DNA of 64,000 bases from Thioalkalivibrio thiocyanodenitrificans ARhD 1 (GTDB taxonomy: Bacteria; Pseudomonadota; Gammaproteobacteria; Ectothiorhodospirales; Ectothiorhodospiraceae), in the NCBI RefSeq assembly GCF_000378965.1, contig NZ_KB900536.1, positions 3,001-67,000 on the forward strand, written 5' to 3'. Position numbers and translations under genes: made by a program. Each line of letters opens with the position of its first letter. Within the stretch, counting starts at the first letter, position 1. The notes under the pieces are model-generated. The model searched no databases and was not told the origin of the DNA. It was given only the letters and a program-made list of their open reading frames with translations. Shown here one piece after another: positions 1 through 64,000 of the stretch.

Positions 1-27
1 GAGATTGGTCGGCTTGTAGCGGGGCAT
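1..27 (-). CDS. Start of a gene in cassette 7 (partial)
   Basis: A minus-strand ATG at 27 opens a frame beginning MPRYKPTNL that runs off the left edge. A GGAGGGACGG stretch just upstream is a good ribosome binding site. It sits about 95 nt inside cassette 7, whose 5' end is marked by the R' core of attC6. Nine residues are too few to name a product. Confidence 0.4.
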
Positions 28-115
28 CCGTCCCTCCCTGTGCGACTAACCGCTGTTGGCGGGGGTCTATCTCTGCTTTGTCCGTAATTCTAAGCGGTTG
101 GCGCGTTATTCGACA

Positions 116-177
116 GTCTCAACGCTTAAGTAAGCGGCGCGAGGTTACGAGCGTCCGCTTGACTTACTTGTTATGGC
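116..177 (-). other. attC site of cassette 6
   Basis: On the minus strand the R'' core GCCATAAC (170-177) is followed by a hairpin stem and ends in the R' core GTTGAGAC (116-123). R'' is the exact complement of GTTATGGC, the 5' end of cassette 6 next to attC5. At 62 bp it is the shortest attC here. The stop codon of the cassette gene lies inside it. Confidence 0.88.
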
Positions 178-865
178 GCTCCAGCTCTGCTGCTGCCTCG
201 CGCCTCCACTCTTCCCGTTCCTTCTCCTCTCGCTCTCGATCATCGCTATCATAGCCATCGACCTTAATTCGCTTGAAGCCCGTCGTAATGTGATGAAGGT
301 CTTTCTGGATCTTTTCCATACTTTTCGCGATAGAATAAAGGTTCGGCTTACCAAGCTGATAACGTCCACGCAACTCCGCCATATCAACAACTATCTCTTC
401 CACATACTTTTTCTCTGTGGCGCTCTCGTACGTAACTTTAAAACATAGAGCAGAGCTAGCCTTCGCCTCAAAATCTTGGTTTGTCTGGGTGTACCCCGAG
501 AACCGGTATTGACCCGGGCCGAAATATCTAAGACCTGTTTGGAAGAAATTCGGCGATAGAAACTCTTCTAACAGACTCTCTGCGGCCTCGCCTCCGTCAA
601 TCACCGCTGGTTCGAATTTGACATTCTTCGCGGGCCCCTCGCCGATGTTTCGGACGCACAAACGAACTATATTCACCGCAAAATCAAGCGCATCAACGGT
701 AATTTCTATACGAGGCTCGGTTTGTGCTTGTCGAAGCTTTCTGGTCTCAACAACCAATACTGCGGTAAGCACGGCATAAACTAGCGTGGCCAAGGTGACA
801 AACCCGGTGAAAACGACGGTCAGTGCACCGGAGTTCTGATTGAGAAAGGCAAACAGGTTTTCCAT
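164..865 (-). CDS. Cassette 6 single-pass membrane protein, unknown
   Basis: The product is 233 residues and of unknown function. One strongly hydrophobic stretch at about residues 12-38 predicts an N-terminal anchor. It is followed by a basic patch (TRKLRQ) and a soluble domain of roughly 150 residues with beta-rich character, then a highly charged Glu/Arg-rich helical tail from about residue 205. The start at 865 is supported by AGGA eight bases upstream. The stop codon lies within attC6, a common arrangement in cassettes. It is the only gene of cassette 6, so it should be read from the cassette promoter or from its own. I recognise no enzymatic motif. The topology suggests a membrane-anchored sensor or effector, but this is only inference. 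Confidence 0.8.
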   Translation of the reverse strand: MENLFAFLNQNSGALTVVFTGFVTLATLVYAVLTAVLVVETRKLRQAQTEPRIEITVDALDFAVNIVRLCVRNIGEGPAKNVKFEPAVIDGGEAAESLLEEFLSPNFFQTGLRYFGPGQYRFSGYTQTNQDFEAKASSALCFKVTYESATEKKYVEEIVVDMAELRGRYQLGKPNLYSIAKSMEKIQKDLHHITTGFKRIKVDGYDSDDREREEKEREEWRREAAAELERHNK

Positions 866-881
866 CTATCTATCCTAATTC

Positions 882-964
882 GCCATAACGCTGCGCGTGA
901 GCGGCGAGCGGAGGCGGCGCGAAGCGCCGACGTAGCGAGTCCGACTCCACGCGCTTGTTAGAGG
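882..964 (-). other. attC site of cassette 5
   Basis: The minus strand carries R'' CCTCTAAC (957-964), arms with GCGCGTGG and its imperfect complement, a GGCGC-rich terminal hairpin and R' GTTATGGC (882-889). The site is 83 bp. R'' extended by two bases (GCCCTCTAAC) complements GTTA plus GAGGGC, the cassette 5' end rebuilt by removing the group II intron at 1435-2118. Confidence 0.92.
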
Positions 965-973
965 GCATTTGGC

Positions 974-1417
974 TCACAGCAGTTTCTGACTTACAGAACC
1001 GGCAATACCCAAGACGAGGAGTAACACGCCCACTCCAAACGTACCGATTTGCCACCAGAATATGCTCCATGTTTTATTCCCGAGCTTCTCGGACAGAACA
1101 CGAAGAGGCCCCATCTCTTCGTCTGATTTCTTTTGCTCTCGCATTCTTGCCACTTTTGCCGTGGCGCGAAAATCCCGAAGCCGATTGACCACGCACCAGA
1201 TACCTAGCCCCACCGAAACCATAAGAGCCAACAGTGAAATAGAAAATGCGCACTTCTGCCAGGAAACAGGATTGAATTCTTTGTTCAGAAGGGTCGTAAC
1301 CTGGAACGCTAATGCGGCGACAGAAAAACCCAGGACTAAATTCACCGCATAGGTAAGCTGAGCAATCGTTGTCGATTGCCAGCGCACGAAACTACCCTTT
1401 GGACTATCCGTTGCCAT
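974..1417 (-). CDS. Cassette 5 three-helix membrane protein, unknown
   Basis: This 147-residue protein has three predicted transmembrane helices (about residues 20-43, 55-77 and 117-143). A charged cytoplasmic loop of about 35 residues lies between the second and third, with clusters such as RMREQKKSDEE. No catalytic motif is visible and I do not recognise the family. The ATG at 1417 lies 18 bases downstream of the group II intron's 3' end, and a GAGG stretch about 13 bases upstream may serve as ribosome binding site. The gene sits between the intron and attC5, so the intron now occupies its leader. Small polytopic membrane proteins are frequent among unknown integron cassettes. Function remains open. 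Confidence 0.72.
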   Translation of the reverse strand: MATDSPKGSFVRWQSTTIAQLTYAVNLVLGFSVAALAFQVTTLLNKEFNPVSWQKCAFSISLLALMVSVGLGIWCVVNRLRDFRATAKVARMREQKKSDEEMGPLRVLSEKLGNKTWSIFWWQIGTFGVGVLLLVLGIAGSVSQKLL

Positions 1418-1434
1418 TTAGTTGATTTGCCCTC

Positions 1435-2118
1435 GTCGCAGTAGGGACGCCGGTTACCCGGCGCCCCCTGCACAGATCCCGGCGTGCGGTTTTCCCGCAC
1501 CGGGCTCTTCAATCATGCTCACATTCGTAGAAGCAGCAATGCTGCTCATAGATAGTCCCTGCAAGAAGGTTGGCTCGTCGTACTCCGGCCCTACATTGTC
1601 CGGCGCGAGTTGCCTTTGCAAGCTACACATGACTGTCACTCCCTTCCCCATGTGATCGGCCCTACCGTCTCCGAGTACTATGGAGTGATCCGACTCCCCA
1701 TCGGCCTTCAAGCCAGCCTCCCGTTTGTAGCGGTCCGCTGTACTTTACCCTTCCCTTGGAGCCCATGGGGCCTCCCGCGTTCATGACGCATCTCTTGTTA
1801 CATGCCGCAGCTTGAGAACTCCGCCGGCTCTCTACAGGCTCACCAATGCGCCTGCTTCGTATGGGCTTCACGCGCGTTACAACGCTGGCCAACCGGGACT
1901 GTTCATTTCGAAGCGATTCCATCTCTAAGGAGCTACGTCTCCAAACGGCCTGCAACATACCCTGTGTACGCTTCACCTCTCTTGTTCACGCATGCTCCAG
2001 TCTTCGTGACCAAGGCACCGTTCCGCCAGAGGCGCAACACTCGGTAATGGTGGGTGGTTCACCCTTACCATGTCGGGACTCTCACCCGACCAGATGCGCC
2101 ACGCTTTGCGCGGCGCGC
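1435..2118 (-). mobile_element. Group II intron remnant (class IIC-attC type) without intact reverse transcriptase
   Basis: On the minus strand, domain V is clear at 1475-1507: GAGCCCGGTGCGGG, a GAAA-type loop, then the complementary arm CCGCACGCCGGGATC. It is followed by a domain VI hairpin with an A eight bases from the end, and the element finishes in AC, fitting the AY rule. Near the 5' end GTCGGGTGAGAGTCCCGAC and GGTAAGGGTGAACCACC match domain I of introns found at attC sites. The 5' end reads GCGCG rather than the usual GUGYG. The whole element is 684 bp against about 2 kb for introns with a reverse transcriptase, so most of that gene is gone. It sits exactly inside the R' core of attC4 (GTTA, intron, GAGGGC). 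It lies on the same strand as the cassette genes, whereas attC introns I know of usually face the other way. Confidence 0.85.
1549..1630 (-). pseudogene. Remnant of intron reverse transcriptase start
   Basis: After GAAGGGAGTGACAGTC an ATG at 1630 opens a frame beginning MCSLQRQLAPDNVGPE. This position and wording resemble the first residues of reverse transcriptases in attC-associated group II introns. Within about 27 codons the frame runs into the region just before domain V, so the catalytic fingers, palm, thumb and endonuclease parts are all missing. The frame stays open through domain V by chance. It is read here as an internal deletion product, not a working gene. Confidence 0.4.
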
Positions 2119-2183
2119 TAACGATCAAGCTCAGCCGCGGAGGCGCGTTAGCGCCGACGTCGGCTGGAGCGACTGGTTAGGTG
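2115..2183 (-). other. attC site of cassette 4, R' core split by intron
   Basis: R'' is CACCTAAC (2176-2183), complementary to GTTAGGTG at the 5' end of cassette 4. The arms CCAGTCGCTCCAGCCG and CGGCTGAGCTTGATCG pair imperfectly around a GGCGC hairpin. The R' core begins GTTA at 2119-2122. The next bases belong to the group II intron; the true remainder, GAGGGC, reappears at 1429-1434. Confidence 0.88.
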
Positions 2184-2188
2184 CTTCA

Positions 2189-2578
2189 TTAATGAGTGCC
2201 ACCGAGACCGCATGATCCGCTTGACGAAAGTATTCCATTTCTTGCCTCAATCGCTTCCTCTTCTGCCTGAATTCCCGAAATCACGAATGGGGATGGTAGC
2301 GGCTCTCGTACAATTGCACCGCCTCGCAATATTTCGGCTCCATTCCCGTCAATGAGCAATATTCTCTTTCCTATCCGATCACTACTAAATTCATACAAAT
2401 CGCTTGCGGCTCCGTCCTCGAGAGTGATCCTTAGATCCCACCCCGGGACATGGTTCGATGCTTTCACTTCAACCGAAGAAACGCATTCAGACGTAATAAT
2501 GAAGGTTGCTACGTACTCTTGCGAGTACACAATTGGGCTCAAAAAGCCTAGCAACAAAGCACCTATGTATGGCTTCAT
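2189..2578 (-). CDS. Cassette 4 periplasmic protein resembling a SecD P1 head domain
   Basis: The product is 129 residues. An N-terminal signal peptide (about residues 1-20, ending in VYSQ) directs export. The segment from about residue 60 reads LYEFSSDRIGKRILLI, then GAEILRGGAIVREPL and an ISGIQAEEEA stretch. This follows the pattern of the SecD periplasmic head subdomain (ENIGKPLAIVLDG, then APVIREPI, then an ISG-F-EEA block). It lacks any membrane domain, so it is not a translocase subunit; stand-alone relatives of this fold exist as small exported proteins of unknown role. I chose the ATG at 2578 because AGGTG, part of the attC3 R' core region, sits just upstream; a GTG two codons earlier is the alternative. 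The stop lies just outside attC4. Confidence 0.72.
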   Translation of the reverse strand: MKPYIGALLLGFLSPIVYSQEYVATFIITSECVSSVEVKASNHVPGWDLRITLEDGAASDLYEFSSDRIGKRILLIDGNGAEILRGGAIVREPLPSPFVISGIQAEEEAIEARNGILSSSGSCGLGGTH

Positions 2579-2581
2579 AAG

Positions 2582-2655
2582 CACCTAACGCCTGCGCTCT
2601 GGCGCCCGGAAGCCGCGCAGCGGCTGGAGGGTCGCCTGGAGCGCCTTGTTGGCCG
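2582..2655 (-). other. attC site of cassette 3
   Basis: R'' GGCCAAC (2648-2654) is the exact complement of GTTGGCC at the 5' end of cassette 3. It is followed by AAGGCGCTCCAGGCG and a central hairpin, and closes with R' GTTAGGTG (2582-2589). Length is 74 bp. Confidence 0.93.
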
Positions 2656-2845
2656 CAAACCTTTCTGACAAGTTGGCGGCTTCGTTCCTGAAACACGGTG
2701 AGCGGAGCCTATACGAACAATCCGTCACTGCTGCTTGATCGTTTGGCGAAGCCGCCTTCACTGCTTTTCCATTTTCCAACACTTGCCATCCTTCTCCGGA
2801 GCTGCCGACTGACACAAGCGCTTTTACGGAGACCAGCGCCTTCAC
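2585..2845 (-). CDS. Cassette 3 small ORF, coding status uncertain
   Basis: Cassette 3 is only 349 bp. Its best frame starts with GTG at 2845 and gives 86 residues (VKALVSVKALVSVGSS...), but the last 24 or so are a read-through of attC3, ending in its R' core. A short upstream frame (TTG, 19 codons) follows a strong GGGAGGAG site near the cassette start and ends at a TGA overlapping the GTG, so coupled translation or an old frameshift is possible. There is a short internal repeat (KALVSV twice). No family is recognised and no membrane or export signal is seen. The cassette could equally carry a non-coding RNA or a decayed gene. Confidence 0.3.
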   Translation of the reverse strand: MKALVSVKALVSVGSSGEGWQVLENGKAVKAASPNDQAAVTDCSYRLRSPCFRNEAANLSERFAANKALQATLQPLRGFRAPERRR

Positions 2846-2931
2846 TTCTCGCCTGCGCGAAACAGAACTCGCGCTTTCCAGTCTTGCTCGGCGCTTACCA
2901 AACCAACTCTACTCCTCCCTTTCCAATACGA

Positions 2932-3005
2932 GGCCAACGCCTTGCTCACCGGAAAATAGCGAGCGTAAGCGAGTCTATTTTTCCGGTGCAGCACATTGTT
3001 AGGGG
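2932..3005 (-). other. attC site of cassette 2
   Basis: R'' CCCCTAAC (2998-3005) complements GTTAGGGG, the 5' end of cassette 2. The stem GCACCGGAAAAATAGACTCGC pairs with its complement, with extra-helical bases, around a short TACG-type loop, giving an unusually AT-rich centre. R' GTTGGCC is at 2932-2938. Length is 74 bp. Confidence 0.92.
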
Positions 3006-3907
3006 TTATCAACGAAGACACCGTACTGCTCAATTGCATAATGCTTATGCAGGTAATCACCCCAAACATACCACGCAAGGCTGGGATCATTAGGCAATTC
3101 AAAGCCCGGACTGTTCTCTCCAATTGCTTCAGAAACGAGCTCACGCAGGAAGCCCAGACTATCATTGAAATAAAGCGGTCGATCTCCTGACTCAGCCGCA
3201 GAAGCAATTTTTCTCAACCAAGCAGAAAGTAGAAAACTTCCTTCGGGAAGATGCTTCGGTGAGTGAAAGCAAACCTCATCACCTTTTTCAGTAAAACTGT
3301 ATTTGTGTTTAGCGTCAGTAACCGTGGTATGCGGCGGAACCGATATGTGTTCAGCGAGCAATGGAATATCCTCTATCACAGTAGGGCCCAACGCCGACAT
3401 TATAATTATGTGCTCATGGTCGTAAGGCTTGGACGGCCAGTGTCTAATCCATTTTTTTAGGCCAGCCATATGTGCCTGAAAGAAATATGTTTGCCTATCA
3501 AGAAAAAGGGGGCAAACGTATGCGGCATCACCTATCCCGCGACCCAGCAACTTCTGACGAAGCCTATAAAGTACATTATGCTGAAAGTCCTTATGGTGCT
3601 TTTGTTTTTCCTGCAATGAGAAATAAAGTGTCCGAGGCGCAGTTGTAAGCTTCGGCGTCAGCTTGTTCCTATCTTTAATGATCTGAGCGCGACTCGGCAC
3701 AGTATGAGCAAACGGTCTCTTGAATTGCATGTAAAATGGCAAGAACCTTTTTCCACTTAACAACCTGACGTCCGCACCCAACCAACGTTCTCGCCCTCTA
3801 GAAATAGGAACAATCGAGTGTTTGAAGAAGGGGAAGCTCAACAAAGCAAGGTGGCTTGCAATGGCAATTGATACCGCATCTTCAATATAGTTCGATTTCT
3901 CTTCCAT
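2999..3907 (-). CDS. Cassette 2 protein, possible PD-(D/E)XK-like nuclease fold, unknown
   Basis: The product is 302 residues. I chose the ATG at 3907 because GAGGATCGC lies directly upstream; the longer open frame is attC1 sequence. Near the N-terminus an ordered set of residues stands out: Glu in RERWLGADVRLL (about residue 40), Asp in GAD, then FYMQFKRP (about residues 55-62). Glu, then GxD, then QxK separated by a short strand is the usual layout of PD-(D/E)XK nucleases where Q replaces the acidic residue. The rest (FHSPKHLPEG, WLRKIASAAE, WYVWGDYLHKHY) is not recognised. It is soluble, with no signal or membrane helices. The stop codon is the TAA inside the attC2 R'' core. A defence or DNA-processing role is inference. 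Confidence 0.72.
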   Translation of the reverse strand: MEEKSNYIEDAVSIAIASHLALLSFPFFKHSIVPISRGRERWLGADVRLLSGKRFLPFYMQFKRPFAHTVPSRAQIIKDRNKLTPKLTTAPRTLYFSLQEKQKHHKDFQHNVLYRLRQKLLGRGIGDAAYVCPLFLDRQTYFFQAHMAGLKKWIRHWPSKPYDHEHIIIMSALGPTVIEDIPLLAEHISVPPHTTVTDAKHKYSFTEKGDEVCFHSPKHLPEGSFLLSAWLRKIASAAESGDRPLYFNDSLGFLRELVSEAIGENSPGFELPNDPSLAWYVWGDYLHKHYAIEQYGVFVDNP

Positions 3908-3933
3908 GCGATCCTCACGATTGTCGGCTAAGA

Positions 3934-4005
3934 CCCCTAACGCTTGGCTTTGCGGCGGGCCGGAGCGCAGCGTAGGCACGTCCGACAAAAGCCACTTGTT
4001 ATACG
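3934..4005 (-). other. attC site of cassette 1
   Basis: R'' CGTATAAC (3998-4005) is the exact complement of GTTATACG, found where cassette 1 meets attI (5750-5757). Arms AAGTGGCTTTTGTCGG and CCGCAAAGCCAAGCG surround a hairpin, ending in R' GTTAGGGG (3934-3941). Length is 72 bp. The eight-base match over 1.8 kb shows that cassette 1 is one unit with three genes. Confidence 0.93.
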
Positions 4006-4286
4006 ATACCTTCTAATGCTCTAACCGCCTGAAAAATGTTCTCTCGTCTCAATTCGTACTCACTACTCACAGGCTCTTGACTACGAGTGGCCATAAAAAA
4101 TAGCTCAGAGGATATTTCTTTCACCTGCAGGACAATCTCTGATGACGGGGAAAGCTGATTAGACGCAACCCAACGATCGATTGCACTCGACGACAAGCCG
4201 AACAACTCCTCGTTGAGGTCGAGTCGCGAATTGATCAGATCTAGAACTTGTCTCTGGGTCGCCATTCGGCTTACAAACTCATCCAT
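3999..4286 (-). CDS. Cassette 1 third gene: small helical protein, unknown
   Basis: The 95-residue product (MDEFVSRMATQRQVLD...) is predicted mostly helical and carries no membrane segment. I chose the ATG at 4286 because it overlaps the end of the nucleotidyltransferase gene in an 8-base ATGGATGA join, with GAGGT ten bases upstream; starts at 4301 and 4316 would overlap further. The middle (SSSAIDRWVASNQLSP) looks like a short helix-turn-helix-like or adaptor segment, but this is weak. The stop codon is the TAA in the R'' core of attC1, so it is the last gene of the cassette. Strict coupling to the nucleotidyltransferase suggests that the two proteins act together, perhaps as a toxin-antitoxin-like pair; no HEPN motif (RX4-6H) is evident. 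Confidence 0.68.
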   Translation of the reverse strand: MDEFVSRMATQRQVLDLINSRLDLNEELFGLSSSAIDRWVASNQLSPSSEIVLQVKEISSELFFMATRSQEPVSSEYELRRENIFQAVRALEGIV

Positions 4287-4908
4287 CTGACTTAACCTCA
4301 TGACTAATTTCATCAATCCAACATCGGCACTTCTGTAACTCCGGCATTAAGGCTGAGAGCTCGACATCCCCAATCCCTTCTCCAGAACCCCGTGTGGATA
4401 ATATGCGGGCATGCATTAACAACTGGTACGCCTCATCTGAGATATTCAAACTTCTTGATCCGATTCTTCTTGCCGAATCCCTCCCAAAGGTCGGGATCTC
4501 CGTTCTTGCAAGGGAATAGCAAGTAGCAATATTACGCAAAGCCAGAAAAATTGTTGATAACTCAAAAACTAAGCTAGGAGATCCTGATCGCACAGATTGT
4601 AACGATTCCTCAAATATATCTCGAAACCTTGCACAATCTTCTGGCCCTGCCGTATATTCGCGCGGCTCCCCCAAACTTTTAAGAAAGTCTACGCCATCCG
4701 CACTGTAGATCAGCCGACTTTCAAGAGACAGGTGCCAAGCAAAGGCATTACCTGAATCCCATAGCTCCTTTATTCGTGTGTACGAATAAATGGAGAACTT
4801 TCCTGGACTGAGGCGAGAATCACGCCCTTTCACAAGAGCGAGCAGGTCGATATCTGAATCAACAGATATGTCTCCACGACAGATTGAGCCAAAGGCGTAT
4901 ATATGCAT
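4279..4908 (-). CDS. Cassette 1 second gene: nucleotidyltransferase of the pol-beta (MNT-like) fold
   Basis: The 209-residue product opens with AFGSICRGDISVDSDIDLL (about residues 5-23). This is the GS-x9-DxD active-site signature of minimal nucleotidyltransferases, which transfer a nucleotide to a protein, RNA or antibiotic. A further Asp in RLIYSADGVDFL may be the third metal ligand. The C-terminal two thirds are helical, as in kanamycin-nucleotidyltransferase-like proteins. The ATG overlaps the preceding stop by one base (TAATG), and the gene overlaps the following one by eight, so all three are translationally coupled. The N-terminus is very short before the GS motif compared with the usual 20-30 residues, so a helix may be missing. 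Function could be in toxin neutralisation, phage defence or resistance; the sequence does not decide. Confidence 0.82.
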   Translation of the reverse strand: MHIYAFGSICRGDISVDSDIDLLALVKGRDSRLSPGKFSIYSYTRIKELWDSGNAFAWHLSLESRLIYSADGVDFLKSLGEPREYTAGPEDCARFRDIFEESLQSVRSGSPSLVFELSTIFLALRNIATCYSLARTEIPTFGRDSARRIGSRSLNISDEAYQLLMHARILSTRGSGEGIGDVELSALMPELQKCRCWIDEISHEVKSDG

Positions 4909-5747
4909 TATCGTCGGCTAAAACGTTTAACTAGAATAGATACCAAACAAGCGAGCATTACATACCTCACGACTGCGATACCCGCCAAGACAAGGCCTGA
5001 GAATTCACTCGGTTTCACGATGCCAAGGAACACCTGTGGAGCATTATTTATCGCCTCTGCATAGCTAGCCAAGACATACGGATCCTTGAGGAAATATACT
5101 TCACCTACCGCAATGGCAAACAGGGCAACGAAAAATGTTCGAAGTAGCTTTAGCGAGCTTTCACCATTACCCCAGAACGCGTCAAGGAGGATAAACTCGA
5201 GCCACTCTAAAAAAGCTCTAGCGCGCTTCAAACCCGGATACTTCTTTCGGTAGTAAGACTCCCGAGATCGCCATGCTTTGTACAAATGGACACGGGCTGC
5301 TTCTAATTCAATCTTAATTGCTTTATTCGCCGCAACGGCATCTCCAATTTGATTAAAATTTACCCTAAGCGTTCTGGCAAACTTTTGTTGAAGATTCTCC
5401 TGCCCGGGACACCCTGTATCGAGAATTTCGGGCTCTACCTGTGTTTGAGAGAACTCCGCATAATCGAATACACATCCTTCAAACCTACTACCCCTGAGGT
5501 TCGAGCTTGTGAACTTGCACCCAATAAATTTGCATGAATCGAAAATGCAATTACGCAGGTACGCCGAGTCAAACTGGGAGTAACTGAAATCACAGTCCGT
5601 AAAGCGCTTCTTCGTAGCAACTGGGCGCTCAAACTGTTTATTCTTCAGGTTCACCCCTTTCAGATCATATGCAAACGCTCGATCAGAAAGGGTTTCCCTA
5701 CCGCTATCTCGAAAGTAGTCGTTCATGTCTCGGGAGTCATCCTTCAT
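4908..5747 (-). CDS. Cassette 1 first gene: pentapeptide-repeat protein with C-terminal membrane domain
   Basis: The product is 279 residues. From about residue 25 to 105 it shows pentapeptide-like repeats with central F/L (LKGVNLKNKQF, CDFSYSQFDSAYL, CKFIGCKFTSSNLRGSRF), which form a right-handed beta helix. A charged helical linker with paired basic residues follows (about 130-170). Two hydrophobic segments close the protein (FFVALFAIAVGEVYFL and SGLVLAGIAVVRYVMLACLVSILVKR). This layout resembles pentapeptide proteins fused to small ion-channel-like membrane domains; the pore filter is not obvious. The ATG lies only three bases inside the cassette, so no ribosome binding site of its own exists upstream. 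A start at codon 8, with AAGGA 14 bases before it, is possible. Confidence 0.78.
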   Translation of the reverse strand: MKDDSRDMNDYFRDSGRETLSDRAFAYDLKGVNLKNKQFERPVATKKRFTDCDFSYSQFDSAYLRNCIFDSCKFIGCKFTSSNLRGSRFEGCVFDYAEFSQTQVEPEILDTGCPGQENLQQKFARTLRVNFNQIGDAVAANKAIKIELEAARVHLYKAWRSRESYYRKKYPGLKRARAFLEWLEFILLDAFWGNGESSLKLLRTFFVALFAIAVGEVYFLKDPYVLASYAEAINNAPQVFLGIVKPSEFSGLVLAGIAVVRYVMLACLVSILVKRFSRR

Positions 5748-5763
5748 ACCGTATAACAGTCAT
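5737..5763 (-). CDS. Possible attI leader peptide overlapping the first cassette gene
   Basis: An eight-codon frame (MTVIRYEG) begins with ATG in attI, crosses the attI-cassette junction and stops at the TGA of GAAGGATGA, just inside the first cassette gene. In class 1 integrons a short attI frame (ORF-11) helps translate cassettes that lack a ribosome binding site, and this frame is placed in the same way. It has no clear ribosome binding site of its own. Low confidence. Confidence 0.25.
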   Translation of the reverse strand: MTVIRYEG

Positions 5764-5895
5764 TTCGGTGACGGCGGTCGTAATGGCAATAGTGCCGCTG
5801 CGTCGTATTGCAATAATCAGTGCCGCGTCTTAGCATAGCCGCGCATTCCGGCTTTTCCGGGCAGGACGCCCGCGATTTCGACAAGGAGATGTCAC
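5750..5895. promoter_or_regulatory. attI recombination site and divergent integron promoters
   Basis: This 146-bp spacer separates the cassettes from the integrase gene. The attI core is GTTATACG on the minus strand (5750-5757), cut after its first G. For the integrase, TTGCAA (5808-5813), a 17-bp spacer and TAGCAT (5831-5836) make a plausible promoter, followed by GGAG at 5885-5888, seven bases before the ATG. TTGCAA is its own reverse complement. On the minus strand it stands 16 bp before TATTGC (5786-5791), a weak candidate cassette promoter. No CTGT-N8-ACAG LexA box is seen. Confidence 0.6.
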
Positions 5896-7293
5896 ATGCC
5901 TAACACCCCTCCCCGCGCTTCTGACGCCGCAGCCCGGTTTTTCGACAACTACCTGAGTCTCCTCGCAAAAAACGGCATTCCGGAGCGCCAGCGGCGATGG
6001 TATGTCAGGCACGTCGAGGCCTTCATCAAGGAGCAGAAGGGCCGCAGGATCAGGAGCCTCTCCGGGGCCGATATTGAGGCCTACCTTGATGTGTTGGGCC
6101 GCGAACGATGCCTTCCGGGCTGGCAGTTTTCGCAGCGTATTGCAGCCATCCGCATTCTCTACCGCGATCTGCTGAGAACGCCGGCCTCCGATGCGGTCGA
6201 TTGGCAGTACTGGCTGGACTCGGCCCGCGAGCTTGATGCCGACCACCCCACGACGGCGCGGCAGCTTTCTCCGGAGGAGCTTTCCTACATCAAGGAGCGC
6301 AGGAGCGACGGACCGCTCAACGAGGTGCGCACAGCGCATCGCGACCTGCTGCTGCGCTTCACTTCCGAGATCCGCAGGCGCGGTTATGCCTACCGCACCG
6401 AGCAGAACTACGAGCAGTAGATCTGCCGTTTTCTGCTGTTCTGTTCCAACTGCCTCCCTCAGGAGACCGCGGCGGCGCAGGTGCGGGCGTTTCTCGAACA
6501 CCTCGCAGTGAAAAAGCGGGTCAGCGCCAGCACGCAGAATCAGGCGCTCTGCGCACTGGTCTTTCTTTATGAACAGGTTTTTGGAAAGAGGCTGGGCGAG
6601 TTGGAAGGATTCGTGCGGGCCAGGCGCCCGCGCACCGTTCCGGTGGTACTCAGCCGGGCCGAAGTGAAGGCCCTGCTGTCCGGCCTTGATGGCGTCCATC
6701 GACTGATCGCATCCCTGCTCTATGGCACCGGAATGCGGCTGCTCGAAGGCCTGCGGCTGAGGGTGCAGGATGTCGATTTCGACTATCGCCGTATCCACGT
6801 ACGCCGGGCCAAGGGCAACAAGGACCGCTACGTTCCGTTGCCCGATTCCCTGGCCGACGAGCTGCGCAAGCAGATCGAAACGGTGCGGGAGCTGCACGAG
6901 AAGGATCTCGCCGCCGGATACGGCGAAGTCGTGCTGCCGGGCGCCTTGAACCGCAAGTACCCCAATGCCGGGCGCGAACTCGGATGGCAGTTTCTCTTTC
7001 CCGCCGGGCGTCTGGCCATCGATCCCTACGGCGGCGCCATCCGCCGCCACCATCTCCACGAAAGCGCCTTGCAGAGGGCGATAAGGCGGGCGGCGGCCGC
7101 CTGCGATATCCAGAAACGCGTCGGCTGCCACACCCTGCGCCACAGCTTCGCCACCCATCTGCTTGAGCGCGGGCAGGACATACGCACGGTCCAGGAGCTG
7201 CTGGGGCATGCCAACGTCTCCACGACGATGATCTATACCCATGTGCTGAATCGCGGCGGGATGGGGGTGCTGAGCCCGCTTGATACGGACTGA
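5896..7293 (+). pseudogene. intI: Integron integrase, long form, interrupted by one amber codon
   Basis: The frame encodes 465 residues of a tyrosine recombinase with a TAG at codon 175 (6418-6420). The context EQNYEQ[12 protein letters not shown] strongly suggests an original Trp (TGG to TAG), since this position in integrases is typically Trp in a Y-x2-W-x3-F motif. The rest is intact. The stretch [18 protein letters not shown] is the extra segment special to integron integrases. The catalytic set is present: Arg in [10 protein letters not shown], Lys in KGNKDR, HTLRHSF, His in LGHANVS and the Tyr in MIYTHV. An extra core-binding-like domain (about residues 10-115) precedes the usual one, making it about 130 residues longer than IntI1. 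With the stop it should give only a fragment, unless suppressed or restarted downstream. Confidence 0.93.
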
Positions 7294-7453
7294 GGGGTGA
7301 TCACCGGCCTGTGGGGTTGCCGTCATGGCGCGCCTTTTCCTTGGGCGTCAGTCGAAGATATCGCCATTCCCGCCGCGGCGCAAAGGGCCGCGGAATGACC
7401 GACCTTCCGGGGCGAGACGCCCGGCGTTCACGCTCAAGGATGGCGCACCAACG

Positions 7454-7478
7454 AAAAAGCCCCGGAAATCCGGGGCTT
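7454..7478 (-). terminator. Rho-independent terminator (minus strand)
   Basis: On the minus strand AAGCCCCGGATTTCCGGGGCTT folds to a perfect ten-pair stem with a two-base loop, and its last bases merge into a run of five T. It lies just beyond the distal copy of the tRNA-Ser 3' end, so it was probably the original terminator of the tRNA gene before the site was duplicated. Confidence 0.75.
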
Positions 7479-7484
7479 GCAAGT

Positions 7485-7506
7485 ATATGGCGGAGAGAGA
7501 GGGATT
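7485..7506 (-). repeat. Distal copy of tRNA-Ser 3' end (putative att site)
   Basis: These 22 bases are identical to 7681-7702. They contain the encoded CCA and the last 16 bases of the tRNA-Ser gene plus three flanking bases. A second copy of a tRNA 3' end near an intact tRNA is the usual sign of integration by a tRNA-targeting recombinase. Only 174 bp separate the copies, so any element between them is gone or nearly so. Confidence 0.7.
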
Positions 7507-7631
7507 ATTCGGCGCTGCCGCGCCTCACCCTCCGGGCCGCCGCCGCTGCGCGGCAGCGTTCGGGCTACGCTTCGCTACGCCCGTCGAACCCATCATCTCC
7601 ATTCTCTCGGGTTCGAATCACGCCTTCATGC

Positions 7632-7684
7632 ATATTCAAATGCAAGGGGCCCCGAAAAACCCGGGGCCCCTTGCATTTGAATAT
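7632..7684. repeat. 23-bp perfect inverted repeat abutting tRNA-Ser
   Basis: Arms 7632-7654 and 7662-7684 are perfect complements (core GCAAGGGGCCCCG) around a seven-base loop. The right arm touches the CCA end of the tRNA gene. As RNA it makes a very stable hairpin directly after the tRNA, but no T-run follows on the minus strand, so it may act in 3' processing or be part of the inserted element. Confidence 0.7.
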
Positions 7685-7702
7685 GGCGGAGAGAGAGGGA
7701 TT
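7681..7702 (-). repeat. Proximal copy of the 22-bp tRNA-Ser repeat
   Basis: This copy is part of the intact tRNA-Ser gene (CCA end and T-arm side of the acceptor) and is identical to 7485-7506. Confidence 0.7.
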
Positions 7703-7774
7703 CGAACCCTCGATGGGCTTTTGACCCATACTCCCTTAGCAGGGGAGCGCCTTCGACCGCTCGGCCATCTCTCC
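7684..7774 (-). tRNA. tRNA-Ser (anticodon GCU)
   Basis: The minus strand starts with GGAGAGATGGCCGAG and ends TCTCTCC-G-CCA, so the seven-pair acceptor stem closes perfectly and CCA is encoded. The anticodon arm CTCCC-CTGCTAA-GGGAG carries GCT. A long variable arm (TATGGGTC AAAA GCCCATCG) and a T-loop GGTTCGAATCC are present. All are hallmarks of a class II serine tRNA reading AGC/AGU. It lies downstream of csrA on the same strand, the common arrangement in gammaproteobacteria. Confidence 0.97.
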
Positions 7775-7848
7775 GAATCCGCCCGTGACCGGCGGTTCAG
7801 GCCGGTTAGAATACCCGCCGCTCCATGGCAGGTAAAGTCTCGCGGGCT

Positions 7849-8043
7849 TCAGTTGCCGGACGCCGCCGGCTCTTCGTCACCTTCACGCTTGATGCGGTCG
7901 TAGATCTCTTCGCGATGCACCGCCACGTCCTTGGGTGCATTGATGCCGATACGCACCTGGTTACCCTTCACGCCCAGCACGGTGACGGAAACCTCGTCAC
8001 CGATCATGAGCGTCTCTCCTACTCGACGGGTCAGAATCAACAT
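7849..8043 (-). CDS. csrA: Carbon storage regulator CsrA/RsmA
   Basis: CsrA is a small dimeric RNA-binding protein that blocks or stabilises mRNAs by binding GGA motifs in their leaders; it controls carbon storage, motility and biofilm. The 64-residue product starts [16 protein letters not shown] and contains [22 protein letters not shown]. Both RNA-contact regions (Leu/Thr/Arg at positions 4-7 and the VHREEI patch) are conserved. The ATG at 8043 is preceded by AAGGA; open sequence further upstream lacks family similarity. Its place behind lysC and alaS and ahead of tRNA-Ser matches other gammaproteobacteria. The trehalose and glycogen genes in this window would be natural CsrA targets, but no binding site was tested. 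Confidence 0.97.
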
Positions 8044-8138
8044 AGTCCTTACTCCATTTGCTTCAATCACCTGGGTCCAATTGCCGGCTTCTCTGACTCC
8101 GGCACTCCTTGCCCCGAACACCCCGCATTTTATGGCTT

Positions 8139-9368
8139 CTAACGTCCCTGCTGCGGATTCTCCAGTTCGAAGGCATCGTGCAAGGCCCTGACACCGAGTT
8201 CCAGGTATTTCTCGTCAACAACCACGGATACCTTGATCTCCGAGGTGGAGATCATGCGGATGTTGATCCCTTCCCGGGCCAGCGCCTCGAACATCCTGCT
8301 GGCGATGCCGGCGTGGGAGCGCATGCCCACGCCCACCAGCGAAATCTTCACGATCTTCGGGTCGCCCGAAATCTTTCGGGCGGCCAGTTCTCCGGACAGG
8401 CCCTGCAGGATCGCCAGGGCCTTGTCGTAATCATTGCGGTGCACCGTGAACGTGAAATCCGTAGTCTCGTCAGCACCCACGTTCTGCACGATCATGTCCA
8501 CCTCGACGTTGGCGTCGGAGATGGGGCCCAGGATGCGATGCGCCACACCGGGCTGATCGGGTACACCGAGTATGGTCAATTGCGCCTCGTTCTGGTTGAA
8601 CGCAATGCCGGAAATCAGCGCCTGTTCCATGCCGTCTTCCTCAAATGTGATCAGTGTGCCAGGTCCTTCTCTGAAAGAGGACAGCACACGCAGGGGTACG
8701 TTGTACTTGCCGGCGAACTCCACCGCCCGGATCTGCAGCACCTTGGAGCCTAGGCTGGCCATTTCCAGCATTTCCTCGAAGGTGATGCGCTCCAGGCGCC
8801 GGGCCTCGGGCACGACCCGGGGGTCAGTGGTGTAGACGCCGTCCACGTCGGTGTAGATCTGGCACTCGTCCGCCTTCAGGGCGGCGGCCAGGGCCACGGC
8901 CGTGGTGTCGGAGCCACCGCGCCCCAGGGTGGTGATGTTGCCGTGTTCGTCCACGCCCTGGAAGCCCGCCACCACCACCACGTTGCCATCGGCCAGGTCG
9001 CGGCGCACCCGGGCGCCGTCGATATCGCGGATGCGCGCCTTGTTGTGGGCGCTGTCGGTGAGGATGTGCACCTGGGCGCCGGTATAGGAGCGCGCGGGGC
9101 AGCCCCGGCCTTCCAGCGCCATGGACAGCAGCGCGATGGTGACCTGCTCGCCGGTGGACAGCAGCACGTCCAGTTCCCGGCCCTGGGGTCTCGGGTTGAT
9201 CTCCCGCGCCAGGCCGAGCAGGCGGTCGGTCTCGCCGCTCATCGCGGAGACCACCACCACCACGTCGTGCCCCTGCCGGCGATGCTCCAGCACCTTCTCG
9301 GCCACGTGCTGGATACGCTCCACGCTGCCTACCGAGGTGCCGCCGTATTTTTGAACGATCAATGCCAT
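8139..9368 (-). CDS. lysC: Aspartate kinase
   Basis: This enzyme phosphorylates aspartate, the first step toward lysine, methionine, threonine and diaminopimelate. The 409-residue product begins [15 protein letters not shown], the signature of the amino-acid kinase fold. It has [20 protein letters not shown] for substrate and ATP binding and two C-terminal ACT domains (from about residue 265), the first around [12 protein letters not shown] and the second around KISLVGVGM, which bind inhibitory amino acids. Length fits the stand-alone aspartokinase type with no fused dehydrogenase. It lies 95 bases downstream of alaS and a similar distance upstream of csrA, probably in one transcript. Confidence 0.97.
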
Positions 9369-9462
9369 GTCAGTGCCCGTGTCCGGCTCACAGATTTTGT
9401 GCAGTGCCGCAATTCAGGGCGGCCATTAAATCACGAATCCGGACGGTTTATAAGAGGATGTT

Positions 9463-12060
<2,598 letters not shown>

Positions 12061-12080
12061 AAAGGTCTCGGTGCAATCAC

Positions 12081-12167
12081 GTTCAAAGTTCAAGGTTCAA
12101 AATTCAAAGTTCAACGGGAAGGCCCGCCAGTTCCTTGAACCTTGAACTTTGAACTTTGAACTTTGAA
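12081..12167. repeat. TTCAAAG heptamer inverted-repeat element, copy 1
   Basis: The left arm contains tandem TTCAAAG/TTCAAGG units (12081-12114) and the right arm their complement CTTTGAA/CTTGAA (12133-12167), around a GC-rich centre. It fills the recX-alaS spacer and ends exactly at the recX stop codon. A second copy of the same design lies between accD and trpA. Confidence 0.8.
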
Positions 12168-12629
12168 TCATCCTTTCAGCGCCCGCCGGACCATGTCGGC
12201 GGGAAAGCCCCGATATTGCAGGAACCGCGCCCGCTTTGCCCATTCCCGGGCATCCCCGGCGGGTGCGTCGCCGAAACGTCTGCGGGCGGTGTCACGGGCC
12301 AGCGACTGCCAGTCCACTTCGGCGGCGCGGAGACCCTCCTCGGCGTCGGCCTCATCCACGCCGCGTTCGCGCAGTTCGCCGGCGATGCGCACCGGCCCAT
12401 AACCCTGTTGGACCCGGTGGCGAACAAAGGTTTCCACGAAGCGGGCATCGCTCTGATACCGTTCCGCGACGAGCCGTTCCAGGGCCTCGTCCACCGCGTC
12501 GGGCTCATGGCCCTTGTGGGTGAGCTTGCGCCGCAGTTCCGCCCGGCTGTGCTCCCGACGCGCCAGCAGCCGCACGGCATGGGCGTACGGATCGGGCTGA
12601 CGTTCAGGCTTCGACCGATTCCGCCTCAT
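12168..12629 (-). CDS. recX: RecA-modulating protein RecX
   Basis: RecX binds RecA filaments and limits their growth. The 153-residue product shows the three tandem three-helix repeats of the family: [19 protein letters not shown], the [20 protein letters not shown] block and the [15 protein letters not shown] block. The ATG lies within the recA 3' end, 26 bases before the recA stop, so the two genes are translationally coupled as in many relatives. Confidence 0.95.
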
Positions 12630-13641
12630 CCGCCTGCGGCACGCGCTTGGGCAGGTGCTTCTCGCGGATTTGGCGCTCGATCTCTCCGGCCATCTCCGGA
12701 TGCTCCTTCAGGAAGGTCCGGGCATTGTCCTTGCCCTGGCCGATGCGTTCGCCGTTGTAGCTGTACCAGGCCCCGGACTTGTCCACGATGCCGTCCTTGA
12801 CGCCCATGTCGATGACCTCGCCGAGGCGCGAGATTCCCTCGCCATAGAGGATCTCGAACTCCGCCTGCTTGAAGGGCGGGGCCACCTTGTTCTTGACAAC
12901 CTTCACGCGGGTCTCGTTGCCGATCACCTCGTCGCCCTTTTTTATGGCGCCGATGCGGCGGATGTCCAGGCGCACGGAGGAATAGAACTTGAGCGCGTTG
13001 CCCCCGGTGGTGGTCTCGGGGTTGCCGAACATGACGCCGATCTTCATGCGGATCTGGTTGATGAAAATCACCAGCGTGTTGGAGCGCTTGATGTTGGCGG
13101 TGAGCTTGCGCAGCGCCTGGGACATGAGCCGCGCCTGAAGGCCCACATGGGTGTCGCCCATCTCGCCCTCGATCTCGGCCTTGGGCGTGAGCGCGGCCAC
13201 GGAGTCCACCACCACCACGTCCACGGCGCCGGAGCGCACCAGCATGTCCGCGATCTCGAGCGCCTGCTCGCCGGTGTCGGGCTGGGAGACCAGCAGGTCG
13301 TCCACGTTCACGCCCAGTTTCTCGGCGTAGCCGGGGTCCAGGGCATGCTCGGCATCCACGAAGGCGGCGGTGCCGCCCTGCTTCTGGCACTCGGCGATCA
13401 CCTGCAGCGTCAGGGTGGTCTTGCCCGAGGATTCCGGCCCGTAGATCTCCACCACGCGGCCCTTGGGCAGTCCGCCGATGCCCAGCGCGATGTCCAGGGC
13501 CAGCGAACCGGTGGAGATGGCCTCCACGTCGCGCACCGCGGTGCTGTCGCCCATGCGCATCACGGCACCCTTGCCGAATTGACGCTCGATCTGCCCCAGT
13601 GCGGCGGACAGGGCCTTCTTGCGGTTTTCGTCCACGGTCAT
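12604..13641 (-). CDS. recA: Recombinase RecA
   Basis: RecA forms the strand-exchange filament for homologous recombination and triggers LexA cleavage. The 345-residue product begins [19 protein letters not shown] and has the Walker A loop GPESSGKTT, the Walker B region VVVDSVAAL, and a Gln-containing DNA loop 2 ([16 protein letters not shown]). The ATG at 13641 has AGGA immediately upstream. Codon use matches the neighbours. In the 137 bases upstream I see no clear CTGT-N8-ACAG LexA operator, so regulation may differ from the E. coli pattern. It follows thpR and the cinA-type gene and overlaps recX. Confidence 0.98.
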
Positions 13642-13778
13642 TCCTCGCAAAGCTGTTGGGTTTCCTGTGGGAGACGCCGGGCCGGTCCCGGGCGGCATCG
13701 CTCGACGTCCTGATGATGCTTCGGCCCCCGGACACCCTGGAGTGTGTCGCCAATCCCTCTGGTACACGAAGGCATGGA

Positions 13779-14366
13779 TTATTCCATAGAACCCGAGTCC
13801 ATCGAAAGCGACCCCAGGGTTTGAATGCCCAATGGAAAGGTCCGGAGCACTTCGTATCCCTGCCCGGGGCGGGAACACACCAGGCAAAACCGATCCAGCC
13901 GCCAGACATGGTTCGGCGCGGCCGCGTCCGGCAACCGCGTGCGCATGGCCCGCGCCAGGGTGACGTGCGCGTGGAAGGGTCTCGAATCGGGTTCGAGCCC
14001 GCAGTCGGCCAAGACGCCGGAGAGGGAGCGGGCGAGCGTGGCGAGGGGCGCCGGACAGGTTTGCGGCCCCACCCACATCAGACCCCGTGAGAAGCGCCCC
14101 AGCCTGTCCAGTTGCACCGTACAGGGCTCGCCGCGCACATCGGCCGCCCGCTGCACCAGGCAGTCACGCGTCACGGCATCGACGGAGCCGGCGAAGGCCA
14201 GGGTCATGTGCAGATTGCCGGCGGGCACGAACCGCCCGCGCAGCTTCGGCAATGCATCGCGCCAGCGTGCCAGCGCGCGGCGCTCCGCATCCGACGGCCA
14301 GAGGGCGAAGAACAGCCGCTGATGGGACGGGCCCGGAGACCCGGAGGTGTCGTGAGTCTCATCCAT
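13779..14366 (-). CDS. thpR: RNA 2',3'-cyclic phosphodiesterase (2H family, LigT-like)
   Basis: These enzymes open 2',3'-cyclic phosphates in RNA to 2'-phosphate; some also join tRNA halves in vitro. The 195-residue product shows the two catalytic motifs of the 2H superfamily, HMTL (about residue 50) and HVTL (about residue 135), and the typical opening [10 protein letters not shown]. The ATG at 14366 has GAGGC upstream. It stands between the cinA-type gene and recA, a neighbourhood seen in other gammaproteobacteria. Confidence 0.92.
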
Positions 14367-14533
14367 GAGTCTCTGCCTCGGTGAGGACGTGCCGCCCATT
14401 CAACCAGAATCCGGGGGCGCCCGCCAGGGCCGGGCACTCCGGTGAAAGCGCCGGGGATCGGGACAGGGGCGGCGCCGGTGCGGGGAACGGATCATCCACA
14501 TTGACCGGCATTCGCGCTCATGCGCGGACACCA

Positions 14534-15064
14534 TCAATCACCGGAACCCCCATCGAGGCGATCCAGAATACCCTCCAGTGCCGCCGCCACCGCCTGGCGC
14601 CGCACGGCGTCCCGGTCGCCGTCGAAGTGAAAGCGCCTGGCCCCGCTCTCCCTGCCGCCACCCGACCATGCCAGCCAGACCGTACCCACGGGCTTGGCGC
14701 TGGTGCCCCCGCCGGGGCCGGCCACGCCGCTCACGGCCACGGACAGGTCACCGCGGCTGTGTTCCAGTGCCCCGGCCGCCATGGCGCACACCGTGTGCTC
14801 GCTGACGGCGCCGTGTTCGGCGATCAACGCGGCCGGCACCCCGAGGAGTTCGGTCTTGGCTTCGTTGCTGTAGGTGACGAAACCCCGCTCGAACCAGGCG
14901 GAGCTGCCGGGCATGTCGGTGAGCAGCTTGGCGATCCAGCCGCCGGTACAGGATTCCGCCGTCACCAGGCGCACCCCCGCGCGGGCGAGGGCATCGCCCG
15001 TCTCCCGGGCGAGTACAGAGAGTTGTTCGTCTTCGTGGTTCAAGGTGCCGTTACCCGAGGTCAT
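14534..15064 (-). CDS. pncC: Nicotinamide-nucleotide amidohydrolase (CinA C-terminal family)
   Basis: PncC converts NMN to nicotinate mononucleotide in NAD recycling. The 176-residue product has the family signature VTAESCTGGWIAKLLTD, then GFVTYSNEAKTELLGV and SVAVSGVAGPGGGT, which contain the catalytic Ser and Thr and the phosphate-binding loop. It lacks the N-terminal MoCF domain of full CinA, so it is the short single-domain type. I chose the ATG at 15064; an upstream start adds 18 residues without family similarity. Its position ahead of recA is conserved. Confidence 0.93.
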   Translation of the reverse strand: MTSGNGTLNHEDEQLSVLARETGDALARAGVRLVTAESCTGGWIAKLLTDMPGSSAWFERGFVTYSNEAKTELLGVPAALIAEHGAVSEHTVCAMAAGALEHSRGDLSVAVSGVAGPGGGTSAKPVGTVWLAWSGGGRESGARRFHFDGDRDAVRRQAVAAALEGILDRLDGGSGD

Positions 15065-15193
15065 GCAGACCGGAGATGTATCCGGGTTCGGCTGGCAAAT
15101 CCGGCCGCACCCGGGCACTTTAACGGTTGCGCATGATGGATGTCATCCCGCGGGCCGGGGCCCGGTGACAGGGCACCCGGCCGCGGGCGGGGG

Positions 15194-15628
15194 TCAGAGG
15201 AAGTTGGGCAAATGGCTGCGGATGGTGGCGGTGTCGTGCGTGGTCAGGTTCTTGTCCAGTTCACCCGCGATGGATTTCTGGGTCACCTCGTTCATGCACT
15301 GGCGCATGGTGCCGAGGAACGACGGCGAGGCGACGATATAGAGCTTTTCGAACAGGCCGGTGGCCCGGGCGTTGTTCAGACGATCGCACAGGGACTTGGC
15401 GAATCGTACGGCCTCGTGCTTCTTGGGCGGGACCTCCTTGCCCATCGCGTGGCGCCCGTCGCCGGTACTGTCGAAACTGCGTCCCGGGCGGTCGGAGTTG
15501 AAATCCTGCTCATGGAGTCTCCCTTCCGGGTGACTGATCTCCTCGACCGTCTCCAGGGCACTGAACGACTTCTCGGCGCTGAATATGCGCGCACGGCTTG
15601 CATCTGCAACGATCACCCATGTGGTCAT
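15194..15628 (-). CDS. Host attachment family protein
   Basis: The 144-residue product (MTTWVIVADASRARIF...) matches the family named after a protein needed for Agrobacterium attachment to host cells, with its typical start, the LHEQDFNSDRPGR middle section and the KLYIVASPSFLG and NLTTHDTATIRSHL blocks. The fold is release-factor-like in related proteins, so a cytoplasmic role in RNA or translation quality control is as likely as attachment. A strong AGGAGGT lies eight bases before the ATG. It diverges from mutS. Confidence 0.88.
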   Translation of the reverse strand: MTTWVIVADASRARIFSAEKSFSALETVEEISHPEGRLHEQDFNSDRPGRSFDSTGDGRHAMGKEVPPKKHEAVRFAKSLCDRLNNARATGLFEKLYIVASPSFLGTMRQCMNEVTQKSIAGELDKNLTTHDTATIRSHLPNFL

Positions 15629-15977
15629 GTGCCTACACCTCCTTGAATTGCGGGGGCAAGAAACCGCACGAATCCACGGGGACTCGTGTGGTATTAGTTA
15701 AAAGGAATCAGCATGATGCGGTATACACATCATGTCATTTCTGCTATTGGGCGCCGGCCGGGGAAAGAGACGGCCGGGGAGGACGGGCCGCAGGCGTCGG
15801 GACGCGCGAGATCCACTCATACCTCTTACTATAGCGGGAAACGGATTTCTCTCCACTACCCCGCCGACCCATGGCGAGGTCGGGCCGGGATGCCCCCGGC
15901 GACAGGCCGGTCCCAAGCCGGCCGCCAACGCGGGTTCAGTGGCCTTGCGCGTGCCGGGATGAGTAGAATCCTCTTCC
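15629..15977. other. Spacer between divergent host-attachment gene and mutS
   Basis: About 350 bases with an AT-rich patch near 15690-15740 (TTAGTTAAAAGGAATC) that may hold a promoter for the minus-strand gene. No repeat family, RNA gene or convincing ORF was found. mutS has only a weak ribosome binding site. Confidence 0.5.
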
Positions 15978-18566
15978 ATGTCCGACGCCCCAGCCCCCGC
16001 CAAGACGCCCCGGCACACCCCCATGATGGAGCAGTACCTGGGCATCAAGTCCCGGTACCCGGACATCCTGATGTTCTACCGGATGGGGGACTTCTACGAA
16101 CTGTTCCACGACGATGCGGTGCGGGCCGCGCGGCTCCTGGACATCACACTTACCCGCCGCGGCCAGTCCGCCGGAGAGCCCATCCCCATGGCGGGTGTGC
16201 CGGTGCACGCGGTGGAGAGCTACCTGGGGCGCCTGCTGCGCCAGGGTGAATCGGTGGCCATCTGCGAGCAGATCGGCGACCCGGCCGCCAGCAAGGGCCC
16301 CGTGGAGCGCAAGGTGGTGCGCATCGTCACGCCGGGCACGGTCACCGAGGAGGCCCTGCTCGATGAGCGGCGGGAAAACCTGCTGGTGGCCCTGTGCGGA
16401 CATGGCGATCGTCACGGGCTGGCCGCCCTGGATGTGAGCACCGGGCGCTTTCGGGTTCAGGAACTGGCGGGCGCCGAGGCCCTGGCCGGGGAGCTGGAAA
16501 GGCTGAACCCGGCGGAACTGCTCCTTCCCGAGGGTCACGCGGCGCCCGGGGCCCGGCGTGGCGGCACCCGACAGCGACCCGTCTGGCATTTCGAGACGCA
16601 CGCCGCGCGGGATCTGCTGCTGCGTCATTTCGGCACCCGGGACCTGTCGGGCTTCGGCTGCGAGGACATGGATCTCGCCACCGGCGCCGCGGGCGCCCTG
16701 CTGCAGTACGTGCAGGATACGCAGATGAGTGCCCTGCCCCACATCACCGGGCTGGGGGTGGAACGCCGCGAGGACGGCATCATTCTCGATGCGGCCACGC
16801 GACGGAACCTGGAACTGACCCGCAACCTGGCCGGCGGAACCGACAACACCCTGGCCGCGGTACTGGACGAGACCGCCACCGCCATGGGCAGCCGCCTGCT
16901 GTCGCGCTGGATCCACCAGCCCCTGCGCCGCCGGGAGGACCTGCAGGCCCGCCACGGAGCCGTCGCCGAACTGCTGGACGGACACGCCTACCGGGACGTG
17001 CACGACTACCTGCGCCGTACCGGCGATCTGGAACGCATCCTCACCCGGGTGGCCCTGGCCTCGGCCCGGCCCCGGGATCTGGTCACCCTGCGCGACTCGC
17101 TGGCCGTGCTGCCCGGACTGCAGACCCTGCTCTCGCCGCTGGCATCGCCCCGCCTGCGGGCACTGGCCGAGGCGATCGACGAACACCCGGACGTGGTGAC
17201 ACTGCTCGGCCGGGCCATCATCGAACAGCCGCCGGTCCTCGTCCGCGACGGCGGAGTCATCGCGCCCGGCTACGACTCGGAACTGGATGAGCTGCGCACC
17301 CTGTCGGAGAACGCCGACCGGTTCCTGTCGGACCTGGAGGCGCGCGAGCGGGAGCGCACGGGCATTGCCAATCTCAAGGTGGCCTACAACCGGGTGCACG
17401 GCTATTACATCGAGATCAGCCGCACCCAGGCGGACAGGGCGCCTGATGACTACACCCGGCGCCAGACCCTCAAGGGTGCCGAGCGCTTCATCACCCCGGA
17501 ACTGAAGGCCTTCGAGGACAAGGTGCTCTCCGCCCGGGAGCGGGCCCTCGCCCGGGAGAAGGCCCTGTACGAGGCCCTGCTGCAATCCCTGCTGGAGCCC
17601 CTGCCCGCCCTGCAGCGCACAGCCGGCGCCCTGGCGGAACTGGACGTGCTGGCCTGCTTCGCGGAACGGGCCGAAACCCTGGGCTACACGGCACCGGAAC
17701 TCACCGATGACCCGGGTCTGCTCATCGAGGACGGGCGCCACCCGGTGGTGGAACGGGTGCTGGACGAGCCCTTCGTGGCCAACGGCGTGTGCCTGGACGA
17801 TGGGCGCCGCATGCTGGTGATCACGGGCCCCAACATGGGCGGCAAATCCACCTACATGCGCCAGACCGCGCTGATCGTGCTCATGGCCCATCTGGGCAGC
17901 TTCGTGCCGGCGCGCCGGGCGGTGATCGGTCCGGTGGACCGGATCTTCACGCGCATCGGCGCATCCGACGACCTGGCCTCCGGGCGTTCCACCTTCATGG
18001 TGGAGATGACGGAGGCCGCCAACATCCTCAACAACGCCACCGGGCAGAGCCTGGTGCTCATGGACGAGATCGGGCGCGGCACCTCCACCTTCGATGGCCT
18101 GTCCCTGGCCTGGGCCTGTGCCGAACACCTGACGCGGCACAACCGGGCGTTCACCCTGTTCGCGACCCACTACTTCGAACTGACCGCCCTGGCCGAGCGG
18201 CACGACACCATCGCCAACGTGCACATCGACGCGGTGGAACACGGCAACCGCATCGTGTTCCTGCATGCCGTCAAGGAGGGGCCCGCCAACCAGAGCTACG
18301 GCCTGCACGTTGCGGCCCTGGCCGGCGTGCCGGCGGACGTGATCCGCATGGCCCGCCAGCGCCTCGCGGAACTGGAACGCCAGAACCTGTCCGGCGCGCC
18401 CCACGACCCTCAGTTGGGGCTGTTCAATACGGACGGTTCGGCGGCCTCCCCGGCCGATCCCGCCGCCGAGGCCCTGCGCGAGGCCCTCGAGGCGCTGGAC
18501 CCGGACAGCCTCTCCCCCCGGGAGGCCCTGGAAGCCCTGTACCGTCTGCGCGCGCTGCTGGATTGA
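15978..18566 (+). CDS. mutS: DNA mismatch repair protein MutS
   Basis: MutS recognises mismatches and, with ATP, recruits MutL. The 862-residue protein contains the mismatch-binding motif MGDFYELF (Phe-x-Glu), connector and lever domains, the Walker A loop GPNMGGKST (about residue 616), the Walker B region [17 protein letters not shown], and a C-terminal tail ([12 protein letters not shown]) that in relatives mediates tetramers and clamp contact. Length is normal. The final bases and stop codon lie at the edge of a large repeat that recurs, with a mutS-tail-like stretch, at 21446. Confidence 0.98.
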
Positions 18567-18875
18567 GCATTCGCGTTTGAGCCACAGAGGACAGAAAGGG
18601 CTGTTGTTGGCCACAGAGGTCACAGAGGTCACAGAGAAAAGATAAATATTGCGCACGGTATCGGGTGCCCGCCTCTCGGGTGGCGCGCCTCGACCCATTC
18701 CGTGGTTACGTGATCCTCTACCCTCTGTGACCTCTGTGCCCTCTGTGGCGCATCAGGTTTTCTGTTCGTACCGGCATGCGCTTCGACCTGGCACCCTGCG
18801 CAGAGGAACGCCATCCAGGAGGCAGGCGCCCGATACACGGCGAAGCCCTTCTCTTATCTCTGTGCCCTCTGTGGC
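18550..18875. repeat. Large CACAGAGG-type repeat, copy 1
   Basis: This stretch contains three blocks of CACAGAGG-type nonamers, the first as CACAGAGGTCACAGAGG and the later ones in the opposite orientation as CCTCTGTGACCTCTGTG. A unique core between them (TTGCGCACGGTATCGGG, CCATTCCGTGGTTACG) is shared almost base for base with 21446-21760. It begins inside the last codons of mutS and ends shortly before the stop of the HD-GYP gene. Confidence 0.85.
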
Positions 18876-18918
18876 ACATCAGACTTTCCGTTCATACCGC
18901 CCGGCGCTTCGACCCGGC

Positions 18919-21183
18919 TCATTCCCATTGAAAACCCTTTTCACGAAACAGGCGGAGGCAGGCGTCCACTGCGGCGGGATCGTACAGGTGGCCCCGTCCC
19001 TGCTCGATCTCGGTCAACGCCTGGTCGATGCCGAGGCCCGCGCGGTAAGGGCGGTGCGTGGTCATCGCCTCGACCACGTCGGCGACCGCGAGGATGCGGG
19101 CTTCGAGAACGATCTGCCCACCCTTCAGCCCGAACGGATAGCCCGAACCGTCGAGGCGTTCATGGTGCTGCAGGATCATCTCCCGCACGGGCCAGGGGAA
19201 ACTCACATCCTTGAGGATGTCGTAACCGGTCTGGGCATGGCCCTTGATCAAGCCGTATTCCATGTCACTCAGCCGCCCCGGCCGTGTGAGGATCTCGGCC
19301 GGGACCGCGATCTTGCCGATGTCATGGAGTTGGGCACCCACCCGGACGCCTTCGATGCGATGTGCATCGAGGCCCAGTTCCGCGGCAATCGACGACGCCA
19401 GGTCGGCCACCCGCCGCTGGTGGCCCGACGTATAGGGATCGTGCATCTCCACGACCCGCGCCACGGCTTCGACGGTCTGCAGGAGAGTCTTGCCGAGCGC
19501 CCCGTGCGCCTCGTCGCGCTCCGCCTTGATCCGAAGCGCTCCCAGTCCGTAGGACAGGTCCCGCGCCAGCTCTTCCAGTTGGTCGACAACCGCCTCGGTA
19601 AAGACGCCGGGCTCATCGGCATGAACGTTGAGCGACCCGAAGAGCTCGCCGTCCGCAAACAGCGCCAGCGCCGCAGTGGAGCCGATGCCGCAGGACCGCA
19701 GATCCTCGCCCCAGGGGGCGCTTTGAACATCTTCGGGAATCTCGTTGAAGACCTGCGTTCGGCCGCTGTGAAGGGCCTTGCCGCAGGGACACTGCGCGGT
19801 CTCATTCCCCGACCAGCGCGTTGCCATGGCCTCGATCGCCGCGCAGCAGTCGCCTGCGCAGGCCCTCATGTTCAAGCCCCCGTCCGGGGTCCCGTAGCCC
19901 ACCCAGGCTGCCCGGAAGCCCCCATCCGACACGATGACGTCGCAGATCCGCCGGAGCAGTTCATCCTCATGGTCGGCGTGCACCAGCGCCGCGTTGGCAT
20001 GGCTCAATGTGATGAGCACACGATCCAGCCGTTGCACTGCCCGCTCCGTGTCCCGTTGCGCGAGGGCATAGGCGATCGCCGCCGCGGCGTCCTGCAGCAA
20101 ACGAAGGTCGAAGTCATCCCAACCCCGCTCCGTGCGCACCCGGTCGGACCCGATGAAGCCCATCAGGCGCTCACCCAGCACCACGGGCACCAGCAACAAT
20201 GACTGTACTTCGCCTGCCTCGAAATGGGCACGTTCCGGCGAAGCCGGCGGCACGTCGGAGACCCGGGGTACCGCGACCGGCTTGAAGCTCCGCAACCGTT
20301 CCAGGCTCCATCCGAAACCCGCGGTCGGGAGGCCGCGCAGGCTCGGCATCTGCGCCGCAATCCCCTCCGCACACCACTCGTGGGTATTGTCCATGCGGGT
20401 GCCGTCTTCCGAGAACTGGAACAGGTAGCAGCGATCGGCCCCCACGTGGTTGCCCAGTTCGCGCAGCGCCGCATCGATCCCCTCATCGGTCCCGTGCGCA
20501 CCGAGCTTCAGGAAGCGGGTGGAGATGTTGCGCACGATGTCCTGGAGTTCCACATGCCGCCACAGGCTCTCCTGCGCGCGCCGCTGCTCGGTGATGTCCT
20601 CCATGGCGTGGATGGAGTAGCGGTAGCGTCCGGCGTCATCCCGAACCGCGAAGGCGCGGGAGAGGAAGATCTCGCCGCTTTCCAGCACGACCTCGTCCAG
20701 CGCCTCCCCGCTGCTTTCCCCCTCGTGGTGCGCGCCATCCTCCGCCTCCAGTTCCAGCCGGCAACGCGGCAGCGGCTGGTCCCCGGGCGGAAAGACCTCC
20801 CAGTACCGCCGCCCGATCAGTTGACGGTAATCGAGCCCGGCGCGTTCGGCGTAGGCGCGGTTGGCCCGCAGCAGGCGGCCCTTGCGGTCATGGAGGAAGA
20901 TGGGGTGGCGCACGGCGTCGAAGGCATCAAGCCATTCGCGATGGGCCTGCTCGATACGGGCCAGGCCGCGTTCGCGAAACGCCACCACCACACCCAGGAA
21001 CGCCGTGACCAGCAGACCGGCCCACAGCGCATAAAAGGCATCATGGAGCGAACGATCCTCGCTGCGCAGCAACCAAAAGACGGCTAGCGACAGCAGGATG
21101 CCCGCGCAAAGCACCAAGATCACCGGCAGGTGACGGCGTCCACCCAGACCGGCCCGCGGGCCGCCTTGCCCTTCGTCGCCCAT
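18919..21183 (-). CDS. Membrane PAS-GAF-GAF-HD-GYP cyclic-di-GMP phosphodiesterase
   Basis: The 754-residue protein has two N-terminal membrane helices (about residues 20-40 and 50-70), a PAS domain (about 80-205, FDAVRHPIFLHDRKG), two GAF-like domains (about 225-375 with VGADRCYLFQF, and 400-560) and a C-terminal HD-GYP domain. The last shows HDIGK and HHERLDGSGYP, the metal-binding and GYP signatures of active enzymes that break c-di-GMP to GMP. The second GAF has clustered Cys (CAGDCCAA, CPCGKAL). I chose the ATG at 21183 with GAGG upstream. It sits alone between mutS and fdxA, genes that are usually adjacent, and is bracketed by two direct copies of a large repeat. Confidence 0.94.
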   Translation of the reverse strand: MGDEGQGGPRAGLGGRRHLPVILVLCAGILLSLAVFWLLRSEDRSLHDAFYALWAGLLVTAFLGVVVAFRERGLARIEQAHREWLDAFDAVRHPIFLHDRKGRLLRANRAYAERAGLDYRQLIGRRYWEVFPPGDQPLPRCRLELEAEDGAHHEGESSGEALDEVVLESGEIFLSRAFAVRDDAGRYRYSIHAMEDITEQRRAQESLWRHVELQDIVRNISTRFLKLGAHGTDEGIDAALRELGNHVGADRCYLFQFSEDGTRMDNTHEWCAEGIAAQMPSLRGLPTAGFGWSLERLRSFKPVAVPRVSDVPPASPERAHFEAGEVQSLLLVPVVLGERLMGFIGSDRVRTERGWDDFDLRLLQDAAAAIAYALAQRDTERAVQRLDRVLITLSHANAALVHADHEDELLRRICDVIVSDGGFRAAWVGYGTPDGGLNMRACAGDCCAAIEAMATRWSGNETAQCPCGKALHSGRTQVFNEIPEDVQSAPWGEDLRSCGIGSTAALALFADGELFGSLNVHADEPGVFTEAVVDQLEELARDLSYGLGALRIKAERDEAHGALGKTLLQTVEAVARVVEMHDPYTSGHQRRVADLASSIAAELGLDAHRIEGVRVGAQLHDIGKIAVPAEILTRPGRLSDMEYGLIKGHAQTGYDILKDVSFPWPVREMILQHHERLDGSGYPFGLKGGQIVLEARILAVADVVEAMTTHRPYRAGLGIDQALTEIEQGRGHLYDPAAVDACLRLFREKGFQWE

Positions 21184-21445
21184 TACAGCAGACCTCACCA
21201 CGGACAGCCCGGCATCCCCCGGGTCGGGGTGTGCGAGACTGCGTTCCCGCTACGATTGTTCTTCTTGTTGTTCCGGCGGAGGTGCAGCAGGCGCCGTGGT
21301 TCTACCATCCGGGCCCGCCGCATCCATCATCACCTTCTGAACATAGCACAGCTCCCAAATTGCTTCACGAAATTGGTGGAACACACAGGATAAAAAGAGA
21401 AATCAAGGTCGGTCCGTGCACGCCATGGGCTGGAACAGCAGCCGT
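21184..21445. other. Upstream region of the HD-GYP gene
   Basis: About 260 bases between the HD-GYP gene and repeat copy 2. It must hold the promoter of the gene. An AT-rich patch near 21385-21410 (GGATAAAAAGAGAAATC on the plus strand) is the only obvious candidate. No ORF is convincing. Confidence 0.4.
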
Positions 21446-21760
21446 CGCGCTACTGGGTTGAGCATTCCTGTTTGAGCCACAGAGGACACAGAGGACACAG
21501 AGGACACAGAGAAAAGATAAATGTTGCGCACGGTATCGGGGGCCCGCCTTTCGGGTGGCGTGCCTCGGCCCATTCCGTGGTTACGTGATCCTCTTTCCTC
21601 TGTGACCTCTGTGCCCTCTGTGGCGCATCAGGTCTTCCGTTCGTACGGGCAGGCCTTCGCCCCGGCACCCTGCGCAGAGGAACGCCATCCAGGGGGCGGG
21701 CTCCCGATACACGGCGCAGCCTTTTTCCCATCTCTGTGCCCTCTGTACCCTCTGTGGCCA
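21446..21760. repeat. Large CACAGAGG-type repeat, copy 2
   Basis: It is a direct copy of 18550-18875 with scattered differences, including the TTGAGCATTC junction, the CACAGAGG arrays, the TTGCGCACGGTATCGGG core and the GCAGAGGAACGCCATCC segment. Its left edge GCGCTACTGGGTTGAGC resembles GCGCTGCTGGATTGAGC at the end of mutS, so the copy seems to include a mutS tail. Confidence 0.83.
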
Positions 21761-21890
21761 CCGGCCCTCTCCGAATCCGTTTCGGTCCGTTCAACCTATC
21801 CGCGACCCCGCACCGCGAACCCGCGGGACACGCTCGAAATCCACGGGCCTTGTCGATACACTGATGCCACGAGATTGCAGGAGAATGACC

Positions 21891-22214
21891 ATGACATTCG
21901 TCGTCATCGAGAATTGCATCAAGTGCAAGTACACCGACTGCGTGGAGGTTTGCCCCGTGGATTGTTTCCACGAGGGCCCCAACTTTCTGGTGATCGATCC
22001 CGAGGAATGCATCGACTGCACCCTGTGCGAACCGGAATGTCCGGCGGAGGCCATCGTGCCCGAGGATGATGTACCGGAAGGCCAGGAAGCGTTCCTGGAA
22101 CTCAACGCCGAACTCTCCCGGCAGTGGCCGGTGATCACCACCCGCAAGGACGCGCCGCCCGATGCCGAGGAATGGGACGGCAAGCCGGACAAGCTCAAGT
22201 ACCTGGAACGCTGA
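21891..22214 (+). CDS. fdxA: Seven-iron ferredoxin FdxA
   Basis: The 107-residue electron carrier begins [17 protein letters not shown]. Two cysteine clusters are visible: the first (CIKC-x3-DC-x3-CP) is the 3Fe-4S/4Fe-4S arrangement typical of Azotobacter-type FdI, and the second is [12 protein letters not shown]. The C-terminal tail ([18 protein letters not shown]) is characteristic of the family. GCAGGAG precedes the start; an ATG two codons earlier is possible. fdxA follows mutS directly in pseudomonads, so the HD-GYP block between them looks inserted. Confidence 0.96.
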
Positions 22215-22216
22215 CA

Positions 22217-25117
22217 GTGAACCCGGGACGCGACTCCCGGGTGCATGGCGCCGCCCCCGGCGCAGATCCCCTGGCCTGGCTGGCCCGGCGCATCATCGAA
22301 GACCACCGGGACCAACTACCCGACCTGACCCGCGTGACCGTGCTGCGCCCCCGTGCCCACGGGGACGCGCGGCTTCGCCGGCTGCTGCTGGAAGCGGCGC
22401 ACGAGCGGGGTTCCGGTGCCCTGCTGGGACCCCGCATCACGTCCATGCGCCAGTGGATCTCCGAGGCGATCCCCCCGGATGTCCCGACCCTGGGCGCCCA
22501 CGGCCGGGAACTGCTGCTGTTCGAATCCCTGCGCGCGCACGCGCAACTGTTCGGGCGGCACGATCCGTGGCGGCTGGCCGACACGCTCCTGGAACTGTTC
22601 CGTGAACTCACCCTGGGCGGCACCACGCCGCCGCCCGAGTACGAGGCCTTCGTAGAGCGGCTGCGGGCAGCTTACGGCCTGGGGGCGGATGTCGGTCGCT
22701 GTCTGGAATCTCTGGGACGTGAGGCCCGCATTGTCCATACCCTGTGGCAGGCATGGCTGACGCAGCAGCATGCCGAGGGCCGGGAGGACCCGGACGCCCG
22801 CTACCTGCGCGCCCTGGCCGCCCTGGACCCCGACGGGATCGCCGCGGACCACCTCTACGTGGCCGGCTACGACGAGGTCCTGCCCGCCGAGGCGGCCCTG
22901 CTGGGCGGCCTCGCCCGTGCGGGACGAGCCCACTGGCTGGTGCCCGCACCGGCCGCGCCCGGGCTCCCGGCGCCGGATGCCCCGCCCGGCACCGACGACA
23001 CGCCCTTCGGCGCATTTCTGGACCAGGTGTTTCACACGGACGGTGCGCCGCTTCGCGACCGGGCCCTGCGCTTCGCGGAAAGGCATCCCCGGAGCCCCGC
23101 CGCGGATCGCGTGGCCCTGCTCGCCGCCGAGGATGCCGAGGCCCAGGCCGCGGCCCTGGACATCCGCATCCGCGCCTGGCTTCTGGAGGGCCACACGCGT
23201 ATCGGCGTGGTCACCGACGACCGTCGCCTGGCCCGGCGCCTGCGCGCCCTTCTGGAACGGGCCGGCATCGATCTGGACGACCCGGGCGGCTGGGCACTGT
23301 CGACCACCCGGGCGGCGGCCGCCCTGGAACGCTGGCTGGAGGCGCTGGAGGAGGATTTCGCCTACCAGCCGCTCATGGATGTGCTCAAGTCCTCCTTCGT
23401 CCTTCCAGGACACGACCGGGAGAAACACCTGTTCGCCGTGTACCGCCTGGAACAGGACGTGATGCTGCGGGAGAACATCCCGCGCGGCCTCGGGCGCATG
23501 CGCAGCCATCTGTCGCAGCGCACCCGGCGGCTGGGACCGGCGGGGGAATCCGGCGCCCGGGCCGCCGGCACCCTGCTCGACGCACTGGAACACGCCGCGC
23601 AACCCCTGAAGGGACTGATCAACGGGCCTGCCTGTCCGGCAGACCGGCTGATGCGCGCCCTGCGCGACAGCCTGGAACGCCTGGGCATGGACCGGGCCCT
23701 GGACGAGGATCCGGCGGGACGCCGGATCCTGGAGGAACTGGCTGCCATGGAAGGGGACCTGCGGCAGCGCCCCCTGTCCATGGACTGGCGCGAGTTCCGT
23801 ACCTGGCTGGGCCGCGTGCTGGAGACCCGCCACTTCCTGCCGCACCCCCGGCCCGCACCCGTGCAGTTGCTCGGTCTGGGCGAAACCGGCCTGGCACGCT
23901 TCGACGCGCTGATCATCGCTGCGGCGGACCGGGAACATCTGCCGGGTCATGCGCCGGTGCGTGCCCTGTTCAACGATGGGGTGCGCCACGCCCTGGACCT
24001 GGAGACCTGGCACGACCGGGTCATCCGCCAGCGCGGGCGCTTCCGGCGCCTGCTGGAGGCGGCACCCCGGGTACTCATCACCTGGCAGCGGGAACGCGAG
24101 GGCGGCCCGCAGCGGCCCGCCCCATGGGTGGAACTGATCGATGCCTTTCATCGGCTTGCCTGGTCGCAGTCCCTGGACGACGTGACGCTGGCCACATGGC
24201 TCGACCACCCCGGCGCGGCCGTCGCGAGCCCCGACACGCGGCCATTGCCGCCGGCGCCGTCGCGCCCCGCGCCGGTGCTGCCGCCCGCGCGCGTACCCGC
24301 GAAGCTCTCCGCCAGCGCGCACCAGGATCTCATCGATTGCCCCTACCGTTTCTACGCGGCCCGGGGGCTGGGACTTGCGCCCCAGGAGGAACTGGCCGAG
24401 GCACTGAGCAAGGCCGACTACGGCGAGCGGGTGCATCTGTGCCTGCAGGCCTTCCATGGCGGGGTGGCGGACCTGCCCGGTCCGTGGCGCGGGCCTCTGG
24501 ACGAGGCTGCTCGCCCGAAGGCCCGGGAACTGCTGGAGGCGATCAGCGAGGCGGTCTTCCGGCGGGATCTGGAGGACAACTTCATGCACCGGGGCTGGCT
24601 GGCCCGATGGCGCGCGCTGATCCCTGCCTACCTGGACTGGGCCATTGCCCGGGCGCGCGAGTGGCGGGTCGATGGCACCGAGGCGCAGTTGCAGCAGCCC
24701 TTCCACGACGCACTGGTGCTGAAGGGGCGGCTCGACCGGATCGATACCGGTGATCAGGGTCCCGCCGTGATCGACTACAAGACCGGCCCGCCGCCCGATC
24801 AGACGGACGTGGATGACGGCGAGGCGGTGCAGCTACCCACCTATGCGCTCCTGCTCCCCGATGCGGTCCGGGTTGAATACCTGCAGCTCGACCGGGACAA
24901 GGTGGTTCCCGGGGCCTGTCTTGAGGGTAAGGCGCTGGCGCAGCTCCGGGATGCCGTGGGTGCGCGGCTGCTCGAACTGGTGGCACAGCTTCGCAACGGC
25001 GCGTCCGTGCCCGCATGGGGCGATGCGGCGGTGTGCCGGCATTGCGCCATGGGCGTCCTGTGCCGGCGCGGCACATGGACGGACGAAGGCGACAGGACCC
25101 GGCCGCCGGTCGAATGA
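22217..25117 (+). CDS. AddB-like PD-(D/E)XK nuclease with Fe-S cysteines
   Basis: The 966-residue protein resembles AddB/RexB, the partner of AddA in double-strand-break processing. The C-terminal RecB-like nuclease is complete: LKGRLDRID, IDYKTG (about residue 852) and QLPTYALLL. Four Cys fit an iron-sulphur staple, one in DCPYRFY (about 706) and three in CRHCAMGVLC (about 940-949). The N-terminal part (TVLRPRAHGDARLRRLLL) is a helicase-like fold without a Walker A loop; most AddB proteins keep one. A GTG two bases after the fdxA stop is the likely start. No AddA-like helicase gene follows; the next gene is unrelated. Confidence 0.87.
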   Translation: MNPGRDSRVHGAAPGADPLAWLARRIIEDHRDQLPDLTRVTVLRPRAHGDARLRRLLLEAAHERGSGALLGPRITSMRQWISEAIPPDVPTLGAHGRELLLFESLRAHAQLFGRHDPWRLADTLLELFRELTLGGTTPPPEYEAFVERLRAAYGLGADVGRCLESLGREARIVHTLWQAWLTQQHAEGREDPDARYLRALAALDPDGIAADHLYVAGYDEVLPAEAALLGGLARAGRAHWLVPAPAAPGLPAPDAPPGTDDTPFGAFLDQVFHTDGAPLRDRALRFAERHPRSPAADRVALLAAEDAEAQAAALDIRIRAWLLEGHTRIGVVTDDRRLARRLRALLERAGIDLDDPGGWALSTTRAAAALERWLEALEEDFAYQPLMDVLKSSFVLPGHDREKHLFAVYRLEQDVMLRENIPRGLGRMRSHLSQRTRRLGPAGESGARAAGTLLDALEHAAQPLKGLINGPACPADRLMRALRDSLERLGMDRALDEDPAGRRILEELAAMEGDLRQRPLSMDWREFRTWLGRVLETRHFLPHPRPAPVQLLGLGETGLARFDALIIAAADREHLPGHAPVRALFNDGVRHALDLETWHDRVIRQRGRFRRLLEAAPRVLITWQREREGGPQRPAPWVELIDAFHRLAWSQSLDDVTLATWLDHPGAAVASPDTRPLPPAPSRPAPVLPPARVPAKLSASAHQDLIDCPYRFYAARGLGLAPQEELAEALSKADYGERVHLCLQAFHGGVADLPGPWRGPLDEAARPKARELLEAISEAVFRRDLEDNFMHRGWLARWRALIPAYLDWAIARAREWRVDGTEAQLQQPFHDALVLKGRLDRIDTGDQGPAVIDYKTGPPPDQTDVDDGEAVQLPTYALLLPDAVRVEYLQLDRDKVVPGACLEGKALAQLRDAVGARLLELVAQLRNGASVPAWGDAAVCRHCAMGVLCRRGTWTDEGDRTRPPVE

Positions 25118-25306
25118 GGCGGACCCGGCCGGAAAGGCGCGCGGAACGGAAACATGGCGGGCGCCACACGGGTCCTCTACGGCAGAATCCCCGGTACATC
25201 GCGGGCAATCCCGGTGACCCGTGGCGACAGGTGTTCGATCACAGTGTTTCGTGTCCGGATGCAGTAGAATTTCCGCACATTGAACAAGCCTCGTGAGGCC
25301 ACACCC

Positions 25307-25873
25307 ATGCGCACCATCCGTTTCCCCCTCTGGATCCTGCTGCTGCTTCTCATGTCCTCGTCCCAGGCATGGGCCGACCGCTACGAGGAAACCATGGAGA
25401 TATTTCGCAATGCCATGGAGAGCCGCGACTTCTTCGACCATGCCTACGGGTATGCGGTATTCCCCACCATCGGCAAGGGCGGCATCGGCATCGGTGGCGC
25501 CTACGGCGAAGGGCGGGTCTACGCCCAGGGCGAGCATGTGGGCGATACCAGCATGGCGCAGGTGACCATCGGCCTCCAGTTGGGCGGGCAGGCCTTCAGC
25601 CAGATGATCTTCTTCGAGGACGAACGGGCATTCCGGGAGTTCACCGGCGGCAACTTCGAGTTCGGCGCACAGGCCTCGGCAGTCGCCATCACCGCCGGCG
25701 CCCAGGCCGGCGCAGGCACCACGGGCACCTCGGCTGGCGCCAGCGGCGGCCGGCGCGATGCGCGCACGGTGGGCAGCTACTACCGGGGCATGGCGGTGTT
25801 CACGGTCGCCAAGGGCGGACTCATGTACGAAGCGAGCATCGGCGGCCAGAAGTTCAGCTATACGCCGAGGTGA
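25307..25873 (+). CDS. Exported SYLF/YSC84-domain protein
   Basis: The 188-residue product has a signal peptide (MRTIRFPLWILLLLLMSSSQAWA) cleaved near residue 23. The mature part is a SYLF domain: FFDHAYGYAVFPTIGKGGIGIG, then GGQAFSQMIFFEDERAF, then GMAVFTVAKGGLMYEASIGGQKF. SYLF proteins bind phosphoinositide-like lipids in eukaryotes; bacterial members are periplasmic with an unclear role. The ATG follows GTGAGG. It stands alone between the AddB-like gene and the trehalose genes. Confidence 0.92.
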   Translation: MRTIRFPLWILLLLLMSSSQAWADRYEETMEIFRNAMESRDFFDHAYGYAVFPTIGKGGIGIGGAYGEGRVYAQGEHVGDTSMAQVTIGLQLGGQAFSQMIFFEDERAFREFTGGNFEFGAQASAVAITAGAQAGAGTTGTSAGASGGRRDARTVGSYYRGMAVFTVAKGGLMYEASIGGQKFSYTPR

Positions 25874-26358
25874 CGTTCGAGAAGGTGAAGGGTGGAAAGG
25901 CGCCTTTTTGTCACAGAGGTCACAGAGAAAAGACAGTTTCCCTCGTAAAGCTGCAGCACGCGGGCAGAATCGATCCATAGACAGGGTACCTCGTGCAACC
26001 GGGGTGTCCTCTGTATGCTTCGCGTCTTGGCGGGCACAAATGCTTTGTTGGCCTCGGTGTCCCCTGTGACCGCGTCTCCCATCACGCCGACCGCCGACCC
26101 GTGATCCGCCCCGGCTCGCGGAACCTTGTCATCATCGTCCCGCGAACGCATCGAACACCCCGGTCGCACGGCTGTCCCGACCCACCTCACGAACACAATG
26201 AGATCATTGCGTTGCCCGCCCAGCGCGCACCGAAATACATGCCGGGCACACCGGGAAGGCGCAGAATCGGTCTTGCACCCATGGGGAACGGGATATTCAC
26301 CGGGACGCGCCCGGCGGCTGTGGGGCCGAGAACGGAAGGGATCGACGGAGGAGCCTGC
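25874..26358. repeat. Spacer with partial CACAGAGG element
   Basis: The first 60 bases hold a single CACAGAGGTCACAGAG array followed by AAAAGACAG, and near 26010-26065 degraded reverse units (GTGTCCTCTGTATGC, TTCGCGTCTTGGCGGGC). The remainder up to the HAD-OtsB gene is unassigned and should include its promoter. The open frames here lack codon structure. Confidence 0.55.
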
Positions 26359-27954
26359 ATGATCAGACACACCGCTGCACGGACGAACCTCGCGGCCGCC
26401 CTTTTCGACATGGACGGCGTGGTCACCGACACGGCGAAGGCACATGCCGGCGCATGGAAGCGTCTGTTCGACGAGTATCTGCGAAGGCGCGCGGATCACC
26501 TCGGCGAGGCGTTCACACCGTTCGATCCCCGCAGCGATTACCGGCGATACGTGGACGGCAAGCCCCGCAGTGACGGTATCAGAAGTTTTCTCGATTCACG
26601 GGGCATCGAGCTTCCGGACGGAAACGAGAACGACGGACCGGACAAGGAAACCGTGTGTGGCCTCGGCAATCGCAAGGACCGCTATTTCCATGAATGGCTC
26701 GAGGCAAACCCGGTCCGGGCGTACCCGGGGACCCTCCGCCTCCTCGAAGATTTGCGCACCGCCGGCATCCCGACGGCGGTGTTTTCTTCAAGCCGTAATG
26801 CAGAGGCGGTGTTGCGCAGTGCCGGCGTGCTCGACCGCTTCGGTGCCAGGGTCGACGGCGAAGACAGGGCGCGGCTTGGCATCCCCGGAAAACCGGCACC
26901 GGATATGCTGCTCGAGGCCGCACACCGGCTCGGCGCCGCGCCCGGTGACAGCGCGGTATTCGAAGACGCGATAGCGGGCATACAGGCCGCGGTCCGGGGC
27001 GGCTTCGGCCTCGCGATCGGCGTGGCACGCGGCAACGTCGGCGATGCGCTGAAAGAGGCCGGCGCGGATATCGTCGTACATGATCTGAGCGAACTGCGGT
27101 GCAGCCCCGGTACCGGCCTGACAGTCAAGACGCTCGCCAATCTGCCTTCGGTCTGGGATCGCCAGGACGAGATCGGGCACAGTCTGGCGGACCGAAAACC
27201 GGCGGTGTTTCTCGATTATGACGGCACGCTCACGCCCATCGTCGAGGATCATAACCGGGCATTGCTCGACGATGACATGCGTTCCACGGTGGCGGCACTG
27301 GCCAGGCACTGCCCGGTCGTCATCGTGAGCGGCAGAGACCTTGCAAGGCTTCGGGAACTGGTCGCCCTGGATCGCGTCTGGTACGCGGGAAGCCATGGCT
27401 TCGAGATCATCGGACCCGAGGGCACGGACCAGGGCCTGAGGATGGGCGAGGAGTTCCTCCCTGAACTCGACGAGGCGGAACGCAAGCTCGAGGACCGCCT
27501 TGCGGAGATCGAGGGTTGCGCGCTCGAGCGCAAGCGATACTCCATCGCAGTGCATTACCGGCGCGTCCCGGATACGGACGTCCAGCGGGTCGGAGCCGTG
27601 GTGGACGAGGTGCTGGCCGAGCACCCGCGCCTGTATCGGGGCCACGGCAAGAAGGTCTTCGAGCTGCGCCCCGACATCGACTGGGACAAGGGCCGCGCCG
27701 TGCTCTGGCTGCTCGAGCATATCGATGCCGGGCGATCCGCCGCCGTCCCGATCTACGTGGGCGACGACATCACCGACGAGGATGCCTTTCACGCGCTCAC
27801 CGGCCACGGTTTGTGCGTCGCCGTGCGCCACGAGGAGATGCGGAAATCGGCGGCCGACTACACTCTGTCCGATACACGGGACGTGAAGCGGTTCCTTCAA
27901 TGGCTGACCGAAATCACCGCGGACCCGGATGCGACGGAGGGGAGTGGGCAATGA
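26359..27954 (+). CDS. Fusion of beta-phosphoglucomutase-like HAD phosphatase and trehalose-6-phosphate phosphatase
   Basis: The 531-residue protein joins two HAD enzymes. The N-terminal half has FDMDGVVTDTAKAHA (about residues 18-32), a helical cap, and FSSSRNAE and FEDAIAGIQAA, the pattern of beta-phosphoglucomutase. The C-terminal half starts FLDYDGTLTP (about 284) with VIVSGRDLARL, AGSHGFEI and GDDITDEDAF (about 467), the signature of trehalose-6-phosphate phosphatase (OtsB). It would dephosphorylate trehalose-6-P and turn beta-glucose-1-P into glucose-6-P. GGAGGAG precedes the ATG at 26359. It overlaps the GH65 gene by four bases. Mycobacterial OtsB1 (Rv2006) has, as I recall, the same domains plus GH65 in one chain. 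No otsA is in view. Confidence 0.93.
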   Translation: MIRHTAARTNLAAALFDMDGVVTDTAKAHAGAWKRLFDEYLRRRADHLGEAFTPFDPRSDYRRYVDGKPRSDGIRSFLDSRGIELPDGNENDGPDKETVCGLGNRKDRYFHEWLEANPVRAYPGTLRLLEDLRTAGIPTAVFSSSRNAEAVLRSAGVLDRFGARVDGEDRARLGIPGKPAPDMLLEAAHRLGAAPGDSAVFEDAIAGIQAAVRGGFGLAIGVARGNVGDALKEAGADIVVHDLSELRCSPGTGLTVKTLANLPSVWDRQDEIGHSLADRKPAVFLDYDGTLTPIVEDHNRALLDDDMRSTVAALARHCPVVIVSGRDLARLRELVALDRVWYAGSHGFEIIGPEGTDQGLRMGEEFLPELDEAERKLEDRLAEIEGCALERKRYSIAVHYRRVPDTDVQRVGAVVDEVLAEHPRLYRGHGKKVFELRPDIDWDKGRAVLWLLEHIDAGRSAAVPIYVGDDITDEDAFHALTGHGLCVAVRHEEMRKSAADYTLSDTRDVKRFLQWLTEITADPDATEGSGQ

Positions 27955-30476
27955 GTTCTACCGGCACCCGAGAGACAGGCAATCACGAGGTGCCCGCGCC
28001 GGACCGGGACGACACCCCGGTTCACGAGGAAGGGACCTGGTCCCTGGTCTACGAAGGCTACCGTCCCGATCAGGAGGGGCTTCGCGAGGCGCTGTGCACA
28101 CTGGGCAACGGCTATTTCGCGACCCGCGGCGCCGCGCCCGACAGCCGGGCCGACGACGTGCACTACCCCGGCACCTATCTGGCCGGCGGGTACAACCGGC
28201 TCGTGAGCGAGGTGGCGGGCCGCAAGGTCGAGAACGAGGACCTGGTCAACCTGCCCGACTGGCTGCCGCTGACGTTTCGCATCGACGACGGTCCGTGGTT
28301 CTCCATGGACGACGTGGAGATCCTCTCACTGCGCCAGACGCTGGATTTGCGGCGCGGCCTGCTGTGCCGCGAGCTGCGCTTTCGCGACGCCCGCGGGCAC
28401 ACCACGGGCTGGCACGAGCGCCGCGTGGTCAGCATGGCCGATCCGCATCTGGCCGGGCTTTGCGTGGAACTCACCGCCGAGGACTGGTCCGGGCAGATCA
28501 CCGTGCGCTCGGCCCTGGACGGCGGCGTCACCAACAGCGGCGTGGCCCGCTACCGCGATCTGGCCAACCGGCACCTGGAGGTCCTGGAGCGGGAACACCG
28601 GGGCGAGGAGACCATCTTCCTGCGCGCCCGCACCAACCAGTCACAACTGGGCGTCGCCCAGGCGGCTCGCACGCGCCTGTACAGGGACGAAGAACCGATT
28701 GACGCGCAGCGTCGGACGATCAGGGACGGACAGCGCATCACGCAGGAGATCGACTGTACCGTGCAGGCGAATAGCACATTGCGGATTGAAAAGATTCTCG
28801 CCATGTACTCTTCGCGAGACTGGGCCATCTCGGAACCGGGCATCGAGTCATTGAGAGCGCTGGGCCACGCCGGGCGCTTCGACGAGCTGCGCGCTGCCCA
28901 CGAACTGGCCTGGACGCATCTCTGGAACGAGTGTGACATCAGCCTGGACGGTGATGCAGCGTCCGGGACGGAACTCAAGCTGCGCGTGCACATCTTCCAT
29001 CTGCTGCAGACGGTTTCGCCACACTCCATCGACCTGGACACCGGCGTGCCGGCCCGGGGCTGGCACGGGGAGGCCTACCGGGGGCACATCTTCTGGGATG
29101 AGCTGTTCATCTTCCCCTTCCTGAGCCTGCGCATCCCCATCCTGACCCGCGCCCTGCTGCGCTACCGCTATCGCCGCCTGACGGAGGCGCGCCGGGCCGC
29201 GAAGGAGGCCGGCTGCCGGGGTGCCATGTACCCCTGGCAGAGCGGCAGCGACGGGCGGGAGGAGACCCAGCACCTGCATCTCAACCCGGACTCGGGCCGC
29301 TGGCTCCCCGACACCTCCCACCGCCAGCGCCACATCAACGCGGCCGTCGCCTACAACATCTGGCAGTACCACCAGGCCACCGGCGATCAGGAGTTCATGC
29401 ACTTCTACGGCGCCGAGATGCTGCTGGAGATCGCCCGCTTCTGGGCCGATATCTCCACCTACAACCCTTCGCTGGACCGCTACGAGATCAAGGCGGTCAT
29501 GGGGCCGGACGAATATCACACCGCCTACCCGGACACGGATCCCGAAGCGGCCGGCGGCATCGACAACAACGCCTACACCAACGTCATGGCGGCCTGGGTC
29601 CTGACCCGGGCGCTGGATGTCATCGATCTGCTTCCGGGTCAGCGGCGGCGCCAGCTTTGCGAGCGTTTGGGGCTGGGCGACGAGGAGTTCGAGGGGTGGC
29701 TGGAGATCAGCCGCAAGCTGCGCGTGCCCATCAACGCCGAGGGCATCATCTCCCAGTTCGAGGGTTACGACGACCTGGAGGAGTTCGACTGGGATGGCTA
29801 CCGGGAGAAGTACGGCGACATCCACCGCCTCGACCGCATCCTGGAGGCGGAGGGCGACACGCCGAACCGCTACAAGGTCTCCAAGCAGGCCGACGTGCTG
29901 ATGCTGTTCTACCTGTTCTCGGCCGAGGAGCTGGCGCTGCTGTTCGAGCAGCTCGGGTATCCCTTCGAGTACGACACCATCCCGCGAAACATCGACTACT
30001 ACTCCGCGCGCACCTCCCACGGTTCCACCCTGAGCCGGCTGGCGCATTCGTGGGTCCTGGCGCGTGCGGATCGCGCCCGCTCCTGGCACCTGTTCCTGCG
30101 CGCCCTGGACAGCGACCTCGCCGATGTCCAGGGCGGCACCACGCCCGAGGGCATCCATCTGGGCGCCATGGCCGGCACCGTCGACCTGGTGCAGCGCTGC
30201 TACCTGGGTATCGACATGTGGGCCAACGTGCTGCATTTCGATCCGGCGCTGCCCGACGATCTGCACCGGGCACGGGTGCGCCTGCACTACCGGGGCCAGA
30301 CACTGGACGTGGAAGCCGACCACGACATGCTGCGCATCCGCAGCGCCCCCTGCACCACGACACCCATCACCATCGCCTACCGCGGGCACTATCGCGACCT
30401 ATCGCCGGGTGAGACTTGCGGGTTTCCGCTGCTCAAACCCAGGGAGCGTGATCGCGACGAGAACCGCCGGCCATGA
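27951..30476 (+). CDS. GH65 disaccharide phosphorylase (trehalose/maltose/kojibiose type)
   Basis: The 841-residue enzyme belongs to glycoside hydrolase family 65. It has the beta-sandwich N-terminal domain (YEGYRPDQEGLREALCTLGNG), the (alpha/alpha)6 barrel, the catalytic acid Glu in GPDEYH (about residue 519) and the phosphate-binding HGSTLS loop (about 689). Such enzymes split an alpha-linked disaccharide with phosphate to glucose and beta-glucose-1-P, the substrate of the HAD domain encoded just upstream. Overlap ATGA couples the two genes. Exact substrate specificity cannot be read here; trehalose is likeliest given the fused OtsB and neighbours. Confidence 0.94.
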   Translation: MSSTGTRETGNHEVPAPDRDDTPVHEEGTWSLVYEGYRPDQEGLREALCTLGNGYFATRGAAPDSRADDVHYPGTYLAGGYNRLVSEVAGRKVENEDLVNLPDWLPLTFRIDDGPWFSMDDVEILSLRQTLDLRRGLLCRELRFRDARGHTTGWHERRVVSMADPHLAGLCVELTAEDWSGQITVRSALDGGVTNSGVARYRDLANRHLEVLEREHRGEETIFLRARTNQSQLGVAQAARTRLYRDEEPIDAQRRTIRDGQRITQEIDCTVQANSTLRIEKILAMYSSRDWAISEPGIESLRALGHAGRFDELRAAHELAWTHLWNECDISLDGDAASGTELKLRVHIFHLLQTVSPHSIDLDTGVPARGWHGEAYRGHIFWDELFIFPFLSLRIPILTRALLRYRYRRLTEARRAAKEAGCRGAMYPWQSGSDGREETQHLHLNPDSGRWLPDTSHRQRHINAAVAYNIWQYHQATGDQEFMHFYGAEMLLEIARFWADISTYNPSLDRYEIKAVMGPDEYHTAYPDTDPEAAGGIDNNAYTNVMAAWVLTRALDVIDLLPGQRRRQLCERLGLGDEEFEGWLEISRKLRVPINAEGIISQFEGYDDLEEFDWDGYREKYGDIHRLDRILEAEGDTPNRYKVSKQADVLMLFYLFSAEELALLFEQLGYPFEYDTIPRNIDYYSARTSHGSTLSRLAHSWVLARADRARSWHLFLRALDSDLADVQGGTTPEGIHLGAMAGTVDLVQRCYLGIDMWANVLHFDPALPDDLHRARVRLHYRGQTLDVEADHDMLRIRSAPCTTTPITIAYRGHYRDLSPGETCGFPLLKPRERDRDENRRP

Positions 30477-30494
30477 CGCATAAGCCGCGCAGGG

Positions 30495-30565
30495 CGGATA
30501 AGCGAAGCGCATCCGCCTGGCCAGGATATTGCGCCGGATGCCGCTGCGCCTTATCCGGCCTACGG
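30495..30565. repeat. REP-like palindrome, copy 1
   Basis: GGGCGGATAAGCGAAGCG and CGCCTTATCCGGCCTACG form the arms of an imperfect palindrome of the type GCGGATAAGCG...CTTATCCGGCC. The same unit occurs at 46268-46353. It sits between the convergent GH65 and gpmA genes and covers the gpmA stop codon, so it may also act as a bidirectional transcript end. Confidence 0.75.
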
Positions 30566-31294
30566 ACGCGGTACTTCGCGAGGCAGGACCGTCCCCTCGG
30601 GCACCGGGCCAAGATAGCGGCTTTCCGTGGGTTGTAGCGCGTCATCGAGCTCATAGAGCAGCGGCCTGCCCACCGGGATCTCCACCCTTGGGATGACCTC
30701 ATCGGGGATGCCGTCGAGGATCTTGACCACCCCACGCAGGGAGTTACCGTGGGCCACGATCAGGGGTGTGCGACCCTGCTCCAGGGCGTGGCGCACCGGC
30801 CCCGTCCAGGCCGGCTCCAGCCGGGCCACGGTGTCCTTGAGGCTCTCGCCGCGCGGCAGCTGCTGGGGCGCCAGTTCCGCGTAGCGCGGATCATTGCCGG
30901 GAAAACGCGGGTCCTCCGGATCGAGCAGCGGCGGGCGCTCGGCCCAGGAGCGGCGCCAGATGCGTACCTGCTCCTCGCCGACCAGATCGGCGATCTGCGC
31001 CTTGCTGAATCCCTGCAGCGCCCCGTAATGACGCTCGTTGAGGCGCCAGTCACGGACCACCGGCAGCCACTCCATGTTCAGTCCCTCGAGCGCGATCCAG
31101 AGCGTGCGTATCGCCCGGATCTGCACCGAGGTGAAGCACAGATCGGGAGTGATTCCCTCGGCTGCAAGGACTTCGGCGGCATCGGCGGCCTGGCGTCTGC
31201 CCTCATCGGTGAGGTCTACATCCACCCATCCGGTGAACAGCTTGCGCCGGTTCCAGGTGCTTTCGCCATGACGCATGAGGATGATGCGGGGCAT
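30560..31294 (-). CDS. gpmA: 2,3-bisphosphoglycerate-dependent phosphoglycerate mutase
   Basis: The enzyme interconverts 3- and 2-phosphoglycerate in glycolysis. The 244-residue product has the phosphohistidine motif LMRHGESTWN near the start, ERHYGALQGFSK, the second histidine in IVAHGNSLRG, and PRGESLKDTVARLEP. Length matches the dPGM family. The ATG at 31294 has GGAGG eight bases upstream. It converges on the GH65 gene. Confidence 0.96.
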   Translation of the reverse strand: MPRIILMRHGESTWNRRKLFTGWVDVDLTDEGRRQAADAAEVLAAEGITPDLCFTSVQIRAIRTLWIALEGLNMEWLPVVRDWRLNERHYGALQGFSKAQIADLVGEEQVRIWRRSWAERPPLLDPEDPRFPGNDPRYAELAPQQLPRGESLKDTVARLEPAWTGPVRHALEQGRTPLIVAHGNSLRGVVKILDGIPDEVIPRVEIPVGRPLLYELDDALQPTESRYLGPVPEGTVLPREVPRP

Positions 31295-31384
31295 GGGATA
31301 CCTCCTGCCGTCTTCCGGGGCGGCCCGGAATCTGTTGAACGGGCATGATTCCGCGGCCGCCGATCTGTGCGTGTGGCGCAGCCC

Positions 31385-31550
31385 CGGCTGCGCCGTAGGA
31401 GCGGCGACCCCGCCGCGAACAGCCGAGTCCGACCGACCTCCACCATTGTTCGGCCCATCCCTGGGCCTCACCCCTATGGGGCTTGCGCGACGATTCGCTC
31501 CCGACGAATCGTTGTTCGGCCCGGGGTCGGGCCTCCTACATCCGGCCCGC
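31385..31550. repeat. GTAGGAGC-type GC-rich repeats
   Basis: The spacer between gpmA and polX holds GTAGGAGCGGCGACCCCGCC, a hairpin-forming unit, and further right a GCTCCCGACGAATCG and GGCCCGGGGTCGGGCCTCC pair. These resemble short extragenic palindromes common in GC-rich gammaproteobacteria. No ORF is convincing in the 270-bp spacer. Confidence 0.5.
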
Positions 31551-31564
31551 GCAGTGATGCCGGA

Positions 31565-33289
31565 TCAGCGCCGCCTCAGCAGCCTTTTCAACTCCTTGAG
31601 CGGCCGGGTATTGATCACGTCGGCCGCCTCCAGCCAGCCGCGGCGCGCCTGACCGATGCCGAAGCGCATGAGATCGAGATCGCCGGTGCTGTGGGCATCG
31701 GTGCTGACGGCAACCTTGACGCCCATCTCACGCGCCATCCTACAGGCGCTGTCGTCCATGTCGAGCCGGTCCGGTTGGGCGTTGAGTTCCAGGCAACAGC
31801 CGCACTCGGCGGCCTGCTTCATGATGCGCTCCGGATCCACCTCGTAGGGTTCGCGCCTGCCGATGAGCCGCCCGCTGGGATGGGCGAGAATGTTGAAATG
31901 CGGATTGTCCATGGCCCGCAGGATGCGCTCGGTCTGCTTCTGGCGCGACAGGTTGAACCGGTAATGTACGGCGCAGACGGCGAAGTCGAGCTCGCCGAGC
32001 ACATCATCGGGGAGATCGAGGGAACCGTCTTCCAGGATGTCCACCTCAATGGACTTGAGCACCACGATGTCATCAAGCCTTTCGTTCAACCTGTCGATCG
32101 CGCGGATCTGGGCGAGCAGGCGCTTCTTGTCGAGGCCGTGTGCCACGGCAACGCGGCGTGAATGGTCGTTGATGGAAACGTATGCGTAGCCGCGCTCACG
32201 GGCCGCCTCGACCATGTCCTCCAGGGAGTTGCGCCCATCGGTGGCCCGGGTATGGCAATGCAGGTCACCGTGGATGTCGTCCAGGGTGATGAGCCTCGGC
32301 AGCCGGCCCTTCGCCGCCGCCTCGATCTCGCCGCGGTTCTCGCGCAGTTCGGGCTCGATGTACGGAAGGTCGACGCTGCCAAAGACCTCCTTCTCGGAAC
32401 GCCCGGCGACCCGTTTGTCGCCGCGGAACACGCCGTACTCGTTGTGCTTGAGGCCCCGGTCGACGGCCCGCTTGCGCACCGCGATGTTGTGGGCCTTGGA
32501 GCCGGTGAAGTAATGCAGCGCGGCGCCGTAGGCCACCTGGGGCACCACACGCAGATCCACCTGCATGCCGGAGCGCAGGATCACCGTGGATCGGGTCGTG
32601 CCATGGGAGATGACCTCCGAGACCTGGTCGTAGTCCACCAGCCGGTCCATGACCGGCGAGCCCTTGCGGGCGGTGACCAGGATATCCAGATCGCCGATGG
32701 TCTCCTTGCGACGGCGGTAGCTGCCCGCCACGGTGATCTCCTTCAGACCCTCGGTCTCCCCGAGATACGCGACCAGCGGCTCGGCAACGGCCTCGGCATC
32801 GATCAGGCGGTGGCGCTTGCCCTTGGAGCCCGGGGCACCTGCCAGCCGGCTCAGGATGGTCTGTTCGAGCTTCGGGCCAAGGCCTTCGAGGCCGCGAATC
32901 AGGCCCTGCTCGGCGGCGTGCTTGAGGTCCTGCGCGTTCTTGATGCCGAGTGCCCGGTACAGCGTCTGGACCCGCTTCGGGCCCAGGCCCCCGATCTTCA
33001 TGAGATCGCTCAGGGCGGCAGGCGTGCGTTGCTCGACCTCCTCCAGCAGCGGCAGCCGTCCCGTCCTGACGATGGTCTCGATCTTCTCGGCCAGATCCTC
33101 GCCGATGTCGGGCAGTTCGGAGAGATCCCTGCCCTCCGCGATCAGGTCGGCCATGCTCCTGGACATGCCGCCCACCGTGCGCGCGGCATTGCGGTAGGCG
33201 CGCACGCGGAAGGGATTGGCGCCCTCGATCTCCAGAAGATCCGCCAGGCGGTTGAACATGTCGGCGATGTCGGCATTGAGTCCGGGCAC
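31565..33289 (-). CDS. polX: Family X DNA polymerase with PHP exonuclease domain
   Basis: Bacterial PolX fills short gaps in base-excision repair and carries a 3'-5' exonuclease. The 574-residue protein has an N-terminal 8-kDa-like domain and helix-hairpin-helix elements (LPDIGEDLAEKIETIV, IGGLGPKRVQTLY), the nucleotidyltransferase motif GDLDILV (199-205) with the third Asp in MQVDLRVV, and a C-terminal PHP domain starting GDLHCHTRATDG (341-352) with YVSINDHS and LEVDILEDG-like metal ligands. Length is typical. It is transcribed away from the PilZ gene. Confidence 0.95.
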   Translation of the reverse strand: MPGLNADIADMFNRLADLLEIEGANPFRVRAYRNAARTVGGMSRSMADLIAEGRDLSELPDIGEDLAEKIETIVRTGRLPLLEEVEQRTPAALSDLMKIGGLGPKRVQTLYRALGIKNAQDLKHAAEQGLIRGLEGLGPKLEQTILSRLAGAPGSKGKRHRLIDAEAVAEPLVAYLGETEGLKEITVAGSYRRRKETIGDLDILVTARKGSPVMDRLVDYDQVSEVISHGTTRSTVILRSGMQVDLRVVPQVAYGAALHYFTGSKAHNIAVRKRAVDRGLKHNEYGVFRGDKRVAGRSEKEVFGSVDLPYIEPELRENRGEIEAAAKGRLPRLITLDDIHGDLHCHTRATDGRNSLEDMVEAARERGYAYVSINDHSRRVAVAHGLDKKRLLAQIRAIDRLNERLDDIVVLKSIEVDILEDGSLDLPDDVLGELDFAVCAVHYRFNLSRQKQTERILRAMDNPHFNILAHPSGRLIGRREPYEVDPERIMKQAAECGCCLELNAQPDRLDMDDSACRMAREMGVKVAVSTDAHSTGDLDLMRFGIGQARRGWLEAADVINTRPLKELKRLLRRR

Positions 33290-33467
33290 AGCGTGACTCC
33301 GGGGTCCTGTTCCGCTCTTAGATCATCGCCGCCATGCTGTCCAGCGTCCTGGTCGGCACGGTTGTGAACGTTGCGTCTCCAAGTCCTGCGACATCCAGGT
33401 CGGTGGACTACACTGCATGTAGAACTCATCCGGGCGCACACGATCCCGGCAGGATTCAGGAGAGAAC

Positions 33468-33824
33468 ATGGAACGCCGCGAAGGGGCGCGCAGAGCCGTG
33501 AACATGGGCACCATGATCGAGTACCTGTCCGGTGTGCCGGGCCGCAAGGTCACGGGGCGTGTTCGCGATGTCAGCCTCAGCGGCCTGTATCTGGAGATGC
33601 CCAATGCGGACCTGACCGATTATGCACGCCTGCGGCTGAGGTTCGGCCCGGGCGGGAACGACGCCGGTGAGACCCGCATCTGGAACTGCTTCGTAATTCG
33701 GGTGGCCGACACCGGCGTTGGCGCCATGTTCGAGAACGCCGACCCGTCGGCTATCGACGGGTTGCTGGATCTGCTGCGCGAAGCCCCCGGAGGCCCCCAG
33801 GGCGAGGGCATTGACCCTCGCTGA
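33468..33824 (+). CDS. PilZ-domain protein
   Basis: The 118-residue protein starts MERREGARRAVNMGT and carries RRE-x2-RR and DVSLSGLYLEM, matching the R-x3-R and (D/N)xSxxG motifs with which PilZ domains bind cyclic di-GMP. AGGAGAG lies upstream of the ATG. Its end overlaps the next gene by 14 bases, suggesting that lipid activation encoded there is tied to c-di-GMP level. An HD-GYP enzyme that would break this messenger is encoded elsewhere in the window. Confidence 0.88.
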   Translation: MERREGARRAVNMGTMIEYLSGVPGRKVTGRVRDVSLSGLYLEMPNADLTDYARLRLRFGPGGNDAGETRIWNCFVIRVADTGVGAMFENADPSAIDGLLDLLREAPGGPQGEGIDPR

Positions 33825-36447
33825 ACTGATTTCAGCGCGGTCCGTACCCGGCGATCGGTCGGGCGTGGCGGCGCTGGATCGCAATTCCATCGGGACGACC
33901 ACACGCGGCGAGCTTCTCGAACGCGCCGGACGGCTGGGCTCGGGGCTTGCGACCGCGGGACTCAAGCACGGTGACCGCGTGGTCATCATGGCACCCAACA
34001 GCGCCGACTGGATCGTCTCGGCGCTTGGTGTGATGGACGCCGGCGGCGTGGTGGTGCCGCTGGACGTACAGATGCCCTCTGAGGATCTGGCACACGCCCT
34101 CGCCGATTGTGACCCGGGCTTCATCTTCACCACCCCGGCTTTGCGCGAGCGTATCGAGGCGCTGGATCTCGATCTGCAGGCCCAGTTGCGCCTGTTCGGG
34201 GATGATGCAGACGATGCCGATGCGTGGAGCGCCCTGCTGGCACCAGAACCCTCCGAGCCCGTCGCCGCAGACGAAGACCTCGCAGCCATCTTCTACACCT
34301 CCGGCACCACCGGGCCGCCCAAGGGCGTGCCGCTCACCCACCGCAATCTGAGCAGCAACGTGGAGGCCCTGTGCGAACAGGGCCTGGCGGATCACACGGA
34401 CCGCATCCTGGTGCCGCTGCCGTTTCATCACGTATATCCCTTCACGGTGGGGATCCTCATTCCCCTGACTCTGGGGGCGCCGATCATCATCCCGTTCTCC
34501 CTGGTGGGCGCGCAGATCGTGCGGGCCCTGCGCGAGGGTGAGGCCACGGTCATGCTGGGGGTGCCGCGTCTCTACGAGGCGGTGTGGAGCGCCCTGGAGG
34601 AGCGCATCGCCGGGCGCGGACGGCTGGCCGCAGCACTGTTTCATGGTCTGCTGGGGGTATCCATGGCGGCGCGCCGGCGGCTGGGCTGGCGGCTGGGGCG
34701 CCGCATGTTCGCCGGCCTGCACAAGCGCCTGGCCCCGGACCTGCGCCTGGTGGTGTCCGGCGGCGCGGCGCTTGATCCGGACCTGGGGCGCCGGCTGCAG
34801 GGCCTGGGCTGGGAGATCGCCACCGGCTACGGCCTGAGCGAAACCTCGCCAATCCTCACCTTCAATCCGCCGGACCGGATCCGGCTGGAGAGCGCCGGCA
34901 TCGCCCTGCCCGGGGTGGAGCTGCGCATCGACGCCCGCGACGGGCCGGGCGAGGTCCTGGCCCGGGGGCCGAACGTATTCGGCGGCTACTGGAACCTGCC
35001 CGAAAAGACCGCCGAGGACCTGGACGAGGACGGCTGGTTTCATACCGGTGATACCGGCGAACTGGACGACGACGGGTATCTTTACCTGCGTGGGCGCGAG
35101 TCCGCCATGATCGTGCTTTCGGGCGGCGAGAACGTGGACCCGGAGCGTGTGGAAAAGGCCCTGGCGGCAGCCGATGACATCCGTGAGGCGGGGGTCCTGG
35201 CGCATGAGGACCGCCTGGCGGCGGTGGTGGTGCCGGAGCCCCGGGTGCTGCGCGAGTCCTCCGGCGAGGCCCTCCGCGAGCGCGTCGAGAAGGTGGTGGA
35301 GGAAGCGGCCCGTGAACTGCCGAGCCACCATCGGCCGGGCATGGTGCGTATCGCCCTGGACCCGTTGCCGCGCACCCGCCTCGGCAAGCTCCGCCGCCAC
35401 AAGCTCGAAGAGTTGTTCGAGCGCCTGGGCGAAAGCGACGACGCCAGCGAGGCGGCACCGGAACCCGTCTCGCGAGAATCCATGTCCCCCGAAGACCAGC
35501 AGTTGCTGTCGGATCCGGCCGCCGAGGGCACGTGGAACTACCTGGCGAAACGCTTCCACGACCTGCGCCTCACCCCGGACAGCGGACTGAGCCGGGATCT
35601 GGGCATCGACTCGCTGGGCTGGGTGGATCTGAGCCTGGCCCTGCGCGAGCATGCGGGGATCGAACTGGACGACTCGGCCATCGCCCGGGTGAGCACGGTG
35701 CGGGAACTGCTGCGCGAGGCGGCGGGCTCCGCCGAGGCCGGTGAAGGCAGCGAGGATCTGGCCCAGGCGCTCGAAAGTCCGGAGGAGCTCCTGGAACTGG
35801 AGCATGAACAGGCACTGGCTCCGCCCGGGCCCATGCGGAGGATGGCCGGGCGCATGTTGCTGGGCCTTCTGTGGTTTGCCACCCGTCTCCTGCTGAGAGT
35901 GGAGATCCGCGGACGCATGCCCGAGAACGGCCCCTATCTGATCGCGCCGCGGCACCTGAGCGCGCTCGACCCCCTGGTGCTGATACGGGCCCTGAGCGCG
36001 CGCCAACTGGAATCTCTGTACTGGGCCGGATGGACCGGGCTGATGTTTTCCGGTCGCCTCACCCGCTGGTTCAGTCGCACCGCGCGCATCCTGCCCATCG
36101 ATCCGGGCGCGGCGCCGCGCAGCAGCCTGGCACTGGCGGCGACCGCCCTCAAGCGCGGCCACACCCTGATCTGGTTCCCGGAGGGTCAGCGTTCCCCCGA
36201 CGGCGCCCTGCAGAAGTTTCGTCCGGGAATCGGTGTCGTGCTTCGGGCACAGCCGGTGCCGGTGATACCCGTGTGGATCGAGGGGACCAGGGAGGCCATG
36301 CCGCCCGGACGGATCCTGCCGCATCCCGGACGGGTGCGCGTGATCATCGGTGAACCCATCGATTCGGACAGCTATGGCCGCGACGAGCGTGAGATCGTGG
36401 AGAACCTGCACTCGAAAGTCGCCGCACTCGGAGACAATAAGAAGTGA
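33811..36447 (+). CDS. Fusion: acyl-CoA/ACP ligase, acyl carrier domain and lysophospholipid-type acyltransferase
   Basis: The 878-residue protein has three parts. The adenylating ligase (about 1-540) shows YTSGTTGPPKG, GYGLSETSP, DGWFHTGD and a Lys in RTRLGKLRRHK. An acyl carrier domain (about 570-640) carries the phosphopantetheine serine in DLGIDSLGW (about 598). An LPLAT acyltransferase follows, with HLSALD (HX4D) and FPEGQRS. Together these would activate a fatty acid, hold it and pass it to a glycerolipid, like E. coli Aas but with an internal carrier. One hydrophobic segment lies near 690. The TTG at 33811, with GGGCGAGGG upstream, is the likely start; an ATG 31 codons earlier would overlap the PilZ gene further. 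Confidence 0.88.
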   Translation: MTLAELISARSVPGDRSGVAALDRNSIGTTTRGELLERAGRLGSGLATAGLKHGDRVVIMAPNSADWIVSALGVMDAGGVVVPLDVQMPSEDLAHALADCDPGFIFTTPALRERIEALDLDLQAQLRLFGDDADDADAWSALLAPEPSEPVAADEDLAAIFYTSGTTGPPKGVPLTHRNLSSNVEALCEQGLADHTDRILVPLPFHHVYPFTVGILIPLTLGAPIIIPFSLVGAQIVRALREGEATVMLGVPRLYEAVWSALEERIAGRGRLAAALFHGLLGVSMAARRRLGWRLGRRMFAGLHKRLAPDLRLVVSGGAALDPDLGRRLQGLGWEIATGYGLSETSPILTFNPPDRIRLESAGIALPGVELRIDARDGPGEVLARGPNVFGGYWNLPEKTAEDLDEDGWFHTGDTGELDDDGYLYLRGRESAMIVLSGGENVDPERVEKALAAADDIREAGVLAHEDRLAAVVVPEPRVLRESSGEALRERVEKVVEEAARELPSHHRPGMVRIALDPLPRTRLGKLRRHKLEELFERLGESDDASEAAPEPVSRESMSPEDQQLLSDPAAEGTWNYLAKRFHDLRLTPDSGLSRDLGIDSLGWVDLSLALREHAGIELDDSAIARVSTVRELLREAAGSAEAGEGSEDLAQALESPEELLELEHEQALAPPGPMRRMAGRMLLGLLWFATRLLLRVEIRGRMPENGPYLIAPRHLSALDPLVLIRALSARQLESLYWAGWTGLMFSGRLTRWFSRTARILPIDPGAAPRSSLALAATALKRGHTLIWFPEGQRSPDGALQKFRPGIGVVLRAQPVPVIPVWIEGTREAMPPGRILPHPGRVRVIIGEPIDSDSYGRDEREIVENLHSKVAALGDNKK

Positions 36448-36481
36448 AGTTCGCGGTGTCGACGTCCGCGGCAGGGAAACG

Positions 36482-37078
36482 ATGATCCCGTTGTGGTTCA
36501 AGGCGGTTTATCTCGCGTTCGTCGCCGTGCTCATCCCCGCCTACACGCTGGAACATGGGCTGGTGAATTTCCTCTGGTTCTCCAACGTGGCGCTGATGGG
36601 CGGGCTGCTGGCCGCCCTGTTCGCGAGCCCCCGCCTGGCCAGCATGATGCTGGTGGCCGTCGCGCTGCTGGAGATGGGCTGGATCATGGACTTCCTCGGC
36701 AGTCTCCTGCTGGGAGGGACAACACCGCTCGGTATCGTGGACTACATGTACGATCCCGACATCACCCTGCTCGTGCGCCTGCTTTCCCTCTATCACCTTG
36801 TGTTGCCCTTCGTGTTGCTCTGGATCGTATGGCGTCTCGGTTACGATCAGGACGCGTGGAAACCGTGGGTGGCGGTGGGTACCGGCATCCTGATCCTGAC
36901 ATTCCTCCTCTCCGGCCCGGATCGCAACGTGAACTGGGTGTGGGGCCCCGGCCAACCGCAGGACCTGATCTCCCCCTACCTCTGGCTTGGTATCTTGATC
37001 GCAGCTTGCACGACGGTGTGGTGGCTGACACATCGGTTGATACGGATCTTCATGGGGCACTTCGATCGAATCGTCTGA
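36482..37078 (+). CDS. Polytopic membrane protein, unknown
   Basis: The 198-residue product has about five or six hydrophobic helices and no recognised family. Conserved-looking polar stretches lie between helices (LVNFLWFSN, MYDPDITLLVRLLSLYH, GPDRNVNWVWGPG). It begins 34 bases after the acyltransferase fusion and is read in the same direction, so it may serve in the same lipid process, for example as a transporter or scaffold. That role is inference. The ATG at 36482 follows GGGAAACG. Confidence 0.75.
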   Translation: MIPLWFKAVYLAFVAVLIPAYTLEHGLVNFLWFSNVALMGGLLAALFASPRLASMMLVAVALLEMGWIMDFLGSLLLGGTTPLGIVDYMYDPDITLLVRLLSLYHLVLPFVLLWIVWRLGYDQDAWKPWVAVGTGILILTFLLSGPDRNVNWVWGPGQPQDLISPYLWLGILIAACTTVWWLTHRLIRIFMGHFDRIV

Positions 37079-37199
37079 CCCGGATATTGCGCCAAGGGGG
37101 CCGGACAGGGCGGACAACCCCGGCCCCATGGAACCCCACTGCACAGGGGCAGTCTCTGTATATTAGAATATACTTACATTTCTGCCATGCAGGCCGCGG

Positions 37200-37586
37200 A
37201 TGACAGAGCCCCAACCCCCCCCGAAATGGAACGACCGCCTGGTGGACACCCTGCGTTCGCGCGGGACCCTGCTCTTCCTGGCAGGCCTGCTGGCGGGCTG
37301 GCTGGTGTTCGCCGATCACGCCCGCGAGGGTCCCCTGCTGGTCACCCTGCATAACGACAGCGACGTGCTGATCGAGTCCGTGTGGTTGGACTTCAGCCAC
37401 GCGTTGTCCCAGTCCAGCCTCTACGAGGGGCGGCTGCAGCCGGGGGAACGACGCCGCATCGCACTCAATCACCCGCCGGGGGCAGGATTCAACATGAAGG
37501 TGAGTTATGCCGACGGCGAGAGCCTGGAGTTCTGCGCCAATCGCGGCGTGAGCGGCCGGCGCCAGGAGGTGCGCCTCTACCGCTAG
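37200..37586 (+). CDS. Small membrane-anchored protein, unknown
   Basis: The 128-residue product has one hydrophobic segment (about residues 24-38, LLFLAGLLAGWLVF) followed by a beta-rich domain with LLVTLHNDSDVLIESV and ERRRIALNHPPGA. It looks like an inner-membrane anchor with a periplasmic domain. No family is recognised. An AT-rich stretch with TATATTAGAATATACTTAC some 50 bases upstream could be a promoter. It converges with the GH15 gene. Confidence 0.7.
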   Translation: MTEPQPPPKWNDRLVDTLRSRGTLLFLAGLLAGWLVFADHAREGPLLVTLHNDSDVLIESVWLDFSHALSQSSLYEGRLQPGERRRIALNHPPGAGFNMKVSYADGESLEFCANRGVSGRRQEVRLYR

Positions 37587-37670
37587 CTGTGATCTCTCAA
37601 TAGGTTGTTCACAGGTAAGACCTGCGGGTCGCTCGCAGGAGCTCAGCCCCCCCGGGGGTGAACCGCCCCC

Positions 37671-37805
37671 GACATCGGTGGATCGTTCTTCGCCCGGGGG
37701 ACCGGGCTCCTACGGGGGCCCCACGCAGCGTGGGTGCCCAGTCCCCTGGGCGATCGGGCTGGACATCGGTGGATCATTTATCGCCCGGAGGACCGGGCTC
37801 CTACG
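37671..37805. repeat. Two 44-bp direct repeats
   Basis: Units at 37671-37714 and 37762-37805 share GACATCGGTGGATC, TCGCCCGG and GGACCGGGCTCCTACG with a few differences. The second unit contains the stop codon of the GH15 gene. The GGGCTCCTAC end also recalls the repeats near 31545. Confidence 0.75.
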
Positions 37806-39618
37806 ATGCCCCTTTCCAATGGTTGGACAGATTGATGCCGCTGGAGATCAGGCCCACGTGACTGAAGGCCTGCGGGAAATTGCCGAGAAAGGCGCCCGAG
37901 GCCGGATCGATCTGCTCGGGCAGCAGACCCAGGTGATTGGCGCGGCCGCACAGGGAATCGAACAGTGCACCGGCCTCTTCCAGGCGCCCCTGCCCTGCCA
38001 GGTTGTCCACCAGCCAGAAGCTGCATAACAGGAAGGCGCCTTCGTCGCCGGGGAGGCCGTCCGGGGACTCGTGGGGCAGATAGCGATAGAGCAGACCGTC
38101 GCCGGCACCGAGACGCCGAACGACGGCCGCCGTGGTGGCCACCATCTTCGGGTGATCGGCGGCGATGACACCGCGCAACGGCAGGGCGAGCAGGCTGGCG
38201 TCGATGCCGCCTCCGCCCAGGTGCTCGGTCAACGAGCGAAGTTGCGGGTCCCAGGCCTCCTCCAGGATCGCCTGGCGGATGTACGCCGCCTCGGCCCGCC
38301 ATGCCTGTGCGTCACCCTCCATCCCGTGCTGCTCGGCCATGCGCGCGCCGCGGTCCAGGGCCACGGCGCAAAGGGCGGCGGAATAGGTGAACGGCCGACC
38401 GGCGGTACGCACCTCCCAGATGCCGTGATCCGGCGTACGCCATTCCCGCCAGGCGTCCTCCACCAGCCGGCGCAGACGTGCCCACAACGTCCCGTCCATG
38501 GGCCCGCCCATCCGGGTCCATCGGTAGGCACAGTCGAGGATCTCGCCGAACACGTCATGCTGGCGTTGCTCCACGGCCCCGTTGCCCCAGCGTACCGGGC
38601 CGGAGCCGCGGTAGCCCTCCAGTTCAGGTACCTCGCGCTCCGGCGGCGGCAGGTGCCCGTCCACGTCGTAGAGCACCCTCGGCCGGCCCGCCCGATCCAC
38701 CGCATCCAGCACCCAGCCCAGAAACCCCGCCGCCTCATGGCCCATGCCGATGCGCCCCATGGCATAGACGGAGAAGGCGGCGTCCCGGATCCAGGCAAAG
38801 CGGTAGTCCCAGTTGCGCGGACCACCGATGGCCTCGGGCAAAGAGGTGGTGGGCGCGGCGATCATCGCTCCGGTGGCGGTGTGGTCCAGCAGCTTGAGCG
38901 TGATGGCCGAACGGCGCACCAGATCCTCCCGCGGCCCCTGGTAGTGGAAGTGGCGCATCCAGCGGCGCCACACTTCCAGCGTGGCGTCCAGTATCTCGTC
39001 GGGGCCGTGGCTGTGGAAATGGTGGGCGTGGGCACCCCAGGACAACACCAGGTGATGGACGTCGCCTTCCCGAAGTTCGTAAATGCCCTCCTCGGACTGC
39101 AGCGGCAGGCTGGATTCCAGGTACAGTTCCAGTTCCGGCCGGCGCGCCGTGATCAGCACCAGACCGCCCCCGTGGGGCCGGGTCCGGGCACCGCCCCAGG
39201 GCTGCACCCGGATGCGCAGGCGCACCCGCCCGCCCAGCACCTCGATACGGCGCAGCAGCTCACCCCTGCCGGCGGCGGTGTCCTCGGAAAGATCCGCGCC
39301 GCTGCGCAGGGTCAGGGCGTCGGTGACGCGCACCCGCCCCTCGGGACCGCGCATCTCCGTGACCAGCACGCCCGTATCGGGCTCGTAGAACTGGCGCGAC
39401 GAGACCAGCGGTTCCGGGGCGACGGTGAACCCGCCGCCGCGACGCGCATCCAGCAGGCCGCAGAACAGGGGCTCGGAATCGAAGCGCGGCACGCACATCC
39501 AGCTCACGGCGCCGTCGCGTCCCACCAGTGCGGCGGTGGTGCCGTCGCCGATCAGTCCGTGGTTTTCAATGGGCAGATAACCCTCCACCCGGCGTAGTTC
39601 GTTCTCCGGTTCGCTCAC
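37801..39618 (-). CDS. GH15 glycoside hydrolase (glucoamylase or trehalase type)
   Basis: The 605-residue protein has the family 15 layout: an N-terminal beta-sandwich (YLPIENHGLIGDGTTAALVG) and a helical barrel with NWDYRFAWIRDAAF, HGIWEVRTAGRPFTYS (catalytic Glu) and LLPEQIDPASGAFLGNFPQAFSH (second Glu). Members release glucose from alpha-glucans or split trehalose. It starts with GTG overlapping the treZ stop by four bases, making it the fourth gene of the glgX-treY-treZ operon. Within that operon it could trim maltodextrins or recycle trehalose; the sequence does not choose. Confidence 0.92.
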   Translation of the reverse strand: MSEPENELRRVEGYLPIENHGLIGDGTTAALVGRDGAVSWMCVPRFDSEPLFCGLLDARRGGGFTVAPEPLVSSRQFYEPDTGVLVTEMRGPEGRVRVTDALTLRSGADLSEDTAAGRGELLRRIEVLGGRVRLRIRVQPWGGARTRPHGGGLVLITARRPELELYLESSLPLQSEEGIYELREGDVHHLVLSWGAHAHHFHSHGPDEILDATLEVWRRWMRHFHYQGPREDLVRRSAITLKLLDHTATGAMIAAPTTSLPEAIGGPRNWDYRFAWIRDAAFSVYAMGRIGMGHEAAGFLGWVLDAVDRAGRPRVLYDVDGHLPPPEREVPELEGYRGSGPVRWGNGAVEQRQHDVFGEILDCAYRWTRMGGPMDGTLWARLRRLVEDAWREWRTPDHGIWEVRTAGRPFTYSAALCAVALDRGARMAEQHGMEGDAQAWRAEAAYIRQAILEEAWDPQLRSLTEHLGGGGIDASLLALPLRGVIAADHPKMVATTAAVVRRLGAGDGLLYRYLPHESPDGLPGDEGAFLLCSFWLVDNLAGQGRLEEAGALFDSLCGRANHLGLLPEQIDPASGAFLGNFPQAFSHVGLISSGINLSNHWKGAS

Positions 39619-41384
39619 GGCTCTTCCCCGCCGCAGGGTATTGCATTGGAGACCAGATCAAGGATCGCCACGGACTCTGCGGGAAGGTGGACCGCCTCGC
39701 GCGTGACCGCGACACCGGGATCGGAGGCGAGCAGGATCCGGGGGTGGCGCCCCGCCGGACAGTCGAGACGCCTTTGCGCCGTGCCCAGGTTGCACGCCAC
39801 CGCCAGATCCCCGCGCCGCATGATCAGCCAGCGCTCGGACTCGTCATAGTGAACGACGATCCCCTCAAGGCAATCGTCGCCGAAGGCCGGGTGGGCGCGG
39901 CGCAGGGCGATCAGGTCCCGGTACCAGCGCAGCAGGCTCGCGTGCGGCTCACGCGCCGGCTGATCCCAGTCCAGCCGGGAGCGCTCGAAGGTGTCGGGCG
40001 CCTGTGGGTCCGGAATGCGTGCGGGATCCCAGCCGAAGGCGGCGAACTCCCCGCGCCGGCCCTCGCGTACAGCCTCGGCCAGGTCGGGATCCTCGTGATC
40101 GGTGAAGTAGAGAAACGGCGTGTCGGCGCCCCACTCCTCGCCCTGGAAAAGCAGCGGAACGAAGGGTGCGGTCAGCACCAGGGCCGCCCCCACCCTGAGC
40201 AACCCCGCGGAGAGCAGCTGCGCGCTGCGCTCGCCCATGGCGCGGTTGCCCACCTGGTCGTGGTTCTGCAGACACCCGACAAAGCGGCGCCCCGGCAGGT
40301 CGGCGGCGGGTCTGCCGTGACTGCGCCTGCGATAGCTGGAGTAGCGGCCGTCGTAGACCAGCCCCCGGGTCAGGGCCGCGGCCAGGTCGGCCACGGCGCC
40401 GAAGTCCTCGTAGTAGCCGTCGCGCTCGCCGGTCAGCACCGCGTGCAGGGCGTGATGAAAATCCTCGTTCCATTGCGCATCCAGGCCATAACCGCCGATC
40501 TCCGGTGCGCGCACCACGCGCGGATCGTTGAGGTCGCTCTCGGCGATCACCACCAGGTGCCGCCCCAGCCGCGCCTCCAGGGCGCGCACCTCCCGGACCA
40601 GTGCCTCCAGGAAATGGATGGCGGAGGTGTCGACGATGGCATGCACGGCGTCGATGCGCAGGCCGTCAAAGTGGTAGTCCTCGAGCCACATGAGGGCGTT
40701 GTCGAGAAAGAAACGCCGCACCGTGTCGCTGTGGGCCCGGTCCAGGTTCACCGCATCGCCCCACGGCGTGCGGTAGACGTCGGTGAAATAGGGGCCGAAG
40801 CGGCCCAGGTAGTTGCCGCTGGGGCCCAGGTGGTTGTAGACCACGTCCAGCAGCACCCCCAGACCCTTGCAGTGGCAGGCATCCACCAGGCGCTTGAGTC
40901 CCTCGGGCCCGCCGTAGGCATGGTGCGGCGCGAACGGGTCCACTCCGTCATAGCCCCAGCCGCGCTTTCCCGGGAACTCCGCCACGGGCATCAACTCCAC
41001 GTGCGTGATGCCCAGGTCCTTCAGGTGATCCAGCCTGTCGATCACCGCCTCGAAGGTGCCTTCGGGGGTGAATGTGCCCACGTGCAGTTCACAGATCACC
41101 GCCGAGGCGAGCGGCGGGGCCTGCCAGCCGGCGTCGTGCCACCGGAAACGGCCGTGATCCAGCCAGCGGGACGGGCCATGGACGCCGTGGGGCTGCCAAG
41201 GGGAACGCGGATCGGGAAACGGACCCTCCCCGTCGAGCCGGAAGGCGTAATCGGTGCCGTAACCCAGCTCCGGCGCTTCCACGGACCACCAGCCGTCGGC
41301 CTCCCGCACCATGGGCCGGCGCTGCCCGGCGCATTCCAGCTCCACCCGTCGCACCTCGGGCGCCCAGACACGCACACAGGTCAC
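39615..41384 (-). CDS. treZ: Malto-oligosyltrehalose trehalohydrolase
   Basis: TreZ cuts trehalose from the end of maltooligosyl-trehalose made by TreY. The 589-residue GH13 protein has an N-terminal beta domain (VRVWAPEVRRVELEC), the barrel motifs LLDVVYNHLGP, LRIDAVHAI (nucleophile Asp), VIAESDLNDPRV (acid Glu) and QNHDQVGNR. GTG at 41384 overlaps the treY stop (GTGA), and the upstream open sequence is treY in another frame, so this start is preferred. Confidence 0.95.
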   Translation of the reverse strand: MTCVRVWAPEVRRVELECAGQRRPMVREADGWWSVEAPELGYGTDYAFRLDGEGPFPDPRSPWQPHGVHGPSRWLDHGRFRWHDAGWQAPPLASAVICELHVGTFTPEGTFEAVIDRLDHLKDLGITHVELMPVAEFPGKRGWGYDGVDPFAPHHAYGGPEGLKRLVDACHCKGLGVLLDVVYNHLGPSGNYLGRFGPYFTDVYRTPWGDAVNLDRAHSDTVRRFFLDNALMWLEDYHFDGLRIDAVHAIVDTSAIHFLEALVREVRALEARLGRHLVVIAESDLNDPRVVRAPEIGGYGLDAQWNEDFHHALHAVLTGERDGYYEDFGAVADLAAALTRGLVYDGRYSSYRRRSHGRPAADLPGRRFVGCLQNHDQVGNRAMGERSAQLLSAGLLRVGAALVLTAPFVPLLFQGEEWGADTPFLYFTDHEDPDLAEAVREGRRGEFAAFGWDPARIPDPQAPDTFERSRLDWDQPAREPHASLLRWYRDLIALRRAHPAFGDDCLEGIVVHYDESERWLIMRRGDLAVACNLGTAQRRLDCPAGRHPRILLASDPGVAVTREAVHLPAESVAILDLVSNAIPCGGEEP

Positions 41385-44030
41385 GGCCGATGCTCCTCGC
41401 GCACCAGCAGTGCCACCGGGAACGACCCCAGCAGCGATGCAACCGGCGCTTCGCCACCGTCGACCACCTCTTCGGTGAGCACATTGCGCCAATGCCCTGC
41501 CGGAAGATGCAGTGCGGTGTCGCCCCACTCCCCGCCCAGCGCGTGCACCAGTCGCGGCACCAGCACGGCCACACCCTCCCCGCGCAGAAAGGCCACGCCG
41601 TGGGCGGCCCTTCCCCCCGTGAGACGCAACGGACGATACTCACCTTGCGGTCCCAGCCAACGGGGGTGGTCGCGGCGTACACGCAGTGCCTGGCGGATGA
41701 CCCACAGCTTGGGCATTCCTTCATCCGAACGGGCGAGGATCTCCGCGACGGAGAGCCCCTCCAACTCCGCCAGCAGCCGCTCGCGAATCACAAAGTCCAC
41801 GGGCCTGCGATTGTCCGGATCCACCAGGCTCAGGTCCCAGAGCTCCGCGCCCTGGTAGATGTCGGGCACACCGGGGGTGGTGAGCTTGAGCAGGGTCTGT
41901 GACAGCCCGTTGATTCGCCCCGGCGTCACCAGGAGTTTGACGAAGTCATCCAGTTCCGCGCGGAACTCACTGTCCTGCAGCACCGCGTTCACGAAGTCGC
42001 GCACGGCCTGCTCATAGCCGTCGTTCGGCTGTGTCCACGAGGTGTGCAGCTTGGCCTCGCGCACCGCCTTTTCCATGTAGCCGGCCATGCGTTGTGCGTC
42101 GATGGGCCATGCCCCCACCAGCGTCTGGTAGAGCAGGTACTCGGTGGGGGGATCCGGCAGCTCGTCGCTGCGATGAACCGCATTGCGTTTCGTCCAGTGA
42201 TGCACCGCCGCCGTCCATTTGTCCGGCATTTCCGAGAGCAGCAACAGGCGGGCACGCACATCCTCGCTGCGCTTGGTGTCATGGGTGGAGGTGGCGAGCA
42301 GCGACTGCGGATGGCGGGCGAGCGCTTGCGCGCAGGCATCATGAAAGTGCTCCACGGACACGCCGAAGCACGCCGGGTCGCCGCCCACCTCGTTGAGTGC
42401 GATGAGGCGGTGGAAGCGGTAGAAGGCGGTGTCCTCCATGCCCTTGGCCATGGCCGGACCGGTAAGCTGCTGAAAACGCGTGGCCAGTTCCGCCTCGCGA
42501 TCGCCGGGTATGCGAAGCAGCAACAGGCCGTGGAGAAAGCCGAACAGTTCCGGATCGAGCTCCGCGCGCCGTTCCCGGGCCTGGTCAATGGCCTGCGTCA
42601 CATAGCGTACATCCGCCTCCGAGACGGTCCCGTCCGGGTGGCGCACATAGGTGCGGTAAACGGGAAAACAGGCGGCCACCTCCAGCAGCACCTGGTAGAG
42701 CTCGTGTCGGGTGTAGTCGCGATGCCGGCGGTGGCGCTCGCAGACGTCCACGGACAGCGACACCAGACGGTTGAGTTCGCTGCCCAGCAGTTCCTTGACC
42801 ACCTGACGCTTGCAGTCGTGTACCAGTTCGGCGAAGTCCGCGGCCTCGCCCGTGAGCTCCTCCAGCAGCCGGGTCAGCGGTGCCTCGCCCGCCGGATCGG
42901 CGAACAGCCCCTGCACCCGATTGAGAAAGTCATAACCGGTGGTGCCGGCCACGGGCCAGTCGGCGGGCAGGGATTCGCCGGGCTCGAGGATCTTTTCCGC
43001 CACGACCCAGGCGTCGGGGCAGGCGGCGTGCAGCCTGTGAAAGTAGCGGGTCGGATCGCGCAGGCCGTCCGGATGGTCGATGCGCAGCCCGTGCACCTCG
43101 CCCGCACGCGCCCAGCGGATGGGCAGTGCATGGATGGCATCAAACACCTCTTCCTCCTCCACGCGCAGACCGGCCAGATCATTGATGTCGAAGAAGCGCC
43201 GGTAGCCCAGATCCCGACCGGCGGTGCGCCACCAGGCCAACCGGTAGTTCTGTTTCTCGATCAGCTCGTCCAGGGCGTCCGGATCCGTGTTGATGCGATC
43301 CACGTGATCCCGAATGGCGGCATCGGCCGCGGGTTCTTCCCCGCCAAGCTGCACCAGCAGGCGACGGATCACGTCCTTGTCGCGATGACGGCGCTCCACT
43401 GCCCAGCCCAGGGTCACATGGGGACGCGGCAGGCGCGAGCACGATTCCGCGATGAAACCGAGCAACTCGGAATCACTGGTTGCGTAGGCCTTGCAGAGCA
43501 GATCCGACAGGGTGGACGGGTCCAGGGGAAAGGCATGTTCATGATAGTGCAGCGTGAACACACCGTCGCGATAGCGCATCTGCAGATCCTGCGCCTCCAG
43601 GATGCGCCCGTAGTGATCGCCCAGCACCGGCAGGAGCACCTTGTTGGGCCAGCGCTCCTCGGAGGCCTCCCAGTCCACGTCGAAGTACAACGCGTACCGG
43701 CTTGACGGACCGTTCTCAAGCACGTCCCACCACCAGGGGTTCTGATCCCCGGCCACGGCCATGTGATTGGGCACGATGTCCAGCATCTGCCCCATGCCCG
43801 CCGCCTCCAGGACGTCGCACAAGCGCCTGCGCGCGGCCTCCCCGCCCAGTTCCTCGTTGACCCGCGTGGGGTCGACCACGTCGTAGCCGTGGGTGCTGCC
43901 GCGCACCGCCTGCAGGCAGGGCGAGAGGTAGACATGACTGATTCCCAGCCGGGAGAGGTAGGCCACGACGCCGGCCGCCGCGTCCAGACCGAATTCCGGA
44001 CGCAGTTGCAACCGGTAGGTGGCCACCGGT

Positions 44031-44041
<11 letters not shown>
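41381..44041 (-). CDS. treY: Malto-oligosyltrehalose synthase
   Basis: TreY turns the reducing-end alpha-1,4 bond of a maltodextrin into alpha,alpha-1,1. The 886-residue GH13 protein starts MRPEPVATYRLQLRPEFG and shows GISHVYLSPCLQAVRGSTHG, DIVPNHMA, LRIDHPDGLRDP (nucleophile) and VAEKILEPGE (acid), with the large insertions of this subfamily. The ATG overlaps the end of glgX by 11 bases. Pairing with treZ gives the complete TreYZ route from glycogen to trehalose. Confidence 0.96.
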
Positions 44042-46175
<2,134 letters not shown>

Positions 46176-46492
46176 ATGACACTCCGGGTAACGCGCATGT
46201 CTCGCGAGGGCCGCGAATGAATGTGACTTTCCGGCCTGTGTCGCACTGCCCCTGGAAGGAGAAGCGCGGCCTCGTAGGGCGGATAAGCGAAGCGCATCCG
46301 TCAAGTCCCTGCCAATGGTGTACCGGATGCGGCTGTGCCTTATCCGGCCTACGAGTTCTGCGACGCCCGTCAAGATCATCAGTTTGATCACTATGCTCCG
46401 AATGATCCGGGAATAAAACCGCCGGGCGAAGTGGGTTCACCAGACTACAATCAGGAGCATAACCGCCTTCCCTCTCGTTGCCAGGAGGCTTC
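46176..46492. promoter_or_regulatory. Divergent control region between glgX operon and DUF5752-treT
   Basis: The 317-bp spacer must contain promoters for both trehalose operons. A REP-like palindrome occupies 46268-46353. To its right an AT-richer stretch (AGTTTGATCACTATGCTCC) and TTCACCAGACTACAATCAGG precede the plus-strand genes; ACAAT may be part of a -10 element. No osmotic or CsrA control element can be assigned with confidence. Confidence 0.45.
46268..46353. repeat. REP-like palindrome, copy 2
   Basis: CGTAGGGCGGATAAGCGAAG on the left and TGCCTTATCCGGCCTACG on the right form the same imperfect palindrome as at 30495-30565, with a different loop. Both copies border trehalose genes. Confidence 0.75.
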
Positions 46493-47188
46493 ATGCAGAA
46501 CGCTACCGACACGTCAGCCGGTACGGGCGACACACCGCCCTTCTCGGTCAAGGACTGCGCCCTGATCGCCATCTCCACGGGACGCCGCGCCCACACGCTT
46601 GGCGAGATGTGTGAGCATCTCCAGACAGTGAGCATCGACAGCATCTACTACCATTTCTGGGGCGGGCTGATCCAGGCGCGCTTCGACGAGCGCGAGTACA
46701 ACAACGACTTCGCTTCCTGGGTGCGACATGCCCTGCACGACGCGCCCCTGGCCGAGCGCCTGGCCGTGCTCGACCCCACGGACTTTGCCGATCTGGAGGA
46801 TCTGCGCCGTGAGCTTCTCGATCTCATGGAACAGCGTCTGGACGAGAGCGAGTCGCTGCACTGGATGCGCGCCACGCGAACCTTTGAATTCATCCGCTCC
46901 CAGATCGTCATCTTTGACACGCGCCATCGCATCCGGTATCCTGAGCAACTGGCCGAGGTCATCCCGCAGCTCTCCACCGGCAGCATCTTCTATCACTTCA
47001 TCGACGCGCGGCGCCGCGTGCCGGATCACCTGGATGACTTCCGCGAATGGCTCTCAGCGTTCGGGGAACGCTACGCCGGCCTGCGCGATCAGCTGGCGGG
47101 CGTGGAACCCTATTTTTCCTCCATGACCGAGATCCGCGAGCGCCTCACGCGGGCGCTTGAACTCGCTGCATCCGGGGAGTCCTCATGA
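46493..47188 (+). CDS. DUF5752-family protein
   Basis: The 231-residue protein is soluble and helical, with two similar halves: DSIYYHFWGGLIQARFDEREYNNDF region and GSIFYHFIDARRRVPDHLDDF region, each followed by a WL/WV segment. This duplicated YHF motif is what I associate with the DUF5752 family, often found next to TreT-like trehalose synthases. The ATG at 46493 follows AGGAGG. It overlaps treT by four bases, so it probably regulates or supports that enzyme; biochemical role unknown. Confidence 0.82.
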   Translation: MQNATDTSAGTGDTPPFSVKDCALIAISTGRRAHTLGEMCEHLQTVSIDSIYYHFWGGLIQARFDEREYNNDFASWVRHALHDAPLAERLAVLDPTDFADLEDLRRELLDLMEQRLDESESLHWMRATRTFEFIRSQIVIFDTRHRIRYPEQLAEVIPQLSTGSIFYHFIDARRRVPDHLDDFREWLSAFGERYAGLRDQLAGVEPYFSSMTEIRERLTRALELAASGESS

Positions 47189-48426
47189 GCCGCCTCCTGG
47201 AAGCCTACGCGCGCGTTGCCGGCGAGGACGTGATCGATCACCTGAGCCAGCTGGCGGCGCAATACCGGGGTATGAAGGTGGTGCATGTGAACTCCACCCG
47301 GATGGGCGGCGGTGTCGCGGAGATCCTGGACAAGCTGGTCCCCCTCTCACGGGAACTTGGGCTGGATGCCCGATGGGAGGTGATCACCGGAGACCCGATC
47401 TTCTACCAGTGCACCAAGGCCATGCACAACGGCCTGCAGGGCAACCCCGTGAACCTGGAACCCTCCTGGCTGGAGGCCTACGAGGAGACCAACCGGCACA
47501 ACGCCGAGCAACTGCGTCCGATCCTGGAGGAGGCAGACGTGGTGTTCATCCACGATCCGCAGCCTGCCGCGCTGCTGGGACACTTCCCGAAACGCCGCGG
47601 CAAGTGGGTCTGGCGCTGCCATATCGACGCCAGCCGGCCCTACCGGCCCGTGTGGCGTTACCTGCGCCGTCACGTGAGCGGTTACGACGCCAGCGTGTTC
47701 TCCCTGGCCGGTTTCGCCCAGGCGCTGCCCCACCCCGAATACCTGATCCCGCCCTCCATCGATCCCCTGAGCGACAAGAACGTGGACCTTGCGGAGGACG
47801 AGATCGACGCCGTGCGCCGGCGCTTCGAGCTCGACCCGGAGCGTCCGCTGGTCACCCAGGTGTCGCGCTTCGACCGCTTCAAGGATCCGCTGGGCGTGAT
47901 CAGGGCCTACCGTCTGGCCAAGCGCTTCGTTCCCGGCCTGCAACTGGTGCTTGCCGGCGGCTCGGCAGACGATGACCCGGAGGGGGAGGCGGTGCTCGAC
48001 GAAGTGCGCGCCGCCGCCGGTGACGACGCCGACATGCACGTCCTGCTCCTGCCCCCGGACGCCCACCGGGTCATCAACGCCCTGCAGCGCGCCTCGGACC
48101 TGGTGATCCAGAAGTCCACCAGGGAGGGCTTCGGGCTCACCGTCACCGAGGCCATGTGGAAAGGGCGCCCGGTGATCGGCGGCGACACCGGCGGCATCCG
48201 CCTTCAGGTGGTCGACTTCCACACGGGCTTTCTGGTGAGTACGCCGGAAGGTGCCGCATTGCGCATGCGCTACCTGCTCAATCAGCCCCGGCTGATCCGG
48301 GAGATGGGTGCCAAGGCACGTACCTTCGTGCGCGAGAACTTCCTGCTCACCCGCCAGTTGCGCGAGTACCTGACGCTCGGCATCGGCGTGCTCACCGGCA
48401 AGGGGGAATGGATCGAGCTGGGATGA
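47185..48426 (+). CDS. treT: Trehalose synthase TreT (GT4 glycosyltransferase)
   Basis: TreT joins glucose from a nucleotide sugar to glucose in one step to form trehalose, and can run in reverse. The 413-residue GT-B protein shows VVHVNSTRMGGGVAEIL near the start, WRCHIDASRPYRPVW, VSRFDRFKDPLGVI, and the EX7E element in EGFGLTVTEAMWKG with GGDTGGIRLQV. This matches archaeal TreT more than glycogen synthases. It overlaps the DUF5752 gene. With TreYZ and OtsB it gives this organism up to three trehalose routes. Confidence 0.9.
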   Translation: MSRLLEAYARVAGEDVIDHLSQLAAQYRGMKVVHVNSTRMGGGVAEILDKLVPLSRELGLDARWEVITGDPIFYQCTKAMHNGLQGNPVNLEPSWLEAYEETNRHNAEQLRPILEEADVVFIHDPQPAALLGHFPKRRGKWVWRCHIDASRPYRPVWRYLRRHVSGYDASVFSLAGFAQALPHPEYLIPPSIDPLSDKNVDLAEDEIDAVRRRFELDPERPLVTQVSRFDRFKDPLGVIRAYRLAKRFVPGLQLVLAGGSADDDPEGEAVLDEVRAAAGDDADMHVLLLPPDAHRVINALQRASDLVIQKSTREGFGLTVTEAMWKGRPVIGGDTGGIRLQVVDFHTGFLVSTPEGAALRMRYLLNQPRLIREMGAKARTFVRENFLLTRQLREYLTLGIGVLTGKGEWIELG

Positions 48427-48433
48427 GTATTTT

Positions 48434-48880
48434 TGCCACAGAGGGCACAGAGGTCACAGAGAAAAGAAAACGATACTCTCGCGAAGGCGCGAAGCACGCA
48501 AAGGAAGGCCGAATACCATGGGTGGGTGGTCACCGTTCCGACGTCGATTAACCTCCGGCGGCGCCCATGGGGCGCCCTATGTCACTGCTTTTCTTCGCGT
48601 GCTTGGCCGCTTCGCGAGAGGAATTTTCTCCTTATCTCTGTGACCTCTGTGGCAAAACGCCTTTCAGCAGATCCGCGGCAACGGAGCGTCCTCCAGTGCG
48701 TAGGTTGGGGTGAGGAACGAACCCCAACATGCGATGCTTCATCCCTGCCAATGTTGTTGGGGTTCGCGCTGCTCACCCCAACCTACGCATCTCCTGGTTC
48801 CCTTGGCGTGCTTCGCGCCTTTGCGAGAGACACTTTCTTTTCTCTGTGCCCTCTGTGGCAAAACCGCCTTTCAGCAGATC
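48434..48880. repeat. CACAGAGG-type element, copy 4
   Basis: It opens with GCCACAGAGGGCACAGAGG and AAAGGCGCGAAGCACGC-like units and has inverted counterparts later (CTCTGTGACCTCTGTGGC near 48635 and GCTTCGCGCCTTTGCGAG near 48812, TCTGTGCCCTCTGTGGC near 48845). The arrays flank a palindrome at 48698-48788. The whole 594-bp spacer between treT and the L,D-transpeptidase gene appears to be repeat sequence; no ORF is convincing. Confidence 0.75.
48698..48788. repeat. GTAGGTTGGGGTGAG palindrome
   Basis: GCGTAGGTTGGGGTGAG and GAACCCCAACAT on the left are answered by TGTTGGGGTTCGCGC and CTCACCCCAACCTACGC on the right, a long imperfect inverted repeat of the kind seen as interspersed palindromes in many bacteria. 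Confidence 0.75.
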
Positions 48881-49020
48881 CGGGGCAGCAGGTCCTTCAC
48901 GGGAAATGCATATTGCTGCCTGTGTCCGCTGTAAGCGTGCCTTCCGTCGTTCGCCTCCAGCGCGCAGATCGGCGGCCGCAGCAGAAGGGGGGTGGCGAGA
49001 TATGCGGGCCGGCCCCGCAC

Positions 49021-49755
49021 CTACTCGACAATCACTACCAGCGTCCCCTGCGGCACCCGATCAAACAGCTCGATCACATCGGTGTTGCTCATGCGCACGC
49101 AACCATCCGATGCCGGCCGTCCGATGCGTCCCTCCTCATCGGTGCCGTGGATATAGATGAAGCGTTGAAACGAATCGATCCCGTCGCCCCGGTTGACACC
49201 CTCTTCCAGGCCGTCCAGCCACAGGATGCGGGAGGTGATGTTGTCATCGGGACTGCGCTCCCCCGGGCCGTTGAGTATGCGGGCCACTTCACCGGTGTTG
49301 CGCCGTCCCCGGAAGATGGTACCGAGCGGGGCCTGGTCGCCGATGCGGCGCCGCACCTGATGCACGCCCAGGGGCGTCCTCAGGCTGCCGTCCCGATTGC
49401 CGACGCCGAAGCGCGACGTGGACACGGGATAGTGCTGCATGGGCAGACCGCGTTCGAACCGGTAGAGGCGCTGTTCGCCCACGCGCACGATCAGCACCGG
49501 GTCACGGATCCGGTCCGGGTAGGTCCGGGCGAGGTCATCGAGTATGTTTCGGTACCAGGTGCTCATGGGTATGAAGTAGGCGTTGTACGTATCCCGGCCG
49601 TCCCACCAGGCCGTGGCCGACAACGGCAGCCAGGCGGACAGCCCGATCAGACAAACGCCCAGACCCGCGAGAACGCCATGGCACCGGCCATCACGTGTTG
49701 TTGTACAGGTCCAGATGGGCGTATTCCCGCGCCTTTTTCTGCTTGGCCAGATCAT
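49021..49755 (-). CDS. L,D-transpeptidase (YkuD fold)
   Basis: These enzymes form 3-3 cross-links in peptidoglycan or attach lipoproteins. The catalytic region near the C-terminus reads [12 protein letters not shown] and [10 protein letters not shown], matching the HGT...S-x-GC-V-R motif with the nucleophile Cys. An N-terminal hydrophobic segment ([19 protein letters not shown]) is a signal or anchor. The only ATG in frame before it, at 49755, lies 65 bases inside purF and has a weak ribosome binding site, giving 244 residues with an unusual 25-residue basic leader; the true start is uncertain. Confidence 0.85.
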
Positions 49756-51202
49756 TGCGCCGCTGCTTGAGGTAGTCCAGGTACTCCGGCCCTACGCCCG
49801 TCACGTAATCGCCGTCAAAGACCGAGCAGTCGAAACGGGTGAGCTTCGGATTGCCCTTGCGAACCGCGTGGACCAGGTCATCAAGATCCTGGTAGATGAG
49901 CCGGTCCGCCGCGATGGCATGGCAGATTTCGTCCACCGTGCGCCCGTGGGCGATCAGCTCGTCGGCCGCCGGCATGTCGATGCCGTAGACATTGGGGTAT
50001 CGGATAGGCGGCGCCGCCGAAGCAAAATAGACCTTCTTCGCACCGGCCTCCCGCGCCATCATCACGATCTCGCGCGAGGTCGTTCCGCGCACGATGGAAT
50101 CGTCCACCAGCAGCACGTTCTTGCCCTTGAATTCCAGCGCGATGGCGTTGAGCTTGTGGCGCACCGACTTACGCCGCTGGGTCTGTCCCGGCATGATGAA
50201 GGTGCGGCCGATGTAGCGGTTCTTGATGAAACCCTCCCGGTACTTGAGATCCATCTCGTGGGCCATCTCGATGGCCACGGTGCGCCCCGTATCCGGGATG
50301 GGAATGATCACGTCGATATCGTGATCCGGCCATTCGCGCAGAATCTTCTTGCCCAGGCGGGTGCCCATGCGCATGCGCGCACGGTGGACGAACACATCGT
50401 CGATCACCGAATCCGGCCGGGCGAAGTAGACATACTCGAAGATGCAGGGCGAGAACACCAGATCGCTGTCGGCGCACACCTTGCTGTGCACCTTCGCCTG
50501 CGCGTCGACAAACACCGCCTCGCCCGGCGCCAGATCACGCACCAGGTGAAACCCCAGCGTATCCAGAGCCACGCTCTCGGAGGCCAGCATGAATTCCTCG
50601 CCTTCCGGCCCCTCCCTGCTGCCCAGCACCACCGGACGGATGCCGTGGGGGTCGCGAAAGGCCAGGATGCCGCGTCCGGCCACCATGGCCACCACCGCGT
50701 AGGCACCCTGGCAGCGGCGGTGCACGCCGGCCACCGCCTGGAAGATGTCGTCCGCGTCCAGGGCCAGGTGATCCGCCTTGAGCAGCTCCTGGGCAAACAC
50801 GTTGAGGAGGATCTCAGAGTCCGACTCCGTGTTGATATGGCGCCGGTCCTGCAGAAACAGTTCGCGCTTGAGTTCCTGGGCGTTGGTGAGATTACCGTTG
50901 TGCCCCAGGGCGATGCCGTAGGGAGAGTTCACATAGAAGGGCTGGGCCTCGGCGGAGGAAGAGCTGCCCGCGGTGGGATAGCGCACATGGCCGATACCCA
51001 TACTGCCGGTCAGGTTGCGCATGTGCTTCTCGTGGAACACGTCGCGCACCAGGCCATTGTCCTTGCGAAGATGCAGATGCCCATCCTCGTCGCAGGTGAC
51101 GATGCCCGCAGCGTCCTGCCCGCGATGCTGCAGCACCAGCAATGCATCGTAGAGCGCCTGATTGACAGGACTGCGACTGACAATTCCTACAATGCCGCAC
51201 AT
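49691..51202 (-). CDS. purF: Amidophosphoribosyltransferase
   Basis: PurF makes phosphoribosylamine from PRPP and glutamine, the first step of purine synthesis. The 503-residue enzyme begins [14 protein letters not shown], with Cys2 as the exposed nucleophile after Met removal, has the N-terminal nucleophile domain to about 240 ([13 protein letters not shown]) and the PRPP-binding loop [14 protein letters not shown]. It follows cvpA by 37 bases, the usual operon. Confidence 0.97.
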
Positions 51203-51239
51203 GCGACCCCCCGGGGGACTTCAAACATACACAAAACCT

Positions 51240-51734
51240 TCAGGACTGAAACACGAAGTGCGCTGCCAGTTCCTCGGACAGGAAACCGCGCAACCAGATG
51301 GCCAGACGCTCAAAATGGGGCATGAGCATGCTCTCACGCCACCAGACCTCTTCCGGAAGCACCGTCAGCGCCCCCAGCAGGACCAGCACCGCCACCACCA
51401 GTACGCCGCGGGCCAGGCCGAATACCACACCCAGACTCCGATCGGTGCCGGACAGGCCCGTACGTCTGACCAACTGCCCGGCAAGCACGTTGATGACGCC
51501 ACCCAGCACCAGGGTGATGATGAACAACGCGGCGAAGGCGATCCCGATACGCAGGGTACCGTCCGAAACGGCCACCGGCAGCATCTCGGCCAGGGCACTT
51601 GCGTAACCCAGGGAGATCCAGAATGCGATCACCCATGTGGCAAGCGAGATCGCCTCCTTGACGAATCCGCGAAACACGCTGATCACCGCCGAAAGCGCGA
51701 TGATGCCGATTATGATGAAATCAATCCAGCCCAT
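51240..51734 (-). CDS. cvpA: CvpA family membrane protein
   Basis: The 164-residue protein has four hydrophobic helices (starting MGWIDFIIIGIIALSAVISVFRG) and the conserved FRGFVKEAISLATWVIAF block. CvpA affects envelope stress tolerance and, in E. coli, colicin V production. It lies directly before purF as in most gammaproteobacteria. Confidence 0.93.
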   Translation of the reverse strand: MGWIDFIIIGIIALSAVISVFRGFVKEAISLATWVIAFWISLGYASALAEMLPVAVSDGTLRIGIAFAALFIITLVLGGVINVLAGQLVRRTGLSGTDRSLGVVFGLARGVLVVAVLVLLGALTVLPEEVWWRESMLMPHFERLAIWLRGFLSEELAAHFVFQS

Positions 51735-51937
51735 GGTGCGTTCCGGACCCGGCGGACCATGAACTGCCGTCGGTCCGACTCACCCGGAAATGCGCGGGCC
51801 GCCCGCAACGGGCGGGTGGATCGAGGCGCACTGACCGTGTCGACATCATCTGTATATTTTACCAGTCCGCCGCACGGGAGATAAGGGAAGTGCCGGGCAG
51901 ACCGGCTGCCGGCCGGGATGGACAGTGGCGCTCATCG

Positions 51938-52552
51938 TCAGGGATGCGCGACCACGATCCCCTGCAGTTCCACTTGATCCTTCATGCGATCGCGCAGACG
52001 TTCGGCCTCCGAGCGTTCCGCCACCGGACCCACCTTGACGCGATAGAACATCCGGCCGTTGGCACGGGCAGGCTCCACGAACGCCGTGAATCCCAACTCA
52101 CGCAGGCGGTCGCGTTCGCCACGCGCGTTGGCCTCCTCGCCGAAACTGCCCACCTGTACCGCGAAGCCGCCGGGATCCCCGGAGGGTTCTCCGGACGGCC
52201 TTTCCTGCACGGGCGCCGGGGCAGGGGCCGGTGCGGGCGGTGCAGGAGACGGGGCGCTTTCGGCAGGCGGCTCCACCAGCGCACTGCGCGGGGGAAGCGG
52301 ATCCGGTTCCAGGCTGCGCGCCTCGCTCCGGGGCGGAGACCGCGTCTCGCCGGCCGGCGCTTCCGGAGGTCCGTCCAGCGCCAGGGGCGGGGCGGTTTCC
52401 GGACGCAGGAATTCGGGCTCCGGGGGGATGGCGTCGCGCAGGCTGATCTGTGCGTCACGCCCCGTGCCGTCCAGCAGCATGGGCAGGAAGATCACCGCCA
52501 GGGCCAGCAGCACGGCGGCGCCGACCAGACGCTGTTTCAGTCGTGGATCCAC
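51938..52552 (-). CDS. dedD: SPOR-domain protein, DedD-like
   Basis: The 204-residue product has a short cytoplasmic start, one membrane helix (about 8-27, LVGAAVLLALAVIFLPMLL), a Pro/Ala-rich periplasmic linker and a C-terminal SPOR domain (about 128-204: FAVQVGSFGEEANARGERDRL, MFYRVKVGPVAERSEA). SPOR domains bind denuded glycan at the division septum. Position between folC and cvpA matches dedD. Confidence 0.9.
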   Translation of the reverse strand: MDPRLKQRLVGAAVLLALAVIFLPMLLDGTGRDAQISLRDAIPPEPEFLRPETAPPLALDGPPEAPAGETRSPPRSEARSLEPDPLPPRSALVEPPAESAPSPAPPAPAPAPAPVQERPSGEPSGDPGGFAVQVGSFGEEANARGERDRLRELGFTAFVEPARANGRMFYRVKVGPVAERSEAERLRDRMKDQVELQGIVVAHP

Positions 52553-52724
52553 AGCCAGGACCTGAAGTCGATGGGGTCCTCATTATGGAATCGCCGGACA
52601 GGGCCGTCCACTGCGGCGGTCACGGTATCCGCGCCGCCCGCATGGGCCCTGTCCTCCCTGCCGGCACCTCCCGGCGACTCCGGGCAGCCCGGACAGCCCG
52701 GGCATCCGCCGTATCGGTATCCCA

Positions 52725-53528
52725 TCAGCGTCCGAACACGCCGCGCACGGAGTCGCGCACCCCTCGGCGGATCTCGCGCTGGGTTTCTCTCTCAACCTCG
52801 CTTTGCGCCTCCTTCTGGGCGCCTTCCATCTGTCGGGCCAGCCAGCCGCGGTCCCCTGCCTCGCGCTGCTGTCCACTGCCCGACCCGGCAGCGGACGTCG
52901 GGAGATCCTGGTGGCGTACGTTCGGCGGCAACTGGAAGGTATGGTCGCCTAACCGTTCACCGCTGACCGAACTCAGGCGCATCTCTTCGGTCATCACGAG
53001 ACCATAGCGGTTGATGTCCACACCGGAAACGTCGCTGAACGCGGCTGCATCGTCCACGTTGCCGAACAGTTCGGCCATGCGTTTCAGGGCCTGCCCGGAG
53101 GCACGCACCCGGGCATCATCACTGAGCACGACCACGCCATCGTCGCGCCACTCGTTGGTCCAGTCGTCACCCACCTCCACCCGATAGCGCTGGCCACGGA
53201 TTCCGGCCACGGTCTCATGCTGGCCCAGCGGGGTGAGACGCACCTGCTCGCTGCTGCCGCTGCCCTGCACCATGGCGCGGATCTGCCTGGCCGATACCGC
53301 CATCCAGCCCCCGTCATTCCGGCTCAGCGCGTAACCTTCGCCACCGGTGATCAGGAGGAAGTTCCCCTCGGGAAGGCGGAAGCGGATGTGGTCCTGATCC
53401 CGGTACTCCACGGCCAGCTCGCCGTGCGGCGTGTCGTACACGATGCGCGAATCGGCCTGCGCTGCGCCGGCCATCACCAGAATCGAAACCGCCACCCACA
53501 TGGCCGCCGCGTAAAGCTCTCTCATCAT
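52725..53528 (-). CDS. Exported protein, unknown
   Basis: The 267-residue product has a signal peptide cleaved after AGAAQA (about residue 25). The mature part is beta-rich (VEYRDQDHIRFRLPEGNFLLI, GIRGQRYRVEVGDDW) and resembles periplasmic proteins that sense or bind through a GxRxxRY-type element, then ends in a long charged helix (residues 225-267). I do not recognise a family. A second ATG one codon later is possible. It shares direction with its neighbours but is separated from them by about 120-170 bases. Confidence 0.75.
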   Translation of the reverse strand: MMRELYAAAMWVAVSILVMAGAAQADSRIVYDTPHGELAVEYRDQDHIRFRLPEGNFLLITGGEGYALSRNDGGWMAVSARQIRAMVQGSGSSEQVRLTPLGQHETVAGIRGQRYRVEVGDDWTNEWRDDGVVVLSDDARVRASGQALKRMAELFGNVDDAAAFSDVSGVDINRYGLVMTEEMRLSSVSGERLGDHTFQLPPNVRHQDLPTSAAGSGSGQQREAGDRGWLARQMEGAQKEAQSEVERETQREIRRGVRDSVRGVFGR

Positions 53529-53645
53529 TCACCCCCTGTCTGCACTCGAGTCCACATCCCGAACGAAGGAAACGCCCGGGTCACCGATGTCTCGGACCCC
53601 GGCGGAGGCCCACCGGTCCTTCGACACCCGGGCTCAGGCCGCACT

Positions 53646-54635
53646 TCATCCCCGGACATCCGGATCCGGTGCTTCCTTTGCCGGCACCTCCCCGGCACCG
53701 CGCCAGGCAAGGGCCTTCTGCTTGAGCTCACCAAACTTCCCGGTCAGGTTCTCCAGACGCTGTTCCCATTCCGCGTTGGGCTCCTGCCCCTCGGTAACCT
53801 TGAAGAAGACCTGCATCAGGGCCGTCATGCCGATAGGCTCGATCACGGCCTGCTTGACGCCCCAGGCAAAGACCAGCGCGATGATGAGCGTCAACGGACC
53901 CGCGGCACCGGGGAACAGGGCGACCAGACCGGCCACCGGCGCCAGAATGATCAGGAACACAAGGAAGGTCAGGCCCCAGATGAAGAAGGCGAGAAAGAAG
54001 GCATTCTTCAGGAACGCCTTGTAATTCTGTGCATAGAGGATAAGCGCGGTGCGGCTCGAAGCCCACGGATTGTCCGAACGCATGCGGATGTTGTAGGCCA
54101 GGATCACCTCGTCCAGATAGGTCAGGGACAGGTTGATCACCGTGTTGATGAAACTGACCAGCCCCTTCATCCCGGGCACCGGCAGCAGCGCTGCTATGGT
54201 GAAGAACGTGCGGTTGAAGATCCGCAGGATGCCCTTGATCAGCTGGTCCACTCCGAACAGGACCGAGGACTCCACAAAGCGCTCGCGAACCACCTGTTGC
54301 GCATGGTCGATCTGACCGCGGCCCCCGGGCAGTTCCTTGCCCTCCATCAGTTCCACCAGTACGGCGATATGGCCTGCCTTGACCATGTAGAGCAGGTACT
54401 CGCGCACCATATACACCGCAATGCCCACGAGACCGAAGCCGATGAACCCGCCCCAGACGCTGAAACCGGCCGGATTGTCTCCGATCATGCCGATGCCGTA
54501 GCCGACCCCGGCGCCCGCACCGGCGCCGATGACGTATGCCAGGGTGATGCCGATATAGATCAGAAAACGGAAAACCAGAAACGGCGCGGTCCTGCGCAAC
54601 AGCCCGATGATTTCACCTATCTTGAAGTCCTTCAT
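53646..54635 (-). CDS. Polytopic inner-membrane protein, unknown
   Basis: The 329-residue protein starts MKDFKIGEIIGLLRRTAPF and has about six hydrophobic helices, including a Gly-rich pair (VIGAGAGAGVGYGIGMIG) and a long one (FFLAFFIWGLTFLVFLIILAPVAG). The loop with HAQQVVRERFVESSVLFGVDQLIKGILR looks conserved. The soluble C-terminal tail includes NAEWEQRLENLTGKFGELKQ, probably coiled coil. AAGGA precedes the ATG at 54635. Family not recognised. Confidence 0.78.
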   Translation of the reverse strand: MKDFKIGEIIGLLRRTAPFLVFRFLIYIGITLAYVIGAGAGAGVGYGIGMIGDNPAGFSVWGGFIGFGLVGIAVYMVREYLLYMVKAGHIAVLVELMEGKELPGGRGQIDHAQQVVRERFVESSVLFGVDQLIKGILRIFNRTFFTIAALLPVPGMKGLVSFINTVINLSLTYLDEVILAYNIRMRSDNPWASSRTALILYAQNYKAFLKNAFFLAFFIWGLTFLVFLIILAPVAGLVALFPGAAGPLTLIIALVFAWGVKQAVIEPIGMTALMQVFFKVTEGQEPNAEWEQRLENLTGKFGELKQKALAWRGAGEVPAKEAPDPDVRG

Positions 54636-54724
54636 GCGGATCGTTCCTTCCGATACCCGGATCGGGGTGAGGTTCAACATGCACGGGTTCCCGAACCTCA
54701 CCCTAGGGTAACGCAATGCGAAGA

Positions 54725-56023
54725 TCAAACGGCCGGGACATCCGCCCGTGGCTCGGCCATCAGGCCCAGAACCTCGCCTACCGTGTAAAACGAACCGAAC
54801 ACCAGGACCCGGTCGCCCGGACCGGCATCGGCGCAGGCAGTGTGAAATGCCTCCGCGACACTGTCGTGGCATGACACGCCCGATGCACCCAGGCCCCGCA
54901 GGCGGCGGCAGAGTTCCGCCGCCGGCAGCGCACGCGCATTGCCGGGCAGGCCGGCGCCGTACCAGCGGGCGATGCGGGGCGCCAGCGCCCGGACCACACC
55001 GTCCAGATCCTTGTCCGCCATCACCGCCAGCACTGCCAGGGTGTCCCCTGGAACCCGATGCTGCGCCAGCGTCCCGGCCAGGACCTCCGCGCCCAGGGGG
55101 TTATGGGCCACGTCCAGAATAACCGTCGGATGTGCGCCCACCTGCTGGAAACGGCCGGGCAGGCGCACGTCACGCAAACCGCGGCTCACCGCCTCCCGCG
55201 ACACCCCGAGGCGTGCCTGCAGCAGATGCACGGCGGTCAGCGCCGTGGCCGCGTTGTTCAACTGGATGGCCCCGGGCAACGCGGGCAGGGGCAGGTCTTC
55301 CCGGCACCGATTATCGGGTGCATGCCACCGCCAGTCCTTTCCCGACGTGCCGGGCGCCCAGGTGTAGTCACGACCGGCCAGATACAGGCACGCACCCAGC
55401 CGCAGGGCGGTGCCGATCACACTGGCGGGCGGCGCCAGGTCACCGCACACCGCCGCACGGCCGGGTCGGAAGATTCCCGCCTTCTCGGCACCGATCCGTT
55501 CGCGATCGTCACCCAGCCACTGCTGATGGTCCAGGCCCACGGAGGTCACGATGGCCACGTCGGGATCCACGATATTCACCGCATCCAGGCGCCCGCCGAG
55601 CCCCACCTCCAGGATCATCACCTCCACCCCGGCCTCACGAAACAGCCACAGGGCCGCCAGGGTGCCGAACTCGAAATAGCTCAGGGTATCGTCGCCGCGC
55701 GCGGCATCCACCCGGGCAAAGGCCTCGCACAGTTGTGCATCGCTCGCCGGCACGCCGTCGACGCACACACGTTCGTTGTAGCGAAGCAGATGGGGGGACG
55801 TGAAAGTGCCGGTGCGGTAGCCCGCAGCGCGGTAGATGGCATCGAGCATGGCCACCGTGGAGCCCTTGCCGTTGGTCCCGGCCACGGTGACAACCGGACA
55901 GGCGGGATGCAGCAGATCCAGTGGCTGCGCCACGCGGGCCACCCGTTCCAGGCCGAGATCGATGGGCACGGAGTGCAGGGTTTCCTGCCAGGCCAGCCAC
56001 TCGTCGAGGGTTTGGAAGCGCAT
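54725..56023 (-). CDS. folC: Dihydrofolate/folylpolyglutamate synthase
   Basis: FolC joins glutamate to dihydropteroate and then adds more to folates. The 432-residue product has the Mur-ligase-type P-loop TVAGTNGKGSTVAMLDAIY, TFTSPHLLRYNERV, the carbamylated-lysine region EKAGIFRPGR, and ILDVAHNPLGAEVL in the C-terminal domain. It follows accD on the same strand, as in other gammaproteobacteria. Confidence 0.96.
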   Translation of the reverse strand: MRFQTLDEWLAWQETLHSVPIDLGLERVARVAQPLDLLHPACPVVTVAGTNGKGSTVAMLDAIYRAAGYRTGTFTSPHLLRYNERVCVDGVPASDAQLCEAFARVDAARGDDTLSYFEFGTLAALWLFREAGVEVMILEVGLGGRLDAVNIVDPDVAIVTSVGLDHQQWLGDDRERIGAEKAGIFRPGRAAVCGDLAPPASVIGTALRLGACLYLAGRDYTWAPGTSGKDWRWHAPDNRCREDLPLPALPGAIQLNNAATALTAVHLLQARLGVSREAVSRGLRDVRLPGRFQQVGAHPTVILDVAHNPLGAEVLAGTLAQHRVPGDTLAVLAVMADKDLDGVVRALAPRIARWYGAGLPGNARALPAAELCRRLRGLGASGVSCHDSVAEAFHTACADAGPGDRVLVFGSFYTVGEVLGLMAEPRADVPAV

Positions 56024-56061
56024 GGATGTGCGACGGGCCGGGCCGCCGCCCGGGTCGGGGA

Positions 56062-56988
56062 TCAGGCGCCGGGTTCGGCGGCGCCGGGCTCGGGACCCCG
56101 CGGATCGGGGACGCCGGGCACCCGGGCACCGGGCGACGGACGATGCGTCAGCATGGCCAGCAGGGAACCAATGCGCTCACGCATCTCCCGGCGGTCGATG
56201 ATCACGTCGATGGCACCCTTCTCCACCAGGAACTCGGCACGCTGGAAGCCCTCCGGAAGGGTCTCGCGCACGGTCTGCTCGATCACACGCGGCCCCGCGA
56301 ACCCGATCAGGGCGCCGGGTTCGGCCACATTGATGTCGCCCAGCATGGCGAGGCTCGCCGAGACGCCGCCCATGGTGGGGTCGGTCATCACCGATACGAA
56401 GGGTACGCCCCGGGCGCGCAGACGCCCCAGGGCCGCGCTGGTCTTGGCCATCTGCATCAGGGAAAACAGCGCCTCCTGCATACGTGCGCCGCCGCTGGCC
56501 GAGAAGCACACCAGCGGGATGTTCTCCTGAGCGGCGGTGTCCACGGCGCGCACGAAGCGCTCACCCACCACCGAGCCCATCGAACCGCCCATGAAGGAGA
56601 AGTCAAAGGCGCACGCCACCACCGGCACATCCGTGACGCGGCCCTTCATCGCCACCAGCGCGTCCTTCTCGCCGGTGCTTTTCTGGGCGGCGGACAGGCG
56701 ATCCCGGTAACGCTTGCTGTCGCGGAACCTCAGAATGTCCATGGGCTCCACGCCCGCGGCGATCTCCTCGCGGCCTTCCTCGTCCAGGAAACTGTCCAGA
56801 CGGCGCCGCGCACCCATGCGCATGTGGTGCACGCACTTGGGACACACGTCCAGGTGTCGTTCCACTTCGGGCCGATACAAAGTGGCACCGCATCCGTCGC
56901 AGCGCATCCACAGGCCCTCGGGCACGGCGCGCTTGGTGGTGGCATCGGTACGGATGCGGGAGGGTACGAGTTTCTCAAACCAGCTCAT
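56062..56988 (-). CDS. accD: Acetyl-CoA carboxylase carboxyltransferase beta subunit
   Basis: AccD with AccA forms malonyl-CoA from carboxybiotin. The 308-residue product has the N-terminal four-Cys zinc ribbon ([23 protein letters not shown] split as CDGC and CPKC) and the crotonase-like fold with [14 protein letters not shown] and [17 protein letters not shown]. The C-terminal Pro/Gly-rich tail is longer than in E. coli. The start lies at the edge of a TTCAAAG repeat. Confidence 0.97.
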
Positions 56989-56997
56989 AGAGGCGAT

Positions 56998-57141
56998 TCA
57001 AAGTTCAAGGTTCAAAGTTCAAAGTTCAAAGTTCAAAGTTCAAGGTTTAAGGTTCAAAGTTCAAAGAGGGCGGCTCAGATTCAACATCCCGGATGGCTCA
57101 GGGAGGGCGCCCCTTTGAACTTTGAACATTGAACCTTGAAC
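56998..57141. repeat. TTCAAAG heptamer inverted-repeat element, copy 2
   Basis: Left arm: about eleven tandem TTCAAAG/TTCAAGG units (56998-57066). A GC-rich centre follows, then the complementary arm CTTTGAACTTTGAAC...CTTGAAC (57114-57141). It fills the trpA-accD spacer, so the accD gene must be transcribed through it or carry a promoter in it. Same design as 12081-12167. Confidence 0.85.
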
Positions 57142-57146
57142 TGCCT

Positions 57147-57950
57147 TTATCGATCCATGGCTGCGCGCATCTCGGCAAGCAGTTCGCTCACCGCCCGGCG
57201 CCCGGCCTCGGGGTCGTTCTCGTGTTCCGCGATGCGGTTGACCAGGGCACTGCCCACCACCACCGCATCGGCAACCGCCGCCACACGCGCGGCGGAATCG
57301 GCGTCCCGGATGCCGAAACCCACACCCACGGGCAGGTCCGTGTGGGCCCGGATGGCGGCGAGCTTTTCGGCCACCGCATCCACATCCAGTGTCGCGGCTC
57401 CGGTGACGCCCTTGAGCGACACATAGTACACGAAGCCCGAGGCGGCGGCGCAGATGCGCGAGATGCGCGCCTCGTGGCTGGTGGGCGCCAGCAGGAAGAT
57501 GGGATCGATCCCGTGGGCGTGCAGGGCCGCCACAAGTTCGTCGCCCTCCTCTGGCGGCAGATCCACGGTAAGAAGACCGTCCACCCCCGCCTCGGCGGCC
57601 GCCCTGGCGAAGTTCTCATAGCCCATGATCTCCACCGGGTTGAGATAGCCCATGAACACCACAGGGGTCTCGTCATCGCGCTCACGGAAGCGCCTCACCA
57701 TGTCCAGCACGCCGCGCAGGCTCACGTGATGGCGCAGGGCCCGCTCGCAGGCCTGCTGGATCACGGGCCCGTCGGCCATTGGATCGGAGAACGGCACTCC
57801 CAGTTCGATGATGTCGGCACCCGCCTCCACCATGGCGTGCATCAGCGGCACGGTGTTCTCCGGGTTCGGATCACCGGCGGTGACATAGGGGATCAGGGCC
57901 TTGCGGCCCGCGGCCCGCAGGGACTCGAAACGTCCGGCGATACGGCTCAC
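57147..57950 (-). CDS. trpA: Tryptophan synthase alpha chain
   Basis: TrpA cleaves indole-3-glycerol phosphate to indole. The 267-residue product has [19 protein letters not shown], with catalytic Glu and Asp, and [12 protein letters not shown] for phosphate binding. The GTG at 57950 overlaps the trpB stop (GTGA), giving tight coupling with its partner subunit. Confidence 0.96.
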
Positions 57951-59146
57951 AGTTCGATTCCTTCCAGTTGCGCCACGGTGTTGATGTCCTTGTCGCCCCG
58001 GCCGGACAGATTGATGATGACGATGGCGTCTCGATCCATCTGCGGCGCGCGCTCCATCACGTAGGCCACGGCATGACTGGATTCCAGCGCCGGGATGATG
58101 CCCTCGGTGCGGGTCAGGTGATGGAATGCGGCCATCGCCTCGTCGTCGGTCACAGAGACGTAGTGCGCGCGCCCCGTGTCCTTGAGCCAGGCGTGCTCCG
58201 GGCCCACCCCGGGGTAGTCGAGGCCGGCGGAGATGGAGTGGGTCTCGATGATCTGCCCGTCGGCGTCTTCCATGAGATAGGTGCGGTTGCCGTGCAGGAC
58301 GCCCGGCTTGCCGGCGCACAGCGGCGCGGAATGGCGCCCTGTATCGATGCCGTCGCCGGCCGCCTCCACCCCGTAGAGCTCGACCCCGGCATCGTCCAGG
58401 AAGGGATGGAACAGGCCGATGGCGTTGGAGCCGCCGCCCACGCAGGCCACCAGCGCATCGGGCAGGCGTCCCGTGCGCTTGAGGCATTGATCGCGGGCCT
58501 CGCGGCCGATCACCGACTGGAAATCCCGCACCATGGCCGGATACGGGTGAGGGCCGGCGACGGTGCCGATGATGTAGAAGGTGTTGTCCACGTTGGTCAC
58601 CCAGTCGCGCATCGCCTCGTTCAGCGCGTCCTTGAGGGTGCGGGAACCGGAGGTCACCGGTACGACCGTGGCACCCAGCAGACGCATGCGATAGACGTTC
58701 GGCGCCTGGCGCTGGATATCCTCCGCACCCATGTAGACAACGCACTCGAGTCCCAGGCGCGCAGCGACCGTGGCCGTGGCCACACCATGCTGACCCGCCC
58801 CGGTCTCGGCGATGATGCGGGTCTTGCCCATGCGCTTGGCCAGCAGCGCCTGGCCGATGGTGTTGTTCACCTTGTGGGCGCCGGTGTGGTTCAGATCCTC
58901 GCGCTTGAGATAAACCTGCGCGCCGCCCAGTTCACGGCTCAGCCGTTCGGCGTGATACAGGGGGCTCGGCCGGCCCACGTAGTCGGCCAGGTCCGCATCC
59001 AGCTCCGCCAGGAACGCCGGATCACCCATGTAGCGCGCATAGGCCTCGCGCAGTTCCTCCAGGGGCTCCATGAGCGTCTCGGAGACAAACTGGCCGCCGT
59101 ACGGACCGAAGTGCCCGTGGGCGTCCGGGTAAGCGTTCCAGTCCAT
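57947..59146 (-). CDS. trpB: Tryptophan synthase beta chain
   Basis: TrpB condenses indole with serine using PLP. The 399-residue product begins [23 protein letters not shown] and has the PLP lysine in [21 protein letters not shown], and the phosphate loop [16 protein letters not shown] ten codons upstream with a better ribosome binding site (GAGGTGAAACGCG) is an alternative start, overlapping the trpF end. Third gene from the left of the trpF-trpB-trpA unit. Confidence 0.96.
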
Positions 59147-59159
59147 CGAACGCCTGGTT

Positions 59160-59798
59160 TCAGGGGTTGCAGTCAACGCGTTTCACCTCGTCTACAAAGG
59201 CCTGCATGCGCGCGGAATCCTTGATCCCGGGCCGCGCCTCCACGCCCGTACTCACATCCACGGCCCACGGGCGCACACTGCGCACCGCTTCGGCCACATT
59301 CTCCGGGTTGAGCCCGCCCGCCAGCACCAGGCAATGGCGCAGATCACGCGGGATCCGGTCCCAGTCAAAAGTCTCGCCCGTGCCGCCCGTCCTGCCGTTG
59401 CCGTGGCTGTCCAGCAGAAAACCGGCGGCATGCGGATAGGTATCCATGTAGGCCACCGGGTCCGTGCCCGGCGCCATGGGCACCGCCTTCAGGTACGGCC
59501 GGCCGATCGCGTCACAGTCCGCGGGGCATTCATCCCCGTGGAACTGAAGCAGGTCCAGGGGGACCGTGTCCAGGATGGCCGCCACCGTATCCGGGGCCGC
59601 GTCCACGAACAGGCCGACCCGGCTCACGAACGGCGGCATGGCCAGCGCCATCTCTCGCGCCGCCTCCGGGGTCACCGCCCGGGGGCTCCGGGCATAAAAC
59701 ACGAACCCCACCGCATCGGCACCCGCCATGGCCGCGGCGAGTGCATCCTCCATGCGGGTGATGCCACAGATTTTGACCCGGGTCCGGGGAATTGTCAT
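59160..59798 (-). CDS. trpF: Phosphoribosylanthranilate isomerase
   Basis: TrpF carries out the Amadori rearrangement in tryptophan synthesis. The 212-residue TIM barrel begins [12 protein letters not shown] with the catalytic Cys, has [27 protein letters not shown] and the C-terminal phosphate site [20 protein letters not shown], with the catalytic Asp in VDVSTGVE. Length is normal. Confidence 0.95.
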
Positions 59799-60063
59799 GG
59801 GTGCTGACCAAGGCGCCTCGGAGGAAGCGGTACACTATCAGAAATCAGGGGGTTGTACTAAGTGTGAGCGCCGGGGGTATGGGTATTCCGGGTATGGGCG
59901 TACCGGGCCGGAGGTCATCCGGGCTCTGACACTCCCGATTCTCTAAGTCCAAGGCTTTCGATCCCCGCTGCGCGGGGCTCGAAAAGCCTTTGAAGTTATA
60001 TTCCACGTCGATCGTCCGCCGACGTTCCCCCGAGGCCCATCTCAAGCCCCCCGGAATCCGGGC
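59799..60063. other. Spacer between truA and trpF with long hairpin
   Basis: A hairpin at 59951-59990 has arms AAGGCTTTCGATCCCCGC and GCGGGGCTCGAAAAGCCTT around a TGC loop, with two mismatches. It lacks a T-run on the minus strand, so it may be a weak terminator after truA or a processing site. Nearer trpF a run of GGGTATGGGTATTCCGGG-type repeats lies at 59873-59905. No trp leader peptide is obvious. Confidence 0.55.
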
Positions 60064-60843
60064 TCAGAACGACGGCAACACCGGCTCCAATACAATCCCG
60101 GTCTCCGGCTCATACTCCACATGCACCAGATACAGCCCATCCGGCGGCGCCGTCACACCGCCGAGGGTGCGATCCCGGGCGTGCAGCACCTCCGAAACCC
60201 ACCCCACCGGCCGCTCCCCCTCTCCCACGGCCATCAGCACGCCGGCGATGTTGCGCACCATGTGATGCAGGAAGGCATTGGCGTGCACGTCCAGGTAGAT
60301 GAAATCCCCGTGCCGGGTCACGTCCAGGGACAGTAGGGTGCGCACGGGGCTCTTCGCCTGGCAGCCCACGGCCCGGAAACTGGTGAAGTCCCATTCGCCC
60401 AGGAGTCGCTGCCCCGCCTCGTGCATGCAGGAGGCATCCAGCGGGCGATGGTGCCACGTCACCCGCCGGTGAAAGACGGCAGGGCGCACCCAACGATTGA
60501 AGATCACATAGCGATAACGCCGGCTGCAGGCGGAGAAGCGGGCACTGAAGCTCGCCTGCGCTTCGCGTGCCCAGAGGAGACTGATCTCCGGCGGCAGATT
60601 GCTGTTGCCCCCGAGCACCCAGGAACGGGGGCTGCGTTCAGACGCGGTATCGAAATGAATCACCTGGGCCATGGCATGCACGCCCGCGTCGGTACGACCG
60701 GCACAGACCACACGGACCGGATGGTCCGCAACCTGGCTCAAGGCCTTTTCCACGCAGGCCTGAACACTGCGCCCATGCTTCTGCGTCTGCCAGCCGCAGA
60801 AGACGGAGCCGTCATATTCCAGACCCAGAGCGATGCGCTTCAT
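60064..60843 (-). CDS. truA: tRNA pseudouridine(38-40) synthase
   Basis: TruA makes pseudouridine at positions 38-40 of tRNA anticodon arms. The 259-residue product has LEYDGSVFCGWQTQ, the catalytic Asp in CAGRTDAGVHAMAQVIHF, RRYRYVIFNR and FLHHMVRNIAGVL. Start at 60843 avoids a poorly conserved upstream extension that overlaps the neighbouring gene. Order fimV, truA, trpF is conserved among gammaproteobacteria. Confidence 0.96.
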   Translation of the reverse strand: MKRIALGLEYDGSVFCGWQTQKHGRSVQACVEKALSQVADHPVRVVCAGRTDAGVHAMAQVIHFDTASERSPRSWVLGGNSNLPPEISLLWAREAQASFSARFSACSRRYRYVIFNRWVRPAVFHRRVTWHHRPLDASCMHEAGQRLLGEWDFTSFRAVGCQAKSPVRTLLSLDVTRHGDFIYLDVHANAFLHHMVRNIAGVLMAVGEGERPVGWVSEVLHARDRTLGGVTAPPDGLYLVHVEYEPETGIVLEPVLPSF

Positions 60844-60853
60844 GGCCTTGCGC

Positions 60854-61549
60854 TCAGAGAGGACGCCACAGGGCGAGCGCAAACAGGGGCGCCAGCACAA
60901 CGCACAGCATCAACCAGTGATGCCATCGCGGACGGCCGGGCATCGAGATCTCCATGGGCCCGGGTGACGCCTCGGCGGCCTGCTGAATGACGCGATCAAT
61001 GAGGGCCCTGGCACGCCCCGCCCAGGTCATGTCCCCGGTGCCGGGACCGGCATCCCGCGCCTCGGCCACCAGCGGGTGCAGTCGGGGCACTACCTCCAGC
61101 GTCAGGACCAGGCGCACGGCGAAACGCTCCCGGGGGAATCCCAGTCCGGCCAGTGGGGCCGTGAGCCACAGGATGGCGCCCACCAGCTCCTCGCGTGAGC
61201 TGCGCGCCAGCAGCCACACCACGGCACCCACGATGATGGCGAGAATCATGACGCGGCCAAGGCCGAGCAGCAGTCCTTCCAGGGTCGGCGACAGGGGATC
61301 CGCGGCGGGCAGTACCTCACGTCCGGGCGTGAACCAACCGTAGAGCAGGATGATGGAGACGAAGAACCAGCGCAGACGGCGATTCAGATCCAGGCAACGG
61401 CGCCAAGCGGTTGGGCCGACACCGGTGAGCAGGACAGCCACACCCGCGCCCGCCACAAGACCCGCCAACAGGCCGCCGTGCGCCACGACGGGGATGAACA
61501 GCATCACGCCAAGGACGCGAAGCGCGGGATGCATGTCTCCAGCCCGCAT
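60854..61549 (-). CDS. EcfT/CbiQ-like transmembrane protein
   Basis: The 231-residue protein has about five hydrophobic helices. The stretch RSSREELVGAILWLTAPL, then FAVRLVLTLEVVPRLHPLV and EARDAGPG, follows the outline of energy-coupling-factor T components, whose A-R-G motifs contact the ATPases; here the motif is weak (EARDAGPG). No ECF ATPase or substrate-binding gene is nearby. Start at 61549 or five codons later (61534). It ends ten bases before truA. Confidence 0.7.
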   Translation of the reverse strand: MRAGDMHPALRVLGVMLFIPVVAHGGLLAGLVAGAGVAVLLTGVGPTAWRRCLDLNRRLRWFFVSIILLYGWFTPGREVLPAADPLSPTLEGLLLGLGRVMILAIIVGAVVWLLARSSREELVGAILWLTAPLAGLGFPRERFAVRLVLTLEVVPRLHPLVAEARDAGPGTGDMTWAGRARALIDRVIQQAAEASPGPMEISMPGRPRWHHWLMLCVVLAPLFALALWRPL

Positions 61550-61808
61550 TCTCACCACCCTTCTGTTGCGGCCGCCGATCGGCGCGCTGCCGCGGGGCGT
61601 GCTCGCACCAGCCGGCTTGACGCGGTGTCGGCTACGCCATCTTCCACCGCGTGCGCCCCGCCACATCGGCATCCCGACGCCCTCGCTGCGAACGGTGGTG
61701 AGATATGCGGGCTGGGTGACCGGTGGCGCATCGCTGACATCATGAGATCCGGGAAGGCGACTTACTGTACGCCTGCGGGGACACTGAACTCAAAGGGGCG
61801 AAAAGACA

Positions 61809-61843
61809 ACGGGTGCGGCCCGTCAGCGACGCACCGCACCCGT
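61809..61843 (-). terminator. Terminator downstream of fimV
   Basis: On the minus strand ACGGGTGCGG and CCGCACCCGT pair as a ten-base stem around a 15-base loop, followed by TTGTCTTTTCGCCCCTTTG. It lies about 55 bases beyond the fimV stop. The loop is long, so strength is uncertain. Confidence 0.6.
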
Positions 61844-61897
61844 GATTCGTGCATCAGGCATACAGGATCCCATCGGTCTGACGGGCCGCGAAGTGTC

Positions 61898-64000
61898 CTA
61901 GGCGATCTGATCGAGAAGCGACTTCGCCTCACGTTTCTGTTCGTCGTTCCCCTCGGACAGCACCTCTTCCAGGGTACTGCGAGCACCCTCCGGATCTCCC
62001 ATGTCGATGTATGCCCGAGCCAGATCCAGCTTGGTGCTGACTTCATCGTCGTCGGCAAGCTGTTCGACAGGCTCATCGTCGGACACAAACGACGCGTCAC
62101 CTTCCCCCGTGCCGTCTTCCAGGAAATCCATGTCGGAGAAGTCCTCCTCCATGATCTCGGTGGCATCGTCGTGCAGGCTTCCGGCAGTACGTCCGGAGAA
62201 GTCCTCCATGACCGTGTCGTCCAGATCGCCCTCCGGCTCCACGGGAACGTCGAGTTCGGGCAGCTCCGCCACTCGCGTGTCGTCCTCGGACGGGTCCGAC
62301 AGTGTCGGCGCCGGGGCGTCCTCTTCGCCCGTGTCCTCGGTCAGCGCGGCCCCTGCATCGTGCAGATCCACATCCAGGCGGTCGGCGTCCAGCTCGAGTT
62401 CGCCCAGGTCGAACTCGAGTTCGTCGTCCCCCGCCTCAGCCGGCCGGGTTCCGGGCGCCTGCGGCGCTCCCTCGGCCCGGGGTTCTTCGGCCTCCTCCAC
62501 CAGGTCCTGCTCGGCAGCCTGCTCCAGGTCGTCCAGCGAGCCTTCCAGGTCCCCGAAGGCGGCATCCAGATCCTCTTCGTCGGCGCCATGACCGCCACCC
62601 GTTCCCGCCATCGCCGCGGCACCGGTGAACAGGGGATTGTCCGGATTGAGATCCTTGCCCATGGACTGGACCCGGTCCCACAACTTGCTGGGTTGTCCCG
62701 CCAGGACCTCTTGCATCTGTTGTGCATTGGCCTCGAAGGCTTCGGTATTGCGGGTGGCGAAATGGGTTTCCGCCAGCTTGAAGCGGTAATCCACCCGGTC
62801 CGGGTGTTCCTCGATGGCCTGCTTCAGAAGATCCTCCGCCTGACTGTAAAGGCCATAGGCCAGGTAGACGTCCACCTCAGCGATGGTGTCGTCATTGATA
62901 ATCTCCTCATGCTCCTCGGATACCGCGGCGGTGGATTTCGCCTCGGCATCGGCGGCCTCGAGTTCTTCTCCCACACGGGATTCGGGCGCTTCATCGGCGA
63001 CCGCGGCCCCGGGAGATTCCTCAATCTCCAGCCTCTCCGCATCGGACGCTTCGCTCCGGTCACCGGCCAGTATCCCTGCGGCGGCGCCGCCTGCCGCGGC
63101 ACCGGCGAGAGCGCCCGCGCCCATATCCATACCGGTGCCGGCTGGCGTGGCCAGGGCCAGAGACGAGTCTTCAGCCCCGGAACGCCTCATCCGGCGGACC
63201 ATGAGCCACGCCAGCGCCAGGACCAGCAGGGCCAGCAGGCCGACAATCATCAGGGCGTTGGGATGGCCCATCAGGTCATCAATCATGCTGGCGGGCCGGG
63301 CCGGTTCGGCAGGGGCCGGCGGGGTCGCCGCCCGGGGTTCCGCCGCGGGCTCATCGACCACCGGCGCGGCGGGCTCCTCCGGCACGGGTTCGGCCGCCAT
63401 GGGCTCCGCCTCGCCGTCGACCGTGGCGGGGACTTCGTCCGCAACGTCTGCCTCCGCGGGCTCCTGCGGTGCGGCCGGATCACGACCTTCGCCGCTGTCG
63501 AGGCGGGCCTGCAGTTCAGCCATCTGCTCGTTGGTCAGTTCCAGAAACCGCTCGCTACGTTCCAACAGCGCCTCAAGCTCGGCCACCCGGGAGCGCAGTT
63601 CCTCCGCCTCGCGGGTACGCGCCTCCGCTGTTTCCCGGGCAAGGTCCAGTTCCTGTTGCAGTTCAGCGACGGGGCCGCCCCCTTCCCGGGCAGCCAGTAT
63701 TTCCAGGCGGGCGTCATCAGCCTCGGCGGGATCATCCGGTTGTGCGTCGGCGACCGCAGGCTCCGCCGGTGCGGGCGGTGCGGGCACCTGAGGCCGGGTC
63801 TCTTCGGCCACGCGCGCACGGTACTCCTGCCACAGGCTGTTCTGGCGAGCCACCTCGCGGCTGGCCTCGGCCCGGTCCAGCCGATCGATCTCGGCCCTGT
63901 CCGGCACACGCAGCACGAAACCGCTGAGCAGGTTGTTGATATTGCCGTCGGCAAAGGCCTCGGGATTGGCGCGAAGCAGCGCCAGCATCATCTGCTCCAT
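61898..64000 (-). CDS. fimV: FimV-like pole/peptidoglycan-binding protein, C-terminal part
   Basis: FimV is an inner-membrane protein with a periplasmic LysM part and a cytoplasmic acidic domain, required for type IV pilus function and polar landmarks. The visible 700 residues start in MEQMMLALLRANPEAF and NINNLLSGFVLRVP, as in FimV just after LysM. A coiled-coil stretch rich in Glu/Arg follows, then one membrane helix (LMIVGLLALLVLALAWLMV), a long acidic region and a terminal TPR-like motif LDLARAYIDMGDPEGARSTL, the conserved FimV C-terminal domain. The N-terminus lies beyond the right edge. Confidence 0.9.
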   Translation of the reverse strand: MEQMMLALLRANPEAFADGNINNLLSGFVLRVPDRAEIDRLDRAEASREVARQNSLWQEYRARVAEETRPQVPAPPAPAEPAVADAQPDDPAEADDARLEILAAREGGGPVAELQQELDLARETAEARTREAEELRSRVAELEALLERSERFLELTNEQMAELQARLDSGEGRDPAAPQEPAEADVADEVPATVDGEAEPMAAEPVPEEPAAPVVDEPAAEPRAATPPAPAEPARPASMIDDLMGHPNALMIVGLLALLVLALAWLMVRRMRRSGAEDSSLALATPAGTGMDMGAGALAGAAAGGAAAGILAGDRSEASDAERLEIEESPGAAVADEAPESRVGEELEAADAEAKSTAAVSEEHEEIINDDTIAEVDVYLAYGLYSQAEDLLKQAIEEHPDRVDYRFKLAETHFATRNTEAFEANAQQMQEVLAGQPSKLWDRVQSMGKDLNPDNPLFTGAAAMAGTGGGHGADEEDLDAAFGDLEGSLDDLEQAAEQDLVEEAEEPRAEGAPQAPGTRPAEAGDDELEFDLGELELDADRLDVDLHDAGAALTEDTGEEDAPAPTLSDPSEDDTRVAELPELDVPVEPEGDLDDTVMEDFSGRTAGSLHDDATEIMEEDFSDMDFLEDGTGEGDASFVSDDEPVEQLADDDEVSTKLDLARAYIDMGDPEGARSTLEEVLSEGNDEQKREAKSLLDQIA

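Follow-up and report, generated by a model that had tools for sequence, protein, structure and literature searches.

The window, the whole 64,000-nucleotide stretch of Thioalkalivibrio thiocyanodenitrificans ARhD 1 DNA analysed here, contains an integron whose cassettes lie on the minus strand and point away from its integrase gene, which occupies 5896-7293 on the plus strand (TIGR02249; open reading frame (ORF) list). The integrase gene carries an in-frame TAG at 6418-6420 (codon 175) with the frame intact on either side and, since this single stop interrupts an otherwise continuous frame, is probably a recent pseudogene. Between two attC sites, the interval 2650-2940 holds no convincing gene in cassette orientation and is possibly a gene-less cassette. 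Another cassette is interrupted at 1435-2118 on the minus strand (read from 2118 to 1435) by a 684-nt group II intron from which the reverse transcriptase (RT) gene is absent. The gene of this cassette (974-1417, minus strand; ORF list) has its start codon 17 nt past the intron and encodes a 147-aa protein for which a Pfam search returned no family. The 5' exon is the attC site of the upstream cassette (2119-2184, minus strand), which folds into a hairpin (p=0.01 against control GTTA sites) and has its R'', GCACCTAAC, at 2184-2176.

Full-length Rfam matches identified both parts of the intron, all on the minus strand. The core of domains I-IV matched the full RF02005 model (group-II-D1D4-6) at 1809-2082 (91 bits, E 3e-24). 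Domains V and VI, with a bulged A and a domain V triad of AGC (reading GAGC), matched RF00029 (Intron_gpII) at 1435-1509 with 44.7 bits, above the cut-off. An earlier note on this DNA had predicted a domain V match at 1475-1507; the domain is present, and the matched region is longer than that interval, running from 1509 to 1435. Judged from these matches, the intron RNA is IIB-like. Its 3' end, AC, agrees with the group II consensus AY. Its 5' end reads GCGCG against a consensus of GUGYG, a start that is common to active-looking RT-bearing relatives, other relatives beginning with GTGCG or GAGCG. Both this start and the cassette-sense orientation, opposite to that of IIC-attC introns (PMC7923331), are as the note described.

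Excising 1435-2118 on paper fuses GTTA (2122-2119) with GAGGGC (1434-1429, minus strand; the remaining R' core plus the cassette start) and yields the exact reverse complement of GCCCTCTAAC (966-957, minus strand), the R'' of the same cassette. The complementarity of GTTA plus 3' exon extends to 11 nt, a length reached in none of 100 shuffles of the downstream DNA. The intron therefore divides the R' core of an attC site as GTTA|GAGGGC, and the proposal that removal of 684 bases restores R'/R'' complementarity holds.

The genome (3.75 Mb) contains three full-length copies of the intron (nt 1-684) that are 100% identical, plus fragments. They lie on the contig that carries the window, C1, at 4435-5118 (the window copy, minus strand), 2918379-2919062 (plus strand) and 3046163-3046846 (plus strand). 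All three run from GCGCG to CTGCGAC between unrelated flanks, which fixes the borders to the base, as had been claimed. No target duplication was seen at the intron insertions of this genome. A partial copy lies immediately behind copy 2, the head-to-tail pair occupying C1:2918379-2919545; of two further copies, one is divided by an IS3-like element and one is a 5' fragment ended by an assembly gap. Five distinct 5' flanks occur. In four of them the intron follows GTTA of an attC site, cut at the same base; at the fifth (C1:998966) it follows GCGTTG, outside attC. Copies that possess a 5' end are thus found in attC sites, once in tandem behind another copy and once, at C1:998966, elsewhere. 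Copies outside attC sites with different borders had been named as grounds for doubting the reading: the borders proved to be the same throughout, and this one copy does lie outside attC. On its central point, an RT-less group II intron with exact borders within an R' core and on the cassette strand, the earlier note was borne out.

Two of these loci have been rearranged. The copy at L018 2963-4967 (C1:996962-998966) follows GCGTTG downstream of a transposase-like gene and is interrupted by an IS3-like element, with CGG duplicated (3 bp). At L019 4380-8496 (C1:2918379-2922495), the second of the tandem ORF-less copies enters an IS3-like element, beyond which an RT-bearing relative follows; the bases on either side of the insertion sequence differ, which suggests recombination between two copies of it. 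If the contig is treated as a single circle, with dnaA at C1:2.33 Mb, the lagging-strand template would carry four of the five insertion loci, the window copy being the exception. We rejected an argument from replication-strand bias because the loci are too few and the evidence is too indirect.

The junction bases point to how the site may be chosen. EBS1 is a domain I loop, UAACGC, at intron nt 240-245 (1874-1879, minus strand), complementary to GCGTTA. The facing IBS1 (2119-2124, minus strand), which occupies the same position in copies and relatives, is TCGTTA in the window, where five of six positions pair, its other form being GCGTTA; it includes GTTA, the first four bases of the split R' core. 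The chief evidence for this pairing is covariation, since the loop and the last exon bases change together among relatives: GATCGT/ACGATC, CACACA/TGTGTG, CAGGAGT/ACTCCTG, CAACAA/TTGTTG and, as a fifth pair in the alignment, TAACGTCC/GGACGTTA. At L144 1238 (genome G196) the EBS1 loop, TAACGTCC, fits eight bases of its own exon, GGACGTTA, as if that intron had adapted to its own insertion site. A search of exon bases -7 to -13 for a common sequence found none, and no IBS2 was evident. Most GTTA insertion sites, but few of the relatives with other targets, are preceded by a hairpin, so the intron likely makes use of it.

Relatives were gathered by DNA and protein searches, and a 5' junction was readable in only part of them. 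RT-bearing members, mostly from Gammaproteobacteria with some from Desulfobacterota, are inserted behind GTTA| of attC and run with the cassettes; hosts include Ectothiorhodospira, a Sedimenticola MAG, Nitrosomonas halophila, Thiocystis, Desulfonema and other genomes. Among 38 readable 5' junctions, 27 end in GTTA, and an attC-like hairpin with R'' is detected at p<0.05 in 15 of these 27, against an expectation of 1.4. This figure comes from a home-made span test calibrated on 488 GTTA sites outside integrons; a minimum-free-energy DNA fold closed by R''/R' had proved too strict a criterion, and CGTTAG sites of the same loci were dropped as a control because genuine attC sites from those arrays were among them. 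The stronger test concerns the 3' exon. In 11 of 36 loci, GTTA plus the 3' exon complements a downstream TAAC-anchored motif (the R'' of the next cassette) for 8 nt or more; permuting exons among loci gave a mean of 0.8 such matches, and 11 was reached in 0 of 20,000 permutations. One Sedimenticola locus (L111) combines an attC-like 5' exon with a 10-nt 3' exon match. For several relatives, as for one copy in the genome of the window, the insertion site reads (C)GTT(A/G) and fails to score as attC.

The RT tree places the RT of this genome in a clade of 22 rows with support of 100/100. A sister subfamily whose introns begin TCGCGCC likewise occupies attC-like sites (L156-L158), and the core and sister subfamilies unite at the lower support of 88/88. 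What had appeared as a single odd case is one member of a lineage with an R'-core target. At L091 (Desulfonema magnum), introns begin at both 3298 and 3475, one truncated and the other longer; the two starts are 177 nt apart and each follows TTTAGCGTTA, which suggests repeated insertion into neighbouring sites. Searches of plasmids and phages returned only 73-nt matches to domains V and VI, and no empty site of the window cassette was found in 47 genomes of the family.

The intron has lost nearly all of its protein gene, as the earlier note had recognized. Domain IV retains about 30 N-terminal codons of the intron-encoded protein gene (1557-1651, minus strand; intron nt 468-562), with 88% DNA identity to an RT-bearing intron and a protein match to RT residues 1-40, and RT-bearing relatives are about 1.3 kb longer. 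ORF-less copies elsewhere align through the deletion scar at 92% (G042), 85% (G242, from another family) and 75% (G002) identity. A single origin for all of them was not upheld: the window, G042 and G242 copies group together, and the G002 copy has no firm position.

Alongside this shared scar and the near-identical copies, the genome holds one intact related RT of 455 aa (C1:2921020-2922384; TIGR04416), within L019. It has RVT_1 and a maturase domain just below the cut-off, and domain profiles revealed no endonuclease domain. The 5' part of the intron that carries this RT has been substituted, at the IS3-like element, by an ORF-less copy. It is plausible that the RT serves as trans helper of the ORF-less intron, and the identical ORF-less copies beside one intact related RT lend indirect support to the trans action that the note had raised. 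In G042, a draft assembly with an ORF-less copy, no helper RT was seen. Five copies of another group II RT, with an open frame of 482 aa and only 34% identity to the RT of the lineage, lie on C1 of the genome of the window (G000; L010-L014).

We put at about 0.85 the probability that the window intron is a non-autonomous, IIB-like mobile group II intron that targets attC, belongs with intron-encoded proteins devoid of an endonuclease domain and is mobilised in trans. The grounds for this are features legible in the DNA itself, namely structure, borders, identical copies, attC location, EBS1/IBS1 complementarity with covariation and a related intact RT. In the proposed mechanism the intron RNA, once spliced, would be carried by an RT/maturase supplied in trans, presumably the related one, and would reverse-splice into the top (cassette-sense) strand of attC, with EBS1 (UAACGC) pairing to CGTTA, where the R' core begins, beside the attC hairpin, which may be recognized as such. 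Completion of the cDNA, presumably primed at the replication fork, and repair would leave the intron between GTTA and the next R' base without target duplication.

A further proposal is more tentative, and we hold it at well under even odds: that these introns form a separate group II lineage with the R' core as homing site and move in two ways, as RNA and as DNA of a cassette. Insertion would fall three bases beyond the integrase cut and, with the 5' G of the intron, would retain GTTAG of the core. An intron with this GTTAG would then become the first part of the downstream cassette and could be shuffled with that cassette by the integrase.

The alternative that survives best, though we think it unlikely, is that CGTTA behind any hairpin suffices, attC being used as a supplier of both and not recognized as attC. 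It differs from the preferred reading chiefly in the contribution of the hairpin. It would accommodate the copy at C1:998966, which follows GCGTTG outside an integron, L085, which comes after a hairpin with ATGTTA, and several relatives at CGTTA without a scored attC. Against it, genomes contain CGTTA in abundance, and still many insertions fall in attC, with R'' complements in the 3' exons far in excess of chance.

Much less probable is spread of the copies as DNA, by cassette shuffling or homologous recombination, with the intron a dead remnant. Cassettes are mobile, the intron lies within a cassette boundary and it has no RT of its own. Against this, the copies are 100% identical with identical borders while their exons are unrelated on both sides, the invaded attC sites are those of different cassettes, and one copy lies outside attC. 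Nor would cassette movement be expected to produce a head-to-tail copy. Such a tandem would be expected if recognition lies in the 5' exon: the intron begins with G, so an occupied site retains the reading GCGTTA|G and could be entered again at its junction, which would be consistent with retrohoming and hard to obtain via cassette movement.

We see scarcely any chance that the window intron is a known group IIC-attC intron that entered the unusual (top) strand. IIC-attC introns run counter to the cassettes, entering the bottom strand at R'' (TTGT|T; PMC7923331). The target is of the same kind, but domain V reads GAGC, an AGC triad and not the CGC of IIC (PMC7923331), domains I-IV match RF02005, also found in Sinorhizobium and Klebsiella introns, and the site is the R' core, CGTTA|G, on the top strand and with the cassettes; motif, core and strand all differ, consistently across many relatives. 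Assembly of new cassettes by the intron, linking genes to attC sites, has been proposed for IIC-attC introns, as cited in PMC7923331, and was suggested for this locus in the earlier note, but it is highly improbable here because the 3' exon already fits the R'' of its own cassette, as at the other R''-matching loci, so that the cassette was complete before the intron interrupted it.

The lineage resembles IIC-attC introns such as S.ma.I2 in being apparently mobile on attC with a hairpin before IBS1; it differs in being IIB-like and in entering R' at CGTTA|R in cassette sense, whereas they are class C elements of bottom-strand R''. Sonbol and Siam 2021 described IIB introns beside attC, one cassette-oriented and two truncated, speculated on hairpins, and reported poor exon conservation with no common target defined (PMC7923331). 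IIB-like RNA, an endonuclease-less protein and attC location are shared with the present lineage, for which we define the base of insertion, the pairing of EBS1 and numerous independent insertions. Their UHB.I2, a IIB intron beside an attC-like structure, has the same cassette orientation but belongs to class CL1. H.ha.F1 and H.ha.F2 of Halorhodospira halochloris, class E, likewise endonuclease-less and missing their 5' ends (PMC7923331), are perhaps members of the same lineage, judging from their description. The proteins of the lineage are perhaps also class E, the tree separating them only from those of RF02005-type introns of Sinorhizobium and Klebsiella plasmids, which have the same RNA type and form a separate group; class D may be the sister clade of class E (PMC3552965).

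Most relatives bear an RT, unlike the window copy. A non-autonomous intron of this sort has its closest precedent in Thermosynechococcus elongatus (PMC2882425), where TeI3 introns likewise have a domain IV deletion with terminal remnants, occur as identical copies, lie adjacent or nested and are mobilised in trans by TeI4h and related proteins. Class and target differ, and trans mobility is experimental there and proposed here from sequence. Zimmerly and Semper 2015 credited attC targeting to class C alone (PMC4424553), and a literature search, with most subscription journals outside its scope, found no paper describing an R'-core target.

Introns that target attC are already known, and the apparently new part is the opposite-strand R'-core target of a IIB-like lineage. 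If a second lineage reaches the other strand via the R' core, attC has been adopted as a homing site more than once. The junctions supply a precise, testable target rule for attC-targeting introns, and intron insertion accounts for seeming exceptions to the R''/R' rule in cassette arrays; cassettes split in this way may be overlooked or misplaced by integron annotation tools that look for an intact R' core. The ORF-less intron and the RT would together constitute a natural two-part system directed at integrons.

Follow-up and report, generated by a model that had tools for sequence, protein, structure and literature searches.

What does a gene pair coding for a beta-phosphoglucomutase/OtsB fusion and a GH65 phosphorylase do in a genome that has no OtsA? 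The pair lies in a 64,000-nucleotide stretch of the Thioalkalivibrio thiocyanodenitrificans ARhD 1 genome (the window). Known routes to trehalose start from nucleotide sugars (OtsA/B, TreT), glucans (TreY/Z), maltose (TreS) or free glucose (TreP). A sequence-only reading tied the pair to trehalose-6-phosphate (T6P) metabolism, and this tie holds. Our own explanation, in which we place slightly better than even confidence, is that the two genes encode a module for making trehalose without nucleotide sugars.

The fusion of beta-phosphoglucomutase (beta-PGM) with OtsB and its four-base overlap with GH65, both part of the sequence-only reading, are borne out: coordinates, architecture and the ATGA were read directly, and the domains were assigned by profile (Table 1). 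The first gene, stop codon included, gives a stop-free translation of 531 aa. The second encodes 841 aa and matches PF03636, PF03632 and PF03633, the full set of GH65 domains.

Table 1. Features of the beta-PGM/OtsB-GH65 locus (window positions)
Feature	Position	Strand	Basis
GGAGGA, Shine-Dalgarno-like, 5' of the beta-PGM/OtsB ATG	26347..26352	+	sequence reading
beta-PGM/OtsB fusion gene (P0001)	26359..27954	+	translation, domain profile matches
beta-PGM-family HAD domain, residues 12-216	26392..27006	+	TIGR02009, alignment, 1lvh comparison
OtsB / T6P phosphatase domain, residues 279-517	27193..27909	+	TIGR00685, alignment
GGAGGGGAG, Shine-Dalgarno-like, within the end of the OtsB gene, 5' of the GH65 ATG	27936..27944	+	sequence reading
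ATGA, four-base gene overlap	27951..27954	+	GH65 ATG 27951-27953, P0001 TGA 27952-27954
GH65 gene (P0002), predicted T6P phosphorylase	27951..30476	+	domains, fingerprint, PDB and predicted-structure matches
loop-3 specificity region, residues 430-454 (Q430, G432, Q440, W451, D454)	29238..29312	+	alignments
E521 (GPDEYH), predicted general acid	29511..29513	+	alignment with solved GH65 phosphorylases; invariant in GH65 alignment
R626, candidate 6-phosphate binder (putative role)	29826..29828	+	conservation
HGST, predicted phosphate site	30018..30029	+	alignment with solved GH65 phosphorylases

Both halves of the fusion carry intact catalytic residues. The beta-PGM domain matches TIGR02009 with 158.4 bits (cut-off 153.35), and its D17, D19, T25, H29, R70, S144, K178, E202 and D203 are invariant in 14 aligned sequences. 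Comparison with 1lvh and the alignment place equivalents of all of D8, D10, T16, H20, R49, S114, K145, E169 and D170 of the Lactococcus enzyme in the fusion protein; we take these Lactococcus residues to have catalytic roles. The domain has a longer cap, like that of 8h5s, which is named beta-phosphoglucomutase and matches with 215.5 bits. Two observations count against a role in synthesis: the fusion protein scores 97.5 bits with the bPGM equivalog TIGR01990, below its cut-off of 189.4, and in Rhodococcus DK17 the N-terminal half of the beta-PGM part is missing. The second domain is an OtsB, matching the TIGR00685 equivalog with 186 bits (cut-off 68.05) and carrying HAD motifs I-IV (D286, D288, S324, K444, D469 and D470). 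D286, D288, R326, K444, D469 and D470 are invariant in the 14 aligned sequences, and S324 is nearly so.

The downstream protein, with its three domains, general-acid Glu and His/Ser phosphate site, is a GH65 phosphorylase. The His and Ser roles at this site are described in PMC8626586. The site reads HGST both here and in 9lb6, a Weissella GH65 enzyme named after T6P, so that Thr takes the place of the second Ser in both; kojibiose and maltose phosphorylases have HKSS or HESS there. The basic residue R626 is invariant in 77 module-type rows and in 9lb6 but not in KP, GGP or MP. The best PDB sequence match is 9lb6 (502.7 bits versus 320.8 for kojibiose phosphorylase), and the predicted structure also matches it best (Z 44.7, across 767 residues, versus 40.9). 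PMC8537180 gives the T6P phosphorylase fingerprint as DQGQDE at CsKP positions 64, 392, 394, 402, 416 and 585, and that of trehalose phosphorylase as TRIGPP. D, Q, G and Q occupy positions 64, 392, 394 and 402 in every alignment of the window protein, and we count the T6P phosphorylase fingerprint as present. Four positions are stably alignable; position 416 (D in two alignments, W in two; beside a gap; W also in 9lb6 in one) and position 585 (E in one, I in another) adjoin gaps and shift with the alignment. TRIGPP was not found in the alignments of the window protein. The pattern [DS]Q[GAS]QD is common to 77 of the 81 GH65 rows, and a C. abyssi enzyme with the same motif forms T6P in vitro from beta-glucose-1-phosphate (beta-G1P) and glucose-6-phosphate (G6P) (PMC8537180). 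The window enzyme is thus probably a T6P phosphorylase rather than a trehalose phosphorylase, as far as its residues predict.

Could the GH65 and OtsB domains instead share another alpha-glucosyl sugar phosphate? The fingerprint is predictive only from characterised members, and in an OtsB-free Mycolicibacterium GH65 it drifts to HQGPD. We nevertheless hold this to be very improbable, as the OtsB domain scores above the T6P phosphatase equivalog cut-off and the closest GH65 of solved structure takes its name from T6P.

A GH65 with T6P phosphorylase residues means that OtsB and GH65 would share T6P rather than act in series via trehalose. This is where we part from the sequence-only reading, which proposed that OtsB converts T6P to trehalose, that GH65 phosphorolyses trehalose to glucose and beta-G1P, and that beta-PGM recycles the latter. 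All three domains are there with intact motifs, as such a cascade would need. However, the GH65 residues are D-Q-G-Q and not TRIGPP, trehalose would be made only to be destroyed at once, and the window genome has no predicted source of T6P: it is 99.99% complete and has no match for GT20 (OtsA), which places the locus outside the OtsA/OtsB pathway, and none for the sugar PTS permease PTS_EIIC, which rules out PTS import of T6P. We reject the cascade on the fingerprint and the missing T6P source, and leave it a slim chance at most.

The genome encodes a single OtsB and a single GH65. With neither OtsA nor a sugar PTS permease, the sole predicted T6P maker is the GH65 working in reverse. One point against our explanation is that the same genome has other trehalose routes, TreX/Y/Z and TreT, so that the module may not be needed. 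A TreT-type GT4 lies inside the window itself (47185-48426), and one could imagine it making the T6P that the module then dephosphorylates or recycles. In T. thiocyanoxidans (G036:C42) a TreT match (24900-25334) sits beside the module (from 26178), and Sulfolobus has a GT4 T6P synthase (PMC7688234). Yet the Sulfolobus enzyme is no more than distantly homologous to TreT. The window GT4, by contrast, hits the actual TreT model (403 bits, below the cut-off of 775), and of 24 different GT20-less module genomes no more than 7 have the TreT N-domain. A TreT-type GT4 is therefore not supported as a general T6P source, and we regard this origin as highly unlikely here.

The nucleotide-sugar-free module, as we infer its activities, its direction and any channelling, would work as follows. 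The beta-PGM domain would convert G6P to beta-G1P; GH65, a T6P phosphorylase running in reverse, would couple beta-G1P with another G6P molecule to form T6P and Pi; and the OtsB domain would hydrolyse T6P to trehalose and Pi, pulling the pathway forward. The net reaction would be 2 G6P + H2O -> trehalose + 2 Pi. The synthesis direction of T6P phosphorylase is favourable in vitro (PMC13121652), and in L. lactis cells deficient in beta-PGM, T6PP ran in reverse (PMC7608592). Gene order, intact catalytic residues, specificity residues, the lack of GT20 and a PTS permease in this genome and a widely conserved linkage are directly supported, and the synthetic direction fits better than the cascade.

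The linkage was examined in a scan of GTDB genomes, many of them MAGs, with the best 80 of at least 560 confirmed relatives used as loci. The pairing is not chance: GH65 lies directly downstream of the beta-PGM/OtsB unit in 68 of these best 80 loci (61 two-gene pairs, 5 single chains and 2 three-gene sets), while 3 are cut off where the contig stops and 9 lack an adjoining GH65. The sequence-only reading had proposed comparing domain fusions across phyla; the module, made up of one, two or three genes, is spread over many bacterial phyla and is present in a single archaeon, and its fusion state has changed repeatedly. The one-chain form is not that of the window, which has two genes, but five genomes of its own family carry a single chain of 1361-1378 aa with the same domain order. 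On a quickly built tree, with PDB rows on long branches, the state switches between fused and split at least five times, a count that omits 11 rows (4 PDB, L046, L045_27, L118_30, L123, L034, L035 and L036). Some of the repeated fusions are OtsB-GH65 without beta-PGM, and repeated fusion, also in this form, ties OtsB to GH65. Since the split form is common and single chains arose repeatedly, describing the window pair as a split version of mycobacterial OtsB1 has matters backwards, and descent of the split form from the mycobacterial chain is rejected on census and tree.

GT20 was surveyed in 50 of the best 80 loci, picked for contig size and isolates, and is present in 35 of the 50, which counts against exclusivity and rules out an exclusive replacement of OtsA everywhere. 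It adjoins the module in 8 of 62 neighbours, a survey of same-strand ORFs (62 of 132 selected) called by length alone that misses real genes such as the TreT beside the T. thiocyanoxidans module. In such genomes OtsA can supply T6P. The module could be a T6P hub in which GH65 degrades T6P to G6P and beta-G1P, beta-PGM returns the latter to G6P, OtsB is the alternative exit to trehalose and OtsA or another synthase provides the T6P. In wild-type L. lactis the characterised T6PP works in the catabolic direction (PMC7608592), which agrees with a hub and counts against synthesis. We consider a hub unlikely: GT20 is absent from the window genome and from the 8 further genomes in its family that have the module, a fused OtsB would merely waste the phosphorylase's substrate, and the TreT N-domain is absent in 17 of 24 different GT20-less module genomes. 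Two counts speak for synthesis. All 15 GT20-less genomes of the 50 surveyed have a T6PP-type GH65, 13 beside the module and 2 elsewhere. In a class sample of 329 genomes, with module status assigned by comparing OtsB loci, GT20 is absent in 4 of 6 module genomes versus 1 of 47 other OtsB carriers (Fisher p 0.00025).

No described beta-PGM/OtsB/GH65 synthesis pathway was found in searches of one open-access library, which has neither subscription papers nor preprints. With confidence a little short of even, we propose a phosphorylase-driven route from G6P only, encoded by one to three genes in many phyla and one archaeon, that takes the place of OtsA in some lineages and would be the function of OtsB1 as well. 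If so, it would explain OtsB genes in OtsA-less genomes, OtsB1 would gain a concrete and quickly testable function, and dormant, energy-poor mycobacteria could make trehalose via OtsB1 at no extra nucleotide cost.

Several known systems resemble the module in part. Mycobacterial OtsB1 (Rv2006), presumably HAD, OtsB and GH65 in one chain, may be one such single chain; the window has two genes with an ATGA overlap. Rv2006 is a 1327-aa protein whose function is called unknown (PMC11046441) and which belongs to the DosR regulon and is linked to carbon starvation (PMC12090744); one literature table lists OtsB1 as a pseudogene. Lactococcus and Weissella TrePP (EC 2.4.1.216) shares with the window the GH65 specificity residues, the top PDB match 9lb6 and a beta-PGM partner, but in the pathway described in PMC7608592, PTS uptake supplies the T6P, which is then broken down, and OtsB has no part in it. 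In the window, OtsB forms a fusion with beta-PGM, and the genome lacks PTS_EIIC. Trehalose phosphorylase (TreP, EC 2.4.1.64, GH65) has the family, fold and phosphate chemistry of the window GH65, with the fingerprint TRIGPP (PMC8537180) in place of DQGQ. The OtsA/OtsB pathway has the T6P intermediate and the OtsB step in common with the module; GT20, however, is absent from the window genome, and the module's donor would be beta-G1P, not a nucleotide sugar.

Translation and domain matches bear out the sequence-only reading's observation of a beta-phosphoglucomutase (beta-PGM)/OtsB fusion overlapping a GH65 gene by four bases, and Shine-Dalgarno-like runs stand upstream of both start codons. 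The expected catalytic residues of both HAD domains, whose roles in beta-PGM and OtsB we presume, are invariant or almost so among 14 aligned sequences. The beta-PGM domain lies above the subfamily model cut-off and below the stricter bPGM equivalog cut-off. Elsewhere in the window, two long ORFs (18649-19000 and 21521-21800) have near-identical starts (VSGARLSGG.PRPIPWLRDPL), which suggests a dispersed repeat between genes.

Genes of the beta-PGM/OtsB-GH65 module and of the trehalose/glycogen cluster in the window
Feature	Position	Strand	Description
beta-PGM/OtsB gene	26359-27954	+	531 residues; beta-PGM-family HAD domain N-terminal, OtsB domain C-terminal
GH65 gene	start at 27951	+	841 residues
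ATGA overlap	27951-27954	+	beta-PGM/OtsB stop codon shares bases with GH65 start codon
GH15 with trehalase-like N-domain	37801-39618	-	trehalose/glycogen cluster
TreZ	39615-41528	-	trehalose/glycogen cluster
TreY	41381-44041	-	trehalose/glycogen cluster
GlgX	44031-46391	-	trehalose/glycogen cluster
TreT-type GT4	47185-48426	+	trehalose/glycogen cluster

The best solved match of the window GH65 in a PDB sequence search is 9lb6 from Weissella ceti (502.7 bits; next, kojibiose phosphorylase 3wiq, 320.8), which also tops the structural matches of its predicted model (mean pLDDT 87; Z 44.7 over 767 residues, rmsd 2.1; 3wir, Z 40.9). The entry names its molecule 'T6P hydrolase' and is titled 'T6P phosphatase'; judging by its sequence, we take it to be a GH65 trehalose-6-phosphate (T6P) phosphorylase. 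De Beul et al. (PMC8537180) describe six correlated positions, numbered on Caldicellulosiruptor kojibiose phosphorylase, that predict GH65 specificity, with the fingerprints TRIGPP (trehalose phosphorylase), EEAPxx (kojibiose phosphorylase), KV[MF]NES (maltose phosphorylase) and DQGQDE (T6P phosphorylase). Our numbering recovers W391 and T417 of that enzyme. In all alignments made, the window GH65 has D, Q, G and Q at positions 64, 392, 394 and 402; at position 416 two alignments, the 85-row one among them, show D, and the pairwise and 16-row alignments show W (9lb6 likewise has W in the latter), and position 585 varies with the alignment, being E (pairwise) or I (85-row). The pattern [DS]Q[GAS]QD occurs in 77 of the 81 GH65 rows of the 85-row alignment, which are not independent (L044 and L072, for example, are identical in sequence); the other four are second GH65s (loci L045 and L118), a kojibiose-phosphorylase-like neighbour (L046) and the divergent L123. 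Nineteen residues are kept in at least 95% of the 77 module-type rows, are present in 9lb6 and are missing from six GH65s of other specificity; R200 and the invariant R626 are the basic ones, and R626 is a candidate ligand of the T6P 6-phosphate. The window GH65 is very probably a T6P phosphorylase.

The functional part of the sequence-only reading, a recycling route from T6P through trehalose to glucose-6-phosphate, holds in part: its tie to T6P metabolism stands, but we favour T6P as the GH65 substrate and the opposite direction. In the degradative direction a T6P-using GH65 would compete with OtsB for T6P; the synthetic direction alone would place beta-PGM, GH65 (in reverse, releasing T6P) and OtsB in one series, which would explain why their linkage recurs. 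GH65 adjoins the beta-PGM/OtsB unit in 68 of 80 scan loci, the best of 560 confirmed relatives. The comparison of domain fusions across phyla that had been proposed found the linkage in many phyla and recurrent one-chain forms (five changes on a tree with 11 rows left out). By their record titles the matches listed, many of which are MAGs, include Pseudomonadota, Desulfobacterota, Bacteroidota, Omnitrophota, Nitrospirota, Chloroflexota, Planctomycetota and the archaeon Ca. Ethanoperedens. Rhodococcus BH4 has OtsB-GH65 chains without beta-PGM, Rhodococcus DK17 one with a shortened beta-PGM, and three consecutive genes of a Rubrobacter radiotolerans plasmid (L035 7124-11331) encode OtsB, GH65 and a member of the polyphosphate kinase 2 family.

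A point against synthesis is that the known T6P phosphorylase is catabolic in the L. lactis wild type, where the PTS supplies T6P; when beta-PGM is deficient, it is reported to work in reverse, forming T6P (PMC7608592). In vitro, T6P phosphorylase made T6P at high yields, with an equilibrium constant of 760 that the source ascribes in one place to the net reaction and in another to the phosphorylase step (PMC13121652). The strain's own genome (3.75 Mb, 99.99% complete) encodes one OtsB and one GH65, and zero PTS_EIIC and zero GT20 (OtsA-type T6P synthase) were found in it, which leaves the GH65 as its sole predicted maker of T6P. Its GH13 proteins within the window are TreZ, TreY and GlgX, and from their sequences we read two outside as GlgB and GlgX. 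The former belong to a trehalose/glycogen cluster (37801-48426) of four minus-strand genes followed by a plus-strand TreT-type GT4. A TreT N-domain occurs in 8 of 25 GT20-less module handles, or 7 of 24 genomes (G036 and G073 are one assembly); in G036, which matches Thioalkalivibrio thiocyanoxidans ARh2, a TreT-type GT4 lies immediately upstream of the module (C42 24900-27701).

Twelve of 58 relatives' genomes carry the fusion, and GT20 is present in two of these (G047 and G055). It is absent from all nine fusion-bearing genomes of the window's family, which are not independent; GT20 is missing across the whole family sampled. In a class sample, 53 of 329 genomes have OtsB. Comparison of all 53 OtsB loci placed it beside beta-PGM and a module-type GH65 in six genomes of six different families (G000, G040, G055, G280, G301 and G411). 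GT20 is missing from four of these six versus one of the 47 other carriers (G131, a weak OtsB match at 1e-7; Fisher p 0.00025, counting genomes as independent of kinship and the GT20-positive G047 among the 47). In G047 (L046) the fusion adjoins a kojibiose-phosphorylase-like GH65 (EEAPH).

Among 50 genomes surveyed from the best 80 of 560 relatives, GT20 was present in 35 and absent from 15. All 15 have a T6P-phosphorylase-type GH65, beside the module in 13 and elsewhere in the genome in two (L088 and L091), so none of the 50 is without both possible T6P sources. In four of the genomes with GT20, the beta-PGM/OtsB unit lacks an adjacent module-type GH65: L069 and L122 lack GH65 altogether, L064 has a 32% GH65 and L123 a 41% one with ARAPD. 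Against the synthetic reading, GT20 is common where the module occurs in families other than that of the window, and it makes up 8 of 62 same-strand neighbour proteins of module copies. Four of the eight, from Bacteroidales and Cloacimonadota, are OtsA-OtsB fusions some 730 aa long; the module is therefore not the sole possible T6P source in those genomes. Taking the whole chain of claims together, we lean slightly towards a phosphorylase-driven trehalose synthesis module as the likeliest reading.

Related arrangements vary. A Mycolicibacterium vanbaalenii plasmid (L129 33-3200) encodes a beta-PGM/GH65 fusion without OtsB, its fingerprint shifted to HQGPD, and GH65 specificity may differ where OtsB is absent. 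On a Nitrobacter hamburgensis plasmid (L036 7257-11296) the gene after such a fusion encodes a HAD-IIB hydrolase of PMM/Hydrolase_3 type that might take the place of OtsB. P-type cation ATPases lie close to several module copies (L034, L031, L036 and L138). The M. tuberculosis trehalose-phosphate phosphatase of PDB 5gvx, which we read as OtsB2, aligns with residues 181-514 of the beta-PGM/OtsB protein, covering OtsB and also the C-terminal half of beta-PGM, and could be what is left of this fusion. Mycobacterial OtsB1 (Rv2006) presumably carries HAD, OtsB and GH65 in that order in one chain. A review lists this 1327-aa protein's function as unknown (PMC11046441); it belongs to the DosR regulon, was detected only in carbon-starved cells, and a 2004 claim that it has no phosphatase activity was given without data, according to PMC12090744. 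Universal stress proteins adjoin Rhodococcus module copies, reminiscent of OtsB1's DosR setting. The enzyme families are known, and their functional combination is apparently undescribed.
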